A DNA stretch of 47,084 nt from Microbacteriaceae bacterium (GTDB lineage Bacteria; Actinomycetota; Actinomycetes; Actinomycetales; Microbacteriaceae): positions 1 through 47,084 of the forward strand of contig JAIXXG010000074.1 of assembly GCA_027490915.1 (NCBI GenBank), read 5' to 3'. Within the stretch, counting starts at the first letter, position 1. The number at the start of each line of letters is the position of its first letter. A program made the translations under genes and the position numbers. Shown one piece after another: positions 1 through 47,084 of the stretch. A model generated the notes under the pieces. The model worked only from the letters and a program-made list of their open reading frames with translations, was not told where the DNA came from and ran no database searches.

Positions 1-884
1 ATGAGGCCGCTGCCGACGAACGCGCTGTTCAACTGCTCGTCGCCCACGCCGAAGTCGGCGAGCACGAGTGCGGGGATGTCGCGCGCGACGGCCTCGATGA
101 GCGCGGTCGAACTCACCGAGACCACGCCGCCGGCCGTGTCGAGCGCTCGCGCCATCGAGCCCGCCTGCACGACGAGATTGGCGGGGCGGTGCGGCGCGGG
201 CGGCAGCAGCGTGGGAAGGGGCCAGCGCTCGGCGTGCGTCTGGGCCTCTCCGCCGAGCGCGCGCACCTTCAGCACGACGCGACGCTCGGGGTGCCGCCGC
301 GCGGTGTCGATGAGCGCCTCGACGATCGCGCGCCGGTCAGCGCGGCGGGCGGGCACGAGCGACTGGGCGGCGAACACGATGTCGTCGCCGCGCGCCGCGC
401 GTCGATCGAGAAACGGGAGCGTGCTGAGCGCCACCCGCAGGGGAAGGCCCAGCTGGCGGGCGAGCGCGACGAACGCCGCGCGCTCGACCCGCGAGTGCAC
501 GATGTGCAGGTCGGCCTGTGCGCGGTAGACGAGCGCCTTGCGGCGCACCGGCAGGGCGATTCCCGGGATGCCCGTCACGAGCACCGGCCGCCGCGGCAGC
601 CCCGCCAGTGCGTCGAGCACGATCGCGGCGATCGGCCCGCGCATGCCCACGAGCACCGCGTCCGGCGCCTCGAGCCGCACCGCGGCGACGGCGTCATCGA
701 GCGGCAGCACCGCGACCTGTTCGGGGCGGAGGCGGCTCGAGACGAGGGCCGCCGCCACCTGCGCGGCGCTCGGCATGGTCGGGTTGGCGACGATGAGCAC
801 CCGATGCTCGATCGACGGCGCGAGCCGGTCGAGCGTGGCCGCCGCCCACTTCAGGTACGAGTCGGCGTCGACGATCGCCAGCAT
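1..884 (-). CDS. DUF6716-like putative glycosyltransferase (3' end outside window)
   Basis: The frame is open from the ATG at 884 down to base 1, giving 294 visible residues that begin MLAIVDADSYLKW; the C-terminus lies outside the window. The pattern matches what I remember of the actinobacterial DUF6716 family: an N-terminal D-x-D-S-Y-x-K-W, a central VLVTGIPGI stretch, and a C-terminal SVSSTALIEAVARDIPALVL segment that resembles the nucleotide-sugar binding end of a GT-B glycosyltransferase. No signal peptide or membrane segment is visible. Its ATG overlaps the neuB stop in an ATGA tetramer, so it is probably translationally coupled as the last gene of the four-gene cluster. The likely role, by inference from context only, is adding or exporting the nonulosonate made by the two upstream enzymes. 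Confidence 0.72.
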   Translation of the reverse strand, partial: MLAIVDADSYLKWAAATLDRLAPSIEHRVLIVANPTMPSAAQVAAALVSSRLRPEQVAVLPLDDAVAAVRLEAPDAVLVGMRGPIAAIVLDALAGLPRRPVLVTGIPGIALPVRRKALVYRAQADLHIVHSRVERAAFVALARQLGLPLRVALSTLPFLDRRAARGDDIVFAAQSLVPARRADRRAIVEALIDTARRHPERRVVLKVRALGGEAQTHAERWPLPTLLPPAPHRPANLVVQAGSMARALDTAGGVVSVSSTALIEAVARDIPALVLADFGVGDEQLNSAFVGSGL

Positions 885-1756
885 CAGGCCGGCACGCGCC
901 GGAGCTTGGCCTTGGGCGCGAGCTCGCCCGGGAAGACCCGCTTGACACCGTCGCCCATCGCCTGCTCGATGATGCGGATGTCGCGCACGAGGTGGGCGAA
1001 GCCCTGCGGCTCGAGCGACGCCGCGTGGTCGGAGCCCCACATCGTGCGGTCGAGCGTGATGTGCCGCTCGACGACGCACGCCCCGAGCGCGACGGCGGCG
1101 AGGCTGATCTGCAGGCCGCGCTCATGTCCCGAGTAGCCGATCGGCACGCCCGGGTAGCGATCGCCGAGGGTCGCGATCGTGCGCAGGTTGGCCTCCTCCG
1201 GCGGCATCGGGTAGGTCGACGTCGCGTGCAGCAGCACGAGGTTGTCGGTGCCGAGCGTCGCGACGGCACGATCGATCTCCTCCAGCGTCGACATGCCGGT
1301 CGAGAGGATGATCGGCTTGCCGGTCGCGGCGAGGCGCTCGAGCAGCTCGATGTCGGTGACCGACGCCGACGCCACCTTGTGCGCCGGAACGTCGAGGCTC
1401 TCGAGCACGTCGACGCTCGGGACGTCCCACGGCGAGGCGAACCAGTGCAGCCCGCGATGCGCCGCATAGGCCGCGATGCGCTGGTACTCCTCGACGCCGA
1501 ACTCGACGCGGTGCCGGTACTCGAGGTAGGTCATGGTGCCCCACGGGGTGTCCCGCGGGGTGTCGCGCATGTGCTCGGGCGTCGCGATCTCGGGCGTGCG
1601 CTTCTGGAACTTCACGGCGTCGGCACCCGCCTCGGCGGCGACGTCGATGAGCCGCATGGCCAGCTCGACGTCGCCGTTGTGGTTGAGCCCGATCTCGCCG
1701 ATGACGTAGACGGGGGCGTGGCGCCCGATGGCGCGGCCGGCGATGGTGACGGTCAT
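884..1756 (-). CDS. neuB: N-acetylneuraminate synthase family protein lacking SAF domain
   Basis: This 290-residue protein belongs to the NeuB family, which condenses phosphoenolpyruvate with a hexose or hexosamine to make a nine-carbon acid. The barrel motifs are clear: GEIGLNHNGD near residue 20, VKFQKR near 48, LSTGMSTLEEID, LHATSTYPMP, IGYSGHERGLQIS and VERHITLDRTMWGSDHAASLEP. Usual NeuB proteins are about 340-350 residues because a C-terminal antifreeze-like SAF domain follows the barrel. Here the protein stops soon after a KRVFPGELAPK stretch, so that domain is absent. The ATG at 1756 follows a GAGGAG ribosome site and overlaps the neuA stop as ATGA; the gene's own TGA overlaps the next ATG. 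The substrate cannot be told from sequence; Neu5Ac, legionaminate and Kdn are all open. Confidence 0.88.
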   Translation of the reverse strand: MTVTIAGRAIGRHAPVYVIGEIGLNHNGDVELAMRLIDVAAEAGADAVKFQKRTPEIATPEHMRDTPRDTPWGTMTYLEYRHRVEFGVEEYQRIAAYAAHRGLHWFASPWDVPSVDVLESLDVPAHKVASASVTDIELLERLAATGKPIILSTGMSTLEEIDRAVATLGTDNLVLLHATSTYPMPPEEANLRTIATLGDRYPGVPIGYSGHERGLQISLAAVALGACVVERHITLDRTMWGSDHAASLEPQGFAHLVRDIRIIEQAMGDGVKRVFPGELAPKAKLRRVPA

Positions 1757-2544
1757 CTGCGGTTCTCCTCTGGGGTCGCGCCCGCGGCAGGTCCGGGAGA
1801 GGAGCCGGTCGCCGGGACGGTGGCGGGGTCGTGCGCGGGGTCGTGCGCGGTGCCGTGCACGGGCTGCGCGGGGTCGGCGAGGGCGGCGAGGGCCCGGGCT
1901 CGGGCCAGGTCGGCCTCGGTGTCGACGTCGATCGCGAATCGCTCGTCGGTCAGCTGCGGCTCGATGCGACCGAAGAAGCGGTGCCGCGCGCTGCGGAAGC
2001 CGGCGGCGCGCAGCACGTAGAAGGCGCCCGTCTCGGCGACCTGCGGCGGCAGGTCCTGCCGCCGCAGACGCACGGCGGGGTCGTGGTTGACGCCCTCCCA
2101 TCCGCCGGTTGCACGGGGGCGCCACAGAAAGACCGGCGTCGCCACGGCCGCGAACACCGCGTCGGCCTCCCCTGCCGCGACGCGCGCCACAGCCGCATCG
2201 AGATCGGCGGGGTCGATGAAGGGCGACGTGGCCTGCAGAAAGACCACGATCGCAGGCTCGACCTCGTGTGCGGCGATCGCGTGCAGCAGGGCCGACTCCG
2301 ACGAGGCGGTCGCCGTGGCGAGCTCGGCCGGACGAGCGATCACCGCCGCGCCGGCGCGTCGAGCCTCCTCCGCGATCTCGGCGTCATCGGTCGAGACGAC
2401 GACGTCATGGATGCTCGCCGCAGCCCGCGCAGCCGACACCGCCCGGTCGACCAGCGTGCGCCCGCCGACCTGCTGGAGGTTCTTGCGCGGCACGCCGACC
2501 GACCCGCCTCGGGCCGGAACGATCGCGATCACCCGCCCGGTCAT
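1753..2544 (-). CDS. neuA: Acylneuraminate cytidylyltransferase (CMP-nonulosonate synthetase)
   Basis: This 263-residue protein has the nucleotidyltransferase N-terminus VIAIVPARGGSVGVPRKNL, followed by VVVSTDDAEIAEEAR, LQATSPF near residue 110, and AETGAFYVLR near 190, all typical of CMP-sialic acid synthetases. It would activate the acid made by NeuB with CTP. Family members usually read ARGGSKGIPRKN; here the Lys is Val, a change at the CTP-binding loop that deserves a check. The last 35 or so residues are a Pro/Ala/Asp-rich tail with a repeated HDPA unit and no recognisable domain. Both ends overlap their neighbours by 4 bp (ATGA), so the gene sits inside a tightly coupled four-gene unit. 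Confidence 0.88.
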   Translation of the reverse strand: MTGRVIAIVPARGGSVGVPRKNLQQVGGRTLVDRAVSAARAAASIHDVVVSTDDAEIAEEARRAGAAVIARPAELATATASSESALLHAIAAHEVEPAIVVFLQATSPFIDPADLDAAVARVAAGEADAVFAAVATPVFLWRPRATGGWEGVNHDPAVRLRRQDLPPQVAETGAFYVLRAAGFRSARHRFFGRIEPQLTDERFAIDVDTEADLARARALAALADPAQPVHGTAHDPAHDPATVPATGSSPGPAAGATPEENRR

Positions 2545-3527
2545 CGCCGCACCTCGACGTCGAGGGTGTCGCGTCGCACCGTCGAGCCCGTGCCGCGCAG
2601 CACGATCGGCAGGGTCTCGGCGGCCGTCGACGGCGGCGAGACGATGTCGAGGGGCCGCGGCGTGCCCGCGAGCGCCAGCTCGATGGGAACGAGCGCGGGC
2701 ATGACGCGCACGGTGCGCAGCCGGGCGGCGACCTGGAGGAACCAGCGCGGCTCGCGCCGATGCGGAAAGTACGCCACCGGCCCCTCCGCGGCGAGCGCGG
2801 CCAGGCGCTCGAGCGCGGCATCCGACGACGCGATGCCGTCGGCGACACCGGCCGACCCGAGCACGATGCGCGCCGCGGGCGGCACGGCGGCGGCCCGCAT
2901 CCCGAGGGCGCGCGTGCGATCGAAGCGGTGCGTGACGACCTCGGCACCGAGCGCGCGCAGCAGCCCGGGCGCCTCGTCATCGTCGTCGAGGTAGGTCGTC
3001 ACGCGCAGGCGCCCCTGGGCGGCCAGGCTGCGCAGCCGCACGGTCGTGCGTGCGGCGAGACGCTCGCGCGCCGCGCCGAGCAGGCGCGGGGCCACCGGAC
3101 GCAGCAGCGGGGCGCCCTCCTGCAGCTGCCGGGCCAGCCGTCGCGTGATCGCCCCGTCATCGACGATCGTGAGGTGCGCGGGCTCGGCCGACTCGAGCCG
3201 CTGCTGCACGAGGCCCGAGTAGGCGTCGCCGATGATCCAGTCGGCCGCGGAGCGGAACAGCCCGCGGGGCATGAGGCGTCGATCGACCCGGATGCTCACC
3301 GGCAGTCCGCCCGCGCGACGAGCTCCGCGGTCCTCCTCCGCGCAGCGTGCGTCGAGCAGAGCGGCCGTGCGCTCGAGCTGGGCGTCCCCGGCGCGCGGCA
3401 CGATGATCACCTCGCCGCCGCACGGGCCCCGCTCACTCGGATCGACCGCGCGGGCGAGTGCGGCGTGCTCGAGAGCGCCGAGCAGCTGGAGCGGAGACTC
3501 CACCCATGCGACCGGACCGATCGTCAT
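2541..3527 (-). CDS. Putative sialyltransferase-like glycosyltransferase, first gene of nonulosonate cluster
   Basis: I do not recognise a named family with certainty. This 328-residue soluble protein opens with VAWVESPLQLLGALEHA, a beta-strand plus SPLQ pattern that recalls the N-terminus of bacterial (poly)sialyltransferase-like GT-B enzymes. A later VAYFPHRREPRWFL segment and an ALVPIELALA helix would fit the nucleotide-binding half. An acidic YLDDDDEAPG loop lies in the middle. I chose the ATG at 3527 because AGAGGGGG lies 6 nt upstream; an in-frame GTG at 3548 is the alternative and would add seven residues. Its TGA overlaps the neuA ATG. As the first gene of the operon it probably transfers the CMP-activated sugar, which is inference from its neighbours. 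Confidence 0.7.
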   Translation of the reverse strand: MTIGPVAWVESPLQLLGALEHAALARAVDPSERGPCGGEVIIVPRAGDAQLERTAALLDARCAEEDRGARRAGGLPVSIRVDRRLMPRGLFRSAADWIIGDAYSGLVQQRLESAEPAHLTIVDDGAITRRLARQLQEGAPLLRPVAPRLLGAARERLAARTTVRLRSLAAQGRLRVTTYLDDDDEAPGLLRALGAEVVTHRFDRTRALGMRAAAVPPAARIVLGSAGVADGIASSDAALERLAALAAEGPVAYFPHRREPRWFLQVAARLRTVRVMPALVPIELALAGTPRPLDIVSPPSTAAETLPIVLRGTGSTVRRDTLDVEVRR

Positions 3528-3557
3528 GCGAGACCCCCTCTGCGTCACCTGCCGGTC

Positions 3558-3563
3558 ACGCTA
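3558..3563 (-). promoter_or_regulatory. Candidate -10 box of the nonulosonate operon
   Basis: On the minus strand TAGCGT lies 30 nt before the ATG at 3527. Transcription would start near 3551 and give a leader of about 24 nt carrying the AGAGGGGG ribosome site. No good -35 is visible. If the GTG at 3548 were used, the transcript would be almost leaderless. Confidence 0.4.
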
Positions 3564-3657
3564 GGCAGGCCCTGCGAACGGGGAGTGATCGGAAGGGAAG
3601 CGGGAGGTGACCGTTGGGCGGCGCGCCCCTTCGGCGCCGCACAGGCTCGGCCCGCGT

Positions 3658-3680
3658 TTTTGTGCCTCATCGCCAAGCCG
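3658..3680 (+). promoter_or_regulatory. Shared acc motif, copy 1 (upstream of accD)
   Basis: TTTTGTG, then CCTCAT, then CGCCAA and CCG. It matches 11086-11108 at 19 of 23 positions and starts exactly 55 nt before the accD start codon, as the other copy does before the carboxylase alpha gene. The block ends about 20 nt upstream of the -10 box, where a repressor or activator of both carboxylase genes would bind. Confidence 0.6.
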
Positions 3681-3700
3681 TGCCCGGGGGGTGCTGTCGA

Positions 3701-3706
3701 TAGGCT
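3701..3706 (+). promoter_or_regulatory. -10 box TAGGCT, leaderless promoter of accD
   Basis: TAGGCT lies 6 nt before the GTG at 3713, so transcription should begin at or next to the start codon. No Shine-Dalgarno sequence precedes the GTG. This arrangement recurs throughout the window. Confidence 0.65.
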
Positions 3707-3712
3707 GACCCG

Positions 3713-5311
3713 GTGACCGAGCAGACGACCCCTCCCGACCTCTCGACGACCGCGGGCAAGATCGCCGACCTGAAGGTGCGCTACCACGAGGCGGTGACCG
3801 CCGCGGGCGAGGCCGCGATCGAGAAGCAGCACGCCAAGGGCAAGCTCACCGCGCGCGAGCGCATCGACGCGCTGCTCGACCACGGCAGCTTCGTCGAGCT
3901 CGACGAGTTCGTGCGGCACCGCACGCACGCCTTCGGCATGGACGCCAAGCGCCCGTACGGCGACTCGGTCGTCACCGGCACCGGCACCATCCACGGCCGG
4001 CAGGTCGCGGTCTACAGTCAAGACTTCACGATCTTCGGCGGCTCGCTCGGCGAGGTCGCGGGCGAGAAGATCATCAAGGTCATGGAGCTCGCCCTCAAGA
4101 CCGGCGTGCCGATCATCGGCATCCTCGACTCGGGCGGTGCCCGCATCCAGGAGGGCGTCGTCGCCCTCGGCAAGTACGGCGAGATCTTCCGCCGCAACAC
4201 GGCCGCGAGCGGCGTGATCCCGCAGATCTCGATCATCTGCGGCCCCGCCGCCGGCGGTGCGGTCTACTCGCCCGCCCTCACCGACTTCGTGATCATGGTC
4301 GACAAGACCAGCCAGATGTTCGTCACCGGCCCCGACGTCATCAAGACGGTGACGGGCGAGGACGTCGGCATGGAGGAGCTCGGCGGCGCGCTCACCCACA
4401 ACCGCACCTCGGGCGTGTCGCACTACCTCGCCGAGGACGAGCACGACGCGTTCGACTTCGCCCGCGCGCTGCTGAGCTACCTGCCCGACAACAACCTCGC
4501 CGAGCTGCCGCAGTACGACGCCGCCGTCGAGCTCGAGATCACCGACGACGACCGCAAGCTCAACACGATGGTGCCCGACAGCCCCAACCAGCCGTACGAC
4601 GTCGTCGACATCATCGACCACGTCGTCGACGAGGGCTCGTTCCTCGAGGTGCAGCCGTTGTTCGCGCCGAACATCGTCATCGGCTTCGCGCGCGTCGAGG
4701 GCCGCAGCGTCGGTGTCATCGCCAACCAGCCGAACGCCATGGCCGGAACCCTCAACATCGACGCGGGCGAGAAGGCCGCGCGCTTCGTGCGGTTCTGCGA
4801 CGCGTTCTCGATCCCGATCCTCACCCTCGTCGACGTGCCCGGCTACCTGCCCGGCACCGACCAGGAGTGGACCGGCGTCATCCGCCGCGGCGCCAAGCTG
4901 CTGTACGCCTACGCCGAGGCGACCGTGCCGCTCGTCACCGTCATCACGCGCAAGGCCTACGGCGGCGCCTACATCGTCATGGGGTCGAAGCAGCTCGGTG
5001 CCGACATGAACCTCGCCTGGCCGACGGCCGAGATCGCCGTCATGGGCGGGCAGGGCGCGGTGAACATCCTGTACCGCAACGAGATCAAGGCGGCCGAGGC
5101 GGCCGGTGAGGACGTCGCGGCGGTGCGCACCCGGCTGGCGAACGAGTACACCTACAACGTGGCCAGCCCCTTCCTCGCGGCCGAGCGCGGCGAGCTCGAC
5201 GGCATCATCGAGCCGGCCGCCACCCGCGTCGCCGTCATCAAGGCGCTGCGGGCCCTCAAGGGCAAGCGCGCGAGCCTGCCGCCGAAGAAGCACGGGAACA
5301 TCCCGCTGTGA
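3713..5311 (+). CDS. accD: Acyl-CoA carboxylase beta subunit (carboxyltransferase)
   Basis: This 532-residue protein is a full-length actinobacterial acyl-CoA carboxylase beta chain (AccD5/PccB type). It moves the carboxyl group from biotin to acetyl- or propionyl-CoA and so supplies malonyl- or methylmalonyl-CoA. It has both crotonase-fold halves: the N-terminal half carries [11 protein letters not shown] and [17 protein letters not shown] around residues 140-190, and the C-terminal half carries [34 protein letters not shown] and the closing KHGNIPL tail. The GTG at 3713 is chosen because TAGGCT sits 6 nt upstream. The stop overlaps the start of accE as GTGA. The biotin partner is probably the alpha subunit at 11141-12916, which shares an upstream motif with this gene. 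Whether acetyl- or propionyl-CoA is preferred cannot be seen. Confidence 0.96.
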
Positions 5312-5580
5312 CGACCGTGCCCCCGAGCGACACCCCGCCGGCCGAGACGGCCCCGGATGCGGTGCCCACCATGCGCGTCGTGGCGGGCAACCCCACCGAC
5401 GAGGAGCTCGCCGCCGCCCACGCGGTGATCATGGCCGTGCTCGCCGAGCAGGCGGCGCGCGGAGCCGAGCGGCTCGAGCCGCGCGCCGACCGCTGGCGGC
5501 GCAGCGCCCGGGGCATGCGCGCACCGATCGCCCCCGGCCCGGGAGCCTGGGCGGCGACCGCGGGCATGCGCGGCTGCTGA
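5308..5580 (+). CDS. accE: Acyl-CoA carboxylase epsilon subunit
   Basis: This small 90-residue protein carries the epsilon-subunit signature [18 protein letters not shown] (residues about 24-41), followed by an Arg-rich segment, [11 protein letters not shown]. In actinobacteria this subunit binds the beta chain and stimulates the assembled carboxylase. The first 20 residues are Pro/Thr-rich and probably disordered. Its GTG overlaps the accD TGA by 4 bp, so its translation is tied to accD and a fixed stoichiometry is likely. Confidence 0.9.
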
Positions 5581-5593
5581 GCGGCCGCGGGTA

Positions 5594-5607
5594 CCCCGCT
5601 TTCGGGG
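5594..5607 (+). terminator. Small hairpin just after accE stop
   Basis: CCCCG, a four-base loop and CGGGG begin 14 nt after the accE TGA, nested in GTACCCCG...GGCCATGTAC. No T-run follows, so it is a weak candidate terminator or mRNA 3'-end stabiliser. Confidence 0.35.
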
Positions 5608-5756
5608 GCCATGTACCCAGTTCGGTCCGGATGCGTGACCGAAGAACCGCGGAAATCCGGGCCTCTCGCGGGGTCGGGGTACAAAATCTGTCCCCCGTCG
5701 TCCCCCAAAATGACGACTGTGCGGGGCGGATCGCTCCGGCATTCTGAATACGTCAG

Positions 5757-5778
5757 GTGAGCCGACTCTACGGCTCAC
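5757..5778 (+). terminator. Inverted repeat GTGAGCCG/CGGCTCAC
   Basis: A perfect 8-bp stem with a 6-base loop. It may end accDE transcription or be a protein-binding palindrome; no T-run follows. Confidence 0.35.
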
Positions 5779-5824
5779 GACCGATCGCAACGACCGCACG
5801 GGTAGCGGAATTGGGATTGGGGGG

Positions 5825-5861
5825 CGAGGGAGATCGGCATTCGGGTTGCAGGTCTCCCTCG
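5825..5861. repeat. Inverted repeat CGAGGGAGA/TCTCCCTCG
   Basis: A perfect 9-bp inverted repeat separated by 19 nt, directly beside the stronger hairpin at 5870-5900. The function is unknown. Confidence 0.4.
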
Positions 5862-5869
5862 AACATGAC

Positions 5870-5900
5870 GAAGGGCCGGAGATGGGTACTCCGGCCCTTC
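5870..5900 (-). terminator. Strong hairpin terminating the minus-strand two-component operon
   Basis: A perfect 12-bp stem, GAAGGGCCGGAG and CTCCGGCCCTTC, with a 7-base loop. It starts 16 nt after the stop at 5917 on the minus strand. There is no clear U-tract, as is common for high-GC actinobacterial terminators. Confidence 0.7.
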
Positions 5901-5916
5901 GATCGTTAACGACCTC

Positions 5917-6954
5917 TCAGCGGCTGGTGCGCGGGATCTCGAGCCACAGGTCGACGGAATCGTCATCGTCGTCGTCGCTCTCGCCCAGCTCACGGGCGCG
6001 CGCCGTGGCCGACGGGGTCAGCCCCACCACCGTGACCGCGATGTCGGAGTCGGGCGGGGCCGTGCGGGCGATCACGCGCGTCGCCGAGGTCGACCGGATC
6101 GCCTCGGCGAGGGTTCCGAGCACGCGCGCTAGCGACGGGTCGTCGAGCTCATCGAGCCCGCCCTCGTCGAAGAGCGTGACCGTCACCCCGCGTCGGCGCG
6201 CGGCCATCACCTCGCGGCGCACCTCATCGTCGAGCAGACGACGACCGCGGATCTCGTCACGGATGGCTCCCTCGAGGTGCAGGCACTCCTGCCGCTGCTC
6301 CTCCGTCAGCTCGCCACCCGACTGCTCGATGGCGCGCAGCATGGGCACCGCCATCGTGCTGGTCTGCCCGAGGCGGAACTGCCGCTCGTAGAGGTGCGCC
6401 TCCTGCGCGGCCTGCCAATCGGTCGCCTCGCGCTCGGCGCGAGCGAATCGGGCGGCGTCGGCCGAGGCCTTGAGCAGAGCGCGCGACAGGATGTGCGACA
6501 CCGCCACCCAGGCGGCGCTGCCGATGACGCCGATGCCGAGCAGCAGCCCCGGGCCGCCCCAGACGATCGTGTGCACGACGAGGGCCGCGATGCCGATCCA
6601 GGCGAACAGGTGCCGGCGGCGCGTGGAGGTGATGGTCATGAGCGTGCCGATGGCCGCCACGTACCAGGTGGCGTAGCCGAGCCCGCCCTCGCGCGCCGGG
6701 TCGAGCTGCGGGGCGATGAGCAGCGCCATCGCGATGCACACCAGCACGTTGGCGATCGCCATCGAGGTCGGCATGCGCTCGGGCTGCCCGGGCAGCAGGC
6801 TGACGGTCGTTGCCCCGGCGTACAGCGCCATCGCGGCGAGCACCGGGATCGGGTTCGCCGGCACATCGATCGTGTAGAGGCCGAGAACGATGTGGTACGC
6901 CGAGAAGATCGCGGCCATGGTCACGATGAGGGCGCGGGGAACTCCGATTCTCAT
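5917..6954 (-). CDS. Membrane protein resembling a histidine kinase without catalytic boxes
   Basis: The first 150 of 345 residues form about five membrane segments, the last near LLLGIGVIGSAAWVAVSHIL. The rest is cytoplasmic: an amphipathic helix pair (residues about 165-250) shaped like a dimerisation domain, then an alpha/beta region with VTVTLFDEGG. The layout copies the neighbouring kinase (6951-8285), but there is no H-box histidine, no N-box asparagine and no glycine-rich ATP lid. A run of six Asp lies close to the C-terminus. The ATG overlaps the kinase TGA (ATGA), so the two are co-translated. It could be a pseudokinase partner or regulator of the true kinase. I do not know a named family for it. 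Confidence 0.75.
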   Translation of the reverse strand: MRIGVPRALIVTMAAIFSAYHIVLGLYTIDVPANPIPVLAAMALYAGATTVSLLPGQPERMPTSMAIANVLVCIAMALLIAPQLDPAREGGLGYATWYVAAIGTLMTITSTRRRHLFAWIGIAALVVHTIVWGGPGLLLGIGVIGSAAWVAVSHILSRALLKASADAARFARAEREATDWQAAQEAHLYERQFRLGQTSTMAVPMLRAIEQSGGELTEEQRQECLHLEGAIRDEIRGRRLLDDEVRREVMAARRRGVTVTLFDEGGLDELDDPSLARVLGTLAEAIRSTSATRVIARTAPPDSDIAVTVVGLTPSATARARELGESDDDDDDSVDLWLEIPRTSR

Positions 6955-8285
6955 GCCGTGCCGCCCGCCTCATCGAACGATGAGGGCTCCGCATCCGGTG
7001 CCGTGAAGACGGGCCACGAGAGCACGACGACCGTTCCGCGGCCGATGGCGGTGCGCAGCGCGGCCTGACCACCCGCGTTCGCCGTGCGCTCGACGATCGA
7101 GCGCCGCACGCCGAGCCGCTCGGCCGGCACCTGCTCGGGGTCGAAGCCGCCGCCGGCGTCGCCGACCTCGATCTCGACCGCTCCGCCGTGCACGCCCGAC
7201 ACCTTGAGCCAGCGGCGCACCTCGGGGCCGCCCGCGTGCTGCACGCTGTTCATCATCGCCTGCACAGCCGCCGAGTAGAGGGCCTCGGCCTGCGCGGCGG
7301 GGATCACGCGCGTGTCGAGCGACCGCACCCGCACCGAGAACGGCACGGGCATCTGCCGAGCGGCGGTCACGATGCGGTCGGCCAGCTGCCGGAAGCGCAC
7401 CGTGGAGCCGTCATCGGGCGAGACCAGAGCCGCCTCGTCGAGATGGCGCATCGCGTTGGCCGCCATCTGCGCCGAGAGGGCCTTCTGCTCGGGCGTCTCG
7501 GCGCGAGCGGCCGTCAGCAGGGTGGTGAGCACGCTGTCGTGCACGATCGAGTCGACGTGCACGCGCTCGACCTCGGTCGCATGCTGCCGCACCGCGCGCG
7601 AATAGCGGTCGAGCGCGGCCCCCTGAGCCTCGTCGACCGACGTCGCGGCCGCACGGGTCATCGTGACGATGACGAGCACGGCGCCGCCGAGGATGATCGC
7701 GTAGATCGCGTTGAACAGCCCGAGCTCCCAGGGCCCGCCGCCGCCCTGCGGCGTGGCCCGGATGATGCCGTAGATTAGCGGCACGATGATGAGGTAGGCC
7801 AGTGCCCCGCGCACCCGGAAGCCGATCGCGGCCGTCGCCGTCGCCACGGTGGTCAACTGGTAGAGCCAGTGATCGCCCTGCTGCGGCACCGCCGGGTCGG
7901 CGAGGAAGAAGGGCCAGGTCACGAGGGCCACGACGTACACGAACGAGACCAGCAGGTGCGAGCCCACCACCCAGCGCTTGATCGTCGAGCACAGCAGAGC
8001 GGTCAGCAGCGAGCCGTAGATCGCACCGACCGCGAGCGCCGACCAGAGCGGCTGCCCGAGGGCGTACTGGCTGAGCAGTCCTGGCACCGCCTGCAGCCCG
8101 AACACGATGCCGAACCACGCGACCGAGCGCGACACCACCGTGTCGACGCGCTTGCGGCTCAGCGGCGTGCGCTGCGGTGCCCGCTGCGGGTCGAGCCGCG
8201 ACTCCCGCCGCGATTCGCGTCGCGACGCGCGCCGCCCCGAGGGCGCACCGGTCGCGACGGCCGGGTCCGCGTCAGGCCGACTCAT
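6951..8285 (-). CDS. NarL/DesK-type sensor histidine kinase
   Basis: This 444-residue kinase has an Arg-rich N-terminus that repeats RRES, then five or six membrane segments (residues about 50-210). An H-box, DSIVHDSVLTTL, has His249 as the likely phosphorylation site. The HATPase domain has N-box MMNSVQHA with Asn346, G1 box DAGGGFD with Asp376, and a second glycine box at RLGVRRSIVERTANAGGQ. No extracellular sensing domain is visible, so the signal is probably sensed within or near the membrane. The start overlaps the 3' end of the response-regulator gene by 14 nt; an ATG two codons upstream (8291) is possible. It should phosphorylate the adjacent regulator at 8272-9006. Confidence 0.88.
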   Translation of the reverse strand: MSRPDADPAVATGAPSGRRASRRESRRESRLDPQRAPQRTPLSRKRVDTVVSRSVAWFGIVFGLQAVPGLLSQYALGQPLWSALAVGAIYGSLLTALLCSTIKRWVVGSHLLVSFVYVVALVTWPFFLADPAVPQQGDHWLYQLTTVATATAAIGFRVRGALAYLIIVPLIYGIIRATPQGGGGPWELGLFNAIYAIILGGAVLVIVTMTRAAATSVDEAQGAALDRYSRAVRQHATEVERVHVDSIVHDSVLTTLLTAARAETPEQKALSAQMAANAMRHLDEAALVSPDDGSTVRFRQLADRIVTAARQMPVPFSVRVRSLDTRVIPAAQAEALYSAAVQAMMNSVQHAGGPEVRRWLKVSGVHGGAVEIEVGDAGGGFDPEQVPAERLGVRRSIVERTANAGGQAALRTAIGRGTVVVLSWPVFTAPDAEPSSFDEAGGTA

Positions 8286-9006
8286 CACCATCGGGATCGA
8301 GACCCGGGAGGATGCCGTCTTCGACCGCGCGCCGCAGCAGGTCGACCTTCGTCGGCGCCGGGCGGCCGACCTCGACGTACTTCGCACGGATGCGGTCGAG
8401 GTACTCGCGCGCCGTCGAGTACCCGATGCCGAGCTGCTGGGCGGCGAGCTTGAGCGGCAGGCCGCTCGCGTACAGGTGCAGGATCTCGCGCTCGCGACGC
8501 CCGAGCTGGGCCTTCGCGAAGTCGCGGTCGGCATCGATCGCGCTCGCCCACTCGAGGTTGTTGAGCACCTCGCCGTGCGCGACGGTCTCGGCCGCGGCGA
8601 TGACCGTGCTGGTCGCCGACGACTTCGGGATCACACCGGCGGCACCGGCCGCGAGCGCCTCGCGCACGCTCGCCACGCGATCGGCGATCGAGTGCACGAG
8701 CACGCCGGCGCCGAGCGCCTGCACGGCCTTCACGTTCTCGGTGACGCTCGAGCCGTCGCCGAGCGACAGGTCGAGAACCACGACGTCGAGCTCGCGCCCG
8801 TCGAGGGCCTCCACCAGCTCGGGCACGCTCGCCGAGGTCGTCACGACGGTGAAGCCCGCGTTCTGGAAGGCCGCCTGCAGACCGAGCCGCACCGACTCGT
8901 GGTCGTCGACGATCGCGACGCGAACGCTCTTGCTCACCGGGGCGACCACTGCTGCAGACCCAGACCCTTCATCGTGGATGGCGCGAGGCCGACACCTCCG
9001 GCGCAC
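8272..9006 (-). CDS. LuxR/NarL-family response regulator
   Basis: The receiver domain begins at VRVAIVDDHESV, with the acidic pair at Asp34-Asp35 and the phospho-acceptor Asp79 in VVVLDLS, counting from the GTG at 9006. Conserved Ser/Lys residues follow in HSIAD and IPKSS. The C-terminal LuxR helix-turn-helix lies in LGRREREILHLYASG through STAREYLDRIRAKY. I chose GTG 9006 because TACCAT lies 7 nt upstream, the usual leaderless spacing here. A GTG at 8937 (VSKSVRV) would remove 23 poorly conserved residues and remains possible. The gene heads an operon of regulator, kinase and pseudokinase; its targets are unknown. Confidence 0.88.
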   Translation of the reverse strand: MRRRCRPRAIHDEGSGSAAVVAPVSKSVRVAIVDDHESVRLGLQAAFQNAGFTVVTTSASVPELVEALDGRELDVVVLDLSLGDGSSVTENVKAVQALGAGVLVHSIADRVASVREALAAGAAGVIPKSSATSTVIAAAETVAHGEVLNNLEWASAIDADRDFAKAQLGRREREILHLYASGLPLKLAAQQLGIGYSTAREYLDRIRAKYVEVGRPAPTKVDLLRRAVEDGILPGLDPDGDESA

Positions 9007-9013
9007 TGCTCTC

Positions 9014-9019
9014 ATGGTA
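9014..9019 (-). promoter_or_regulatory. -10 box TACCAT of the two-component operon
   Basis: TACCAT on the minus strand lies 7 nt before the GTG at 9006, consistent with leaderless transcription. It lies just downstream of the hairpin at 9031-9046. Confidence 0.5.
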
Positions 9020-9030
9020 GCCGCGCACAG

Positions 9031-9046
9031 GCCCCCCGCGGGGGGC
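9031..9046 (-). terminator. GC hairpin after the RNA methyltransferase gene
   Basis: GCCCCC-CGCG-GGGGGC is a perfect palindrome 48 nt past the minus-strand stop at 9094. It would separate this gene from the two-component operon, which follows in the same direction. Confidence 0.5.
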
Positions 9047-9093
9047 ATGGCGCGCCGCGCGCGCGATCGCCGCGTGCCGGACCCTGGCGATCG

Positions 9094-10350
9094 TCAGTCG
9101 CGCACGAAGGTCGCGACGGCCTCCAGGTGGTGCGTGTGCGGGAACAGATCGAAGGCCCGGATGCTCACCATCCGATACCCGTCGGCCGCGGCGAGCGCCG
9201 CATCGCGCGCGAGCGCGACCGGGTCGCAGGCGACGTAGACCAGCTGCGCGGGGGCGAGGCGGCCGAGCAGCTGCATCACCTCGGTTCCGGCCCCGGCCCG
9301 CGGCGGATCGAGCACCACCGTCGCGGCGCGCAGCCGGTCGCGCTCGGCGGCCGCGGCACCGGCGTCGAGCGCCCGCAGCCAGCGATCGACGCGGCCGGGC
9401 TCGGCCGAGGCCCCCACCCACCCGGCGAGGTTCTCGCTCGCGTGATCGGTCGCGCGCTCGTCGGCCTCGACGCTCGTGATGCTCGTGCTCGCCCCGAAGC
9501 GCTCGGCCACCGCGGCCGCGAGCAGTCCGACCCCGCCGTACAGGTCGAGGTTGCGGGCGCGCGGGTCGAACAGCTCGGGCACGATCGCCTCCTGCACGGC
9601 CACGCTGAGAGCGGCGGGCGCCTCGCGGTGCACCTGCCAGAAGCCGGTGTCGTCGAGCTGGAACTCCCGGCCCCGGACGACCTCGCGGATGACGGTCGGC
9701 TTCTGCTCCCCGATCACCAGGCGCGGCTCGCCCACGGTCGGCGCGAGCACATCGAGGGTGCCCAGGCCGGTGAACCGCTCGGCAAAGGGGATCGCGGCCT
9801 GCACCGCGGGGGTCGCGAGCGGCGCATCCGTCAAGGGGATGACCGTGTGCGAGCGCGACGCCATCGGTCCGAGCCGACCCTGCGCGTCGACGTGCAGTCG
9901 GATGCGCGTGCGCCAGCCCAGGCCGTTCGCCGCGGCGTCGCCGGGCAGCGCCTCGACCTGCAGGGCGGTCGGGCCCCCCGGCAGCTCCTCCAGCGCGAGG
10001 CCGGCGAAGCGCTGCAGCGACTCGACGAGCACCTGGCGCTTGAGCTCGCGCTGGTGGGCGAGAGCGATGTGGCCGAACTCGGCGCCGCCGGCGCGCCCCC
10101 GCGGGTCGCGGTCGAGACCGGCGGCCGCCCAGACGTGCTCGCGGCGGTGCGGGCTCGGCTCGAGCACGGCGACGGTGTCGGCGCGCCAGAAGCTCTTCTT
10201 GCGGTCGTCGCTCACGCGCGCCCGCACCGTCTCGCCCGGAATGGCGTCGGAGACGAAGACCACCCGCCCGTCAAGCCGCCCGACCGCGATGCCGCCGTGG
10301 GCGATCTTGTCGACGGTCAGTTCGATCTCCGTGCCGATGTGCTCACCCAT
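9094..10350 (-). CDS. TrmA/RlmCD-family RNA m5U methyltransferase
   Basis: A 418-residue class I SAM-dependent RNA methyltransferase that probably makes 5-methyluridine in rRNA or tRNA. An N-terminal TRAM domain (residues 1-60, with IAHGGIAVGRLDGRVVFV) leads into the body. LDLYGGVGLLAAAVAERFG is the SAM-binding loop, VVLDPPRAG the second motif, and VYVACDP carries the catalytic Cys; the closing FPHTHHLEAV is typical. Many relatives bind a 4Fe-4S cluster through cysteines just after the TRAM domain (CGGC pattern). Here that position reads RAGGAEFGH, with no cysteine, so the cluster is absent. The ATG at 10350 has TAGGCT 6 nt upstream. Confidence 0.9.
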   Translation of the reverse strand: MGEHIGTEIELTVDKIAHGGIAVGRLDGRVVFVSDAIPGETVRARVSDDRKKSFWRADTVAVLEPSPHRREHVWAAAGLDRDPRGRAGGAEFGHIALAHQRELKRQVLVESLQRFAGLALEELPGGPTALQVEALPGDAAANGLGWRTRIRLHVDAQGRLGPMASRSHTVIPLTDAPLATPAVQAAIPFAERFTGLGTLDVLAPTVGEPRLVIGEQKPTVIREVVRGREFQLDDTGFWQVHREAPAALSVAVQEAIVPELFDPRARNLDLYGGVGLLAAAVAERFGASTSITSVEADERATDHASENLAGWVGASAEPGRVDRWLRALDAGAAAAERDRLRAATVVLDPPRAGAGTEVMQLLGRLAPAQLVYVACDPVALARDAALAAADGYRMVSIRAFDLFPHTHHLEAVATFVRD

Positions 10351-10356
10351 GCGTTC

Positions 10357-10362
10357 AGCCTA
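10357..10362 (-). promoter_or_regulatory. -10 box TAGGCT, leaderless promoter of the methyltransferase
   Basis: TAGGCT on the minus strand is 6 nt before the ATG at 10350. It sits back to back with the maf promoter, only 11 bp away. Confidence 0.6.
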
Positions 10363-10373
10363 GGTGCGCGCCG

Positions 10374-10379
10374 TAGCAT
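10374..10379 (+). promoter_or_regulatory. -10 box TAGCAT, leaderless promoter of maf
   Basis: TAGCAT is 6 nt before the GTG at 10386. Only 35 bp separate the two divergent start codons, so each promoter's -35 region lies at or inside the other gene's 5' end. Confidence 0.6.
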
Positions 10380-10385
10380 CGAGGC

Positions 10386-11048
10386 GTGCGCCTCTACCTC
10401 GCCTCGACGTCGCCCGCCCGCCTCGCGACGCTGCGGGCGGTCGGCATCGAGCCGGTCGCGTTCGCGCCCGGGGTGGATGAGGAGGCGGCCGTCGCCGCGG
10501 CTGCGGCGCAGCATCCCGATGGCGCGCTGCCGGCCGCCGAGATGGTGCAGCTGCTCGCGCGGCTGAAGGCCGAAGCGGGGCTCGACCCGGCGGTGCTCGC
10601 GGCCGCGGGGCTCGAGCCGGCCGGCGTCGACGGGTTCATCCTCGGCGGCGACTCAGCGTTCGAGCTCGACGGCACGGTCTACGGCAAGCCGCACGAGGCG
10701 CACATCGCCCGCGAGCGCTGGCTCGCCCAGCGGGGGCGCAGCGGCGTGCTGCACTCGGGGCACTGGCTCATCGACCATCGCGGGGGGCGGCTGCGCGGGG
10801 CGACCGGTCGGGCCTCGCACGCGACGGTGCACTTCGCCGACGACATCGAGACCGACGAGATCGACGCCTACATCGCCACCGGCGAGCCGCTGAAGGTCGC
10901 CGGGGCCTTCACGATCGACTCGAAGGGCGCGGGCTTCATCGACCGCATCGAGGGCGACCCGCACACGGTCGTCGGTCTCTCGGTGCCGCTGCTGCGCAAG
11001 CTCGTGCACGAACTCGGCGGCCGATGGACCGACCTCTGGAACCGCTGA
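10386..11048 (+). CDS. maf: Maf-family nucleotide pyrophosphatase
   Basis: This 220-residue protein has the Maf start MRLYLASTSPARLATL and the family motifs LGGDSAFELDG, YGKPHEAHIARERWLAQRGRSG and KVAGAFTIDSKGAGFI. Maf proteins hydrolyse non-canonical nucleoside triphosphates to monophosphates and have also been linked to septum control. The Ala-rich stretch around residues 35-50 is longer than in many homologues. In Mycobacterium a Maf-like gene also lies between accE5 and accA3, so the position agrees with an old gene order. The start is set by the -10 box at 10374. Confidence 0.9.
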   Translation: MRLYLASTSPARLATLRAVGIEPVAFAPGVDEEAAVAAAAAQHPDGALPAAEMVQLLARLKAEAGLDPAVLAAAGLEPAGVDGFILGGDSAFELDGTVYGKPHEAHIARERWLAQRGRSGVLHSGHWLIDHRGGRLRGATGRASHATVHFADDIETDEIDAYIATGEPLKVAGAFTIDSKGAGFIDRIEGDPHTVVGLSVPLLRKLVHELGGRWTDLWNR

Positions 11049-11085
11049 CGGCCGATCCCGGTATCCGCTAACCCTCCCGCCCTCC

Positions 11086-11108
11086 TTTTGTGGCGCACCG
11101 CCAAACCG
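11086..11108 (+). promoter_or_regulatory. Shared acc motif, copy 2 (upstream of carboxylase alpha gene)
   Basis: TTTTGTG, then GCGCAC, then CGCCAA and CCG, matching 3658-3680 at 19 of 23 positions. It starts 55 nt before the ATG at 11141. In this copy the core GTGGCG-cac-CGCCAA comes close to an inverted repeat. Confidence 0.6.
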
Positions 11109-11126
11109 GGGCACCCGGCGCACCCC

Positions 11127-11132
11127 TAGGCT
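11127..11132 (+). promoter_or_regulatory. -10 box TAGGCT of the carboxylase alpha gene
   Basis: TAGGCT lies 8 nt before the ATG at 11141. The GGGGAA in the spacer could act as a weak ribosome site, but the spacing fits a leaderless start. Confidence 0.55.
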
Positions 11133-11140
11133 GGGGAACC

Positions 11141-12916
11141 ATGGCCCGCATCACGAAGATCCTCATCGCCAACCGAGGCGAGATCGCCGTCCGCGTCATC
11201 CGCGCCGCCCGCGACGCCGGCATCGCCACCGTCGCCGTCTACGCCGATCAAGACCGGGATGCCCGCCACGTGCGCCTCGCCGACGAGGCCTACGCCCTCA
11301 ACGGGTCGACGAGCGCCGAGACGTACCTCGTCATCGAGAAGCTGCTCAGCGTCGCCCGCCGGTCGGGAGCGAACGCCGTGCACCCGGGCTACGGGTTTCT
11401 CGCCGAGAACGCCGACTTCGCCCGCGCCGTGATCGACGCCGGGCTCATCTGGGTCGGGCCGTCGCCCGAGGCCATCGAGAAGCTCGGCGACAAGGTCAGC
11501 GCCCGCCACATCGCCGAGAAGGTCGGCGCGCCCCTGGCGCCGGGAACCCTGAACCCGGTGAGCGGCGCCGACGAGGTGCTCGCGTTCGTCGACGAGCACG
11601 GGCTGCCCGTCGCCATCAAGGCCGCCTTCGGCGGTGGCGGCCGCGGCCTCAAGGTCGCCCGCACGCGCGAGGAGGTGCCCGAGCTCTTCGAGTCGGCCAC
11701 CCGCGAGGCCGTCGCCGCGTTCGGTCGCGGCGAGTGCTTCGTCGAGAAGTACCTCGACAAGCCGCGCCACGTCGAGACCCAGTGCCTCGCCGACGCGCAC
11801 GGCAACGTCGTCGTCATCTCGACGCGCGACTGCTCGCTGCAGCGCCGCCACCAGAAGCTCGTCGAGGAGGCTCCCGCGCCGTTCCTCACCCCCGAGCAGA
11901 TCGAGCTGCTCTACTCGTCGTCGAAGGCCATCCTCAAGGAGGTCGGCTACCTCGGTGCCGGCACCTGCGAGTTCCTCATCGGTGCCGACGGCACCGTGTC
12001 GTTCCTCGAGGTCAACACCCGCCTGCAGGTCGAGCACCCGGTCTCGGAGGAGGTCACGGGCATCGACCTCGTGCGCGAGCAGTTCCGGCTCGCCGAGGGC
12101 GAGGAGATCGGCTACGACGACCCGGTGGCGCACGGCCACTCGTTCGAGTTCCGCATCAACGGGGAGGACCCGGGCCTGAACTTTCTGCCGATGCCCGGGC
12201 CGGTGCACGCCCTGCGCTTCCCGGGCGGCCCCGGCGTGCGCGTCGACTCGGGCGTCACCACGGGCGACGTCATCTCGGGTGCCTTCGACTCGCTGCTCGC
12301 GAAGCTCATCGTCACCGGCAAGACGCGCGACGACGCGCTCGAGCGCTCGCGCCGCGCCCTCGCCGAGTTCGAGGTCGCCGGGCTGCCGACCGTGCTGCCC
12401 TTCCACCGCGCGATCGTCGACGACCCGGCTTTCGCGCCCGCCGACGGCCAGCCGTTCAGCGTCTACACGCGGTGGATCGAGACCGAGTTCGACAACCAGC
12501 TCGAGCCCTGGAGCGGCTCGCTCGCCGAGCCGCTCGCGGCCCCGACCGCCCGCCACACGGTGGTCGTGGAGGTCGCCGGCAAGCGCCTCGAGGTGTCGCT
12601 GCCCGAGAACCTGGCCCCCGCATCCGCCTCGCGCGCCTCGACGGCGCTCACCGCTCCCCCGTCGCGGCGGGGCGGATCGCGCGTGGCCGCGGGCGCCTCG
12701 GGCGACGCGGTGAAGAGCCCCATGCAGGCCACGGTCGTGAAGATCGCGGTGGCCGAGGGCGACAGCGTGGTCGCGGGCGACCTCGTCGTCGTGCTCGAGG
12801 CCATGAAGATGGAGCAGCCGATGACCGCCCACAAGTCGGGCACCGTCGCCAGCATCGGCGCCGCTGTCGGCGACACCGTGGCATCGGGCCACGTGCTGCT
12901 CAGCATCGTCGACTAG
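11141..12916 (+). CDS. accA: Acyl-CoA carboxylase alpha subunit (biotin carboxylase plus biotin carrier)
   Basis: This 591-residue protein is an actinobacterial alpha chain of the AccA3/BccA kind. Residues 1-450 are biotin carboxylase, starting [22 protein letters not shown], with the ATP-grasp glycine loop [13 protein letters not shown] and the [18 protein letters not shown] active-site segment. A linker rich in Ala, Ser and Pro follows. The last 75 residues are the biotinyl domain, with the biotinylated Lys in [10 protein letters not shown]. It carboxylates its own biotin with bicarbonate and ATP and serves one or more AccD-type beta chains, including probably the one at 3713-5311. The ATG at 11141 is chosen over an in-frame upstream start because TAGGCT lies 8 nt before it. 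Confidence 0.96.
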
Positions 12917-12922
12917 GCGCCC

Positions 12923-12938
12923 GCGGCGCGGTCGCCGC
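12923..12938. terminator. Hairpin between convergent genes
   Basis: GCGGCG, a four-base loop and CGCCGC nearly fill the 22 bp between the stop codons of the carboxylase alpha gene and the convergent membrane-protein gene. It could terminate both. Confidence 0.6.
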
Positions 12939-13670
12939 TCAGACGATGCGGATGCGCGCCCCGAGCGCGGCCGGTGCATGCTCGCGGGCGTGCACCAGCA
13001 GGGTGTGCAGCAGCACGGCCACGCCGAGCATCTCCATGGCCTCCTCGGTCGTGTAGATGATCGCGCTCACCCAGTGCGCTCGCACGGGATCCATCGCCTG
13101 CCGCCACTCGAAGGTGGCACTGTCGACCATCTCCATGCCCGCGGCGCCGGCGATCCAGAGCGCGACCGCCGCGATCGCCCACAGCCGCGTGCGGGCGGGC
13201 AGGCGCACCACCCACGGCACGAAGATCAGCGCCACGAGCGCCGCGACGATGAGCGCCGGGATGACCCACGCCAGCAGGAACGGCCCGGTCGTGATCGAGA
13301 GGAGCGCCCGGAACGGCTCGACCCACATCTCGTGCAGCTGGATCTGCTCGTCGAGCGACGCCAGCAGCATCACCGCCGCGACCCCGAACCAGTACCCCGA
13401 GCGGGGCGCCCCGGCCGCGCGCTCGGCGACGCCGATGAGCACGGCGACGAGCGCGGTCGACAGCATCATGAGCAGCGTGAACCAGGTCGCGAGCCCCGAC
13501 TCGGCGCCGATCGACAGGATGCGCAGCAGCTCGCCCTGCAACAGCGTCGGCTCGGGCCACGCGAGCACGAGGGCCGAGCGCACGGCGTGCGCCGACACGA
13601 GCAGCCCGACGCCGATGAGGCAGGCGACGAGCACGCGTCGCGCGGGGAGCTCGATGGCGGCGGCAGCCAC
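12939..13670 (-). CDS. Integral membrane protein of unknown function
   Basis: This 243-residue protein has about six hydrophobic segments, starting with RRVLVACLIGVGLLVSAHAV. Two polar motifs lie between or inside helices: SLDEQIQLHE near residue 110 and YTTEEAMEMLG near 215, plus MVDSATFEW between them. The Asp/Glu/His spacing recalls membrane hydrolases or metal-binding membrane proteins, but I cannot assign a family. Its GTG overlaps the last base of the lpdA TAG (TAGTG), so it is co-translated with lpdA. A link to quinone or membrane redox work is possible from that context only. Confidence 0.72.
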   Translation of the reverse strand: MAAAAIELPARRVLVACLIGVGLLVSAHAVRSALVLAWPEPTLLQGELLRILSIGAESGLATWFTLLMMLSTALVAVLIGVAERAAGAPRSGYWFGVAAVMLLASLDEQIQLHEMWVEPFRALLSITTGPFLLAWVIPALIVAALVALIFVPWVVRLPARTRLWAIAAVALWIAGAAGMEMVDSATFEWRQAMDPVRAHWVSAIIYTTEEAMEMLGVAVLLHTLLVHAREHAPAALGARIRIV

Positions 13671-15109
13671 TAGTCGCGGCCGACGTGCATGGCGCGCGCC
13701 GCATCCGTGATGCCGCCCGACAGCGAGGGGTACACCGAGTAGGCGCGCGCCAGCTGATCGACCGTGAGGCGGTGCTCGACGGCGAGGGCGACGGGCAGGA
13801 TGAGCTCGGAGGCGCGCGGGGCGACGATGACGCCGCCGATGACGGTGCCCGAGGTGCGGGCGGCGAAGAGCTTGATGAAGCCGTCGCTGACGCCCTGCAT
13901 CTTCGCGCGCGGGTTGGTCTCGAGCATGAGCTTGTGCACGACGCCGCGCGTCGCGCCCTCCTCGATCTGCTTCTGCGAGAAGCCGACGGTGGCGATCTCG
14001 GGCGCGGTGAAGATGTTCGACGTGACGTTGCGCAGGGTCAGCGGCGTGACGGCGTCGCCCATCGCGTGGTACACCGCGGTGCGCCCCTGCATCGAGGCGA
14101 CCGAGGCCAGCGGCAGCGAGTCGCTGCAGTCGCCGACCGCGTAGACGCTCGGCATCGAGGTGCGGGCCACCTTGTTGACGGCGATGTGGCCGGATGCGGT
14201 GACCTGCACCCCCGCATCCTCGAGCCCGATGCCCGCGGTGTTGGGGATCGAGCCGACGGCCATGAGGCAGTGCGAGCCCTCGATGACGCGCCCGTCGGCG
14301 AGGGTCACGACGACACCGTCGCCGCTGCGCACCACCGAGTCGGCGCGGCTCTTCGAGAGCACGGTCATGCCGTTGCGGCGGAACACCGTCTCGAGCACCT
14401 GGGCGGCATCGGCGTCCTCCCCCGGCAGCACCTGGTCGCGGCTCGACACGAGGGTCACCTGCGCGCCGAGCGCGCGGTAGGCGGAGGCGAACTCGGCACC
14501 CGTGACACCCGAGCCGACGACGATGAGGTGCTCGGGCACGGTGTCGAGGCGGTAGAGCTGGGTCCAGGTGAGGATGCGCTCGCCGTCGGGCTGCGCGCTC
14601 GGCAGCTCGCGCGGGCTCGCGCCGACGGCGACGATGACCGTGTCGGCGTCGCACTGGTCGAAGTCGGTGCGCTTCTTGCCCTGCCCGGTCGACACGACGA
14701 CGCGCTGCGGGCCGTCGAGGCGCCCCTCGCCGACGATGATGCGCACGCCGGCGTCGAGCAGCTGCTGGCGCATGTCGTCGCTCTGCTCCTGCGCGAGCCG
14801 CAGCACGCGCTTGTTGACCTGCGCGAGGTTGACGGCCAGCTCGGGCTTGACCGCGCGCCCGCTCTCGCCGCGCGCGAAGAACTGCACGCCGAGTTCGCCG
14901 GCGCCGGCGATCGCCCCGGCGGCCTCGGCCGTCGCGATGAGGGTCTTCGAGGGCACGACGTCGGTGAGCACGGCCGAGCCGCCCACGCCGGCGCGCTCGA
15001 CGAGCGTCACCTCGGCCCCCAGCTGCGCTCCGGCGAGCGCGGCCTCGTAGCCGCCCGGGCCGCCGCCGAGAACGGCGATGCGCTGCTTGCGGTCGAAGAG
15101 TGTCGTCAT
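13670..15109 (-). CDS. lpdA: LpdA-type NAD(P)H-quinone dehydrogenase (disulfide-less flavoprotein)
   Basis: This 479-residue flavoprotein disulfide reductase homologue has the FAD motif IAVLGGGPGGYEAALAGAQ at residues 11-29, an NAD motif LIVVGSGVTGAEFASAYRALG, the FAD-contacting YAVGDCSDSLPLASVA, and a C-terminal dimerisation domain with AYSVYPSLSG. The usual redox CxxxxC after GG is replaced: Ala46 and Val51 occupy the cysteine positions in GGSAVLTDVVPSK. M. tuberculosis LpdA (Rv3303c) is likewise without the disulfide and reduces quinones rather than lipoamide, so I assign that role by homology. ATG 15109 has GGGAGG 9 nt upstream. It diverges from deoD. Confidence 0.88.
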   Translation of the reverse strand: MTTLFDRKQRIAVLGGGPGGYEAALAGAQLGAEVTLVERAGVGGSAVLTDVVPSKTLIATAEAAGAIAGAGELGVQFFARGESGRAVKPELAVNLAQVNKRVLRLAQEQSDDMRQQLLDAGVRIIVGEGRLDGPQRVVVSTGQGKKRTDFDQCDADTVIVAVGASPRELPSAQPDGERILTWTQLYRLDTVPEHLIVVGSGVTGAEFASAYRALGAQVTLVSSRDQVLPGEDADAAQVLETVFRRNGMTVLSKSRADSVVRSGDGVVVTLADGRVIEGSHCLMAVGSIPNTAGIGLEDAGVQVTASGHIAVNKVARTSMPSVYAVGDCSDSLPLASVASMQGRTAVYHAMGDAVTPLTLRNVTSNIFTAPEIATVGFSQKQIEEGATRGVVHKLMLETNPRAKMQGVSDGFIKLFAARTSGTVIGGVIVAPRASELILPVALAVEHRLTVDQLARAYSVYPSLSGGITDAARAMHVGRD

Positions 15110-15175
15110 GCTCACCATCCTCCCGCATCCAGGCCCTCATTCGAGCAGTCAGCGGCGGCGCGAGGGGCGCGTCAG

Positions 15176-15181
15176 TAGGCT
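15176..15181 (+). promoter_or_regulatory. -10 box TAGGCT, leaderless promoter of deoD
   Basis: TAGGCT lies 7 nt before the ATG at 15189, in the 79-bp gap shared with the divergent lpdA gene. Confidence 0.6.
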
Positions 15182-15188
15182 GGCAGGC

Positions 15189-16022
15189 ATGTCCCACACC
15201 GCCGCGAATCCCCTCGACGACCCGCACGCCGACCCCTTCGCCGTCGCCGCTCAGGCGGCCGCGCAGCTCGCCGAGGCGACGGGGGTCGAGCGCCACGACA
15301 TCGCCCTCACCCTCGGCTCGGGCTGGGCGAAGGCCGCCGACCTCATCGGCGAGACCACGCACACCATCCCCGCCACCGACATCGCGGGCTTCAGCAAGCC
15401 CGCGCTCGAGGGCCACGTCGGCACCCTGCGCTCGATCCTGCTGCCGAGCGGCAAGCGTGCGCTCGTCATCGGCGCCCGCACCCACTACTACGAGAACCAC
15501 GGGGTGCGCCGGGTCGTGCACTCGGTGCGCACCGCGGCGGCGGCCGGCGCCTCCGTCATGATCCTCACCAACGGCGCGGGCGGCATCAAGCCGCACTGGA
15601 AGCCGGGCACGCCCGTGCTCATCAGCGACCACCTCAACCTGACGGCGAACTCGCCGTTGGAGGGCGCGACCTTCATCGACCTCACCGACCTGTACGCGCA
15701 GCGGCTGCGCGCCCTCGCCCACGAGGTCGACCCGAGCCTCGACGAGGGCGTGTACGTGCAGTTCCGCGGGCCGCACTACGAGACGCCCGCCGAGGTGCAG
15801 ATGGCGAAGGCCATGGGTGGCCACATCGTCGGCATGTCGACGGCCCTCGAGGCGATCGCCGCGCGCCAGGCGGGCATGGAGGTGCTGGGCCTCTCGCTCA
15901 TCACCAACCTCGCCGCGGGCATCTCGCCCGAGCCGCTCAGCCACGCCGAGGTCATCCAGGCGGGCAAGGATGCCGAACCGGTGATCAGCGCCCTGCTGGC
16001 CCGCATCGTCGCTGCACTCTGA
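15189..16022 (+). CDS. deoD: Purine-nucleoside phosphorylase
   Basis: This 277-residue protein is of the trimeric PNP class (about 270-290 residues). It cleaves purine (deoxy)nucleosides with phosphate to base and (deoxy)ribose-1-phosphate. Visible motifs are TLGSGWAKAADL near residue 40, GARTHYYENHG (phosphate and substrate loop), LTNGAGGIKPHWKPGTPVLISDHLNLT, FRGPHYETPAEVQMAK and GMSTALEAIAARQ, then LITNLAAGIS. The following phosphosugar mutase begins 27 nt later and may convert the ribose-1-phosphate released here. Start set by TAGGCT 7 nt upstream. Confidence 0.95.
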   Translation: MSHTAANPLDDPHADPFAVAAQAAAQLAEATGVERHDIALTLGSGWAKAADLIGETTHTIPATDIAGFSKPALEGHVGTLRSILLPSGKRALVIGARTHYYENHGVRRVVHSVRTAAAAGASVMILTNGAGGIKPHWKPGTPVLISDHLNLTANSPLEGATFIDLTDLYAQRLRALAHEVDPSLDEGVYVQFRGPHYETPAEVQMAKAMGGHIVGMSTALEAIAARQAGMEVLGLSLITNLAAGISPEPLSHAEVIQAGKDAEPVISALLARIVAAL

Positions 16023-16049
16023 TCACCATCGCGCTGTAGGGAGTCACTC

Positions 16050-17729
16050 ATGACCACTCTCGACCGGGCCAAGTCGTGGCTCGAGCAAGACCCCGACCCC
16101 GAGACGCGCGCCGAGCTCGAGGCGCTCATCCCGGCCGCCGAGGGCGGCGATGCGGCGGCGATGGATGCCCTCCGCGACCGCTTCGACACCCGCCTGACGT
16201 TCGGCACCGCGGGCCTGCGTGGTGAGCTCGGCGCGGGCTCGAACCGCATGAACCGGGTGCTCGTGGCCCAGGCGGCCACCGGATTCGCCCGCTGGCTGCT
16301 CGAGCGCGACGAGAACGCCAGCGTCGTCATCGGCTACGACGGCCGCGTCAACAGCGACGTGTTCGCGCGCGACTCGGCCGAGCTCATGGCCGGGGCGGGC
16401 GTGCGCGTCGTGCTGCTGCCGCGCGCGCTGCCGACGCCCGTGCTCGCCTTCGCGGTGCGGCACCTCGGCGTGAGTGCCGGCGTCATGGTGACGGCGAGCC
16501 ACAACCCGCCGCGCGACAACGGCTACAAGGTGTACCTGGGCGGCCGTGACGGCGGTTCGCAGATCGTCGCCCCGACCGACGAGGCGATCCACCAGGCGAT
16601 CCTCGCGGTGGCCGACACGAGCGTGATGGGCGAGCTGCCGCGATCGACGGCGTTCGAGCTCGCCGACGAGAGCGTCGTCGACGCCTACGTCGATCGCACG
16701 GCCGCCCTCGTCACCCGCACGGCCGAGTCGCCCGTGATCGACCCGGTGCGCTTCGTCTACACGGCGATGCACGGCGTCGGGTGGGAGGTCGCCCGGCGCA
16801 CGTTCGCCGCGGCGGGCCTCGGCGAGCCCACGGTCGTGGCCGAGCAGATCGAGCCCGACGGCACGTTCCCGACGGTGGCGTTCCCCAACCCCGAGGAGCC
16901 GGGCGCGATGGATCTGTCGTTCGCGACGGCCCGCGCGGCCGACGCCGAGCTCATCATCGCCAACGATCCCGATGCCGACCGCCTCGCGGTGGCGATCCCC
17001 GACCCCAGCACTCCCGAGGGCTGGCGCCGCCTGAGCGGCAACGAGGTCGGCGCGCTGCTCGGCTGGCGAGCCGCCGAGCGCCTGCAGCGCGAGGAGCGCC
17101 AGGCGAAGTTCGCCGCGTCGCTCGTCTCCTCCCCCGCTCTCGCGGCGGTCGCCGGCGCCTACGGGGTGAGCTACAGCGACACCCTCACGGGCTTCAAGTG
17201 GATCTCGCGCGTCGGCGGCCTCGCCTACGGCTACGAAGAGGCGCTCGGCTACCTCGTCGACCCCGAGAAGGTGCGCGACAAAGACGGCATCTCGGCCGCC
17301 GTCGACCTGCTCGCCCTCGCCGGCGAGCTCAAGGCCGCCGGCCGCACGCTCGCCGAGCACCAGCGCGACTTCGACGAGCGCTTCGGCGCGTTCGCGAGCG
17401 CCCAGGTCTCGCTGCGGGTCACCGACCTCAGCCGCATCGGCGCGATCATGGCGGCCCTGCGCGACAACCCGCCCAACGAGATCGGCGGCGTGCGCGTCAG
17501 CCAGGTCGACGACTTCTCGGGCGGCTTCGGGGTCTTCCCGCCGAGCGACATCCTGCGGTTCTGGATGCACGGCGGCGCCCGCGTCATCGTGCGGCCGAGC
17601 GGCACCGAGCCGAAGGTCAAGGTCTACATCGACGCGTCGAGCGACCAGGGCTCGGTCGACGAGCGCCGGGCCGCCGCGCAGGCCGAGGTCGCCGCGCTCG
17701 AGGCCGGCATGCGCCAGCTCATCGTCTGA
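16050..17729 (+). CDS. pmmB: Phospho-sugar mutase (PmmB/phosphopentomutase-like)
   Basis: This 559-residue alpha-D-phosphohexomutase superfamily enzyme carries GTAGLRGELGAGSNRMN near residue 50, the phosphoserine loop VTASHNPPRDNGYKVY near 148, the metal loop NDPDADRLAV near 307, the sugar-specificity segment DTLTGFKWI near 380, and the C-terminal phosphate-binding RPSGTEPKVKVY. Length fits the PGM2/PmmB branch, whose members act on phosphoglucose, phosphomannose or phosphopentoses. Being downstream of deoD with an AGGGAG ribosome site, it is probably co-transcribed and could interconvert ribose-1-phosphate and ribose-5-phosphate; substrate is inferred. Confidence 0.9.
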   Translation: MTTLDRAKSWLEQDPDPETRAELEALIPAAEGGDAAAMDALRDRFDTRLTFGTAGLRGELGAGSNRMNRVLVAQAATGFARWLLERDENASVVIGYDGRVNSDVFARDSAELMAGAGVRVVLLPRALPTPVLAFAVRHLGVSAGVMVTASHNPPRDNGYKVYLGGRDGGSQIVAPTDEAIHQAILAVADTSVMGELPRSTAFELADESVVDAYVDRTAALVTRTAESPVIDPVRFVYTAMHGVGWEVARRTFAAAGLGEPTVVAEQIEPDGTFPTVAFPNPEEPGAMDLSFATARAADAELIIANDPDADRLAVAIPDPSTPEGWRRLSGNEVGALLGWRAAERLQREERQAKFAASLVSSPALAAVAGAYGVSYSDTLTGFKWISRVGGLAYGYEEALGYLVDPEKVRDKDGISAAVDLLALAGELKAAGRTLAEHQRDFDERFGAFASAQVSLRVTDLSRIGAIMAALRDNPPNEIGGVRVSQVDDFSGGFGVFPPSDILRFWMHGGARVIVRPSGTEPKVKVYIDASSDQGSVDERRAAAQAEVAALEAGMRQLIV

Positions 17730-17760
17730 CGGGGCCGAGGCTTGCTCACTGCAGCTCGGC

Positions 17761-17766
17761 TAGGGT
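17761..17766 (+). promoter_or_regulatory. -10 box TAGGGT, leaderless promoter
   Basis: TAGGGT lies 6 nt before the GTG at 17773 of the membrane-protein gene. Confidence 0.55.
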
Positions 17767-17772
17767 AACGGC

Positions 17773-19056
17773 GTGAGCGACCTGACGTTCGACGTGCGCG
17801 AGAGGCAGCCGCTGCTGCCGACCCCGGTGGTCGGGCTGTGGTTCGCGGCGCTCGTGAGCTGGGCATCCGGTCAGGTGATCGGGGTTCTCGGGCTCATGCC
17901 GCTGCCGGATGTGTTCGGACCGGTCGGGTCACCGGGCACCGACCAGCCCGACCTCGAGCTTCTCGCGCAGGCGCAGCTCATCAGCGCCCTCAGCTCGCTG
18001 CCGACAACGATCGCGGTGCTGCTGGCGGCGATCGGGCTCGGGATGCTCTACAACCGTCGCGGCTTCGACCGACTCTCTCGCACCGCGGCCGTCTCGGCCA
18101 TCGTCATGGCGATCGCGAGCGCGCTCGCCGCCGTCGCCGTGCTGGCCCTGCTCACGATCGGTCCGGACCGTGCGATCGGCGTCATCGACCTGCAGGTGGG
18201 GGTGGTGGTCGCGGTGGCGACCGCCGCGGCCTCCGCCTCCGCCGTCGTGCTGATCCGCCCCTATGTCGACCCGATGGTGGCGCATGTCTGGGCGGGAATC
18301 GCGGGGGCGGGTATCGCCCTGCCGTTCATGGTCGCGGGCATCAGCCCCGCTCTGGTGATGGCGGGCGCTGTCGGCATCGGGGTGCTCGACCGCGCGCGCG
18401 GAGCCCGCACGGAGCGCGAGCTCGCGCGACGGAAGGAGCTCGAGGCCGAGCAGGCGTCGCGCGCCGCCGCGCTGCCGGAGGGCGCCGCCGGGCGCGGCAT
18501 CGGCGTGCGCGGGCTGCCCGGGCTGCCGCCCGTGCCGCGCGCGCCCCGGCCGATGCTGCCCTGGTCGTCGCGCGAGCGTCGGGCGAGCATCGGGCTCGGG
18601 GTCGGGGCGGTGCTCGTGGTCGCGCTCGCCTGGGCCGGCGGGGCCGCCGCGGCGGAGGCAGGGCTGCTCGTCGCCGGACAGGGCTTCGCGCTCGCATCCC
18701 TCGGCGCTGTTCCTCTGCTGGTGCAGGCCGCGCTGCTGCTGCGCGTGGCCGCGGCGACGCGCGAGTCGCTCACGGTGGCCGGTGGCCTGCTCATCGCGGC
18801 CTCGGCGGCGATGCTCACGGCGCCCGTCGAACTCGTCGTGCTCATCGCCGTGCTCGTGCAGGCCGTCGTGGTCGCCGTGCTGACCGCGCTGCTCGCCCGG
18901 CGGGCCGCCGGCGCCCGCGCCGGCACCGCGCTCATGCTCGCCGTGACGGGCGCGATCGTCTGGCTGCTCGTCGTGCTGCCGAGCGGCGCTCTCGTGCTCG
19001 CCTTCGTCGCCGTCGCGACGACCCTCCTCGCCCTGCGCAGAAAGGTGCACCCGTGA
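17773..19056 (+). CDS. Multi-spanning membrane protein, function unknown
   Basis: This 427-residue protein has two hydrophobic blocks: residues about 20-210 with five helices and about 270-425 with five more. They are joined by a charged, Pro-rich cytoplasmic linker (RARGARTERELARRKELE, then GLPGLPPVPRAPRPMLPW). No enzymatic motif is visible and I do not recognise a family. The GTG is set by TAGGGT 6 nt upstream. The stop overlaps the next gene, also a membrane protein, as GTGA, suggesting the two act together. Confidence 0.7.
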   Translation: MSDLTFDVRERQPLLPTPVVGLWFAALVSWASGQVIGVLGLMPLPDVFGPVGSPGTDQPDLELLAQAQLISALSSLPTTIAVLLAAIGLGMLYNRRGFDRLSRTAAVSAIVMAIASALAAVAVLALLTIGPDRAIGVIDLQVGVVVAVATAAASASAVVLIRPYVDPMVAHVWAGIAGAGIALPFMVAGISPALVMAGAVGIGVLDRARGARTERELARRKELEAEQASRAAALPEGAAGRGIGVRGLPGLPPVPRAPRPMLPWSSRERRASIGLGVGAVLVVALAWAGGAAAAEAGLLVAGQGFALASLGAVPLLVQAALLLRVAAATRESLTVAGGLLIAASAAMLTAPVELVVLIAVLVQAVVVAVLTALLARRAAGARAGTALMLAVTGAIVWLLVVLPSGALVLAFVAVATTLLALRRKVHP

Positions 19057-19685
19057 CCACCTCGCCCCGAGCCGGGTCGACCGGCGACCAGCCGACCGCA
19101 GCGCTCGCGCGCCTCACCGCCGCGCCCAGCCGCCGCGCGGGAGCCGCGTGGGCCCTCGTCGCCGTCGGCATGATGCTCGTCGGAGCCGTGCTCGTGCCGT
19201 CGCTCGCCCTCACGCCCGGTGAGGCGACCGCGAGCACGACGGAGGGCGATCGCGCCCTCGTGCTCGGCAACGCGCTGGCCTTCCTCGGCTTCGTTCCCCT
19301 GCTGACGGCGGCCCACGCGCTCATCGGGCGTCGCGCCGAGCCCGTGGGCGCGCTGCTGACGGCCTACCTCGTGCTGCTCATCCGCCCGCTCGCGCTCCTC
19401 GTCGAGGGGCTCGCGCTGCCCGGATCGGTGCTGCTGCCGCTCGGCCCGCTCGTGCCGTGGGTGCTGCTGCTGTCGACCGGGGTCGCGGCGGCGTTCGCGG
19501 CCGCCGCGCTGCTGGCGCTCGCGCAGGAGGCCCGCACCCTCGGGCGCCGCATCGCCGTCGCCGCCGGAGTCGGCCTGCTCGTCTCGCTCGCGCTGTTCTC
19601 GTTCGCGCCGTACATCGCGCCCCTCACGGCGCTCGGCGTCGCCGTGGCGCTGCTGCTCGGCCGCGGGCGCGCCGCGCAGAGCTGA
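19053..19685 (+). CDS. Small membrane protein coupled to preceding gene
   Basis: The 210 residues begin with GTG overlapping the preceding stop. After a 30-residue polar N-terminus there are about five helices: one at AWALVAVGMMLVGAVLVPSL, others at LGNALAFLGFVPLLTAAHAL, LLTAYLVLLIRPLALLV, LVPWVLLLSTGVAAAFAAAALL, and a C-terminal pair. A short loop rich in Thr/Glu (TPGEATASTTEGD) lies between the first two. No family is recognised. Co-translation with 17773-19056 points to a shared complex. Confidence 0.65.
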   Translation: MTTSPRAGSTGDQPTAALARLTAAPSRRAGAAWALVAVGMMLVGAVLVPSLALTPGEATASTTEGDRALVLGNALAFLGFVPLLTAAHALIGRRAEPVGALLTAYLVLLIRPLALLVEGLALPGSVLLPLGPLVPWVLLLSTGVAAAFAAAALLALAQEARTLGRRIAVAAGVGLLVSLALFSFAPYIAPLTALGVAVALLLGRGRAAQS

Positions 19686-19690
19686 GCCCG

Positions 19691-19706
19691 GCGCCGATCC
19701 CGGCGC
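19691..19706. terminator. Hairpin between convergent genes
   Basis: GCGCCG-ATCC-CGGCGC is a perfect 6-bp stem in the 45-bp gap between the stops at 19685 and 19731. A wider, imperfect pairing of 19684-19693 with 19721-19732 is also possible. Confidence 0.5.
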
Positions 19707-19730
19707 GCGGCTCGGCGGCACGCCGGGCGC

Positions 19731-20003
19731 TCAGCCCAGCGCGGCCTCGAGCTTGCCGGCGAGCTCCTCGCCGTCGAAGTAGTTCTCGATCACGATGACG
19801 TCGGCGCGCGTCGCGCCGATCGCCTCGACGAACTCGGCGCTCGTCAGGATCACCTGGGCGTCGGCCGCCACACGCGCGACCGATCCGATGTCGGCGGCGA
19901 CGACGGTGGCCGAGAGGCCGAGCCGCTGCAGCGCCCGCTCGGCGTTGACCTTCAGGATGCCGCTCGTGCCGATGCCGGCCCCGCAGATCGTGACGATCTT
20001 CAC
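19731..20003 (-). CDS. PTS IIB component (ascorbate/lactose-type fold)
   Basis: This 90-residue, single-domain protein has the phosphocysteine loop near its N-terminus: VTICGAGIGTSGIL with Cys7. The pattern C-G-x-G-x-G-T-S is that of IIB proteins of the ascorbate (UlaB/SgaB) group. It should accept phosphate from the IIA protein encoded just upstream. It starts with GTG overlapping the IIA stop (GTGA). No membrane IIC gene follows, since the next gene is convergent, so the usual transporter partner is missing here. It may work with a IIC encoded elsewhere or in regulation. Confidence 0.85.
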   Translation of the reverse strand: MKIVTICGAGIGTSGILKVNAERALQRLGLSATVVAADIGSVARVAADAQVILTSAEFVEAIGATRADVIVIENYFDGEELAGKLEAALG

Positions 20004-20464
20004 GCGGGGGCCTCGGCGCCGGTGCCCGCACCGAGCAGGCGGCGCACCTCGTCGCGCGAGCCCGCCTCGGCGATCGCCGGGATGACCGCCGGGTTGTTGA
20101 AGGCGTTCGCGAGCTCGGCGACCGCGGCCAGGTGGCTGTCGGCCGCGGCACCGGCGAGCCCGATGACGACCCGCACCGGGTCGTTGTGCGCGTGGCCGAA
20201 CTCGACCGGCTCGGCCAGGGTGACGATCGACAGGCCGTCGCAGCGCACCTCGGGGCCGGGGCGCGCGTGGGCGAGAGCCAGGCCGGGTGCGATCACGATG
20301 TACGGGCCGTGCGCATCCACCATGCGGATCATCGCCTCGGTGTACTCGCCCGTCGTGCAGCCGCTGTCGACGAGCGCGTCGCCGGCGAGCTTGATGGCCT
20401 CGCGCCAGTCTGCCGCACGCGCGTGCAGCACGATGGCGCGATCGGCGAGGGCGGGCAGCGTCAC
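20000..20464 (-). CDS. PTS IIA component (mannitol/fructose/ascorbate type)
   Basis: This 154-residue IIA protein has its phosphorylatable histidine in IAPGLALAHARPG (His66), in the style of UlaC/SgaA. Other family positions are TGEYTEAMIRMV near residue 40, VTLAEPVEFGHAHNDPVRVVIGLAG near 85-110 and LANAFNNP. It would receive phosphate from HPr and hand it to the IIB protein that follows. The GTG at 20464 overlaps the adenosine deaminase stop (GTGA), and its own stop overlaps the IIB start, so PTS and nucleoside functions are translated as one unit, which is unusual. Confidence 0.86.
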   Translation of the reverse strand: MTLPALADRAIVLHARAADWREAIKLAGDALVDSGCTTGEYTEAMIRMVDAHGPYIVIAPGLALAHARPGPEVRCDGLSIVTLAEPVEFGHAHNDPVRVVIGLAGAAADSHLAAVAELANAFNNPAVIPAIAEAGSRDEVRRLLGAGTGAEAPA

Positions 20465-21579
20465 AGGGCAGCCTCGAAGCCGTCGATGATGGTGTCCATG
20501 AGCGCCTCGCGGTCCTCCACCGGCAGGAACGCCGACTGCGCCGCGTTGAGCTGCAGCGCGAGCAGGTCGTCGAGGTCGTAGCCGAAGGCCTCCGCGACGA
20601 GAGCGAGCTCGCGGCTCAGCGTGGTCGCGCTCATGAGGCGGTTGTCGGTGTTGACGGTGACGCGGAAGCCCAGCTGGTAGAAGAGGTCGAGCGGGTGGTC
20701 GACCATCGCGTCGCCCCAGGCGGCGATCGCGCCCGTCTGCAGGTTCGAGCTCGGGCTGGTCTCGAGGGTGATCTGGCGGTCTTTCACCCACTCGGCGATC
20801 GGGCCGAGCGTCGCGATCGTGCTGCCGCCCTCGTCGCTCAGGGTGATGTCCTCCAGCAGGCGCACCCCGTGGCCGAGGCGCAGCGCGCGACCGTCGAGCA
20901 GCGCGCCGCGGATCGACTCGATGCCGTCGGCCTCGCCGGCGTGCACCGTGGCCGGGAAGAAGCTCGCGGCGAGCAGGTCGAAGGCGTCTTTCAGGCGACC
21001 GGCGGGGAACCCCGCCTCCGCCCCGGCGATGTCGAAGCCGACCACGCCGCGGTCGCGGTGGCGCAGGGCGAGCTCGGCGATCTCGCGACCCCGATCGGCA
21101 TGGCGCATGGCGCTCACGAGCTGGCCGACACGGATGCGGTGGCCCGCGCCGCGCGCCTCCTCCACTCCGGCGTCCAGCCCCGCCTGCACGGCCTCCACCG
21201 TCTCGTCGAGGCTCAGCCCGCGCGTGAGGTGCTGCTCGGGAGCCCACCGGATCTCGCCCCACACGACGCCGTCGGCGGCGAGGTCGAGCACGAACTCGCG
21301 CGCGACCCGCTCGAGGCCCTCGCGCGTCTGCATGACGGCGGTGGTCACATCGAAGGTCTTCAGGTACTCGACGAGCGAGCCCGAGTCGCTCTTCTCGGCG
21401 AACCAGGCGCCGAGGCTCTCGGCGTCGGTCGCCGGCAGCTCGAGGCCGATCGCGTCGGCGAGCTCGATGATCGTCTGCGGCCGCAGGCCGCCGTCGAGGT
21501 GGTCGTGCAGCGACACCTTCGGCAGCGATTCGATCGCGATCTCGGTGCCGGGAAGGAGGTTCTGTGTCGCCGTCGTCAT
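20461..21579 (-). CDS. add: Adenosine deaminase
   Basis: This 372-residue member of the amidohydrolase-fold ADA family converts (deoxy)adenosine to (deoxy)inosine. The zinc and catalytic motifs are LHDHLDGGLRP near residue 26 (HxH), HAGEADG near 220 (His and the general-acid Glu), LGHGVRL near 246, and VNTDNRLMS near 320. ATG 21579 is preferred over GTG 21585 because TAGGTT is 7 nt upstream of the ATG. The gene lies 10 nt after the IclR stop and has its own promoter but could also be read from the upstream operon. Inosine formed here can be used by the nucleoside hydrolase or by DeoD. Confidence 0.95.
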   Translation of the reverse strand: MTTATQNLLPGTEIAIESLPKVSLHDHLDGGLRPQTIIELADAIGLELPATDAESLGAWFAEKSDSGSLVEYLKTFDVTTAVMQTREGLERVAREFVLDLAADGVVWGEIRWAPEQHLTRGLSLDETVEAVQAGLDAGVEEARGAGHRIRVGQLVSAMRHADRGREIAELALRHRDRGVVGFDIAGAEAGFPAGRLKDAFDLLAASFFPATVHAGEADGIESIRGALLDGRALRLGHGVRLLEDITLSDEGGSTIATLGPIAEWVKDRQITLETSPSSNLQTGAIAAWGDAMVDHPLDLFYQLGFRVTVNTDNRLMSATTLSRELALVAEAFGYDLDDLLALQLNAAQSAFLPVEDREALMDTIIDGFEAAL

Positions 21580-21586
21580 ACCCACA

Positions 21587-21592
21587 AACCTA
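21587..21592 (-). promoter_or_regulatory. -10 box TAGGTT of add, containing the IclR stop codon
   Basis: TAGGTT on the minus strand lies 7 nt before the add ATG. Its first three bases are the TAG stop of the IclR gene. Confidence 0.5.
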
Positions 21593-22273
21593 CCGGTTCG
21601 TTATCTCGTCGTGACCACCGGGCGACCATCCGAGAGCGCGCTCGATCGCGCGCGCCGCGCGGCGCGCCTGCGCCACCACCTCGTCGTGCGCGACCGTGCT
21701 GAAGCTCGTGCTGACGTAGGGCACGGTCAGTGCCGCGACGATGGTGCCGTCGGCCCCGCGCACGCCCACCACCACGTCGGTGATGCCCGGCTGCAGCGCG
21801 TCGGCCCGCACCGCCTCGGCGGCGCCGCGCAGCACCTCCCCGGTCGCCGTCGCCTCGGCGTCGAACAGCGCCCCGACCCGCACGCGGTACCCGAAGTCGG
21901 CGGGCGACTCGACCTGCGCCACGACGCGCACCCGGTCGCCGTCGAGCACCGCGAGGTTGCAGCTCTGCCGCACCCGGTCGGCCAGCTCATGCATCACCGG
22001 CAGGGCGGCCGCGCGCAGGCCCCGCAGCGGCTCATGCCGGTGGGCGAGGTCGAACAGGCGCGTGGCGAGCAGGTAGCCGCCGCCGCGCTCGCGCACGACG
22101 AACCCGCGCCGCTCGAGCGTCGCGAGCACGCGGAAGAGCTGCCCCACACTGCGGCCGGTCGCCTCGGCGACCTGCGACTGCGTGAGCGGCTCCGGGCTCT
22201 CGGCGAGCAGTTCGAGCACGTCGAGGGCCTTCTCGACCGCGGGCGAGCGGTAGTCGGGCCCCGGGGAGCTCAT
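21590..22273 (-). CDS. IclR-family transcriptional regulator
   Basis: This 227-residue protein has an N-terminal winged helix (residues about 10-75: AVEKALDVLELLAES, LTQSQVAEATGRSVGQLFRVLATLERRGFVVR). The IclR effector domain follows, with LFDLAHRHEPLRGLRAAALPVM, SCNLAVLDGDRVRVVAQVE and a small-molecule pocket near ATATGEVLR. IclR proteins usually control neighbouring catabolic genes. The start overlaps the stop of the SAHH-like gene (ATGA), so the regulator belongs to the operon it probably controls. A candidate binding region is the AT-rich gap at 23511-23550. The effector is probably a nucleoside or base, which is inference. Confidence 0.9.
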   Translation of the reverse strand: MSSPGPDYRSPAVEKALDVLELLAESPEPLTQSQVAEATGRSVGQLFRVLATLERRGFVVRERGGGYLLATRLFDLAHRHEPLRGLRAAALPVMHELADRVRQSCNLAVLDGDRVRVVAQVESPADFGYRVRVGALFDAEATATGEVLRGAAEAVRADALQPGITDVVVGVRGADGTIVAALTVPYVSTSFSTVAHDEVVAQARRAARAIERALGWSPGGHDEITNR

Positions 22274-23499
22274 CGGTGCGCGCCCATGGCGGCGAGCATC
22301 CGCCGGGCGATGTGGCGCTCGATGTCGTCGGGAACCGGCTGCGCGCCCGCGACCAGCGCCGGGCCGCCGCGCACCACGCGCTCGAGCGAGAGCGCCTGCA
22401 GCAGAAACCCGAGATCCATGGCCTCGATCGAGTTGCCCTTGGGCTCGCGGCCCGCGAGGTTCATCATGCGCCCCTCGGCAAGCAGCACGACGTGCCGGCC
22501 GCCCGGCAGGTCGATGCGCTCGATCGCCTCGTCGAGAGTCGTGCGGCGCACGGCGCGGGCGTAGAGGGCGGGCACATCGATCTCCCACGGAAAGTGCCCG
22601 GCGTTGGCGAGCACCGCGCCGTCGGGCAGCGCGTCGACGACCTCGTCGGTCACGACATCGGCGTGGCCCGTGGCGGTGATGAGCACCTCGGCCCAGCTCG
22701 CGAGATCGACGATGCCGCCGACCCGGTAGCCGTCCCACGCGGCCTCGAAGGCCTTCAGGTCGTCGATCTCGGTGATGGCGACCTTCCCGCCCATCGCCCG
22801 CAGGTACTGCGCGATTCCCCGCCCGCACCAGCCGTAGCCGGCCACGACGAACCGTCGGCCGGCGATACGCAGGTTGGTGATGCGCATGATGCTCTCGACG
22901 ACCGACTGGCCGACCGAGTGCTTGTTCTCGCCGATGGCCTTCAGCAGCGAGTCGTTGATGACGATGATCGGAAACGGCAGGCGGCCGGCGAGCTCGGCCC
23001 GCAGGCGCAGGCCGCCGCTCGTGGTCTCCTCGGTGCCACCGATGATGCCGGTTGCGCCCGTCGGGTCGCCGGCGGCCACGGCCGCGTCGTCGATGCGCGC
23101 GGCAGCGAGAGCGGCGAGATCGGCGCCGTTGTCGAGCAGGATGCTGGGCCGGGCTGCATCGACGGCGGCGACGTTCGCGTGGTGGTCGTCGAGGGTGTCG
23201 GCGCGGCTGCCGTGCACGGTCATGCCCTGCTGCCGCAGCACCGCCACGATGTCGTCCTGCGTCGAGCCGTGGTTGCCCGTGGCGACGATCTCGGCCCCGC
23301 CGGCGTGCAGCGTCTCGAGCAGCACGGCCGTCTTCGGCTCGAGGTGCAGCGACATGCCGATGCGCTGCCCGGCGAAGGGCTGCTCGTCGGCGAACCGCGC
23401 CCGCACCTCGGCGAGCAGCGGCATGCGCGAGCGGATCCACTCGATGCGGGCGGCGCCGCGGGCGGCGAGGTCGGTCGGGTTGGAGCGGTGGGCACTCAT
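22270..23499 (-). CDS. Divergent S-adenosylhomocysteine hydrolase-like NAD-dependent enzyme
   Basis: This 409-residue protein aligns by eye along its length to S-adenosylhomocysteine hydrolase: LHLEPKTAVLLETL, NHGSTQDD, GGTEETTSGG, INDSLLKAIGENK, the NAD motif VVAGYGWCGRG, ANAGHFPWEIDVP and LLAEGRMMNLA. Retained catalytic residues are His52, Glu158, Lys187 and His302. Several others differ from the human enzyme (numbering from memory): Thr57 to Glu54, Glu59 to Lys56, Asp131 to Asn124, Asp190 to Glu191, and the His353 loop reads KGNS. The C-terminal KPDHYRY tail is absent. Changes cluster at the adenine site, so it may act on another nucleoside thioether or other nucleoside. It is first in an operon with IclR, diverging from a nucleoside hydrolase. 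Confidence 0.8.
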   Translation of the reverse strand: MSAHRSNPTDLAARGAARIEWIRSRMPLLAEVRARFADEQPFAGQRIGMSLHLEPKTAVLLETLHAGGAEIVATGNHGSTQDDIVAVLRQQGMTVHGSRADTLDDHHANVAAVDAARPSILLDNGADLAALAAARIDDAAVAAGDPTGATGIIGGTEETTSGGLRLRAELAGRLPFPIIVINDSLLKAIGENKHSVGQSVVESIMRITNLRIAGRRFVVAGYGWCGRGIAQYLRAMGGKVAITEIDDLKAFEAAWDGYRVGGIVDLASWAEVLITATGHADVVTDEVVDALPDGAVLANAGHFPWEIDVPALYARAVRRTTLDEAIERIDLPGGRHVVLLAEGRMMNLAGREPKGNSIEAMDLGFLLQALSLERVVRGGPALVAGAQPVPDDIERHIARRMLAAMGAHR

Positions 23500-23505
23500 G
23501 GCCAG

Positions 23506-23511
23506 ACTCTA
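23506..23511 (-). promoter_or_regulatory. -10 box TAGAGT of the SAHH-like gene
   Basis: TAGAGT on the minus strand is 6 nt before the ATG at 23499, a leaderless layout. Confidence 0.6.
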
Positions 23512-23514
23512 CAC

Positions 23515-23541
23515 ATGCGCAACTCGTTTTCATATATGCAT
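23515..23541. promoter_or_regulatory. Candidate operator between the SAHH-like and nucleoside hydrolase genes
   Basis: This 27-bp block is bounded by ATGC and GCAT, contains the palindrome CATATATG (23531-23538) and a TTTT run, and is far more AT-rich than anything nearby. It lies between two divergent -10 boxes, where one bound regulator (perhaps the IclR protein) could control both genes. Confidence 0.4.
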
Positions 23542-23549
23542 CTCACCGG

Positions 23550-23555
23550 TAGACT
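23550..23555 (+). promoter_or_regulatory. -10 box TAGACT of the nucleoside hydrolase gene
   Basis: TAGACT is 6 nt before the ATG at 23562, a leaderless layout. It faces the SAHH-like promoter across the AT-rich block. Confidence 0.6.
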
Positions 23556-23561
23556 CGCCGC

Positions 23562-24520
23562 ATGACGACCACCCCCGCGCCCGAGAAGATCATCCTCGAC
23601 TGCGACCCCGGCCACGACGACGCCGTCGCGATGCTGCTCGCCCACGGCTCGCCGGCCATCGACCTGCTCGCCGTCACGACGGTCATGGGCAACCAGACCA
23701 TCGAGAAGGTCACGCGCAACGCGCTCTCGGTCGCGCGCGTCATCGGCATGGATGCGGTGCCCATCGCCCGCGGAGCCCACCGGCCCCTCGTGCGCCGGGT
23801 CGAGACGGCCCCGGACATCCACGGCGAGTCGGGCCTCGACGGGCCCGTGCTGCCCGAGCCGGTCGTCGAGCTCGACCCGCGCCACGCGGTCGACCTCATC
23901 ATCGACACCGTCATGAGCCACCCGCCGAAGACCGTGTCGCTCGTGCCGACCGGGGCCCTCACCAACATCGCGCTCGCGGTTCGGAAGGAGCCGCGCCTCG
24001 CCGAGCGCGTCAAGCAAGTCGTGCTGATGGGCGGCGGCGTGCACGTCGGCAACTGGAGTGCCGTCGCCGAGTTCAACATCATCATCGACCCCGAGGCGGC
24101 GCACATCGTCTTCAACGAGCCCTGGCCGCTGACGATGATCGGGCTCGATGCCACGCACCGGGCGCTCGCGACCGATGAGGTCGCCGCGCGCATCGCCGCC
24201 GTCGGCACCGCGCCCGCCCGCTTCGTCGGCGAGCTGCTCGCGTTCTTCGCCCACTCGTATAAAGACGCGCAGGGCTTCGACCACCCGCCCGTGCACGACC
24301 CGTGCGCGGTCGCCTACCTCATCGACCCCACGCTGCTGCGCGTCGTGAAGGCCCCCCTCGACGTCGAGCTGACCGGCGGGCTCACGCTCGGCATGACCGT
24401 GGCCGATCTGCGCGGCCCCGCCCCCGAGGGATGCACGACGCAGGTCGCCCTCGACATCGACAACGACCGCTTCTGGGGTCTGGTGGTCGATGCGCTCGAG
24501 CGCATCGGCGCGGTGGAGGT

Positions 24521-24524
<4 letters not shown>
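23562..24524 (+). CDS. Inosine-uridine-type nucleoside hydrolase
   Basis: This 320-residue protein has the calcium-binding signature ILDCDPGHDDAVAM near residue 10, with VTTVMGNQTIEKVTRNAL following. LVPTGALTNIALAV near 130, MGGGVHVGNWSAVAEFNIIIDPEAAHIVF near 160-190 and the catalytic-site HDPCAVAYLID near 245 complete the family pattern. It hydrolyses ribonucleosides to base and ribose without phosphate; whether purine or pyrimidine is preferred is not visible. It is transcribed away from the SAHH-like/IclR operon and ends against deoA, the two stop codons sharing one CTAG. Confidence 0.93.
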
Positions 24525-25812
<1,288 letters not shown>

Positions 25813-25816
<4 letters not shown>

Positions 25817-26214
25817 GAGTGGTACTCCTCCAGGGTGCGCGGCCCGAACGCGTCGGGCAGCACCTCATCGATGGTCTTGATGCCCGATACGGTCTCGAGC
25901 AGCATGCCCTCGGCCGAGTGCTCGAAGAGCAGCTGCCGGCACCGTCCGCAGGGCATGAGCGCGCCGCCATTGCCGTCGACGCACGTGAAGGCCACGAGCT
26001 TGCCGCCGCCCGTCATGTGCAGCGTCGACACGAGCGCGCACTCGGCGCACAGCGTGAGCCCGTAGGAGGCGTTCTCGACGTTGCAGCCCGCGATCACCCG
26101 CCCGTCATCGACGATCGCGGCAACCCCGACCGGGAAGTTCGAGTACGGCACGTAGGCGTGCGACATCGCGTCGAGCGCGACCGCGCGCAGGGCATCCCAG
26201 TCGATATCGCTCAT
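25813..26214 (-). CDS. cdd: Cytidine deaminase
   Basis: This 133-residue homotetrameric-type enzyme deaminates cytidine or deoxycytidine to the uridine form. The zinc site is plain: CAECALV near residue 55 with the catalytic Glu, and PCGRCRQLL near 90. The substrate loop NFPVGVAAIV and GCNVENASYG are also present. ATG 26214 gives the standard length and lies 11 nt after the stop of the second permease gene. The product can be passed directly to DeoA, encoded in the overlapping downstream gene. Confidence 0.95.
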
Positions 26215-26225
26215 GGATGCGGCGC

Positions 26226-27512
26226 TCACGACTTGACGTAGGGCTTGCCCGAGGCCGCCGGCGGCCGCGAGAAGCCGACCAGGCCGGCGACCGCGAAGAT
26301 CGTGACCAGGTAGGGCAGCATCAGCATGAACTCGCTCGGCACGGGCGAGCCGACGATCGACAGCGTCGACTGCAGGTTCGTCGCGAAGCCGAAGAGCAGG
26401 GCCGCGAGGGTCGCCTTGATCGGGTTCCACTGGCCGAAGATCACCGCGGCAAGGGCGATGAAGCCCGCGCCGTTCGTCATCTCCTTGGTGAACGAGCCGA
26501 TCGCCACGAGCGTGAAGAACGCCCCGCCGCCGCCGACGATCACGCCGGCGAGGAGCACGTTCCAGAACCGGGTGCGGGCCACCTTGATGCCGACCGTGTC
26601 GGCGGCCTTCGGGTGCTCACCGACCGCGCGCAGGCGCAGGCCCCAGCGGGTCTTGAAGAGCCCGAACCAGACCAGGGGCACGAGCGCGAACATCGCGTAG
26701 ACGATGATCGACTGGTTGAAGATGATCGGCCCGATGACGGGGATGTCGCTCAGCAGCGGGATCGCGACCCGCTCGAACCGCTCGGGGTTGTTGAACGTGT
26801 CGGGGTCGCCGGTCATGACCGTCGAGTAGAGGAAGCTCGTCAGGCCGATGACGAGCACGTTGAGCACGACACCGACGATGACCTGGTCGACCAGGTACTT
26901 GATGGCGAAGGCGGCGAGCACGGCCGAGACCGCGGCGCCCGCCACCATCGCGGCGATGAGCCCGGCCCACGCCGAGCCGGTCGCGGTCGCGACGAGCGCG
27001 GCCGTGAAGGCCCCGGCGAGCAGCTGGCCCTCGATGGCGATGTTGACCACACCGACCCGCTCGCTGATGACGCCGCCGAGCGAGCCGAAGATGAGCGGGG
27101 TGCTCACCGTCAGCGCACCGGCCAGCAGGCCGACGAGCGGCACCGTCGAGCCCGCGGCGGCCCAGGTCAGGAACCCGACCAGGAACAGCACGGCGAAGAT
27201 CGTGGTGAGCCAGAGCGGCACCTTCTGGGCATTGCGCACCCGCAGGAAGGCGTACACCGCGATCGCGGCCATCAGCACGACCGTCACGATGCCCGTCGCA
27301 TCGGCGGGCAGCACGATCGACGGCAGCACGATCGCATCGTCGTCGTTGCTCAGGCGGTAGGTGGTGTCGCCGCCGCGCGCGAGCGCGATGAACAGCACCG
27401 CGCCGAGCACCGTGAAGACGGCGAACGCGATCGGCGCCTTCCAGCTGCGCACCACGAGGGGCGAGGGGGTGAGGCCCGAACCGGCCTCGCGGGTGGTCGT
27501 CACGACGCTCAC
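26226..27512 (-). CDS. Nucleoside ABC transporter permease 2
   Basis: This 428-residue permease of the BPD-transp-2 family (NupC/YufQ-like) has roughly ten membrane helices. The conserved region VNIAIEGQLLAGAFTAALVA near residue 175 is followed by RAVGEHPKAADTVGIKVARTRFWNVLLAGVIVG near 290-325, the pattern that couples such permeases to their ATPase. An extra N-terminal helix pair and a polar loop precede the core. It starts with GTG, overlapping the permease 1 stop (GTGA). It should pair with permease 1 and the ATPase at 28822-30336 to import nucleosides. Confidence 0.9.
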   Translation of the reverse strand: MSVVTTTREAGSGLTPSPLVVRSWKAPIAFAVFTVLGAVLFIALARGGDTTYRLSNDDDAIVLPSIVLPADATGIVTVVLMAAIAVYAFLRVRNAQKVPLWLTTIFAVLFLVGFLTWAAAGSTVPLVGLLAGALTVSTPLIFGSLGGVISERVGVVNIAIEGQLLAGAFTAALVATATGSAWAGLIAAMVAGAAVSAVLAAFAIKYLVDQVIVGVVLNVLVIGLTSFLYSTVMTGDPDTFNNPERFERVAIPLLSDIPVIGPIIFNQSIIVYAMFALVPLVWFGLFKTRWGLRLRAVGEHPKAADTVGIKVARTRFWNVLLAGVIVGGGGAFFTLVAIGSFTKEMTNGAGFIALAAVIFGQWNPIKATLAALLFGFATNLQSTLSIVGSPVPSEFMLMLPYLVTIFAVAGLVGFSRPPAASGKPYVKS

Positions 27513-28825
27513 TTGGTCACCTCCGCCTTCGCGGCAGTCTTCGGGGTTCGCCACTGGAACAGCGGGTCAGGGGTGGGCAGGCGGAAGATCGCCCGCACCA
27601 GCGGCGGCGCGGCGATGAAGAGCACGATGAACGACTGCACCACCAGCACGATGTCGACCGGGATGCCCTCCGAGGCCTGCATCGTGTAGCTGCCGGCCTT
27701 CAGCCCGCCGAACAGGATGCCCGCGAAGAACACGCCGACGGGCTTCGAGCGCCCGAGCAGGGCGACCGTGATGGCATCGAAGCCGATGCCCGCATCCAGC
27801 CCCGCGGCGAAGCCGCCGGTGAAGTTGCCGAGCACCTGGTAGACACCGGCGAGACCGACGAGCGCGCCCGCGATGAGCATCACCTGCACGTAGACGCGCT
27901 CGACCTTGATGCCGGCGACGCGCGCCGCGTTCGGGTTCTCACCGACGGCCCGGAACCGGAAGCCCATGGCCGAGCGGTTGAGCAGGTACCAGACGTAGAT
28001 CGTCGCGACGATCACCAGGATGAACCCGAGGTTGAGGTTGTACTGATCGCCGAGGAGCGCCGGGAACTGCGCGCTCTCGAGGATCGGGCCGCTCTTGGGG
28101 TTGTTCTGGTCGGGTGCCTGCAGCGCGCCGGGGGTGCGCAGCAGGAACGACACGAGGTAGAAGGCGATGTAGTTGAGCATGATCGTGACGATCACCTCGT
28201 GCGCACCGGTGCGGGCCTTGAGCAGACCGACGAGACCGCCCCACAGTGCCCCGCCGATCAGGCCGACGATGAGGGCGACGACGAGGTGCAGCACCGGCGG
28301 CATCGGGATGTACGCCCCGACGTAGCCGGCGGCGGCCGCCGCGATGAGCATCTGGCCGCGACCACCGATGTTGAACAGGCCGACGCGGAAGGCGAGGGCC
28401 ACACCGAGGCCGGCCGCGATGAGCGGGGTCGCGTTGGCGAGCGTCTCGGTGAGCGGCCGGATCGCGACGGCGAAGTCGTCGGCGCGGAGGTAGTTGAACA
28501 CCGAGCCGCGGAACAGGGCCGAGTAGGCGCCGGCCACGGCGTCCCACATCGCCTGCAGCATGTCGGTGGGCCGCGAGAAGAAGTAGGCGCTCGTCTGCGC
28601 CACCGCCTCGTCGGTCAGCACGATCAGGATGCCGCCGAAGATCAGGGCCAGCAGCACGGCGAACACCGAGATCGCGGCGCTGCCGCCGAAGATCTCCTTG
28701 ATGATCTGGTTGCTGCGGGGCACCGGCGGCTCAGCCGTGTCGCGGCCGGTCTCGTGCGCTACGACCTGCTGGTGCACGGCCTCGGCCGTCTGCTCCGCGG
28801 TCGGCTTCTTGGTCTCGTCGGTCAC
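27509..28825 (-). CDS. Nucleoside ABC transporter permease 1
   Basis: This 438-residue permease of the same family as its downstream partner has a 45-residue polar N-terminus followed by about ten helices. Key motifs are FNIGGRGQMLIAAAAAGYVG near residue 165, GAHEVIVTIMLNYIAFYLVSFLL near 225, and RFRAVGENPNAARVAGIKVERVYVQVMLIAGALVG near 310-345. The GTG at 28825 overlaps the ATPase stop, and its own stop overlaps permease 2. It forms half of the membrane channel of the BMP-type importer. Confidence 0.9.
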   Translation of the reverse strand: MTDETKKPTAEQTAEAVHQQVVAHETGRDTAEPPVPRSNQIIKEIFGGSAAISVFAVLLALIFGGILIVLTDEAVAQTSAYFFSRPTDMLQAMWDAVAGAYSALFRGSVFNYLRADDFAVAIRPLTETLANATPLIAAGLGVALAFRVGLFNIGGRGQMLIAAAAAGYVGAYIPMPPVLHLVVALIVGLIGGALWGGLVGLLKARTGAHEVIVTIMLNYIAFYLVSFLLRTPGALQAPDQNNPKSGPILESAQFPALLGDQYNLNLGFILVIVATIYVWYLLNRSAMGFRFRAVGENPNAARVAGIKVERVYVQVMLIAGALVGLAGVYQVLGNFTGGFAAGLDAGIGFDAITVALLGRSKPVGVFFAGILFGGLKAGSYTMQASEGIPVDIVLVVQSFIVLFIAAPPLVRAIFRLPTPDPLFQWRTPKTAAKAEVTK

Positions 28826-30336
28826 GCTGCCACCTCCGCCGGGGTCTCGCCGGCCATCATCAATCCGAGTACGTCGCGGGGGGTGTCGCCCGGCACGATG
28901 CCGACGATGCGCCCCCGGTACATGACCGCGATGCGGTCGGCGAGCGCCGCCACCTCGTCGAGCTCGGTCGAGACGACGATGACGGGGATGCCCGCATCGC
29001 GCGTCGCGACGATGCGCTTGTGCACGAACTCGATCGAGCCGACGTCGAGACCGCGCGTCGGCTGCGCGGCCACGAAGAGGGCGAGATCGCGGCTCAGCTC
29101 GCGCGCCAGGACGACCTTCTGCTGGTTGCCGCCCGAGAGCCGGCCCGCCTGCTGGGTGATGCCCTGGGTGCGCACGTCGAACTCCGACACGCGCTCCTCG
29201 GCGAAGCGGGCGAGCTCCTCGAGCTGCAGGGTTCCCCACTTCACGAAGGGCTCGCCGGTCGAGCGGTCGAGCATGAGGTTCTCGGCGATCGTGAACGTGC
29301 CGACGAGGCCGTCCTCCGTGCGGTCCTCGGGCACGAAGCCGACGCCCGCGTCGAGCACCTGGCGGGTGCTGTCGCCGACCAGCTCGTTGCCCTCGAGCAC
29401 GATCGAGCCGTGCACGCGCGACTGCAGCCCCATGATGGCCTCGGTGAGCTCGGTCTGGCCGTTGCCCTGCACGCCGGCGATGGCGAGGATCTCGCCGCGG
29501 TGCAGCGTGAACGACACGTGGTCGACGAGCACCTGGCCGCGGGGGTCGGTCACGACGAGGTCCTGCACGACGAGCGAGGGGTCGCCCGGCTGCGCGGGAG
29601 CCTTGTCGACGGTGAGCTCGACCGCGCGGCCGACCATGAGCGAGGCCATCTCGGCGTTCGTCGCGGTGGGCTCGGCCTCGCCCACGACCTTGCCGAGCCG
29701 GATGACGGTGATGCGGTCGGCGACCTCGCGCACCTCGCGCAGCTTGTGGGTGATGAAGACGATCGAGGTGCCCTCGTCGCGCAGCTGGCGCATGATGCCC
29801 ATGAGCTCGTCGGTCTCCTGCGGCGTGAGCACCGCGGTGGGCTCGTCGAAGACGAGCACGCTCGCGTCGCGCGACAGGGCCTTGATGATCTCGACCCGCT
29901 GCTGCACGCCGACGGGGAGGTCTTCGATGAGGGCGTCGGGGTCGATATCGAAGCCGAAGCGGCCCGAGATCTCGCGCACCATCGCGCGCGCTGCTTCGAG
30001 GTCGAGCAGGCCGCCCGCCTTCGTCTGCTCGTGGCCGAGCATGACGTTCTCGGCGACGGTGAAGACCGGGATGAGCATGAAGTGCTGGTGCACCATGCCG
30101 ATGCCGGCGTTCATCGCATCGCCCGGCCCGGCGAAGTGCTGCACGACATCGTCGAGCAGGATCTCGCCCTCGTCGGCCTGGTAGAGGCCGTAGAGCACGT
30201 TCATGAGCGTGCTCTTGCCGGCGCCGTTCTCGCCGAGGAGGCAGTGGATCTCTCCCGGCTCGACGACGAGGTCGATGTGATCGTTGGCGGTCAGCGCTCC
30301 GAAGCGCTTGGTGATGCCGCGAAGCTCGAGCTTCAT
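28822..30336 (-). CDS. Nucleoside ABC transporter ATPase (two ABC domains)
   Basis: This 504-residue protein has two fused ABC domains, as in NupA/RbsA/YufO. The first has Walker A GENGAGKST near residue 37, a signature-like LPVGVQQRVEIIKAL and Walker B VLVFDEPTAVLTPQE. The second has a degenerate Walker A (GVQGNGQTEL), an intact signature LSGGNQQKVVLAREL and Walker B LFVAAQPTRGLDVGS. One weak ATP site is normal for this family. The ATG at 30336 follows GAAGGCCAAGGAGC. It drives uptake with the two permeases downstream and the lipoprotein upstream, from which it is separated by a strong hairpin. Confidence 0.93.
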   Translation of the reverse strand: MKLELRGITKRFGALTANDHIDLVVEPGEIHCLLGENGAGKSTLMNVLYGLYQADEGEILLDDVVQHFAGPGDAMNAGIGMVHQHFMLIPVFTVAENVMLGHEQTKAGGLLDLEAARAMVREISGRFGFDIDPDALIEDLPVGVQQRVEIIKALSRDASVLVFDEPTAVLTPQETDELMGIMRQLRDEGTSIVFITHKLREVREVADRITVIRLGKVVGEAEPTATNAEMASLMVGRAVELTVDKAPAQPGDPSLVVQDLVVTDPRGQVLVDHVSFTLHRGEILAIAGVQGNGQTELTEAIMGLQSRVHGSIVLEGNELVGDSTRQVLDAGVGFVPEDRTEDGLVGTFTIAENLMLDRSTGEPFVKWGTLQLEELARFAEERVSEFDVRTQGITQQAGRLSGGNQQKVVLARELSRDLALFVAAQPTRGLDVGSIEFVHKRIVATRDAGIPVIVVSTELDEVAALADRIAVMYRGRIVGIVPGDTPRDVLGLMMAGETPAEVAA

Positions 30337-30438
30337 GCTCCTTGGCCTTCCTGCGCCGGTGTCAGGGGCGGCGCGGTATCGGATGCGGAATGCGGCGCAC
30401 GCGCGAGGCCGAGGCGACGGCGGTGTGCTCGTGTCACC

Positions 30439-30444
30439 ACTGTA
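30439..30444 (-). promoter_or_regulatory. Possible internal promoter before the ATPase gene
   Basis: TACAGT on the minus strand lies between the hairpin at 30515-30560 and the ATPase start, giving a leader near 95 nt. No -35 is clear. It could supply the transporter genes independently of the lipoprotein gene. Confidence 0.3.
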
Positions 30445-30514
30445 GGGGAGAGCCGGGGGGCGAATCTGAGCAGAAACCTGCGCATCTGAGCACACGGGCC
30501 GTGAGCGCGAGGAT

Positions 30515-30560
30515 GCCCGGAAACGGGCCGGGGGAGGCCAGCAGCGCTGGCCTCCCCCGG
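30515..30560 (-). terminator. Tandem hairpins after the lipoprotein gene
   Basis: A perfect 15-bp stem (30528-30542 with 30546-30560, 3-base loop) begins 16 nt past the lipoprotein stop on the minus strand. A second GCCCG-GAAA-CGGGC hairpin abuts it at 30515-30528. Located inside the transporter gene set, it probably ends most transcripts after the abundant binding protein. Confidence 0.8.
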
Positions 30561-30576
30561 ATGGAACCGGTGTTGC

Positions 30577-31656
30577 TTACTGACCGGGCGACGCCGGCGA
30601 GGTGACCTCGATCGAGCCGTCGATGATGCCGGCGATCAGGGCCTCGACCTCACCCGCGAGCTCCGCGTCGACAGCCGACTCGAAGTCGTGGAACGGGGCG
30701 ATGCCGACGCCGCCGTTCTCGAGCGTGCCGACGTACGGCGCCGAGTCGAAGCCGCCGGTCGCGGCGCCGGTGACGACGTCGTAGACAGCGGTCGAGATGT
30801 TCTTCAGCACCGAGGTGAGCACCAGGTCGGCGATGTCGGGGTCGGACACGAAGATGTCCTTGTCGACGCCCATGAGGGCGATCGAGCGGCCCGAGTCGCG
30901 GATGGCCTCGGCGGCGCTGAAGTAGATCGGGCCACCGACGGGCAGCAGCACGTCAGCGTTCTGGTCGATCAGGCCCTGGGCCGTGGTCAGCGCCTCGGTG
31001 CCGGGGGCGAAGCCACCGGTGAAGGCACCGGTCTGGCCGGCGAGGTCCCACCCGAGAGCCTGCACCGAGGTGCCCTTCTCCTGGTTGTAGTAGTCGACGC
31101 CCTGCACGAAGCCGTCCATGAAGATGGTGACGGGCGGGATCGGGATGCCACCGAAGGTGCCGACGACGCCGGTCTCCGAGTAGCTCGCGGCGACGTAGCC
31201 CGCGAGGAACGCGGCCTCGACCGTGTTGAACTGGATCGGCTTGACGTTCTCGGCGTCGATGAACTCGTCGATGATCGCGAAGTTGATCTCGGGGTTCGCG
31301 GCGGCGGCGTTGGTGGTCGCCTCGGCGAGGAGGAAGCCGACCGTGATGATCAGGTCGCAACCCTGGTCGACGAGCTGCTGCACGTTCGGCTCGTACGCGT
31401 TCTCGTCGGCCGACTCGACGGCGACGAACTCGACACCGAGCTCGCCCGCGGCCTGCTCGATGCCGTCGTAGGCGGCCTCGTTGAACGACTTGTCGTCCCA
31501 GCCACCGGCGTCGGAGACGATGCAGGGAAGGAAGTCGAGCGCCTCGGTCTCTTCCGGCGTCTCCTCGGGGGCTGCGGCGCAGCCGGCGAGCACGAGCGCG
31601 CTGGCGCCGAGCAGGGCAAGCCCGCCGAAGGCGCGCTTACGGGTAGTGGTGATCAC
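30577..31656 (-). CDS. BMP-family nucleoside-binding lipoprotein
   Basis: This 359-residue substrate-binding lipoprotein of the BmpA/PnrA family has a signal peptide ending in the lipobox LVLAGC (Cys near residue 26), then an acidic linker rich in Glu and Pro. The mature domain contains IVSDAGGWDDKSFNEAAYDGIEQA, TVGFLLAEAT, the hinge segments FNTVEAAFLAGYVAA and VGTFGGIPIPPVTIFMDGF, and the PVGGPIYFSAAEA ligand loop. It should capture nucleosides outside the membrane and deliver them to the ABC permeases. The GTG at 31656 has GGAGG 5 nt upstream, so unlike many genes here it has a true leader. Confidence 0.93.
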   Translation of the reverse strand: MITTTRKRAFGGLALLGASALVLAGCAAAPEETPEETEALDFLPCIVSDAGGWDDKSFNEAAYDGIEQAAGELGVEFVAVESADENAYEPNVQQLVDQGCDLIITVGFLLAEATTNAAAANPEINFAIIDEFIDAENVKPIQFNTVEAAFLAGYVAASYSETGVVGTFGGIPIPPVTIFMDGFVQGVDYYNQEKGTSVQALGWDLAGQTGAFTGGFAPGTEALTTAQGLIDQNADVLLPVGGPIYFSAAEAIRDSGRSIALMGVDKDIFVSDPDIADLVLTSVLKNISTAVYDVVTGAATGGFDSAPYVGTLENGGVGIAPFHDFESAVDAELAGEVEALIAGIIDGSIEVTSPASPGQ

Positions 31657-31690
31657 TGTGTCCTCCAAAATTGCTGCCCAGCAGGACGCT

Positions 31691-31712
31691 GGAGCGAATT
31701 GGCTCCACGTTA
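31691..31712 (-). promoter_or_regulatory. Promoter region with overlapping palindrome upstream of the lipoprotein gene
   Basis: TAACGT (31707-31712 on the minus strand) is a fair -10 box, giving a leader of about 44 nt. Directly after it lies GGAGCGAATTGGCTCC (31691-31706), palindromic at 14 of 16 positions and covering the expected transcription start, as a repressor site would. Confidence 0.45.
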
Positions 31713-31890
31713 GCGAACGCACCGGGGGTTCAGCAGTGCTGGGGGCCCGGGGTGATGCAAGCGTTACGAATCCGCGACCGTCGTGACATTCCGCGGAAAC
31801 ATGCGGCTCGCGCCCGCCCCTGCGCACGCGCGTGCGCGAATGAGCACGCGGGATGCGGGGCTCGCGCCGCTCCGAACCGCCGCTCGGCGG

Positions 31891-33012
31891 CTAGAGCAGG
31901 TCGTCGCGCCCCGCCTGCTTGATCGCGTCGACGACCTTCTTCACGCGCTGCGCGTGCTCGCGCGTGGTCACGAGAAGGGCATCCGGTGTGTCGACGACGA
32001 CGATGTCGGTGACCCCGATGAGCGAGATGAGCCGCTTGCTCTGCGTGACCACGACGCCGCTCGAGGCGTCGGAGAGCACGCGCGCGCCCTCGCCGAGGAT
32101 GGCGAGGTCGCCGGTGCGACCGCCCGACAGCAGCTTCGCGAGCGACGAGAAGTCGCCGACGTCGTCCCAGGGGAAGTCGCCGCGCACCACCGCGAGGCGC
32201 CCGGCCGCGGCCGCCGGCTCGGCGACGCTGTAGTCGATCGCGATCTTCGGCAGCAGCGGCCAGACGGCGTCGACGACGATGTCGCGCTTGGAGGTGTCCC
32301 AGGCGGCGGCGATCTCGAGCAGGCCCTCGTGCAGCATCGGTTGCGTCTCGGCCAGCTGGGCGAGCAGCTGGTCGGCTCGGGCGATGAACATCCCGCCGTT
32401 CCAGAGGTAGTCGCCCGAGGCGAGATAGGCGGTCGCCGTCTCGAGGTCGGGCTTCTCGACGAACGACTCGACGAGGTGCGCGTGGCTCGTGCCCTCCACG
32501 GCGAGGGGCTCGCCGCAGCGGATGTAGCCGAAGCCCACCGAGGGCTCGCTCGGCGCGATGCCGATCGTCGTGATGTAGCCCGCGCGGGCGACCGCCACGG
32601 CCTCGGCCACCGCGTGGCGGAACCGCTCGGCGTCGCTGATGACGTGGTCGGCGGCGAACGAGCCGACGATGACCCCCGGGTGCCGTCGGTTCAGGATGGC
32701 CGCCGCGAGCCCGATCGCGGCCGACGAGTCTTTCGGCTCGCTCTCGAGCACGATGTTCACCTCGGCCAGATCGGGCAGCTGCTGCTGCACCGCCGACCGA
32801 TGGGCCCGCCCGGTGACGACCATGATGCCGCTGGCCCCGGCCAGGGGCAGGATGCGGTTCCAGGTGTCGCGCAGCAGGGTGTGACCGCTGCCGGTCAGAT
32901 CGTGCAGGAACTTCGGCGCCTCGGCGCGCGAGAGGGGCCAGAGCCGCGAGCCCACTCCCCCGGCCGGGATGATCGCGTGGAAGTCGGGCAGCGTGCCCTC
33001 GATCGCGTGCAT
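31891..33012 (-). CDS. manC: Mannose-1-phosphate guanylyltransferase
   Basis: This 373-residue GDP-mannose pyrophosphorylase without a fused isomerase domain has the nucleotide-binding loop IPAGGVGSRLWPLSR near residue 15, followed by PKFLHDL. Downstream motifs include VGSFAADHVI, the sugar-binding GFGYIRCGEPL, FVEKPD, YLWNGGMFI and GDFPWDDVGDF. It makes GDP-mannose for lipoglycan and glycoprotein mannosylation. The ATG at 33012 has TAGGGT 7 nt upstream. It diverges from sdhC across 173 bp. Confidence 0.93.
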   Translation of the reverse strand: MHAIEGTLPDFHAIIPAGGVGSRLWPLSRAEAPKFLHDLTGSGHTLLRDTWNRILPLAGASGIMVVTGRAHRSAVQQQLPDLAEVNIVLESEPKDSSAAIGLAAAILNRRHPGVIVGSFAADHVISDAERFRHAVAEAVAVARAGYITTIGIAPSEPSVGFGYIRCGEPLAVEGTSHAHLVESFVEKPDLETATAYLASGDYLWNGGMFIARADQLLAQLAETQPMLHEGLLEIAAAWDTSKRDIVVDAVWPLLPKIAIDYSVAEPAAAAGRLAVVRGDFPWDDVGDFSSLAKLLSGGRTGDLAILGEGARVLSDASSGVVVTQSKRLISLIGVTDIVVVDTPDALLVTTREHAQRVKKVVDAIKQAGRDDLL

Positions 33013-33019
33013 GCGCGCC

Positions 33020-33025
33020 ACCCTA
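33020..33025 (-). promoter_or_regulatory. -10 box TAGGGT, leaderless promoter of manC
   Basis: TAGGGT on the minus strand lies 7 nt before the ATG at 33012. Confidence 0.6.
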
Positions 33026-33072
33026 TCGGCACGCCCGCGGGGCATCCGGGAGCCGTTCCGACCACTCAGGAA

Positions 33073-33086
33073 AGTCGACGTAGACT
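33073..33086 (+). promoter_or_regulatory. sdhCDAB promoter -10 inside a 14-bp palindrome
   Basis: AGTCGACGTAGACT pairs with itself at six of seven positions around ACGT. Its right half contains TAGACT (33081-33086), the best -10 box upstream of sdhC, giving a leader near 95 nt. A protein binding here would block RNA polymerase. Confidence 0.45.
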
Positions 33087-33185
33087 GCGTGTATCGGCGA
33101 CCACCAGTCGAGAATTCGGAATCCAGCCGGAGTCCACGCGCGCGAGCGATCGCGCACGTCGTCACTGCCCTGAGGAGGGTTTCTC

Positions 33186-33632
33186 GTGCCAGCGAAGGCA
33201 ACGGGAGCCGGAGCGTCGAGCTCGTCGGCAACCATCGAAGTCCCCGCACCGCGCCGATCGGTCATCCCCGGCGGCACGCTCTACCGCGGGAACGAAGGAA
33301 TGTGGTCGTGGGTGCTGCACCGCATCACCGGGATCGCCATCTACTTCTTCCTGCTCGTGCACATTCTCGACACCGCGCTGATCCGCGTCAGCCCCGAGGC
33401 GTACAACATCGTCATCGGCGCCTACAAGACGCCGATCATGGGCCTCGGTGAGCTCGCCCTCGTCGGCGCGATCGGGTTCCACGCGCTCAACGGCCTGCGC
33501 ATCATCCTGGTCGACTTCTGGGGCGTCGGAACGCGGCACCACAAGGCCATGTTCTACGGCGTGCTCGGGGTCTGGCTGGTGCTGATGATCGGCTTCACCC
33601 CCCGCCACCTGATGCACGTGTTCGGAGGCTGA
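33186..33632 (+). CDS. sdhC: Succinate dehydrogenase cytochrome b556 subunit
   Basis: This 148-residue membrane subunit of respiratory complex II has three helices, and the heme/quinone region is visible as WSWVLHRITGIAIYFFLLVHILDTAL and IGFHALNGLRIILVDFW. The His in LLVHILD and the HALNG His are candidate heme ligands. The first 25 residues are Ala/Ser-rich. The GTG at 33186 follows a strong GAGGAGGG at 6 nt, and the gene heads sdhCDAB. It anchors the catalytic SdhA/SdhB dimer and passes electrons to menaquinone. Confidence 0.93.
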   Translation: MPAKATGAGASSSSATIEVPAPRRSVIPGGTLYRGNEGMWSWVLHRITGIAIYFFLLVHILDTALIRVSPEAYNIVIGAYKTPIMGLGELALVGAIGFHALNGLRIILVDFWGVGTRHHKAMFYGVLGVWLVLMIGFTPRHLMHVFGG

Positions 33633-33634
33633 CG

Positions 33635-34090
33635 ATGACGACCGACATGACTCTGGATGCCCCCCGCACCCCGCACGCCCGCACCAAGCGCGGCATCAAC
33701 TGGGAGAAGTGGGGCTGGATCTATATGCGCGTCTCGGGCGTTCTGCTCGTCGTGCTGATCTTCGGGCACCTCTTCGTCAACCTCATGGTCGGCGAGGGCA
33801 TCAACCGCATCGACTTCGCCTTCGTGGCCGGCAAGCTCGCCGACCCGTTCTGGATCGTCTACGACCTGCTGCTGCTGTGGCTGGCGCTGATCCACGGCAC
33901 CAACGGCATGCGCACGATCGTCAACGACTACGTCGCCAACGCCCGCGTGCGCCGCATCCTGCACATCGCGCTGCTCGCGTCGACCGCGGTGCTGCTCGTG
34001 CTCGGCACGCTCGTGCTGACCACCTTCGACCCCTGCCCCGCGGGCGCCGACCCCGAGCTCGTCGCTTCGTTCTGTGAGGACATCCTGTGA
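33635..34090 (+). CDS. sdhD: Succinate dehydrogenase membrane anchor subunit
   Basis: This 151-residue three-helix anchor protein begins helix 1 at [26 protein letters not shown], with a His that may ligate heme; helix 2 contains [23 protein letters not shown], and helix 3 follows at [18 protein letters not shown]. The short C-terminus contains two Cys. It starts 2 nt after the sdhC stop and overlaps sdhA as GTGA, so the four subunits are translated in series. Confidence 0.92.
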
Positions 34091-35901
34091 CCACCGCTGC
34101 TGAGAGCACGGTTTCCGTGAGCACCACCGCCGCGCCCGCCGGGCCGGTCGAGCACCACCACCAGTTCGACGTCGTCATCGTCGGCGCCGGCGGCGCCGGC
34201 ATGCGCGCGGCCATCGAGGCCGGTCCGAACGCGAAGACTGCCGTCATCTCGAAGCTGTACCCGACCCGGTCGCACACCGGCGCGGCGCAGGGCGGCATGG
34301 CCGCCGCGCTCGCGAACGTCGAGGAGGACAGCTGGGAGTGGCACACCTTCGACACCGTCAAGGGCGGCGACTACCTCGTCGACCAGGACGCGGCGGAGAT
34401 CCTGGCCAAGGAGGCGATCGACGCGATCATCGACCTCGAGAACATGGGCCTGCCGTTCAACCGCACCCCCGACGGCAAGATCGACCAGCGCCGGTTCGGC
34501 GGTCACACCCGCGACCACGGCAAGGCGCCCGTGCGCCGGGCCTGCTACGCGGCCGACCGCACCGGCCACATGATCCTGCAGACGCTGTTCCAGAACTGCG
34601 TCAAGCTCGGCATCGAGTTCTACAACGAGTTCTACGTGCTCGACCTCATCATGAGCGAGGGCAAGGCCGCGGGCGTCGTCGCCTACGAGCTCGCCACCGG
34701 CGACCTGCACATCTTCCACGCGAAGAGCGTCGTGTTCGCCACCGGCGGCTTCGGCAAGATCTACAAGACGACCTCGAACGCGCACACCCTCACGGGTGAC
34801 GGCGTGGGCATCGTCTGGCGCAAGGGCATCCCGCTCGAGGACATGGAGTTCTTCCAGTTCCACCCGACCGGGCTGGCCGGCCTGGGCATCCTGCTCACCG
34901 AGGGCGCCCGCGGTGAGGGAGCGATCCTGCGCAACGCCAGCGGCGAGCGCTTCATGGAGCGCTACGCCCCGACCATCAAAGACCTCGCGCCGCGCGACAT
35001 CATCTCGCGCTGCATGGTGCAGGAGGTCGCCGAGGGTCGCGGCGCCGGGCCGAACAAGGACTACGTGCTGCTCGACTGCACCCACCTGGGCGCCGAGGTG
35101 CTCGAGACCAAGCTGCCCGACATCACCGAGTTCGCCCGCACGTACCTCGGTGTCGACCCGGTCGTCGAGCCGGTGCCGGTCATGCCGACCGCGCACTACG
35201 CGATGGGCGGCATCCCGACCAACATCAAGGCAGAGGTGCTGAGCGACAACGACACGGTCATCCCCGGCCTGTACGCCGCGGGCGAGTGCGCCTGCGTGTC
35301 GGTGCACGGCTCGAACCGTCTCGGCACCAACTCGCTGCTCGACATCAACGTCTTCGGCAAGCGTGCCGGCCGCTACTCGGTCGAGTACGCCAACAGCGCC
35401 GACTTCGTGCCGCTGCCGGCCGACCCGGCGAAGGATGTCCGAGAGCTGGTCGAGCGCCTGCGCAGCTCGAACGGCACCGAGCGCGTCGCCGCGCTGCGCA
35501 AGGAGCTGCAGGAGGAGATGGACAAGAACGCCCAGGTCTTCCGCACGGAGGAGAGCCTGGCGAGCGTCACCGAGACCATCCGCAGCCTGCGCGAGCGCTA
35601 CCAGAACATCGGCATCCACGACCGGGGCAAGCGGTTCAACACCGACCTGCTCGAGGCCATCGAGCTCGGCTTCCTGCTCGACATCGCCGAGGTCGTCGTC
35701 TACTCGGCCCGCAACCGCAAGGAGAGCCGCGGCGGCCACATGCGCGACGACTACCCCGACCGCAACGACGCCGAGTACATGCAGCACACGATGGCGTACC
35801 TCACGGGCGACGCGCACAGCGCCGACGCGAGCGACCACATCCGCATGGACTGGAAGCCCGTCGTGATCACCCACTACCAGCCGATGGAGAGGAAGTACTG
35901 A
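34087..35901 (+). CDS. sdhA: Succinate dehydrogenase flavoprotein subunit
   Basis: This 604-residue subunit oxidises succinate to fumarate. The FAD-binding N-terminus reads [19 protein letters not shown], and the covalent-FAD histidine lies in [16 protein letters not shown]. Active-site segments include [35 protein letters not shown] and [21 protein letters not shown]. The C-terminal helical and capping domains end in the usual Tyr-rich segment. The start overlaps sdhD (GTGA) and the stop overlaps sdhB (TGATG). Confidence 0.97.
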
Positions 35902-36644
35902 TGGCGACCGCCCCCGCCGCCGAGGTCGGTGCTGTGCAGGAGTTCACGGTCACCGTCATCGTCCGCCGCTTCGACCCCGAGGTCGACGCCGAGCCGTACT
36001 GGCAGGACTTCGACGTGCCGATGTACTCGACCGACCGCGTGCTCGACGCGCTGCACAAGATCAAGTGGGAGCAGGACGGCACGCTGTCGTTCCGCCGCTC
36101 GTGCGCCCACGGCATCTGCGGCTCCGACGCCATGCGCATCAACGGTCGCAACCGCCTCGCGTGCAAGACCCTCATCAAGGATCTCGACATCACGAAGCCG
36201 ATCTACATCGAGGCGATCAAGGGCCTGCCGCTCGAGAAAGACCTGATCGTCGACATGGAGCCGTTCTTCGCGTCGTACCGCCAGGTGCAGCCCTTCCTGC
36301 AGGCCAGCTCGAAGCCCGAGAAGGAGCGCCTGCAGTCGATCGAGGAGCGCGCGCGCTTCGACGACACCACCAAGTGCATCCTGTGCGCCGCGTGCACCTC
36401 GTCGTGCCCCGTGTTCTGGACCGACGGCCAGTACTTCGGCCCCGCCGCGATCGTCAACGCGCACCGCTTCATCTTCGACAGCCGCGACGAGGCCGCCCAG
36501 GTGCGCCTCGACATCCTCAACGACAAAGAGGGGGTGTGGCGCTGCCGCACGACCTTCAACTGCTCGGAGGCCTGCCCGCGCGGCATCGAGGTCACGAAGG
36601 CGATCTCGGAGGTCAAGGCGGCCATCCTGCGGGGCAAGCCGTAG
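35901..36644 (+). CDS. sdhB: Succinate dehydrogenase iron-sulfur subunit
   Basis: This 247-residue subunit carries three iron-sulfur clusters. The 2Fe-2S site is SCAHGICGSDAMRING...LAC, with Asp at the third position as in several other SdhB proteins. The 4Fe-4S and 3Fe-4S sites are CILCAACTSSCPVFW and CRTTFNCSEACPRGI. It carries electrons from SdhA to the quinone site. Its ATG shares one base with the sdhA stop. A long hairpin at 36662-36699 ends the operon. Confidence 0.97.
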   Translation: MATAPAAEVGAVQEFTVTVIVRRFDPEVDAEPYWQDFDVPMYSTDRVLDALHKIKWEQDGTLSFRRSCAHGICGSDAMRINGRNRLACKTLIKDLDITKPIYIEAIKGLPLEKDLIVDMEPFFASYRQVQPFLQASSKPEKERLQSIEERARFDDTTKCILCAACTSSCPVFWTDGQYFGPAAIVNAHRFIFDSRDEAAQVRLDILNDKEGVWRCRTTFNCSEACPRGIEVTKAISEVKAAILRGKP

Positions 36645-36661
36645 CGCTCACTGCACCGACT

Positions 36662-36699
36662 CGAGGGGCCGCGTCACCGCAGGGTGGCGCGGCCCCTCG
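36662..36699 (+). terminator. Terminator hairpin of sdhCDAB
   Basis: CGAGGGGCCGCG pairs perfectly with CGCGGCCCCTCG over 12 bp, and the loop holds a further CACC/GGTG stem. It begins 18 nt after the sdhB stop. No U-tract follows. Confidence 0.8.
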
Positions 36700-36716
36700 G
36701 CGTTCGGGCGGCTGAC

Positions 36717-36722
36717 TAGGCT
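36717..36722 (+). promoter_or_regulatory. -10 box TAGGCT, leaderless promoter of the YihY/BrkB gene
   Basis: TAGGCT is 6 nt before the GTG at 36729, starting 18 nt past the sdh terminator. Confidence 0.6.
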
Positions 36723-36728
36723 CGACGC

Positions 36729-37742
36729 GTGATCGAGCGCGCCAAAGACCTCGCCGCCCGGGTGCAGCAGTGGCGCATCGTGCGCGCCGTGCAGCGCTAC
36801 CTCGGGCGATCCGGCCCGATCCTGGCCTCGGGCCTCGCGTACCGCGCGCTGTTCGCGAGCTTCGCCGGACTGTGGGTGGGCTTCGCGATCGCCGGCACGG
36901 TCGTCTCGGGCAACATCGGGCTGCAGGATGCCGTGCTCCAGATCATCGCGCAGGCCGTGCCCGGCCTCATCGACCTCGGCGAGGGCGGTGCGATCGACGC
37001 CCAGGTGCTGCTCGACGCCCGCGTGTTCGGCGTGACCGGCGTCATCGCCCTCGTCGGCCTCTTCATCACCGCCCTGGGGTTTCTGCACGCCCTGCGCGGC
37101 GCGGTGCGGCAGCTCTTCCACCTGCCACCGGCCCCCGACCACCTGATCTGGTCGCGGCTGCGCGACGTCGGCCTCGCACTCGGCTTCGGGCTGCTGCTGA
37201 TCGTGTCGGCCGTGCTCAGCGTCGTCGGCACGCAGGCCACGGCGTGGATGCTCGACGTGCTCGGGATCACCGACTCGACCCTCGCCCTCGTGCTCGGCCG
37301 CAGCCTCTCGCTGCTCATCATGTTCGGCATCGACTACGTCGCGCTCGTGGCGGCGTTCCGCGTGCTCAGCGAGGTCGCCCTGCCGTGGCGGTACGCCCAC
37401 TCGGGAGCCCTGCTCGGCGCCCTCGCCCTCGGCGTGCTCAAGGTCGTCGGAACCCTGCTGCTCGGCGGCACCTCGTCCAACCCCCTCATCGCCTCCTTCG
37501 CCGTCATCCTCGGTCTGCTCATCTGGTTCAGCCTCGTCTGCCAGGTGATCCTGCTGAGCGCGGCGTGGATCGCCACCCGGGCCCACGACGCGGGCGAGAT
37601 CCTCGACCGCGCCGCGTTCGAGGCGCGGCTCGAGAGCGCCCGCGCGCTCGTGCGCGAGCACGGTCTCACCGACGACGAGCCCGAGCGGCCCGGCTTCTGG
37701 GCGCGCGTCGGGGCCGTCTTCCGGGCGCCGGGCCGCGGCTAA
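36729..37742 (+). CDS. YihY/BrkB-family membrane protein
   Basis: This 337-residue protein has six hydrophobic helices. The family pattern shows in the first segment (ILASGLAYRALFASFAGLWVGFAI), in GFLHALRGAVRQLFHLPP and in VALPWRYAHSGALLGALALGVLKVVGTLLLGG, with the N-terminal amphipathic helix preceding. Members were once called ribonuclease BN by mistake and are now regarded as membrane proteins of unknown transport or envelope function. The C-terminus is polar. Start fixed by TAGGCT 6 nt upstream. It lies next to exonuclease III but has its own promoter. Confidence 0.88.
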   Translation: MIERAKDLAARVQQWRIVRAVQRYLGRSGPILASGLAYRALFASFAGLWVGFAIAGTVVSGNIGLQDAVLQIIAQAVPGLIDLGEGGAIDAQVLLDARVFGVTGVIALVGLFITALGFLHALRGAVRQLFHLPPAPDHLIWSRLRDVGLALGFGLLLIVSAVLSVVGTQATAWMLDVLGITDSTLALVLGRSLSLLIMFGIDYVALVAAFRVLSEVALPWRYAHSGALLGALALGVLKVVGTLLLGGTSSNPLIASFAVILGLLIWFSLVCQVILLSAAWIATRAHDAGEILDRAAFEARLESARALVREHGLTDDEPERPGFWARVGAVFRAPGRG

Positions 37743-37761
37743 GCATCCCGCGACCGGCTCG

Positions 37762-37767
37762 TAGGAT
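37762..37767 (+). promoter_or_regulatory. -10 box TAGGAT, leaderless promoter of xth
   Basis: TAGGAT lies 6 nt before the ATG at 37774. Confidence 0.6.
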
Positions 37768-37773
37768 GGCCGT

Positions 37774-38622
37774 ATGGCCACTCCCCTGCGCGTCGCGAGC
37801 GTCAACGTCAACGGCATCCGGGCCGCGTACCGCAAGGGCATGGGCGACTGGCTGGCGGGGCGCGACGTCGACGTGCTGGCGATGCAGGAGGTGCGGGCGT
37901 CGACCGACGACGTCACCGGGCTGCTCGGCCCCGACTGGGTCGTGCTGCATGACGCCGCGACCGCCAAGGGGCGCGCCGGGGTCGCCGTCGCCGCCCGCCG
38001 GGAGTTCGCCGCGCACCGCGTCGCGCTCGGCCCCGACGACTTCGACTCGGCGGGCCGCTGGCTCGAGGCCGACCTCGACGTGGGCGGCACCACCGTCACG
38101 GTCGTCAGCTGCTACGTGCACTCGGGCGAGGTCGACACCCCCAAGCAGGTCGAGAAGTACACATTCCTCGATGCGATGACCGAGCGCCTGCCGCTGCTCG
38201 CCGCGCACACCCCGTACGCGGTCGTTGTCGGCGACCTCAACGTCGGCCACCGCGAGCTCGACATCAAGAACTGGCGCGGCAACCGCAAGAACGCAGGCTT
38301 CCTGCTCGAGGAGCGCGCCTACTTCGACCGCTTCTTCGGGCCGCGGGATGCCCCCGTCGCGTGCGTCGACGGCGTCGAGCGCCCCGGCCTCGGGTGGGTC
38401 GACGTGGGCCGCGTGCACGCCGGCGAGGTGCCCGGCCCCTACACCTGGTGGTCGCAGCGCGGGCAGGCCTTCGACACCGACACCGGTTGGCGCATCGACT
38501 ACCACGTCGCCACCCCGGAGCTCGCCGCCACCGCCACGTCGTACGCGGTCGACCGCGCACCCTCGTGGGACACCCGGTGGAGCGACCACGCGCCCGTGGT
38601 CGTCGACTACCTGATTCCCTGA
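37774..38622 (+). CDS. xth: Exodeoxyribonuclease III
   Basis: This 282-residue ExoIII/AP-endonuclease-family enzyme repairs abasic sites and blocked 3' ends. The Mg-binding and catalytic motifs are VNVNGIRAAYRKG at residue 9, MQEVRAS near 36, VGDLNVGHRELDIKNW near 150, TGWRIDYHVATPEL near 238 and WSDHAPVVV near 270. Length and order match the family. It has its own leaderless promoter. Confidence 0.94.
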   Translation: MATPLRVASVNVNGIRAAYRKGMGDWLAGRDVDVLAMQEVRASTDDVTGLLGPDWVVLHDAATAKGRAGVAVAARREFAAHRVALGPDDFDSAGRWLEADLDVGGTTVTVVSCYVHSGEVDTPKQVEKYTFLDAMTERLPLLAAHTPYAVVVGDLNVGHRELDIKNWRGNRKNAGFLLEERAYFDRFFGPRDAPVACVDGVERPGLGWVDVGRVHAGEVPGPYTWWSQRGQAFDTDTGWRIDYHVATPELAATATSYAVDRAPSWDTRWSDHAPVVVDYLIP

Positions 38623-40595
<1,973 letters not shown>

Positions 40596-40748
40596 CCCGC
40601 CGCGCGACCGGCTCGCCTCACCCGTCGCTCGCCCTGTTCGCCCGCTGCGACGCCGCCCGCCCGACTCGCCTGGCCCGCCGCGCGGCTGCCGGGCTCTCCC
40701 CACGGGAGGTGGGCACGTACTCCTGCAGAACGTCGTCGAGAGCCCGGA
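40596..40748. other. Low-complexity spacer
   Basis: This 153-bp interval lies between the convergent HAD and endonuclease-like genes. It holds three degenerate copies of CTCGCCTnnCCCG and, at its right end, the start of inverted-repeat element A. No gene is seen. Confidence 0.5.
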
Positions 40749-40787
40749 TCAGCTCTCGCGCGCGAGTCCTGCAGATGTTCCTGCCCG
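40709..40787. repeat. Inverted-repeat element A
   Basis: GGGCA-N7-CTGCAG at 40711-40728 faces CTGCAG-N7-TGCCC at 40769-40786, with 40 nt between the two CTGCAG boxes and an internal GAGAGC/GCTCTC stem. The right arm encodes the C-terminus of the endonuclease-like gene. It shares spacing and sequence with element B. Confidence 0.6.
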
Positions 40788-41600
40788 CCCTCCGACCAGA
40801 ACCACCGCGCGCGGGCGACGTAGCGCACCGCGCACGGCCCGGACGACCAGCTCGACGTGGTCGACCGCGTGCCGGTAGTCGGCTCGCACCACCGCACGCC
40901 CTGAGGCCTGAGCAGCGAGGTCGCGCGCGTAGTCGCGATGCTGCTGATCGGCATGCCAGAGCCGCCCGTCGACCTCGACGACGACCCGTCCCTCGACCAG
41001 CAGGTCGACACGACCGACACCCGGTAGGGCCACCTGGCTGACGCAGTGCAGGCCCGCATCGACCAGGGCGAGCCGCACCAGCGACTCGACACCCGACTCT
41101 GCCCGGGGATCGAGCAGCGCGGCCGCGAAGCGGTGACGAGCAGGAACCCGCTCGAGCAGGTGCTCGACCTCTCGCACGCTGACGAGACCCGCGTGCAGGG
41201 CACTGTCGAGCACCGCAACGGCGAAGCGACGCGGCTGGCACCGCACCACGTGCACGAGAGTGTCGATGAGGCCCGTCCGCACGGGCTCGACCGGCTCGGT
41301 GAGCGGCCACCAGTGGCGCACGGCGGGGCCGCGCGCTCGCGAGCGGGCCCGGTCGAAGTGCACGTGCAGGCGCGGGTCGGGCGGGCGCCAAAGCCCGAAC
41401 GACTCGGCGGCGGAGATGCACCCCAGCACTCCCCCGGCACGGATCGCCTGCTGAGCAGCGGAGGGGAGCGATGCGGCGGCGTACAAGCCCCGCCGGAGGA
41501 CGATGATCTCGCCATCGGCGATCAGTCGGTCGAGCCGGCGTCGAGACAGGTGAGCACGAAGCTCGGGGCGGGTGTGGACGCCCGGGGGGTCGAGCAGCAT
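40749..41600 (-). CDS. AbiEi-like wHTH plus DUF559/Vsr-type endonuclease-fold protein
   Basis: The 283 residues fall into two parts. The N-terminal 60 residues (RPELRAHLSRRRLDRLIADGEIIVLRRGLYAAAS) look like the small winged-helix domain of AbiEi-type antitoxins. The C-terminal 120 resemble the DUF559 or very-short-patch-repair endonuclease fold: ESGVESLVRLAL (Glu172), GRVDLL (Asp199) and VVVEVDGRLWHAD (Glu209, Asp211, His216), a PD-(D/E)xK layout. The function of such proteins, which I recall as common in actinobacteria, is unknown. The ATG at 41600 is the start that best matches the wHTH; upstream sequence in frame is low-complexity and crosses element B. Two related inverted repeats bracket the gene. 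Confidence 0.72.
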   Translation of the reverse strand: MLLDPPGVHTRPELRAHLSRRRLDRLIADGEIIVLRRGLYAAASLPSAAQQAIRAGGVLGCISAAESFGLWRPPDPRLHVHFDRARSRARGPAVRHWWPLTEPVEPVRTGLIDTLVHVVRCQPRRFAVAVLDSALHAGLVSVREVEHLLERVPARHRFAAALLDPRAESGVESLVRLALVDAGLHCVSQVALPGVGRVDLLVEGRVVVEVDGRLWHADQQHRDYARDLAAQASGRAVVRADYRHAVDHVELVVRAVRGALRRPRAVVLVGGRAGTSAGLARES

Positions 41601-41693
41601 GCCGGGGAGTGTGCGGCTGCCAACGAACCCGCACGGACGGGGCGCGCGGCTCGCGGACGGCGAGGAGTCGCAGACCGGGTGGGGAGGGGTGCC

Positions 41694-41770
41694 GAGCACG
41701 AACGTCTGCAGAATCGCCCGCGATGGAAGCGAATCGCCCTCGCCGGGCCGTTCTGCAGACGCTCGTGCCC
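41694..41770. repeat. Inverted-repeat element B
   Basis: GCACGAACGTCTGCAGAA (41696-41713) and TTCTGCAGACGCTCGTGC (41751-41768) are inverted copies at 17 of 18 positions, with 41 nt between the CTGCAG boxes. CTGCAG-N7-TGCCC and the box spacing match element A. Inside, GAATCGCCC is directly repeated (41711-41719 and 41731-41739). Confidence 0.8.
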
Positions 41771-41785
41771 ACCCCGCCGACAAAC

Positions 41786-41836
41786 GGGTGCGGCGGGCGC
41801 GGGCGGTGCGGCGGCGGGCAGGCGGGCGGGCGGGGG
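41786..41836 (+). other. G-rich tract with G-quadruplex pattern
   Basis: Repeated GGG runs end in four G-tracts with loops of 5, 1 and 1 nt at 41816-41836. It lies 8 bp past the glpK stop, on the strand that is template for glpK, and may act in glpK transcription termination. Confidence 0.4.
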
Positions 41837-41844
41837 CCGCGCGG

Positions 41845-43374
41845 CTACTTCGTGTCGGGGTCGACCCAGTCGAAGGTGCGGGTGACCGCCTTCTTCCAGA
41901 CGCGCAGCTGGCGCTCGCGCTCCTCGGCGGGCAGCTGCGGCTCCCAGCGCCGACCCTCCTGCCAGAGAGCGGTCAGCTCGTCGCGCGACGACCAGAATCC
42001 GACGGCCAGCCCCGCGGCGTAGGCCGCGCCGAGCGCCGTGGTTTCGATGATCTTCGGCCGCACGACCGGCAGACCGGTGATGTCGGCCTGGAACTGCATG
42101 AGCAGCTCGTTCGCCGTCATGCCGCCGTCGACGCGCAGCTCGGTGATCGGCGCCGGGGCCTCCGCCTGGGCGACGTCGAGCACCTCCCGCGACTGGAACG
42201 CCGTCGCCTCGAGTGCGGCGCGCGCCAGGTGGGCCTTCGTGATGAACCGGGTGAGGCCCACGATCGCGCCCCGGGCATCGGGCCGCCAGTAGGGCGCGAA
42301 GAGCCCGCTGAACGCGGGCACGATGAACGCGCCGCCGCTGTCGGGCACCGAGGCGGCGAGCGTCTCGACCTCGGCCGACGACGACAGCAGCCCGAGGTTG
42401 TCGCGCAGCCACTGCACGAGCGACCCGCTCACGGCGACCGACCCCTCGAGGGCGTACCGCGCCGGTTCGTCGCCGAGCCGGTAGGCGACGGTGGTCAGCA
42501 GCCCCGCATCCGAGTGCACGATGCGCTCACCGGTGTTGACGATCAGGAAGTTGCCGGTGCCGTAGGTGTTCTTCGACGCCCCGGCCTCGAACGCGGCCTG
42601 CCCGAACGTCGCGGCCTGCTGATCGCCCAGGATGCCCGCCACGGGCACCTCACGCAGCAGCGAGCTCGACCGCGCGACCCCGTACACCTCCGACGACGAC
42701 CGCACCTCGGGCAGCAGGGCGCGCGGCACGCGGAACGCCGCGAGCAGCTCGTCGCTCCAGTCGAGCGTGGCGAGGTCGAGGAGCAGCGTGCGCGAGGCGT
42801 TGGTGACATCGGTGGCGTGCACGCCACCGTCGGGCCCGCCGGTGAGGTTCCACAGCAGCCAGGTGTCGATCGTGCCGAAGGCGAGCTCTCCGGCCTCGGC
42901 GCGTGCACGGGCACCGTCGACGTGGTCGAGAATCCAGCCGATCTTGGTGGCGCTGAAGTAGGTGGCGAGGGGCAGGCCCGTGATGTGCGCGAAGCGCCGC
43001 ACCCCGCCGGCGTCGCCATCAGAACCGGCGGCGAGCGCGTCGACCGCGTCCTGCGTGCGGGTGTCCTGCCAGACGATCGCGTTGTAGATGGGCTTGCCGG
43101 TGGCGCGCTCCCAGATGACGGTGGTCTCGCGCTGGTTGGTGATGCCGACCGCAGCGATGTCGTGGCGGGTGAGGCTCGCGTGGCCGAGGGCCTGGCCGAT
43201 GACCTCCTGCGTGGTGGTCCAGATCTCAAGCGGGTCGTGCTCGACCCAGCCGGCCTGCGGGAAGATCTGCTCGTGCGGCTGCTGACCGACGGCGACGATC
43301 GTTCCGGCCTTGTCGACGATGACGGCGCGGGTGCTCGTGGTGCCCTGGTCGATGGCGACGATGTGGGTGGTCAT
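41845..43374 (-). CDS. glpK: Glycerol kinase
   Basis: This 509-residue FGGY-family kinase phosphorylates glycerol to glycerol-3-phosphate. The N-terminal phosphate loop is [14 protein letters not shown], followed by [16 protein letters not shown] near residue 75 and WQDTRTQ. C-terminal signature segments are [13 protein letters not shown] near 245, [27 protein letters not shown] near 305, and [14 protein letters not shown] near 405. The ATG lies 2 nt after the glpD stop, making a glpD-glpK operon. Confidence 0.97.
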
Positions 43375-43376
43375 GC

Positions 43377-45137
43377 TCAGCCCTTCGTGGTGCGACGGGG
43401 ACGCGGCGACGCTGCCGCGCCGGCCGGTGCAGCCTCGTCGAGCACGATGCCGTGCCGGTCGGCGAGATACAGCCTGGCACTGGCGACCTCCTCGGCGCGA
43501 CGGGCGGCGCTCCAGCCGAGCACGTCGCCGAGCACCTCGGCGAGCTCGACGAGCAGCGGGTCGGTGACGAGCCCGCGGAACGCGAGCGACGTGCGGCGCA
43601 GCAGCACATCGACGAGACGCACGACCTGCTCGGTCTCGGCCAGGTGCTGCAGCTCGGCGCGCGAGTACTCGGGCGCGGCGACCAGCGGCTCGTCCGACGA
43701 CGACGCGATGCGGCGGATAATCGCCTCAGCGCTCGTGCCGTAGCGGTCGAGCAGCGCGGCGGCGCGGTCGGCGCCGACGACGGCACCGTGCGCGGCGAGC
43801 CAGGCCTCCCGATCGGCGGGGGTCGTCGGGTAGCCCACGGCCCCGCCGATGAGGCGACCGTCGGTGCTCACCGTGCGCGACCGGCCGAGCAGCCCGAGCA
43901 CGCGGCCCGCGAGCTGCTCGCCGAGGGCGCGGAAGGTGGTCCACTTGCCGCCGACGAGGCTCAGCACGGGCACGCCGCCGCGGTCGCTCTGCTCGACCCG
44001 GTAGTCGCGGCTGATCTGCCCGGTCGAGGCGGCATCCTGCCGCGGCAGGGGTCGCACGCCCGAGAAGCGGAAGACGATGTGCGAGCGGTCGACCGGGATG
44101 CCCGGGAAGACGTGCCGCACGACCTCGAAGAAGTAGTCGACCTCCTCCTCGGTGCAGCGGATGGGCTCGGCCATATCGTGCGCGAGGTCGGTGGTGCCGA
44201 TGAGCACGCGCCCCTTGAGCGGGTAGATCAGCACGATGCGGCCATCCGAGAACTCGAAGAAGATCTCGCGGCCGTTGCAGGCGGCGAGCAGCTCGGGGTG
44301 GTCGACGACGATGTGCGAGCCCTTCGTGCCGCCCATGTAGCGCGTCGGCTCGCCGAGGGCCGTGTTGGTGAGGTCGGTCCACGGGCCCGAGGCGTTGACG
44401 ACCACGCGCGCGCGCACCGCGAACTCGTCGCCGGTCACGGTGTCGCGCACGGTGACGGCGCCGTCGTCGGCCATCGCCACGGCCTCGAGGTAGTTGGATG
44501 CGCGCGCGTGGTCGCCCGCCGCCACGCCGTCCATCAGCACATCGAGGGCGAGCCGCTCGGGGTCGTGCATCGAGGCGTCGTAGTAGGTCGCCGTCCACTT
44601 GACGTCGTCACGCAGGGCGGGCAGCAGCTCGCGCGACGCGCGCGCGCCGCGGAACTGGTGCCGCGGCACTCGACCGCCGTCGCGCGAGAAGGTGTCGTAG
44701 ATCGTGAGCCCGACCTTGATGATGAGCGCCCCGCGCTCTTTGCGGCCCTTCGTCTTGATGCCGATGAACCGCAGCGGCGCGGCGAGCAGGCTCGAGAAGG
44801 TCGAGAAGATCGGGATCGTGGTCGGAAGCGGCCGCACGTAGTGCGGCGCCAGCCGCAGCAGGGCGTTGCGCTCGTGCACCGACTCCTGCACGAGCCGGAA
44901 CTCGCCGTTCTCGAGGTAGCGGATGCCGCCGTGGATCATGTGCGACGAGCCCGACGACGCGCCCGCGACGTAGTCGTCGCGCTCGACGAGCACGACGTCG
45001 ACACCGTTGAGGGCGAGGTCGCGGAACGTGGCGATGCCGTTGATGCCGGCGCCGATGATGAGCACGTCGCACTCGGGGCGCTGGCGGATCGCCTCGACGG
45101 TGGAACGGGCGGGCTGGGGGTCGCGCGTGCGGGCCAT
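43377..45137 (-). CDS. glpD: Aerobic glycerol-3-phosphate dehydrogenase
   Basis: This 586-residue FAD-dependent, membrane-associated enzyme oxidises glycerol-3-phosphate to dihydroxyacetone phosphate and feeds electrons to quinone. FAD motif [22 protein letters not shown] begins near residue 24. Further segments are [36 protein letters not shown] near 240, [12 protein letters not shown], the GTTDLAHD loop near 310, and [15 protein letters not shown] near 395. A short Lys/Arg-rich tail ends the protein. ATG 45137 is preceded at 6 nt by CAGGAT, a weaker version of the usual -10 box, with a TGCACG palindrome further upstream. Confidence 0.96.
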
Positions 45138-45143
45138 GCGATC

Positions 45144-45149
45144 ATCCTG
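45144..45149 (-). promoter_or_regulatory. Candidate -10 box CAGGAT of glpD-glpK
   Basis: CAGGAT is 6 nt before the ATG at 45137, the spacing seen at the leaderless promoters here, but it lacks the first T. The weak box would fit a promoter that needs activation. Confidence 0.4.
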
Positions 45150-45178
45150 AAGCGGGTGCGCATCGATGCCAAGTCGAT

Positions 45179-45192
45179 TGCACGAACGTGCA
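45179..45192. promoter_or_regulatory. Palindrome TGCACG-AA-CGTGCA, candidate regulator site upstream of glpD
   Basis: A perfect 6-bp inverted repeat with a 2-bp spacer, 41 bp upstream of the glpD start. Its half-site recurs in a second palindrome upstream of the adjacent regulator gene (46209-46226). Confidence 0.55.
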
Positions 45193-45211
45193 GGTATCGC
45201 CCAGCGCGACG

Positions 45212-46189
45212 TCAGCGCGCGGGATGCGGGCTCACGAGCGCCGCCGCCAGACCCTCGTCGAGCACGAGGTCGGTGATCACGCCGGCGGCGAGCGCGCCGC
45301 GCAGGCTCGGCAGCTTCTGCACCCCGGAGACGACCGCGACGCGGCGGGCCACCCGGCGCAGGCGGGCGAGGCTCGGCCCCGAGGCGCGGGCGTTGAGCGC
45401 GATGCCGTCAGAGCTGCCGTCCTCCCGGTAGAAGACCGTGGCGACGTCGCCGACGACGCGGTCGTCGCTGAGGCTGCGGTAGTCGGCCGCGTCGAGGTAA
45501 CCCCCGATGTACACCTGGCTGGGCACCTCGGCGAAGGGCGAGCCGAGCCCGAACACGGCGACGTCCATGCGCGCCTGCACGGCGAGCAGGCGCTTGGTGC
45601 TGCGCTCGCGCCACAGGGCGTCGCGAGTGGCGGGGTCGTCGAAGAACGCCGGCACCGGAAACTGCTGCACCTGCGCGCCGAAGGCCTCGCCGAAGCGGTG
45701 CAGGATCTCGCTGGCGTAGTCGATGCCCGTCGTCTGCACGTTGCCGGCGCCGTTCATCTGCACCACGACGGTGTTGTGGGTGGGGCTCGGCACGAGGTGG
45801 CGGCTGATCGCCCCGAGCGTCGACCCCCAGGCGACCCCGACGACCATGTTCGAGTCGATGAAGCCGCCGAGGATGCGCCCCGCGGTCATCGCGACGCGCT
45901 CGAGCCGGTCGATGTCGCTGATCGACTCGGGCACGGGAACGACGTGGGCGGTGACCTTGTGCCGAGCGAGGATCGCGCGCTCGAGCTCGAGCCCCGCGTC
46001 GAACGGCGACCGGATGCGGATCTCGACGAGCCCGCTCTCGCGCGCGTAGGCGAGCAGGCGCGAGACGGTCGAGCGGGAGGTGCCGAGCTCGGCCGCGATC
46101 GCGTCCATGGTGAGGTCTTGCAGGTAGTAGCGCTGCGCGGCGGTGAGGGCGGCGACCGTCTTCGCGTGATCGGGGTCGCTCGCGGGCAT
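45212..46189 (-). CDS. SorC/DeoR-type sugar-binding transcriptional regulator
   Basis: This 325-residue protein has an N-terminal helix-turn-helix (residues about 15-55: AAQRYYLQDLTMDAIAAELGTSRSTVSRLLAYARESGLVEI). The sugar-phosphate-binding SorC domain follows, with VGVAWGSTLGAISRHL near 120, VVQMNGAGN, VAVFGLGSPF and a closing GVITDLVLDEGLAAAL. It sits directly upstream of glpD-glpK in the same direction, so it probably senses glycerol-3-phosphate or a related sugar phosphate. ATG 46189 is preceded at 6 nt by GAGACT, a near -10 box. A palindrome at 46209-46226 overlaps the expected -35 region, suggesting self-control. Confidence 0.88.
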   Translation of the reverse strand: MPASDPDHAKTVAALTAAQRYYLQDLTMDAIAAELGTSRSTVSRLLAYARESGLVEIRIRSPFDAGLELERAILARHKVTAHVVPVPESISDIDRLERVAMTAGRILGGFIDSNMVVGVAWGSTLGAISRHLVPSPTHNTVVVQMNGAGNVQTTGIDYASEILHRFGEAFGAQVQQFPVPAFFDDPATRDALWRERSTKRLLAVQARMDVAVFGLGSPFAEVPSQVYIGGYLDAADYRSLSDDRVVGDVATVFYREDGSSDGIALNARASGPSLARLRRVARRVAVVSGVQKLPSLRGALAAGVITDLVLDEGLAAALVSPHPAR

Positions 46190-46208
46190 GCCGGAAGTCT
46201 CGCACGCC

Positions 46209-46226
46209 CGTGCACGTCTGTGCACG
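46209..46226. promoter_or_regulatory. Palindrome CGTGCAC-GTCT-GTGCACG, candidate autoregulatory site
   Basis: A perfect 7-bp inverted repeat with a 4-bp spacer, 20-37 bp upstream of the regulator start at 46189. It shares the TGCACG half-site with the glpD-upstream palindrome, though the spacer differs (4 against 2). Confidence 0.55.
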
Positions 46227-46332
46227 CTCCCAGACCGCGCTCGAGCCGCGCTCGAGCCGCGGAGGTGCACAGGGCGCACGCACGCCATTCCCAGGCAAGG
46301 CACGGGAATACCCCAGGGCGGCGGCGGTTGAC

Positions 46333-46338
46333 TACTCT
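46333..46338 (+). promoter_or_regulatory. -10 box TACTCT of the riboswitch-ribD transcript
   Basis: TACTCT ends 10 nt before the first base of the FMN riboswitch stem, so transcription would start close to 46345. Confidence 0.5.
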
Positions 46339-46348
46339 GACAGCAGTA

Positions 46349-46477
46349 CGTGTTCCGGGGTCGGTGAAAATCCGAGCCGGCGGTGACAGCCCGCTACCCG
46401 CGACCGAAGCGATTCGGAGACGGTGGAACCGGTGGAATTCCGGTGCCGACGGTGAAAGTCCGGATGGGAGGAGCACG
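46349..46477 (+). ncRNA. FMN riboswitch (RFN element)
   Basis: The conserved core is easily recognised: GGGGTCGGTGAAAATCCGA, then CCGGCGGTGACAGCCCGC, then GGTGGAATTCCGG, GCCGACGGTGAAAGTCCGGA. CGTGTTCC at 46349-46356 pairs with GGAGCACG at 46470-46477 to close the P1 stem. The ribD start lies 65 nt downstream. A CGGCA/TGCCG hairpin (46482-46494) right after P1 may belong to the expression platform. FMN binding should reduce ribD expression. Confidence 0.95.
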
Positions 46478-46542
46478 CTCGCGGCAGCCTGCCGTGCGCA
46501 CGCGACCCCCGGAGCCGTCCCGACCACGACCGAGGACCCCGG

Positions 46543-47084
46543 ATGACCCCCAGCGGCGCACCGATCGACGAGACCATCGTCTCGGCGATGCGTCGCGCCC
46601 TCGCGCTCGCGAGCCGCGGCCCGGCGGTCGGCGACAACCCGCAGGTCGGCTGCGTGCTGCTCGACGCCGACGGCACCGTCGTCGCCGAGGGCTGGCACCG
46701 CGGCGCCGGCACCGCACACGCCGAGGTGGATGCCCTCGCGCAGCTCGCGGACGCCCGCGGTCTCACCGCCGTCGTCACGCTCGAGCCCTGCAACCACACC
46801 GGCCGCACCGGCCCCTGCGCGCAGGCCCTCATCGACGCCGGGGTCTCCCGCGTCGTCTACGCGCTCGACGACCCCAACCCAGTGGCGGGCGGCGGCGCCG
46901 ACCGCCTGCGCGCCGCTGGCATCGCGGTGCAGGGCGGCGTGCTCGCCGACGAGGCGGAGGAGCTTCTGCGCCCCTGGCTCACGAGCGTGCGCCTCGGCCG
47001 CCCCTTCGTCACCGTCAAGTGGGCCTCGAGCCTCGACGGCCGCGCCGCCGCCGCCGACGGCACCAGCCAGTGGATCACCGGCAC
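46543..47084 (+). CDS. ribD: Bifunctional pyrimidine deaminase/reductase RibD (partial at 3' end)
   Basis: The first 180 residues of the bifunctional riboflavin enzyme are present; the gene runs off the window. The N-terminal deaminase has the zinc motifs HAEVDAL (His59, Glu61) and EPCNHTGRTGPC (Cys83, Cys92). The reductase domain begins at VTVKWASSLDGRAAAADGTSQWITG. It converts the first pyrimidine of riboflavin synthesis in two steps. The ATG at 46543 follows GAGG at 7 nt. The riboswitch at 46349-46477 controls it, probably along with further rib genes beyond the window. Confidence 0.95.
   Translation, partial: MTPSGAPIDETIVSAMRRALALASRGPAVGDNPQVGCVLLDADGTVVAEGWHRGAGTAHAEVDALAQLADARGLTAVVTLEPCNHTGRTGPCAQALIDAGVSRVVYALDDPNPVAGGGADRLRAAGIAVQGGVLADEAEELLRPWLTSVRLGRPFVTVKWASSLDGRAAAADGTSQWITG

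Follow-up and report, generated by a model that had tools for sequence, protein, structure and literature searches.

The locus and its nucleoside-catabolic setting

The window, the whole 47,084-nucleotide stretch of Microbacteriaceae DNA that was analysed, contains a minus-strand operon with the gene order SAHH-like enzyme, IclR-family regulator, adenosine deaminase (add), PTS IIA and PTS IIB, and a nucleoside hydrolase (NH) gene diverges from the SAHH-like gene (Table 1). ORF and Pfam searches confirm the order and the divergent neighbour, in agreement with the earlier note. Specifically, the SAHH-like and IclR genes, add and IIA, and IIA and IIB each overlap by 4 bp, the gap between IclR and add is 10 nt to the ATG or 4 nt to the GTG of add, and the intergenic gap between the SAHH-like gene and NH is 62 bp.

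Table 1. Features of the locus and its surroundings in the window
Feature	Position	Strand	Remarks
SAHH-like enzyme	22270..23499	-	409 aa; PF05221 + PF00670
IclR-family regulator	21590..22273	-	227 aa; HTH_IclR + IclR_C
Adenosine deaminase (add)	20461..21585	-	start is GTG at 21585 or ATG at 21579
PTS IIA	20000..20464	-	PTS_EIIA_2 (PF00359)
PTS IIB	19731..20003	-	PF02302
NH, UriH-type	23562..24524	+	Pfam + NCBIfam
Putative IclR operator ATATATGAAAACGAGTTGCGCATGTGTAG	23509..23537	-	near-palindromic; inside the divergent gap
Pyrimidine-nucleoside (thymidine) phosphorylase	24521..25816	-	context; Pfam + NCBIfam
Cytidine deaminase	25813..26208	-	context; Pfam + NCBIfam
Nucleoside-type ABC transporter	26226..31827	-	context; two BPD_transp_2 permeases, ATPase, Bmp/PnrA binding protein
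PNP-family phosphorylase + phospho-sugar mutase	15078..17729	+	context

All six proteins (SAHH-like, IclR, add, IIA, IIB and NH) exceed their Pfam cut-offs. NCBIfam cut-offs are reached by the SAHH-like protein (NF004005), add and NH, the last identified as UriH by NF052221 (498.3 bits versus a cut-off of 450); IclR, IIA and IIB score below them. In the regulator, HTH_IclR and IclR_C are both above cut-off, with IclR_C covering only 64 of 174 profile positions. The adenosine deaminase is the sole PF00962 match in the genome. The locus sits in a nucleoside-catabolic island, which supports that part of the earlier note.

Active-site substitutions in the SAHH-like clade

The SAHH-like protein has both domains of canonical SAHH (AhcY, EC 3.3.1.1), PF05221 at 85.6 bits and PF00670 at 143 bits, each above cut-off, and it passes NF004005 (377 versus 275 bits). 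Unlike AhcY, it fails the TIGR00936 equivalog cut-off (359.2 versus 497.6 bits), lacks the adenine motif HxTxE(Q) and has lost the catalytic Asp. A canonical SAHH is encoded elsewhere in the same genome (G000:C80:13039-14472); the SAHH-like gene is therefore a paralogue, and the possibility that it is the only SAHH of the genome is rejected. A second PF05221 match of at least 320 bits, taken as canonical by score, is present in 37 of the 39 genomes with the SAHH-like gene that were searched (40 of 80 related loci were submitted). The clade is found in Actinomycetota and Pseudomonadota, and both Vibrio records with gene tables label its gene adenosylhomocysteinase. Plasmid records from Rhizobium, Ensifer, Azospirillum, Photobacterium and Nonomuraea list no genes in the part consulted.

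In SAHH, Asp131 (mammalian numbering) works on C4', the 2'-OH is held by Glu156 and Asp190, and the 3'-OH is held by Lys186 and Thr157. The window enzyme has Asn124 at the position of the C4' acid/base Asp131 and Glu191 at that of Asp190. Asn and Glu occupy these positions in 88/88 clade members (L125 is excluded from all residue counts), compared with Asp at both in 31/31 canonical rows, which bears out the view that the enzyme is altered. Asn356, corresponding to His353, is Asn in 87/88 members and His in 31/31 canonical rows. His52, Glu158, Thr159, Lys187, Asn192 and His302, the equivalents of the 3'-oxidation residues Lys186, Asn191, Thr157 and Glu156 and of His55 and His301, are each retained in 88/88 members. 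The base motif of the window enzyme is HLEPK, of the HxExK type that accompanies hypoxanthine preference in SAHHs, and the type is conserved in all 88 members, as in inosine-preferring SAHHs. The rows with this signature form one side of a branch with support 100/98, and the Asn/Glu signature is absent from every solved structure among the alignments listed.

The clade resembles the euryarchaeal and Thermotoga SAHH and S-inosylhomocysteine hydrolase (EC 3.13.1.9; for example PfuSAHH 7R37/7R38 and MmaSAHH 7R3A) in HxExK, the domains, the 3'-oxidation residues, a short C-terminus and the lack of the 40-aa insert; the C-terminus of the window enzyme is short as well. It differs from them in the three substitutions Asp131 to Asn, Asp190 to Glu and His353 to Asn. 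In addition, its C-terminal hinge loop has an insertion (85/88), and it carries Gly78 (85/88) and Trp305 just after GHF (81/88). Compared with S-inosylhomocysteine hydrolase, the clade has the base motif throughout, but Asn and Glu in place of the catalytic Asp131 and Asp190. As read from the alignment, the paralogue keeps the base-binding, 3'-oxidation and NAD-binding parts, while the C4' acid/base is lost and the 2'-OH ligand is changed.

Because Asp131 and Asp190 are replaced in every member, ordinary 5'-thioether hydrolysis by the clade is unlikely. The suggestion of a thioether nucleoside as substrate is doubtful, since all 88 members have Asn in place of the residue by which the C4' proton is removed during 5'-thioether elimination. 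Rat SAHH D130N reportedly keeps about 0.7% of kcat, and the change of Asp to Asn at the C4' base position may leave weak hydrolase activity.

The SAHH-like/IclR cassette and its neighbours

The gene order is not specific to this strain, as the neighbourhood check proposed in the earlier note shows. Among 80 related loci, kept out of 100 relatives found, IclR lies directly downstream of the SAHH-like gene in 72 and does not in 8; all five partner genes are present in 37. An operator was found in 71/81 upstream regions (best of 243 mononucleotide shuffles, 4.7 bits), with a matrix trained on the same 81 regions as were scored, many of them from close relatives. The operator is tied to an adjacent IclR (69/3/1/7; Fisher p 2.9e-7, in a test that ignores relatedness), and the genome of the window has a single clear site. 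At the level of sequence, the SAHH-like and IclR genes thus form a recurring two-gene cassette with its own putative 29-bp operator. One such conserved site across the divergent NH and SAHH-like promoters fits the inducible route that had been suggested.

Of the 78 family loci with sufficient upstream sequence, 47 have a divergent NH within 700 bp. NH also lies near the clade gene in Klenkia, in Paraburkholderia and on a Vibrio plasmid, where add, NH and ribokinase occur together; all three loci have a PfkB/ribokinase gene, and their regulators or transporters differ from those of the window. Some neighbouring genes come from home-made, rough gene calls. In Mesorhizobium (L054), the neighbours of the clade gene are a symporter gene and one resembling cytidine deaminase, and NH gave no match. 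Homologues of the nucleoside genes in the window are absent beside the SAHH-like/IclR pair in Agromyces, Leifsonia, Kaistia and others, and beside the clade gene in the Vibrio fortis record. NH adjacency could merely reflect the landing of the cassette in a nucleoside island. A search of the CC-licensed PMC literature found no paper linking adenosylhomocysteinase with nucleoside hydrolase, add and ribokinase, or with IclR.

The PTS pair behaves differently. In both other same-genus genomes sampled, the add-IIA-IIB/NH locus is intact without the cassette, and in one genome (G471) the cassette is at the opposite end of add-IIA-IIB, downstream of IIB. In a sample of 150 Microbacteriaceae genomes, 31 matched the SAHH-like protein; 29 with more than 600 bits were counted as carriers, and the remaining two (429 and 411 bits) were taken as canonical by score. 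In 21/29 carriers, IIA and the SAHH-like gene are no more than 5 kb apart. IIA matches also occur in 81/121 genomes without the SAHH-like gene, where those below about 50% identity may be paralogues. Add is present without an IIA/IIB match in 5 loci with enough flank. The same-genus loci and the 81/121 genomes rule out the PTS pair as a defining part of the system, and the proposed tie between SAHH and PTS is not upheld. The comparison separates the recurring association, SAHH-like plus IclR and often beside NH, from the positional association of the PTS pair, which by descent belongs with add.

The window's IIA, the sole PF00359 match in the genome, retains its phospho-His (ALAHAR) and IIB its phospho-Cys; these sites are conserved in 42/42 IIA and 41/41 IIB proteins. 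An IIC permease of PF03611 or PF02378 elsewhere in the genome, as expected for a transporting PTS of the ascorbate (GAT) class, is ruled out by 0 matches to each, in a search that covered these two superfamilies; the IIA/IIB pair is therefore probably regulatory, and it is possible that the PTS proteins sense carbon status. Brucella melitensis is said to have an incomplete PTS, an example of a relay without a permease. Relays of that type likewise have phospho-site PTS proteins without an IIC of the tested classes; here, by contrast, EI and HPr are parts of a Dak2-EIIA-man-HPr-EI fusion, and IIA/IIB come after adenosine deaminase in the operon. On the Vibrio plasmid, an ascorbate-type PTS (IIA, IIC, IIB) and the SAHH-like gene are about 4 kb apart and on opposite strands; the IIA and IIB of this PTS are only 27–29% identical to those of the window.

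Proposed reaction and alternatives

The SAHH-like enzyme probably carries out a different reaction on a nucleoside, because the catalytic residue is lost clade-wide, the gene has its own regulator, and nucleoside-breakdown neighbours recur. C2' epimerase, oxidative nucleosidase, plain 3'-dehydrogenase and SIH-type hydrolase were considered. The best reading, which we judge to have an even chance of being correct, is a predicted NAD-dependent nucleoside 3'-oxidoreductase that would convert a 6-oxopurine-like nucleoside for NH. Specifically, the enzyme would bind an inosine-like ribonucleoside (6-oxopurine, or 4-oxopyrimidine) with a 2'/3'-diol, and bound NAD+ would oxidise the 3'-OH without elimination of the 5' group. 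The 3'-ketone would then be used on the 2' side, through C2' epimerisation or through base expulsion via C2' deprotonation, with Glu190 as the candidate base; alternatively, the keto-nucleoside may simply be released. In the study that connects HxExK with hypoxanthine preference, every set-up gave free base as a side product, so a 3'-keto/C2' route is chemically within reach. Hypoxanthine nucleosides would come from adenosine deaminase, and the product would be processed to ribose and ribose phosphate by NH, joined in other loci by a PfkB kinase. IclR would probably act as a repressor that the substrate or a product inactivates, and a single operator would serve both NH and the SAHH-like operon. 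In this genome the cassette lies ahead of the add-IIA-IIB operon, which would be the older of the two, and probably shares its transcript; the IIA/IIB relay, which has no known permease, would belong to that older unit.

A 5'-substituted-inosine hydrolase (SIH or methylthioinosine type) would use the same neighbours differently: add would deaminate the adenosine thioether, the SAHH-like enzyme would eliminate the 5' group, and NH would split inosine. The universal HxExK motif, the inosine-preferring SAHHs among the nearest solved relatives, and a route to ribose phosphate that fits add, NH and ribokinase in Vibrio and NH with a PfkB kinase in the two others all agree with it. We nevertheless consider it unlikely, as both catalytic Asp are replaced throughout the clade. 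According to PMC8599513, the matching alanine changes, D129A and D188A, abolish the activity of AgmF, the SAHH-like dehydratase of angustmycin A biosynthesis. AgmF is a precedent for a SAHH homologue that binds NAD+ and catalyses a different reaction, but it keeps and needs D129 and D188 and lies in a biosynthetic cluster, whereas the clade lacks both equivalents and lies at a nucleoside-breakdown locus.

Loss of the catalytic acid and the tight pairing with a regulator would also suit a catalytically dead protein that senses nucleoside or NAD and partners IclR or the canonical SAHH. The vertebrate SAHH-like proteins known as IRBIT are comparable. This we find improbable: Lys187, Asn192, His52, His302, Glu158 and Thr159 are invariant, the replacement residues Glu and Asn are fixed and show no drift, and IclR is missing from the directly downstream position in 8 of the 80 loci. 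Little probability is likewise assigned to the idea that the whole operon works as a unit, with the SAHH-like pathway phosphorylated or gated by the PTS pair. The shared strand and overlaps, the conserved phospho-sites, the lack of a PF03611 or PF02378 IIC, the proximity of IIA in 21/29 genomes and the PTS on the Vibrio plasmid speak for it, but the same-genus add-IIA-IIB loci without the cassette, the 81/121 genomes, the five adequately flanked add loci and the placement in G471 speak against it.

Returning to the 3'-oxidoreductase, the clade may, somewhat more tentatively, represent an enzyme of a new type built on the SAHH fold, in which loss of the C4' base and a lengthened 2'-side acid would give NAD-dependent, 3'-keto chemistry across the ribose. 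It would act either as an epimerase at C2' of arabino-type nucleosides or as an oxidative nucleosidase on NH-resistant ones such as 2'-O-methyl nucleosides. The NCBIfam model NF004005 would label the window protein as adenosylhomocysteinase and place a SAH hydrolase where there is probably none. If the proposal is true, two or three defined substitutions have given SAHH chemistry a new direction, and the fate of a 3'-keto nucleoside with C4' silenced becomes directly testable. The clade would then also mark a branch of nucleoside breakdown that has yet to be characterised and that comes with its own sensor, IclR acting at its operator.

Operon layout

The operon proposed in the earlier note, in which genes for an S-adenosylhomocysteine hydrolase (SAHH)-like protein, IclR, adenosine deaminase (add), PTS IIA and PTS IIB lie opposite a divergent nucleoside hydrolase (NH) gene, is real: coordinates, overlaps, gaps and Pfam domains agree. 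Three junctions of the minus-strand operon are 4-bp overlaps, 10 nt separate the IclR stop codon from the add ATG, and 62 bp separate NH from the SAHH-like gene. The SAHH-like protein passes NCBIfam model NF004005 and misses TIGR00936; add and NH pass their models, while none is passed by IclR, IIA or IIB of the window. Neighbours in the window encode a PNP-family phosphorylase, a phospho-sugar mutase, a pyrimidine-nucleoside phosphorylase, a cytidine deaminase and a Bmp-type ABC transporter; these surroundings are a nucleoside-catabolic island.

Genes of the operon and the divergent NH gene; each product passes the Pfam cut-off of its expected family
Gene	Coordinates	Strand
SAHH-like	22270-23499	-
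IclR	21590-22273	-
add	20461 to 21579/21585	-
PTS IIA	20000-20464	-
PTS IIB	19731-20003	-
NH	23562-24524	+

The SAHH-like paralogue and its family

The earlier note had left room for the SAHH-like gene being the only SAHH of the genome. This is not so: a full-length SAHH with canonical motifs (L001 in the alignment) is located on another contig of the 2.57-Mb genome, scoring 469.5 bits against PF05221 versus 70.7 for the window gene, which is a paralogue, not the cell's SAHH.

Among 100 relatives found by search of genome contigs, 80 loci form the family set. These were aligned with the window protein, 7 further signature members (three Vibrionaceae, two Rhizobiaceae, two Actinomycetota) and 31 canonical sequences. 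In mammalian numbering, the Asp131 and Asp190 positions are Asn and Glu, respectively, in 88/88 signature rows and Asp in 31/31 canonical rows, and the His353 position is Asn in 87 of 88 (Asp once) and His in all 31. The equivalents of Lys186, Asn191, Glu156, Thr157, His55 and His301 are each found in 88/88 signature rows. HxExK is also present in all 88, but alone it is not a clade marker, because one canonical row (Paenibacillus L088) has it too. A maximum-likelihood tree of 44 rows separates the signature group from all other rows by a branch with 100/98 support, recovered in 99% of 200 bootstrap trees.

Forty of the 80 family loci were submitted for a count of second SAHHs and 39 genomes were searched with PF05221; 37 contain a match of at least 320 bits besides the family member. 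The exceptions are G551, with only a partial 48-bit second match, and G568, a MAG with the family member alone. Three Mycetocola genomes (G573, G574, G575) and Agrococcus sp. KRD186 (G578) carry a third, weak SAHH-like match (~30-36 bits per piece) on top of an SAHH of canonical score and the family member.

Across 396 sampled Actinomycetota genomes, only the genome of the window, G210 and G208 have members above the canonical score range; another 27 loci that were retrieved show canonical motifs, and the remaining matches are classed by score alone. In each of these 27 (L095-L121), the best match is an archaeal-like SAHH of ~414-437 aa that has HxTxE and lacks the long insert, which sets it apart from the long canonical SAHH in the window's genome.

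The IclR cassette and the PTS pair

In 72 of 80 loci the next gene downstream of the SAHH-like one is IclR. A 29-bp element, ATATATGAAA-N6-TTCATATATGnAA, is found in 71 of the 81 SAHH-like promoter regions, scoring >8 bits where the best of 243 shuffles reaches 4.7; variants from Mesorhizobium, Kaistia and Klenkia are among them. Both are present in 69 loci, IclR only in 3 (Mycetocola L076 and L077, Agromyces L047), the element only in 1 and neither in 7 (Fisher p 2.9e-7, kinship ignored). The window has a single site, 23509-23537; its genome has this site and one 3-mismatch match, and a reversed-pattern control gives one match. Judged by this co-occurrence and the single window site, IclR probably regulates the divergent NH/SAHH-like pair locally. 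Window IclR has 227 aa and aligns with only 64 of the 174 positions of the IclR_C profile, and the median of 45 called relatives is 256 aa, so part of its effector domain may be shortened.

In a sample of 150 Microbacteriaceae genomes, the SAHH-like gene (counted above 600 bits) is found in 29 and a IIA match in 107. IIA is at most 5 kb away in 21 of the 29, elsewhere (on a different contig or at a distance of 128 kb) in 5, and absent in 3; of the 121 genomes that lack the SAHH-like gene, 81 have IIA as well. Both other sampled same-genus genomes have the order mutase ... IIB-IIA-add / NH - phosphorylase - cytidine deaminase - ABC; the SAHH-like/IclR cassette is missing between add and NH, and so is the operator. 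In G471, cassette and operator are beyond IIB; G448 has add-IIA-IIB without the cassette or an NH match; and G418 and G444 have no further island gene in 16 kb around the SAHH-like gene. The partnership of PTS pair and SAHH-like gene suggested earlier is not supported, given IIA in genomes lacking the latter and the cassette-free add-IIA-IIB / NH order; on gene distribution, we read the two as adjacent without a shared line of descent. Counting against this reading, a Vibrio nigripulchritudo plasmid carries an ascorbate-type PTS with IIC, transaldolase and transketolase ~4 kb from its SAHH-like gene on the other strand; its IIA and IIB share 27% and 29% identity with their window counterparts.

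IIA/IIB are most simply read as a relay with a regulatory role, linked to adenosine deaminase. The phospho-site residues are kept (His in 42/42 related IIA, Cys in 41/41 related IIB), the genome has zero matches to IIC families PF03611 and PF02378, and window IIA is its single PTS_EIIA_2. Its only EI and HPr matches lie in one 1021-aa open frame (G000:C4 around 29232-29945; L089:214-3279) scanning as Dak2, EIIA-man, HPr and EI, by domain order a dihydroxyacetone-kinase-type PTS fusion.

Genomic contexts and proposed reaction

SAHH-like and NH genes meet in Klenkia (SAHH-like - IclR - PfkB kinase - NH), Paraburkholderia (NH, LacI, SAHH-like, MFS, PfkB kinase) and the Vibrio nigripulchritudo plasmid (NH - SAHH-like - add - ribokinase, DeoR, CNT nucleoside transporter). 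Because these NHs are only 25-39% identical among themselves and to window NH, this pairing may have arisen repeatedly. In Mesorhizobium L054, SAHH-like - IclR diverges from an SSF symporter and a cytidine-deaminase-like gene. Counting against a recurring NH partnership, Agromyces, Leifsonia, Kaistia and one Microbacterium locus have no homologue of the window nucleoside genes beside the SAHH-like gene, Vibrio fortis has none annotated there, and Rhizobium and Ensifer have a GFO/IDH/MocA-like oxidoreductase after it. The latter two are plasmid loci (L083:6769-10157, L084:7980-10160) with a 43-46% relative that carries the same Asn/Glu signature; the oxidoreductase was recognised by Pfam in L083 and by eye in L084, and a LysR-family gene precedes the relative in L083.

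On a Roseateles sp. XES5 plasmid (L125:5676-8188), two SAHH-like genes stand in tandem within a co-directional cluster that also includes ABC transporter, amidohydrolase and NH genes. In the second, the catalytic His of HxExK is V and GHF is GGG, with the Asp pair kept. Here the SAHH fold appears to have been recruited next to NH a further, separate time, and the two proteins perhaps form a heteromer.

Rat SAHH D130N reportedly has an activity near 0.7%. Mouse SAHH binds the 2'-OH by Glu156 and Asp190, the 3'-OH by Thr157 and Lys186, and the 5'-OH by His55, Asp131 and His301, with Asp131 below the ring serving C4' (PMC4647836). According to a review (PMC13406329), lupin Asp139, the counterpart of this residue, is the base for C4', and the lysine is the base for the 3'-OH. 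Activity of AgmF, an SAHH-fold dehydratase, is lost in D129A and D188A (PMC8599513), and HxExK enzymes prefer inosine substrates, with free base as a side product in all set-ups (PMC10978960). Because of these residue roles and the family residue pattern, the family still has what is needed for binding a 6-oxo base and for oxidising the 3'-OH, and lacks the usual means to expel a 5' group.

At about even confidence, we favour an NAD-dependent 3'-oxidoreductase of nucleosides that leaves the 5' group in place; it would act on a hypoxanthine-type nucleoside and feed its product to NH in a pathway controlled by IclR. Its chief rival, a residual 5'-substituted-inosine hydrolase, would retain the step for which the usual means appear lost. 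For the 3'-oxidoreductase, Glu190 might hypothetically drive C2'-side chemistry. The SAHH-like enzyme is a variant of a known fold and family, and a new reaction is a real possibility.
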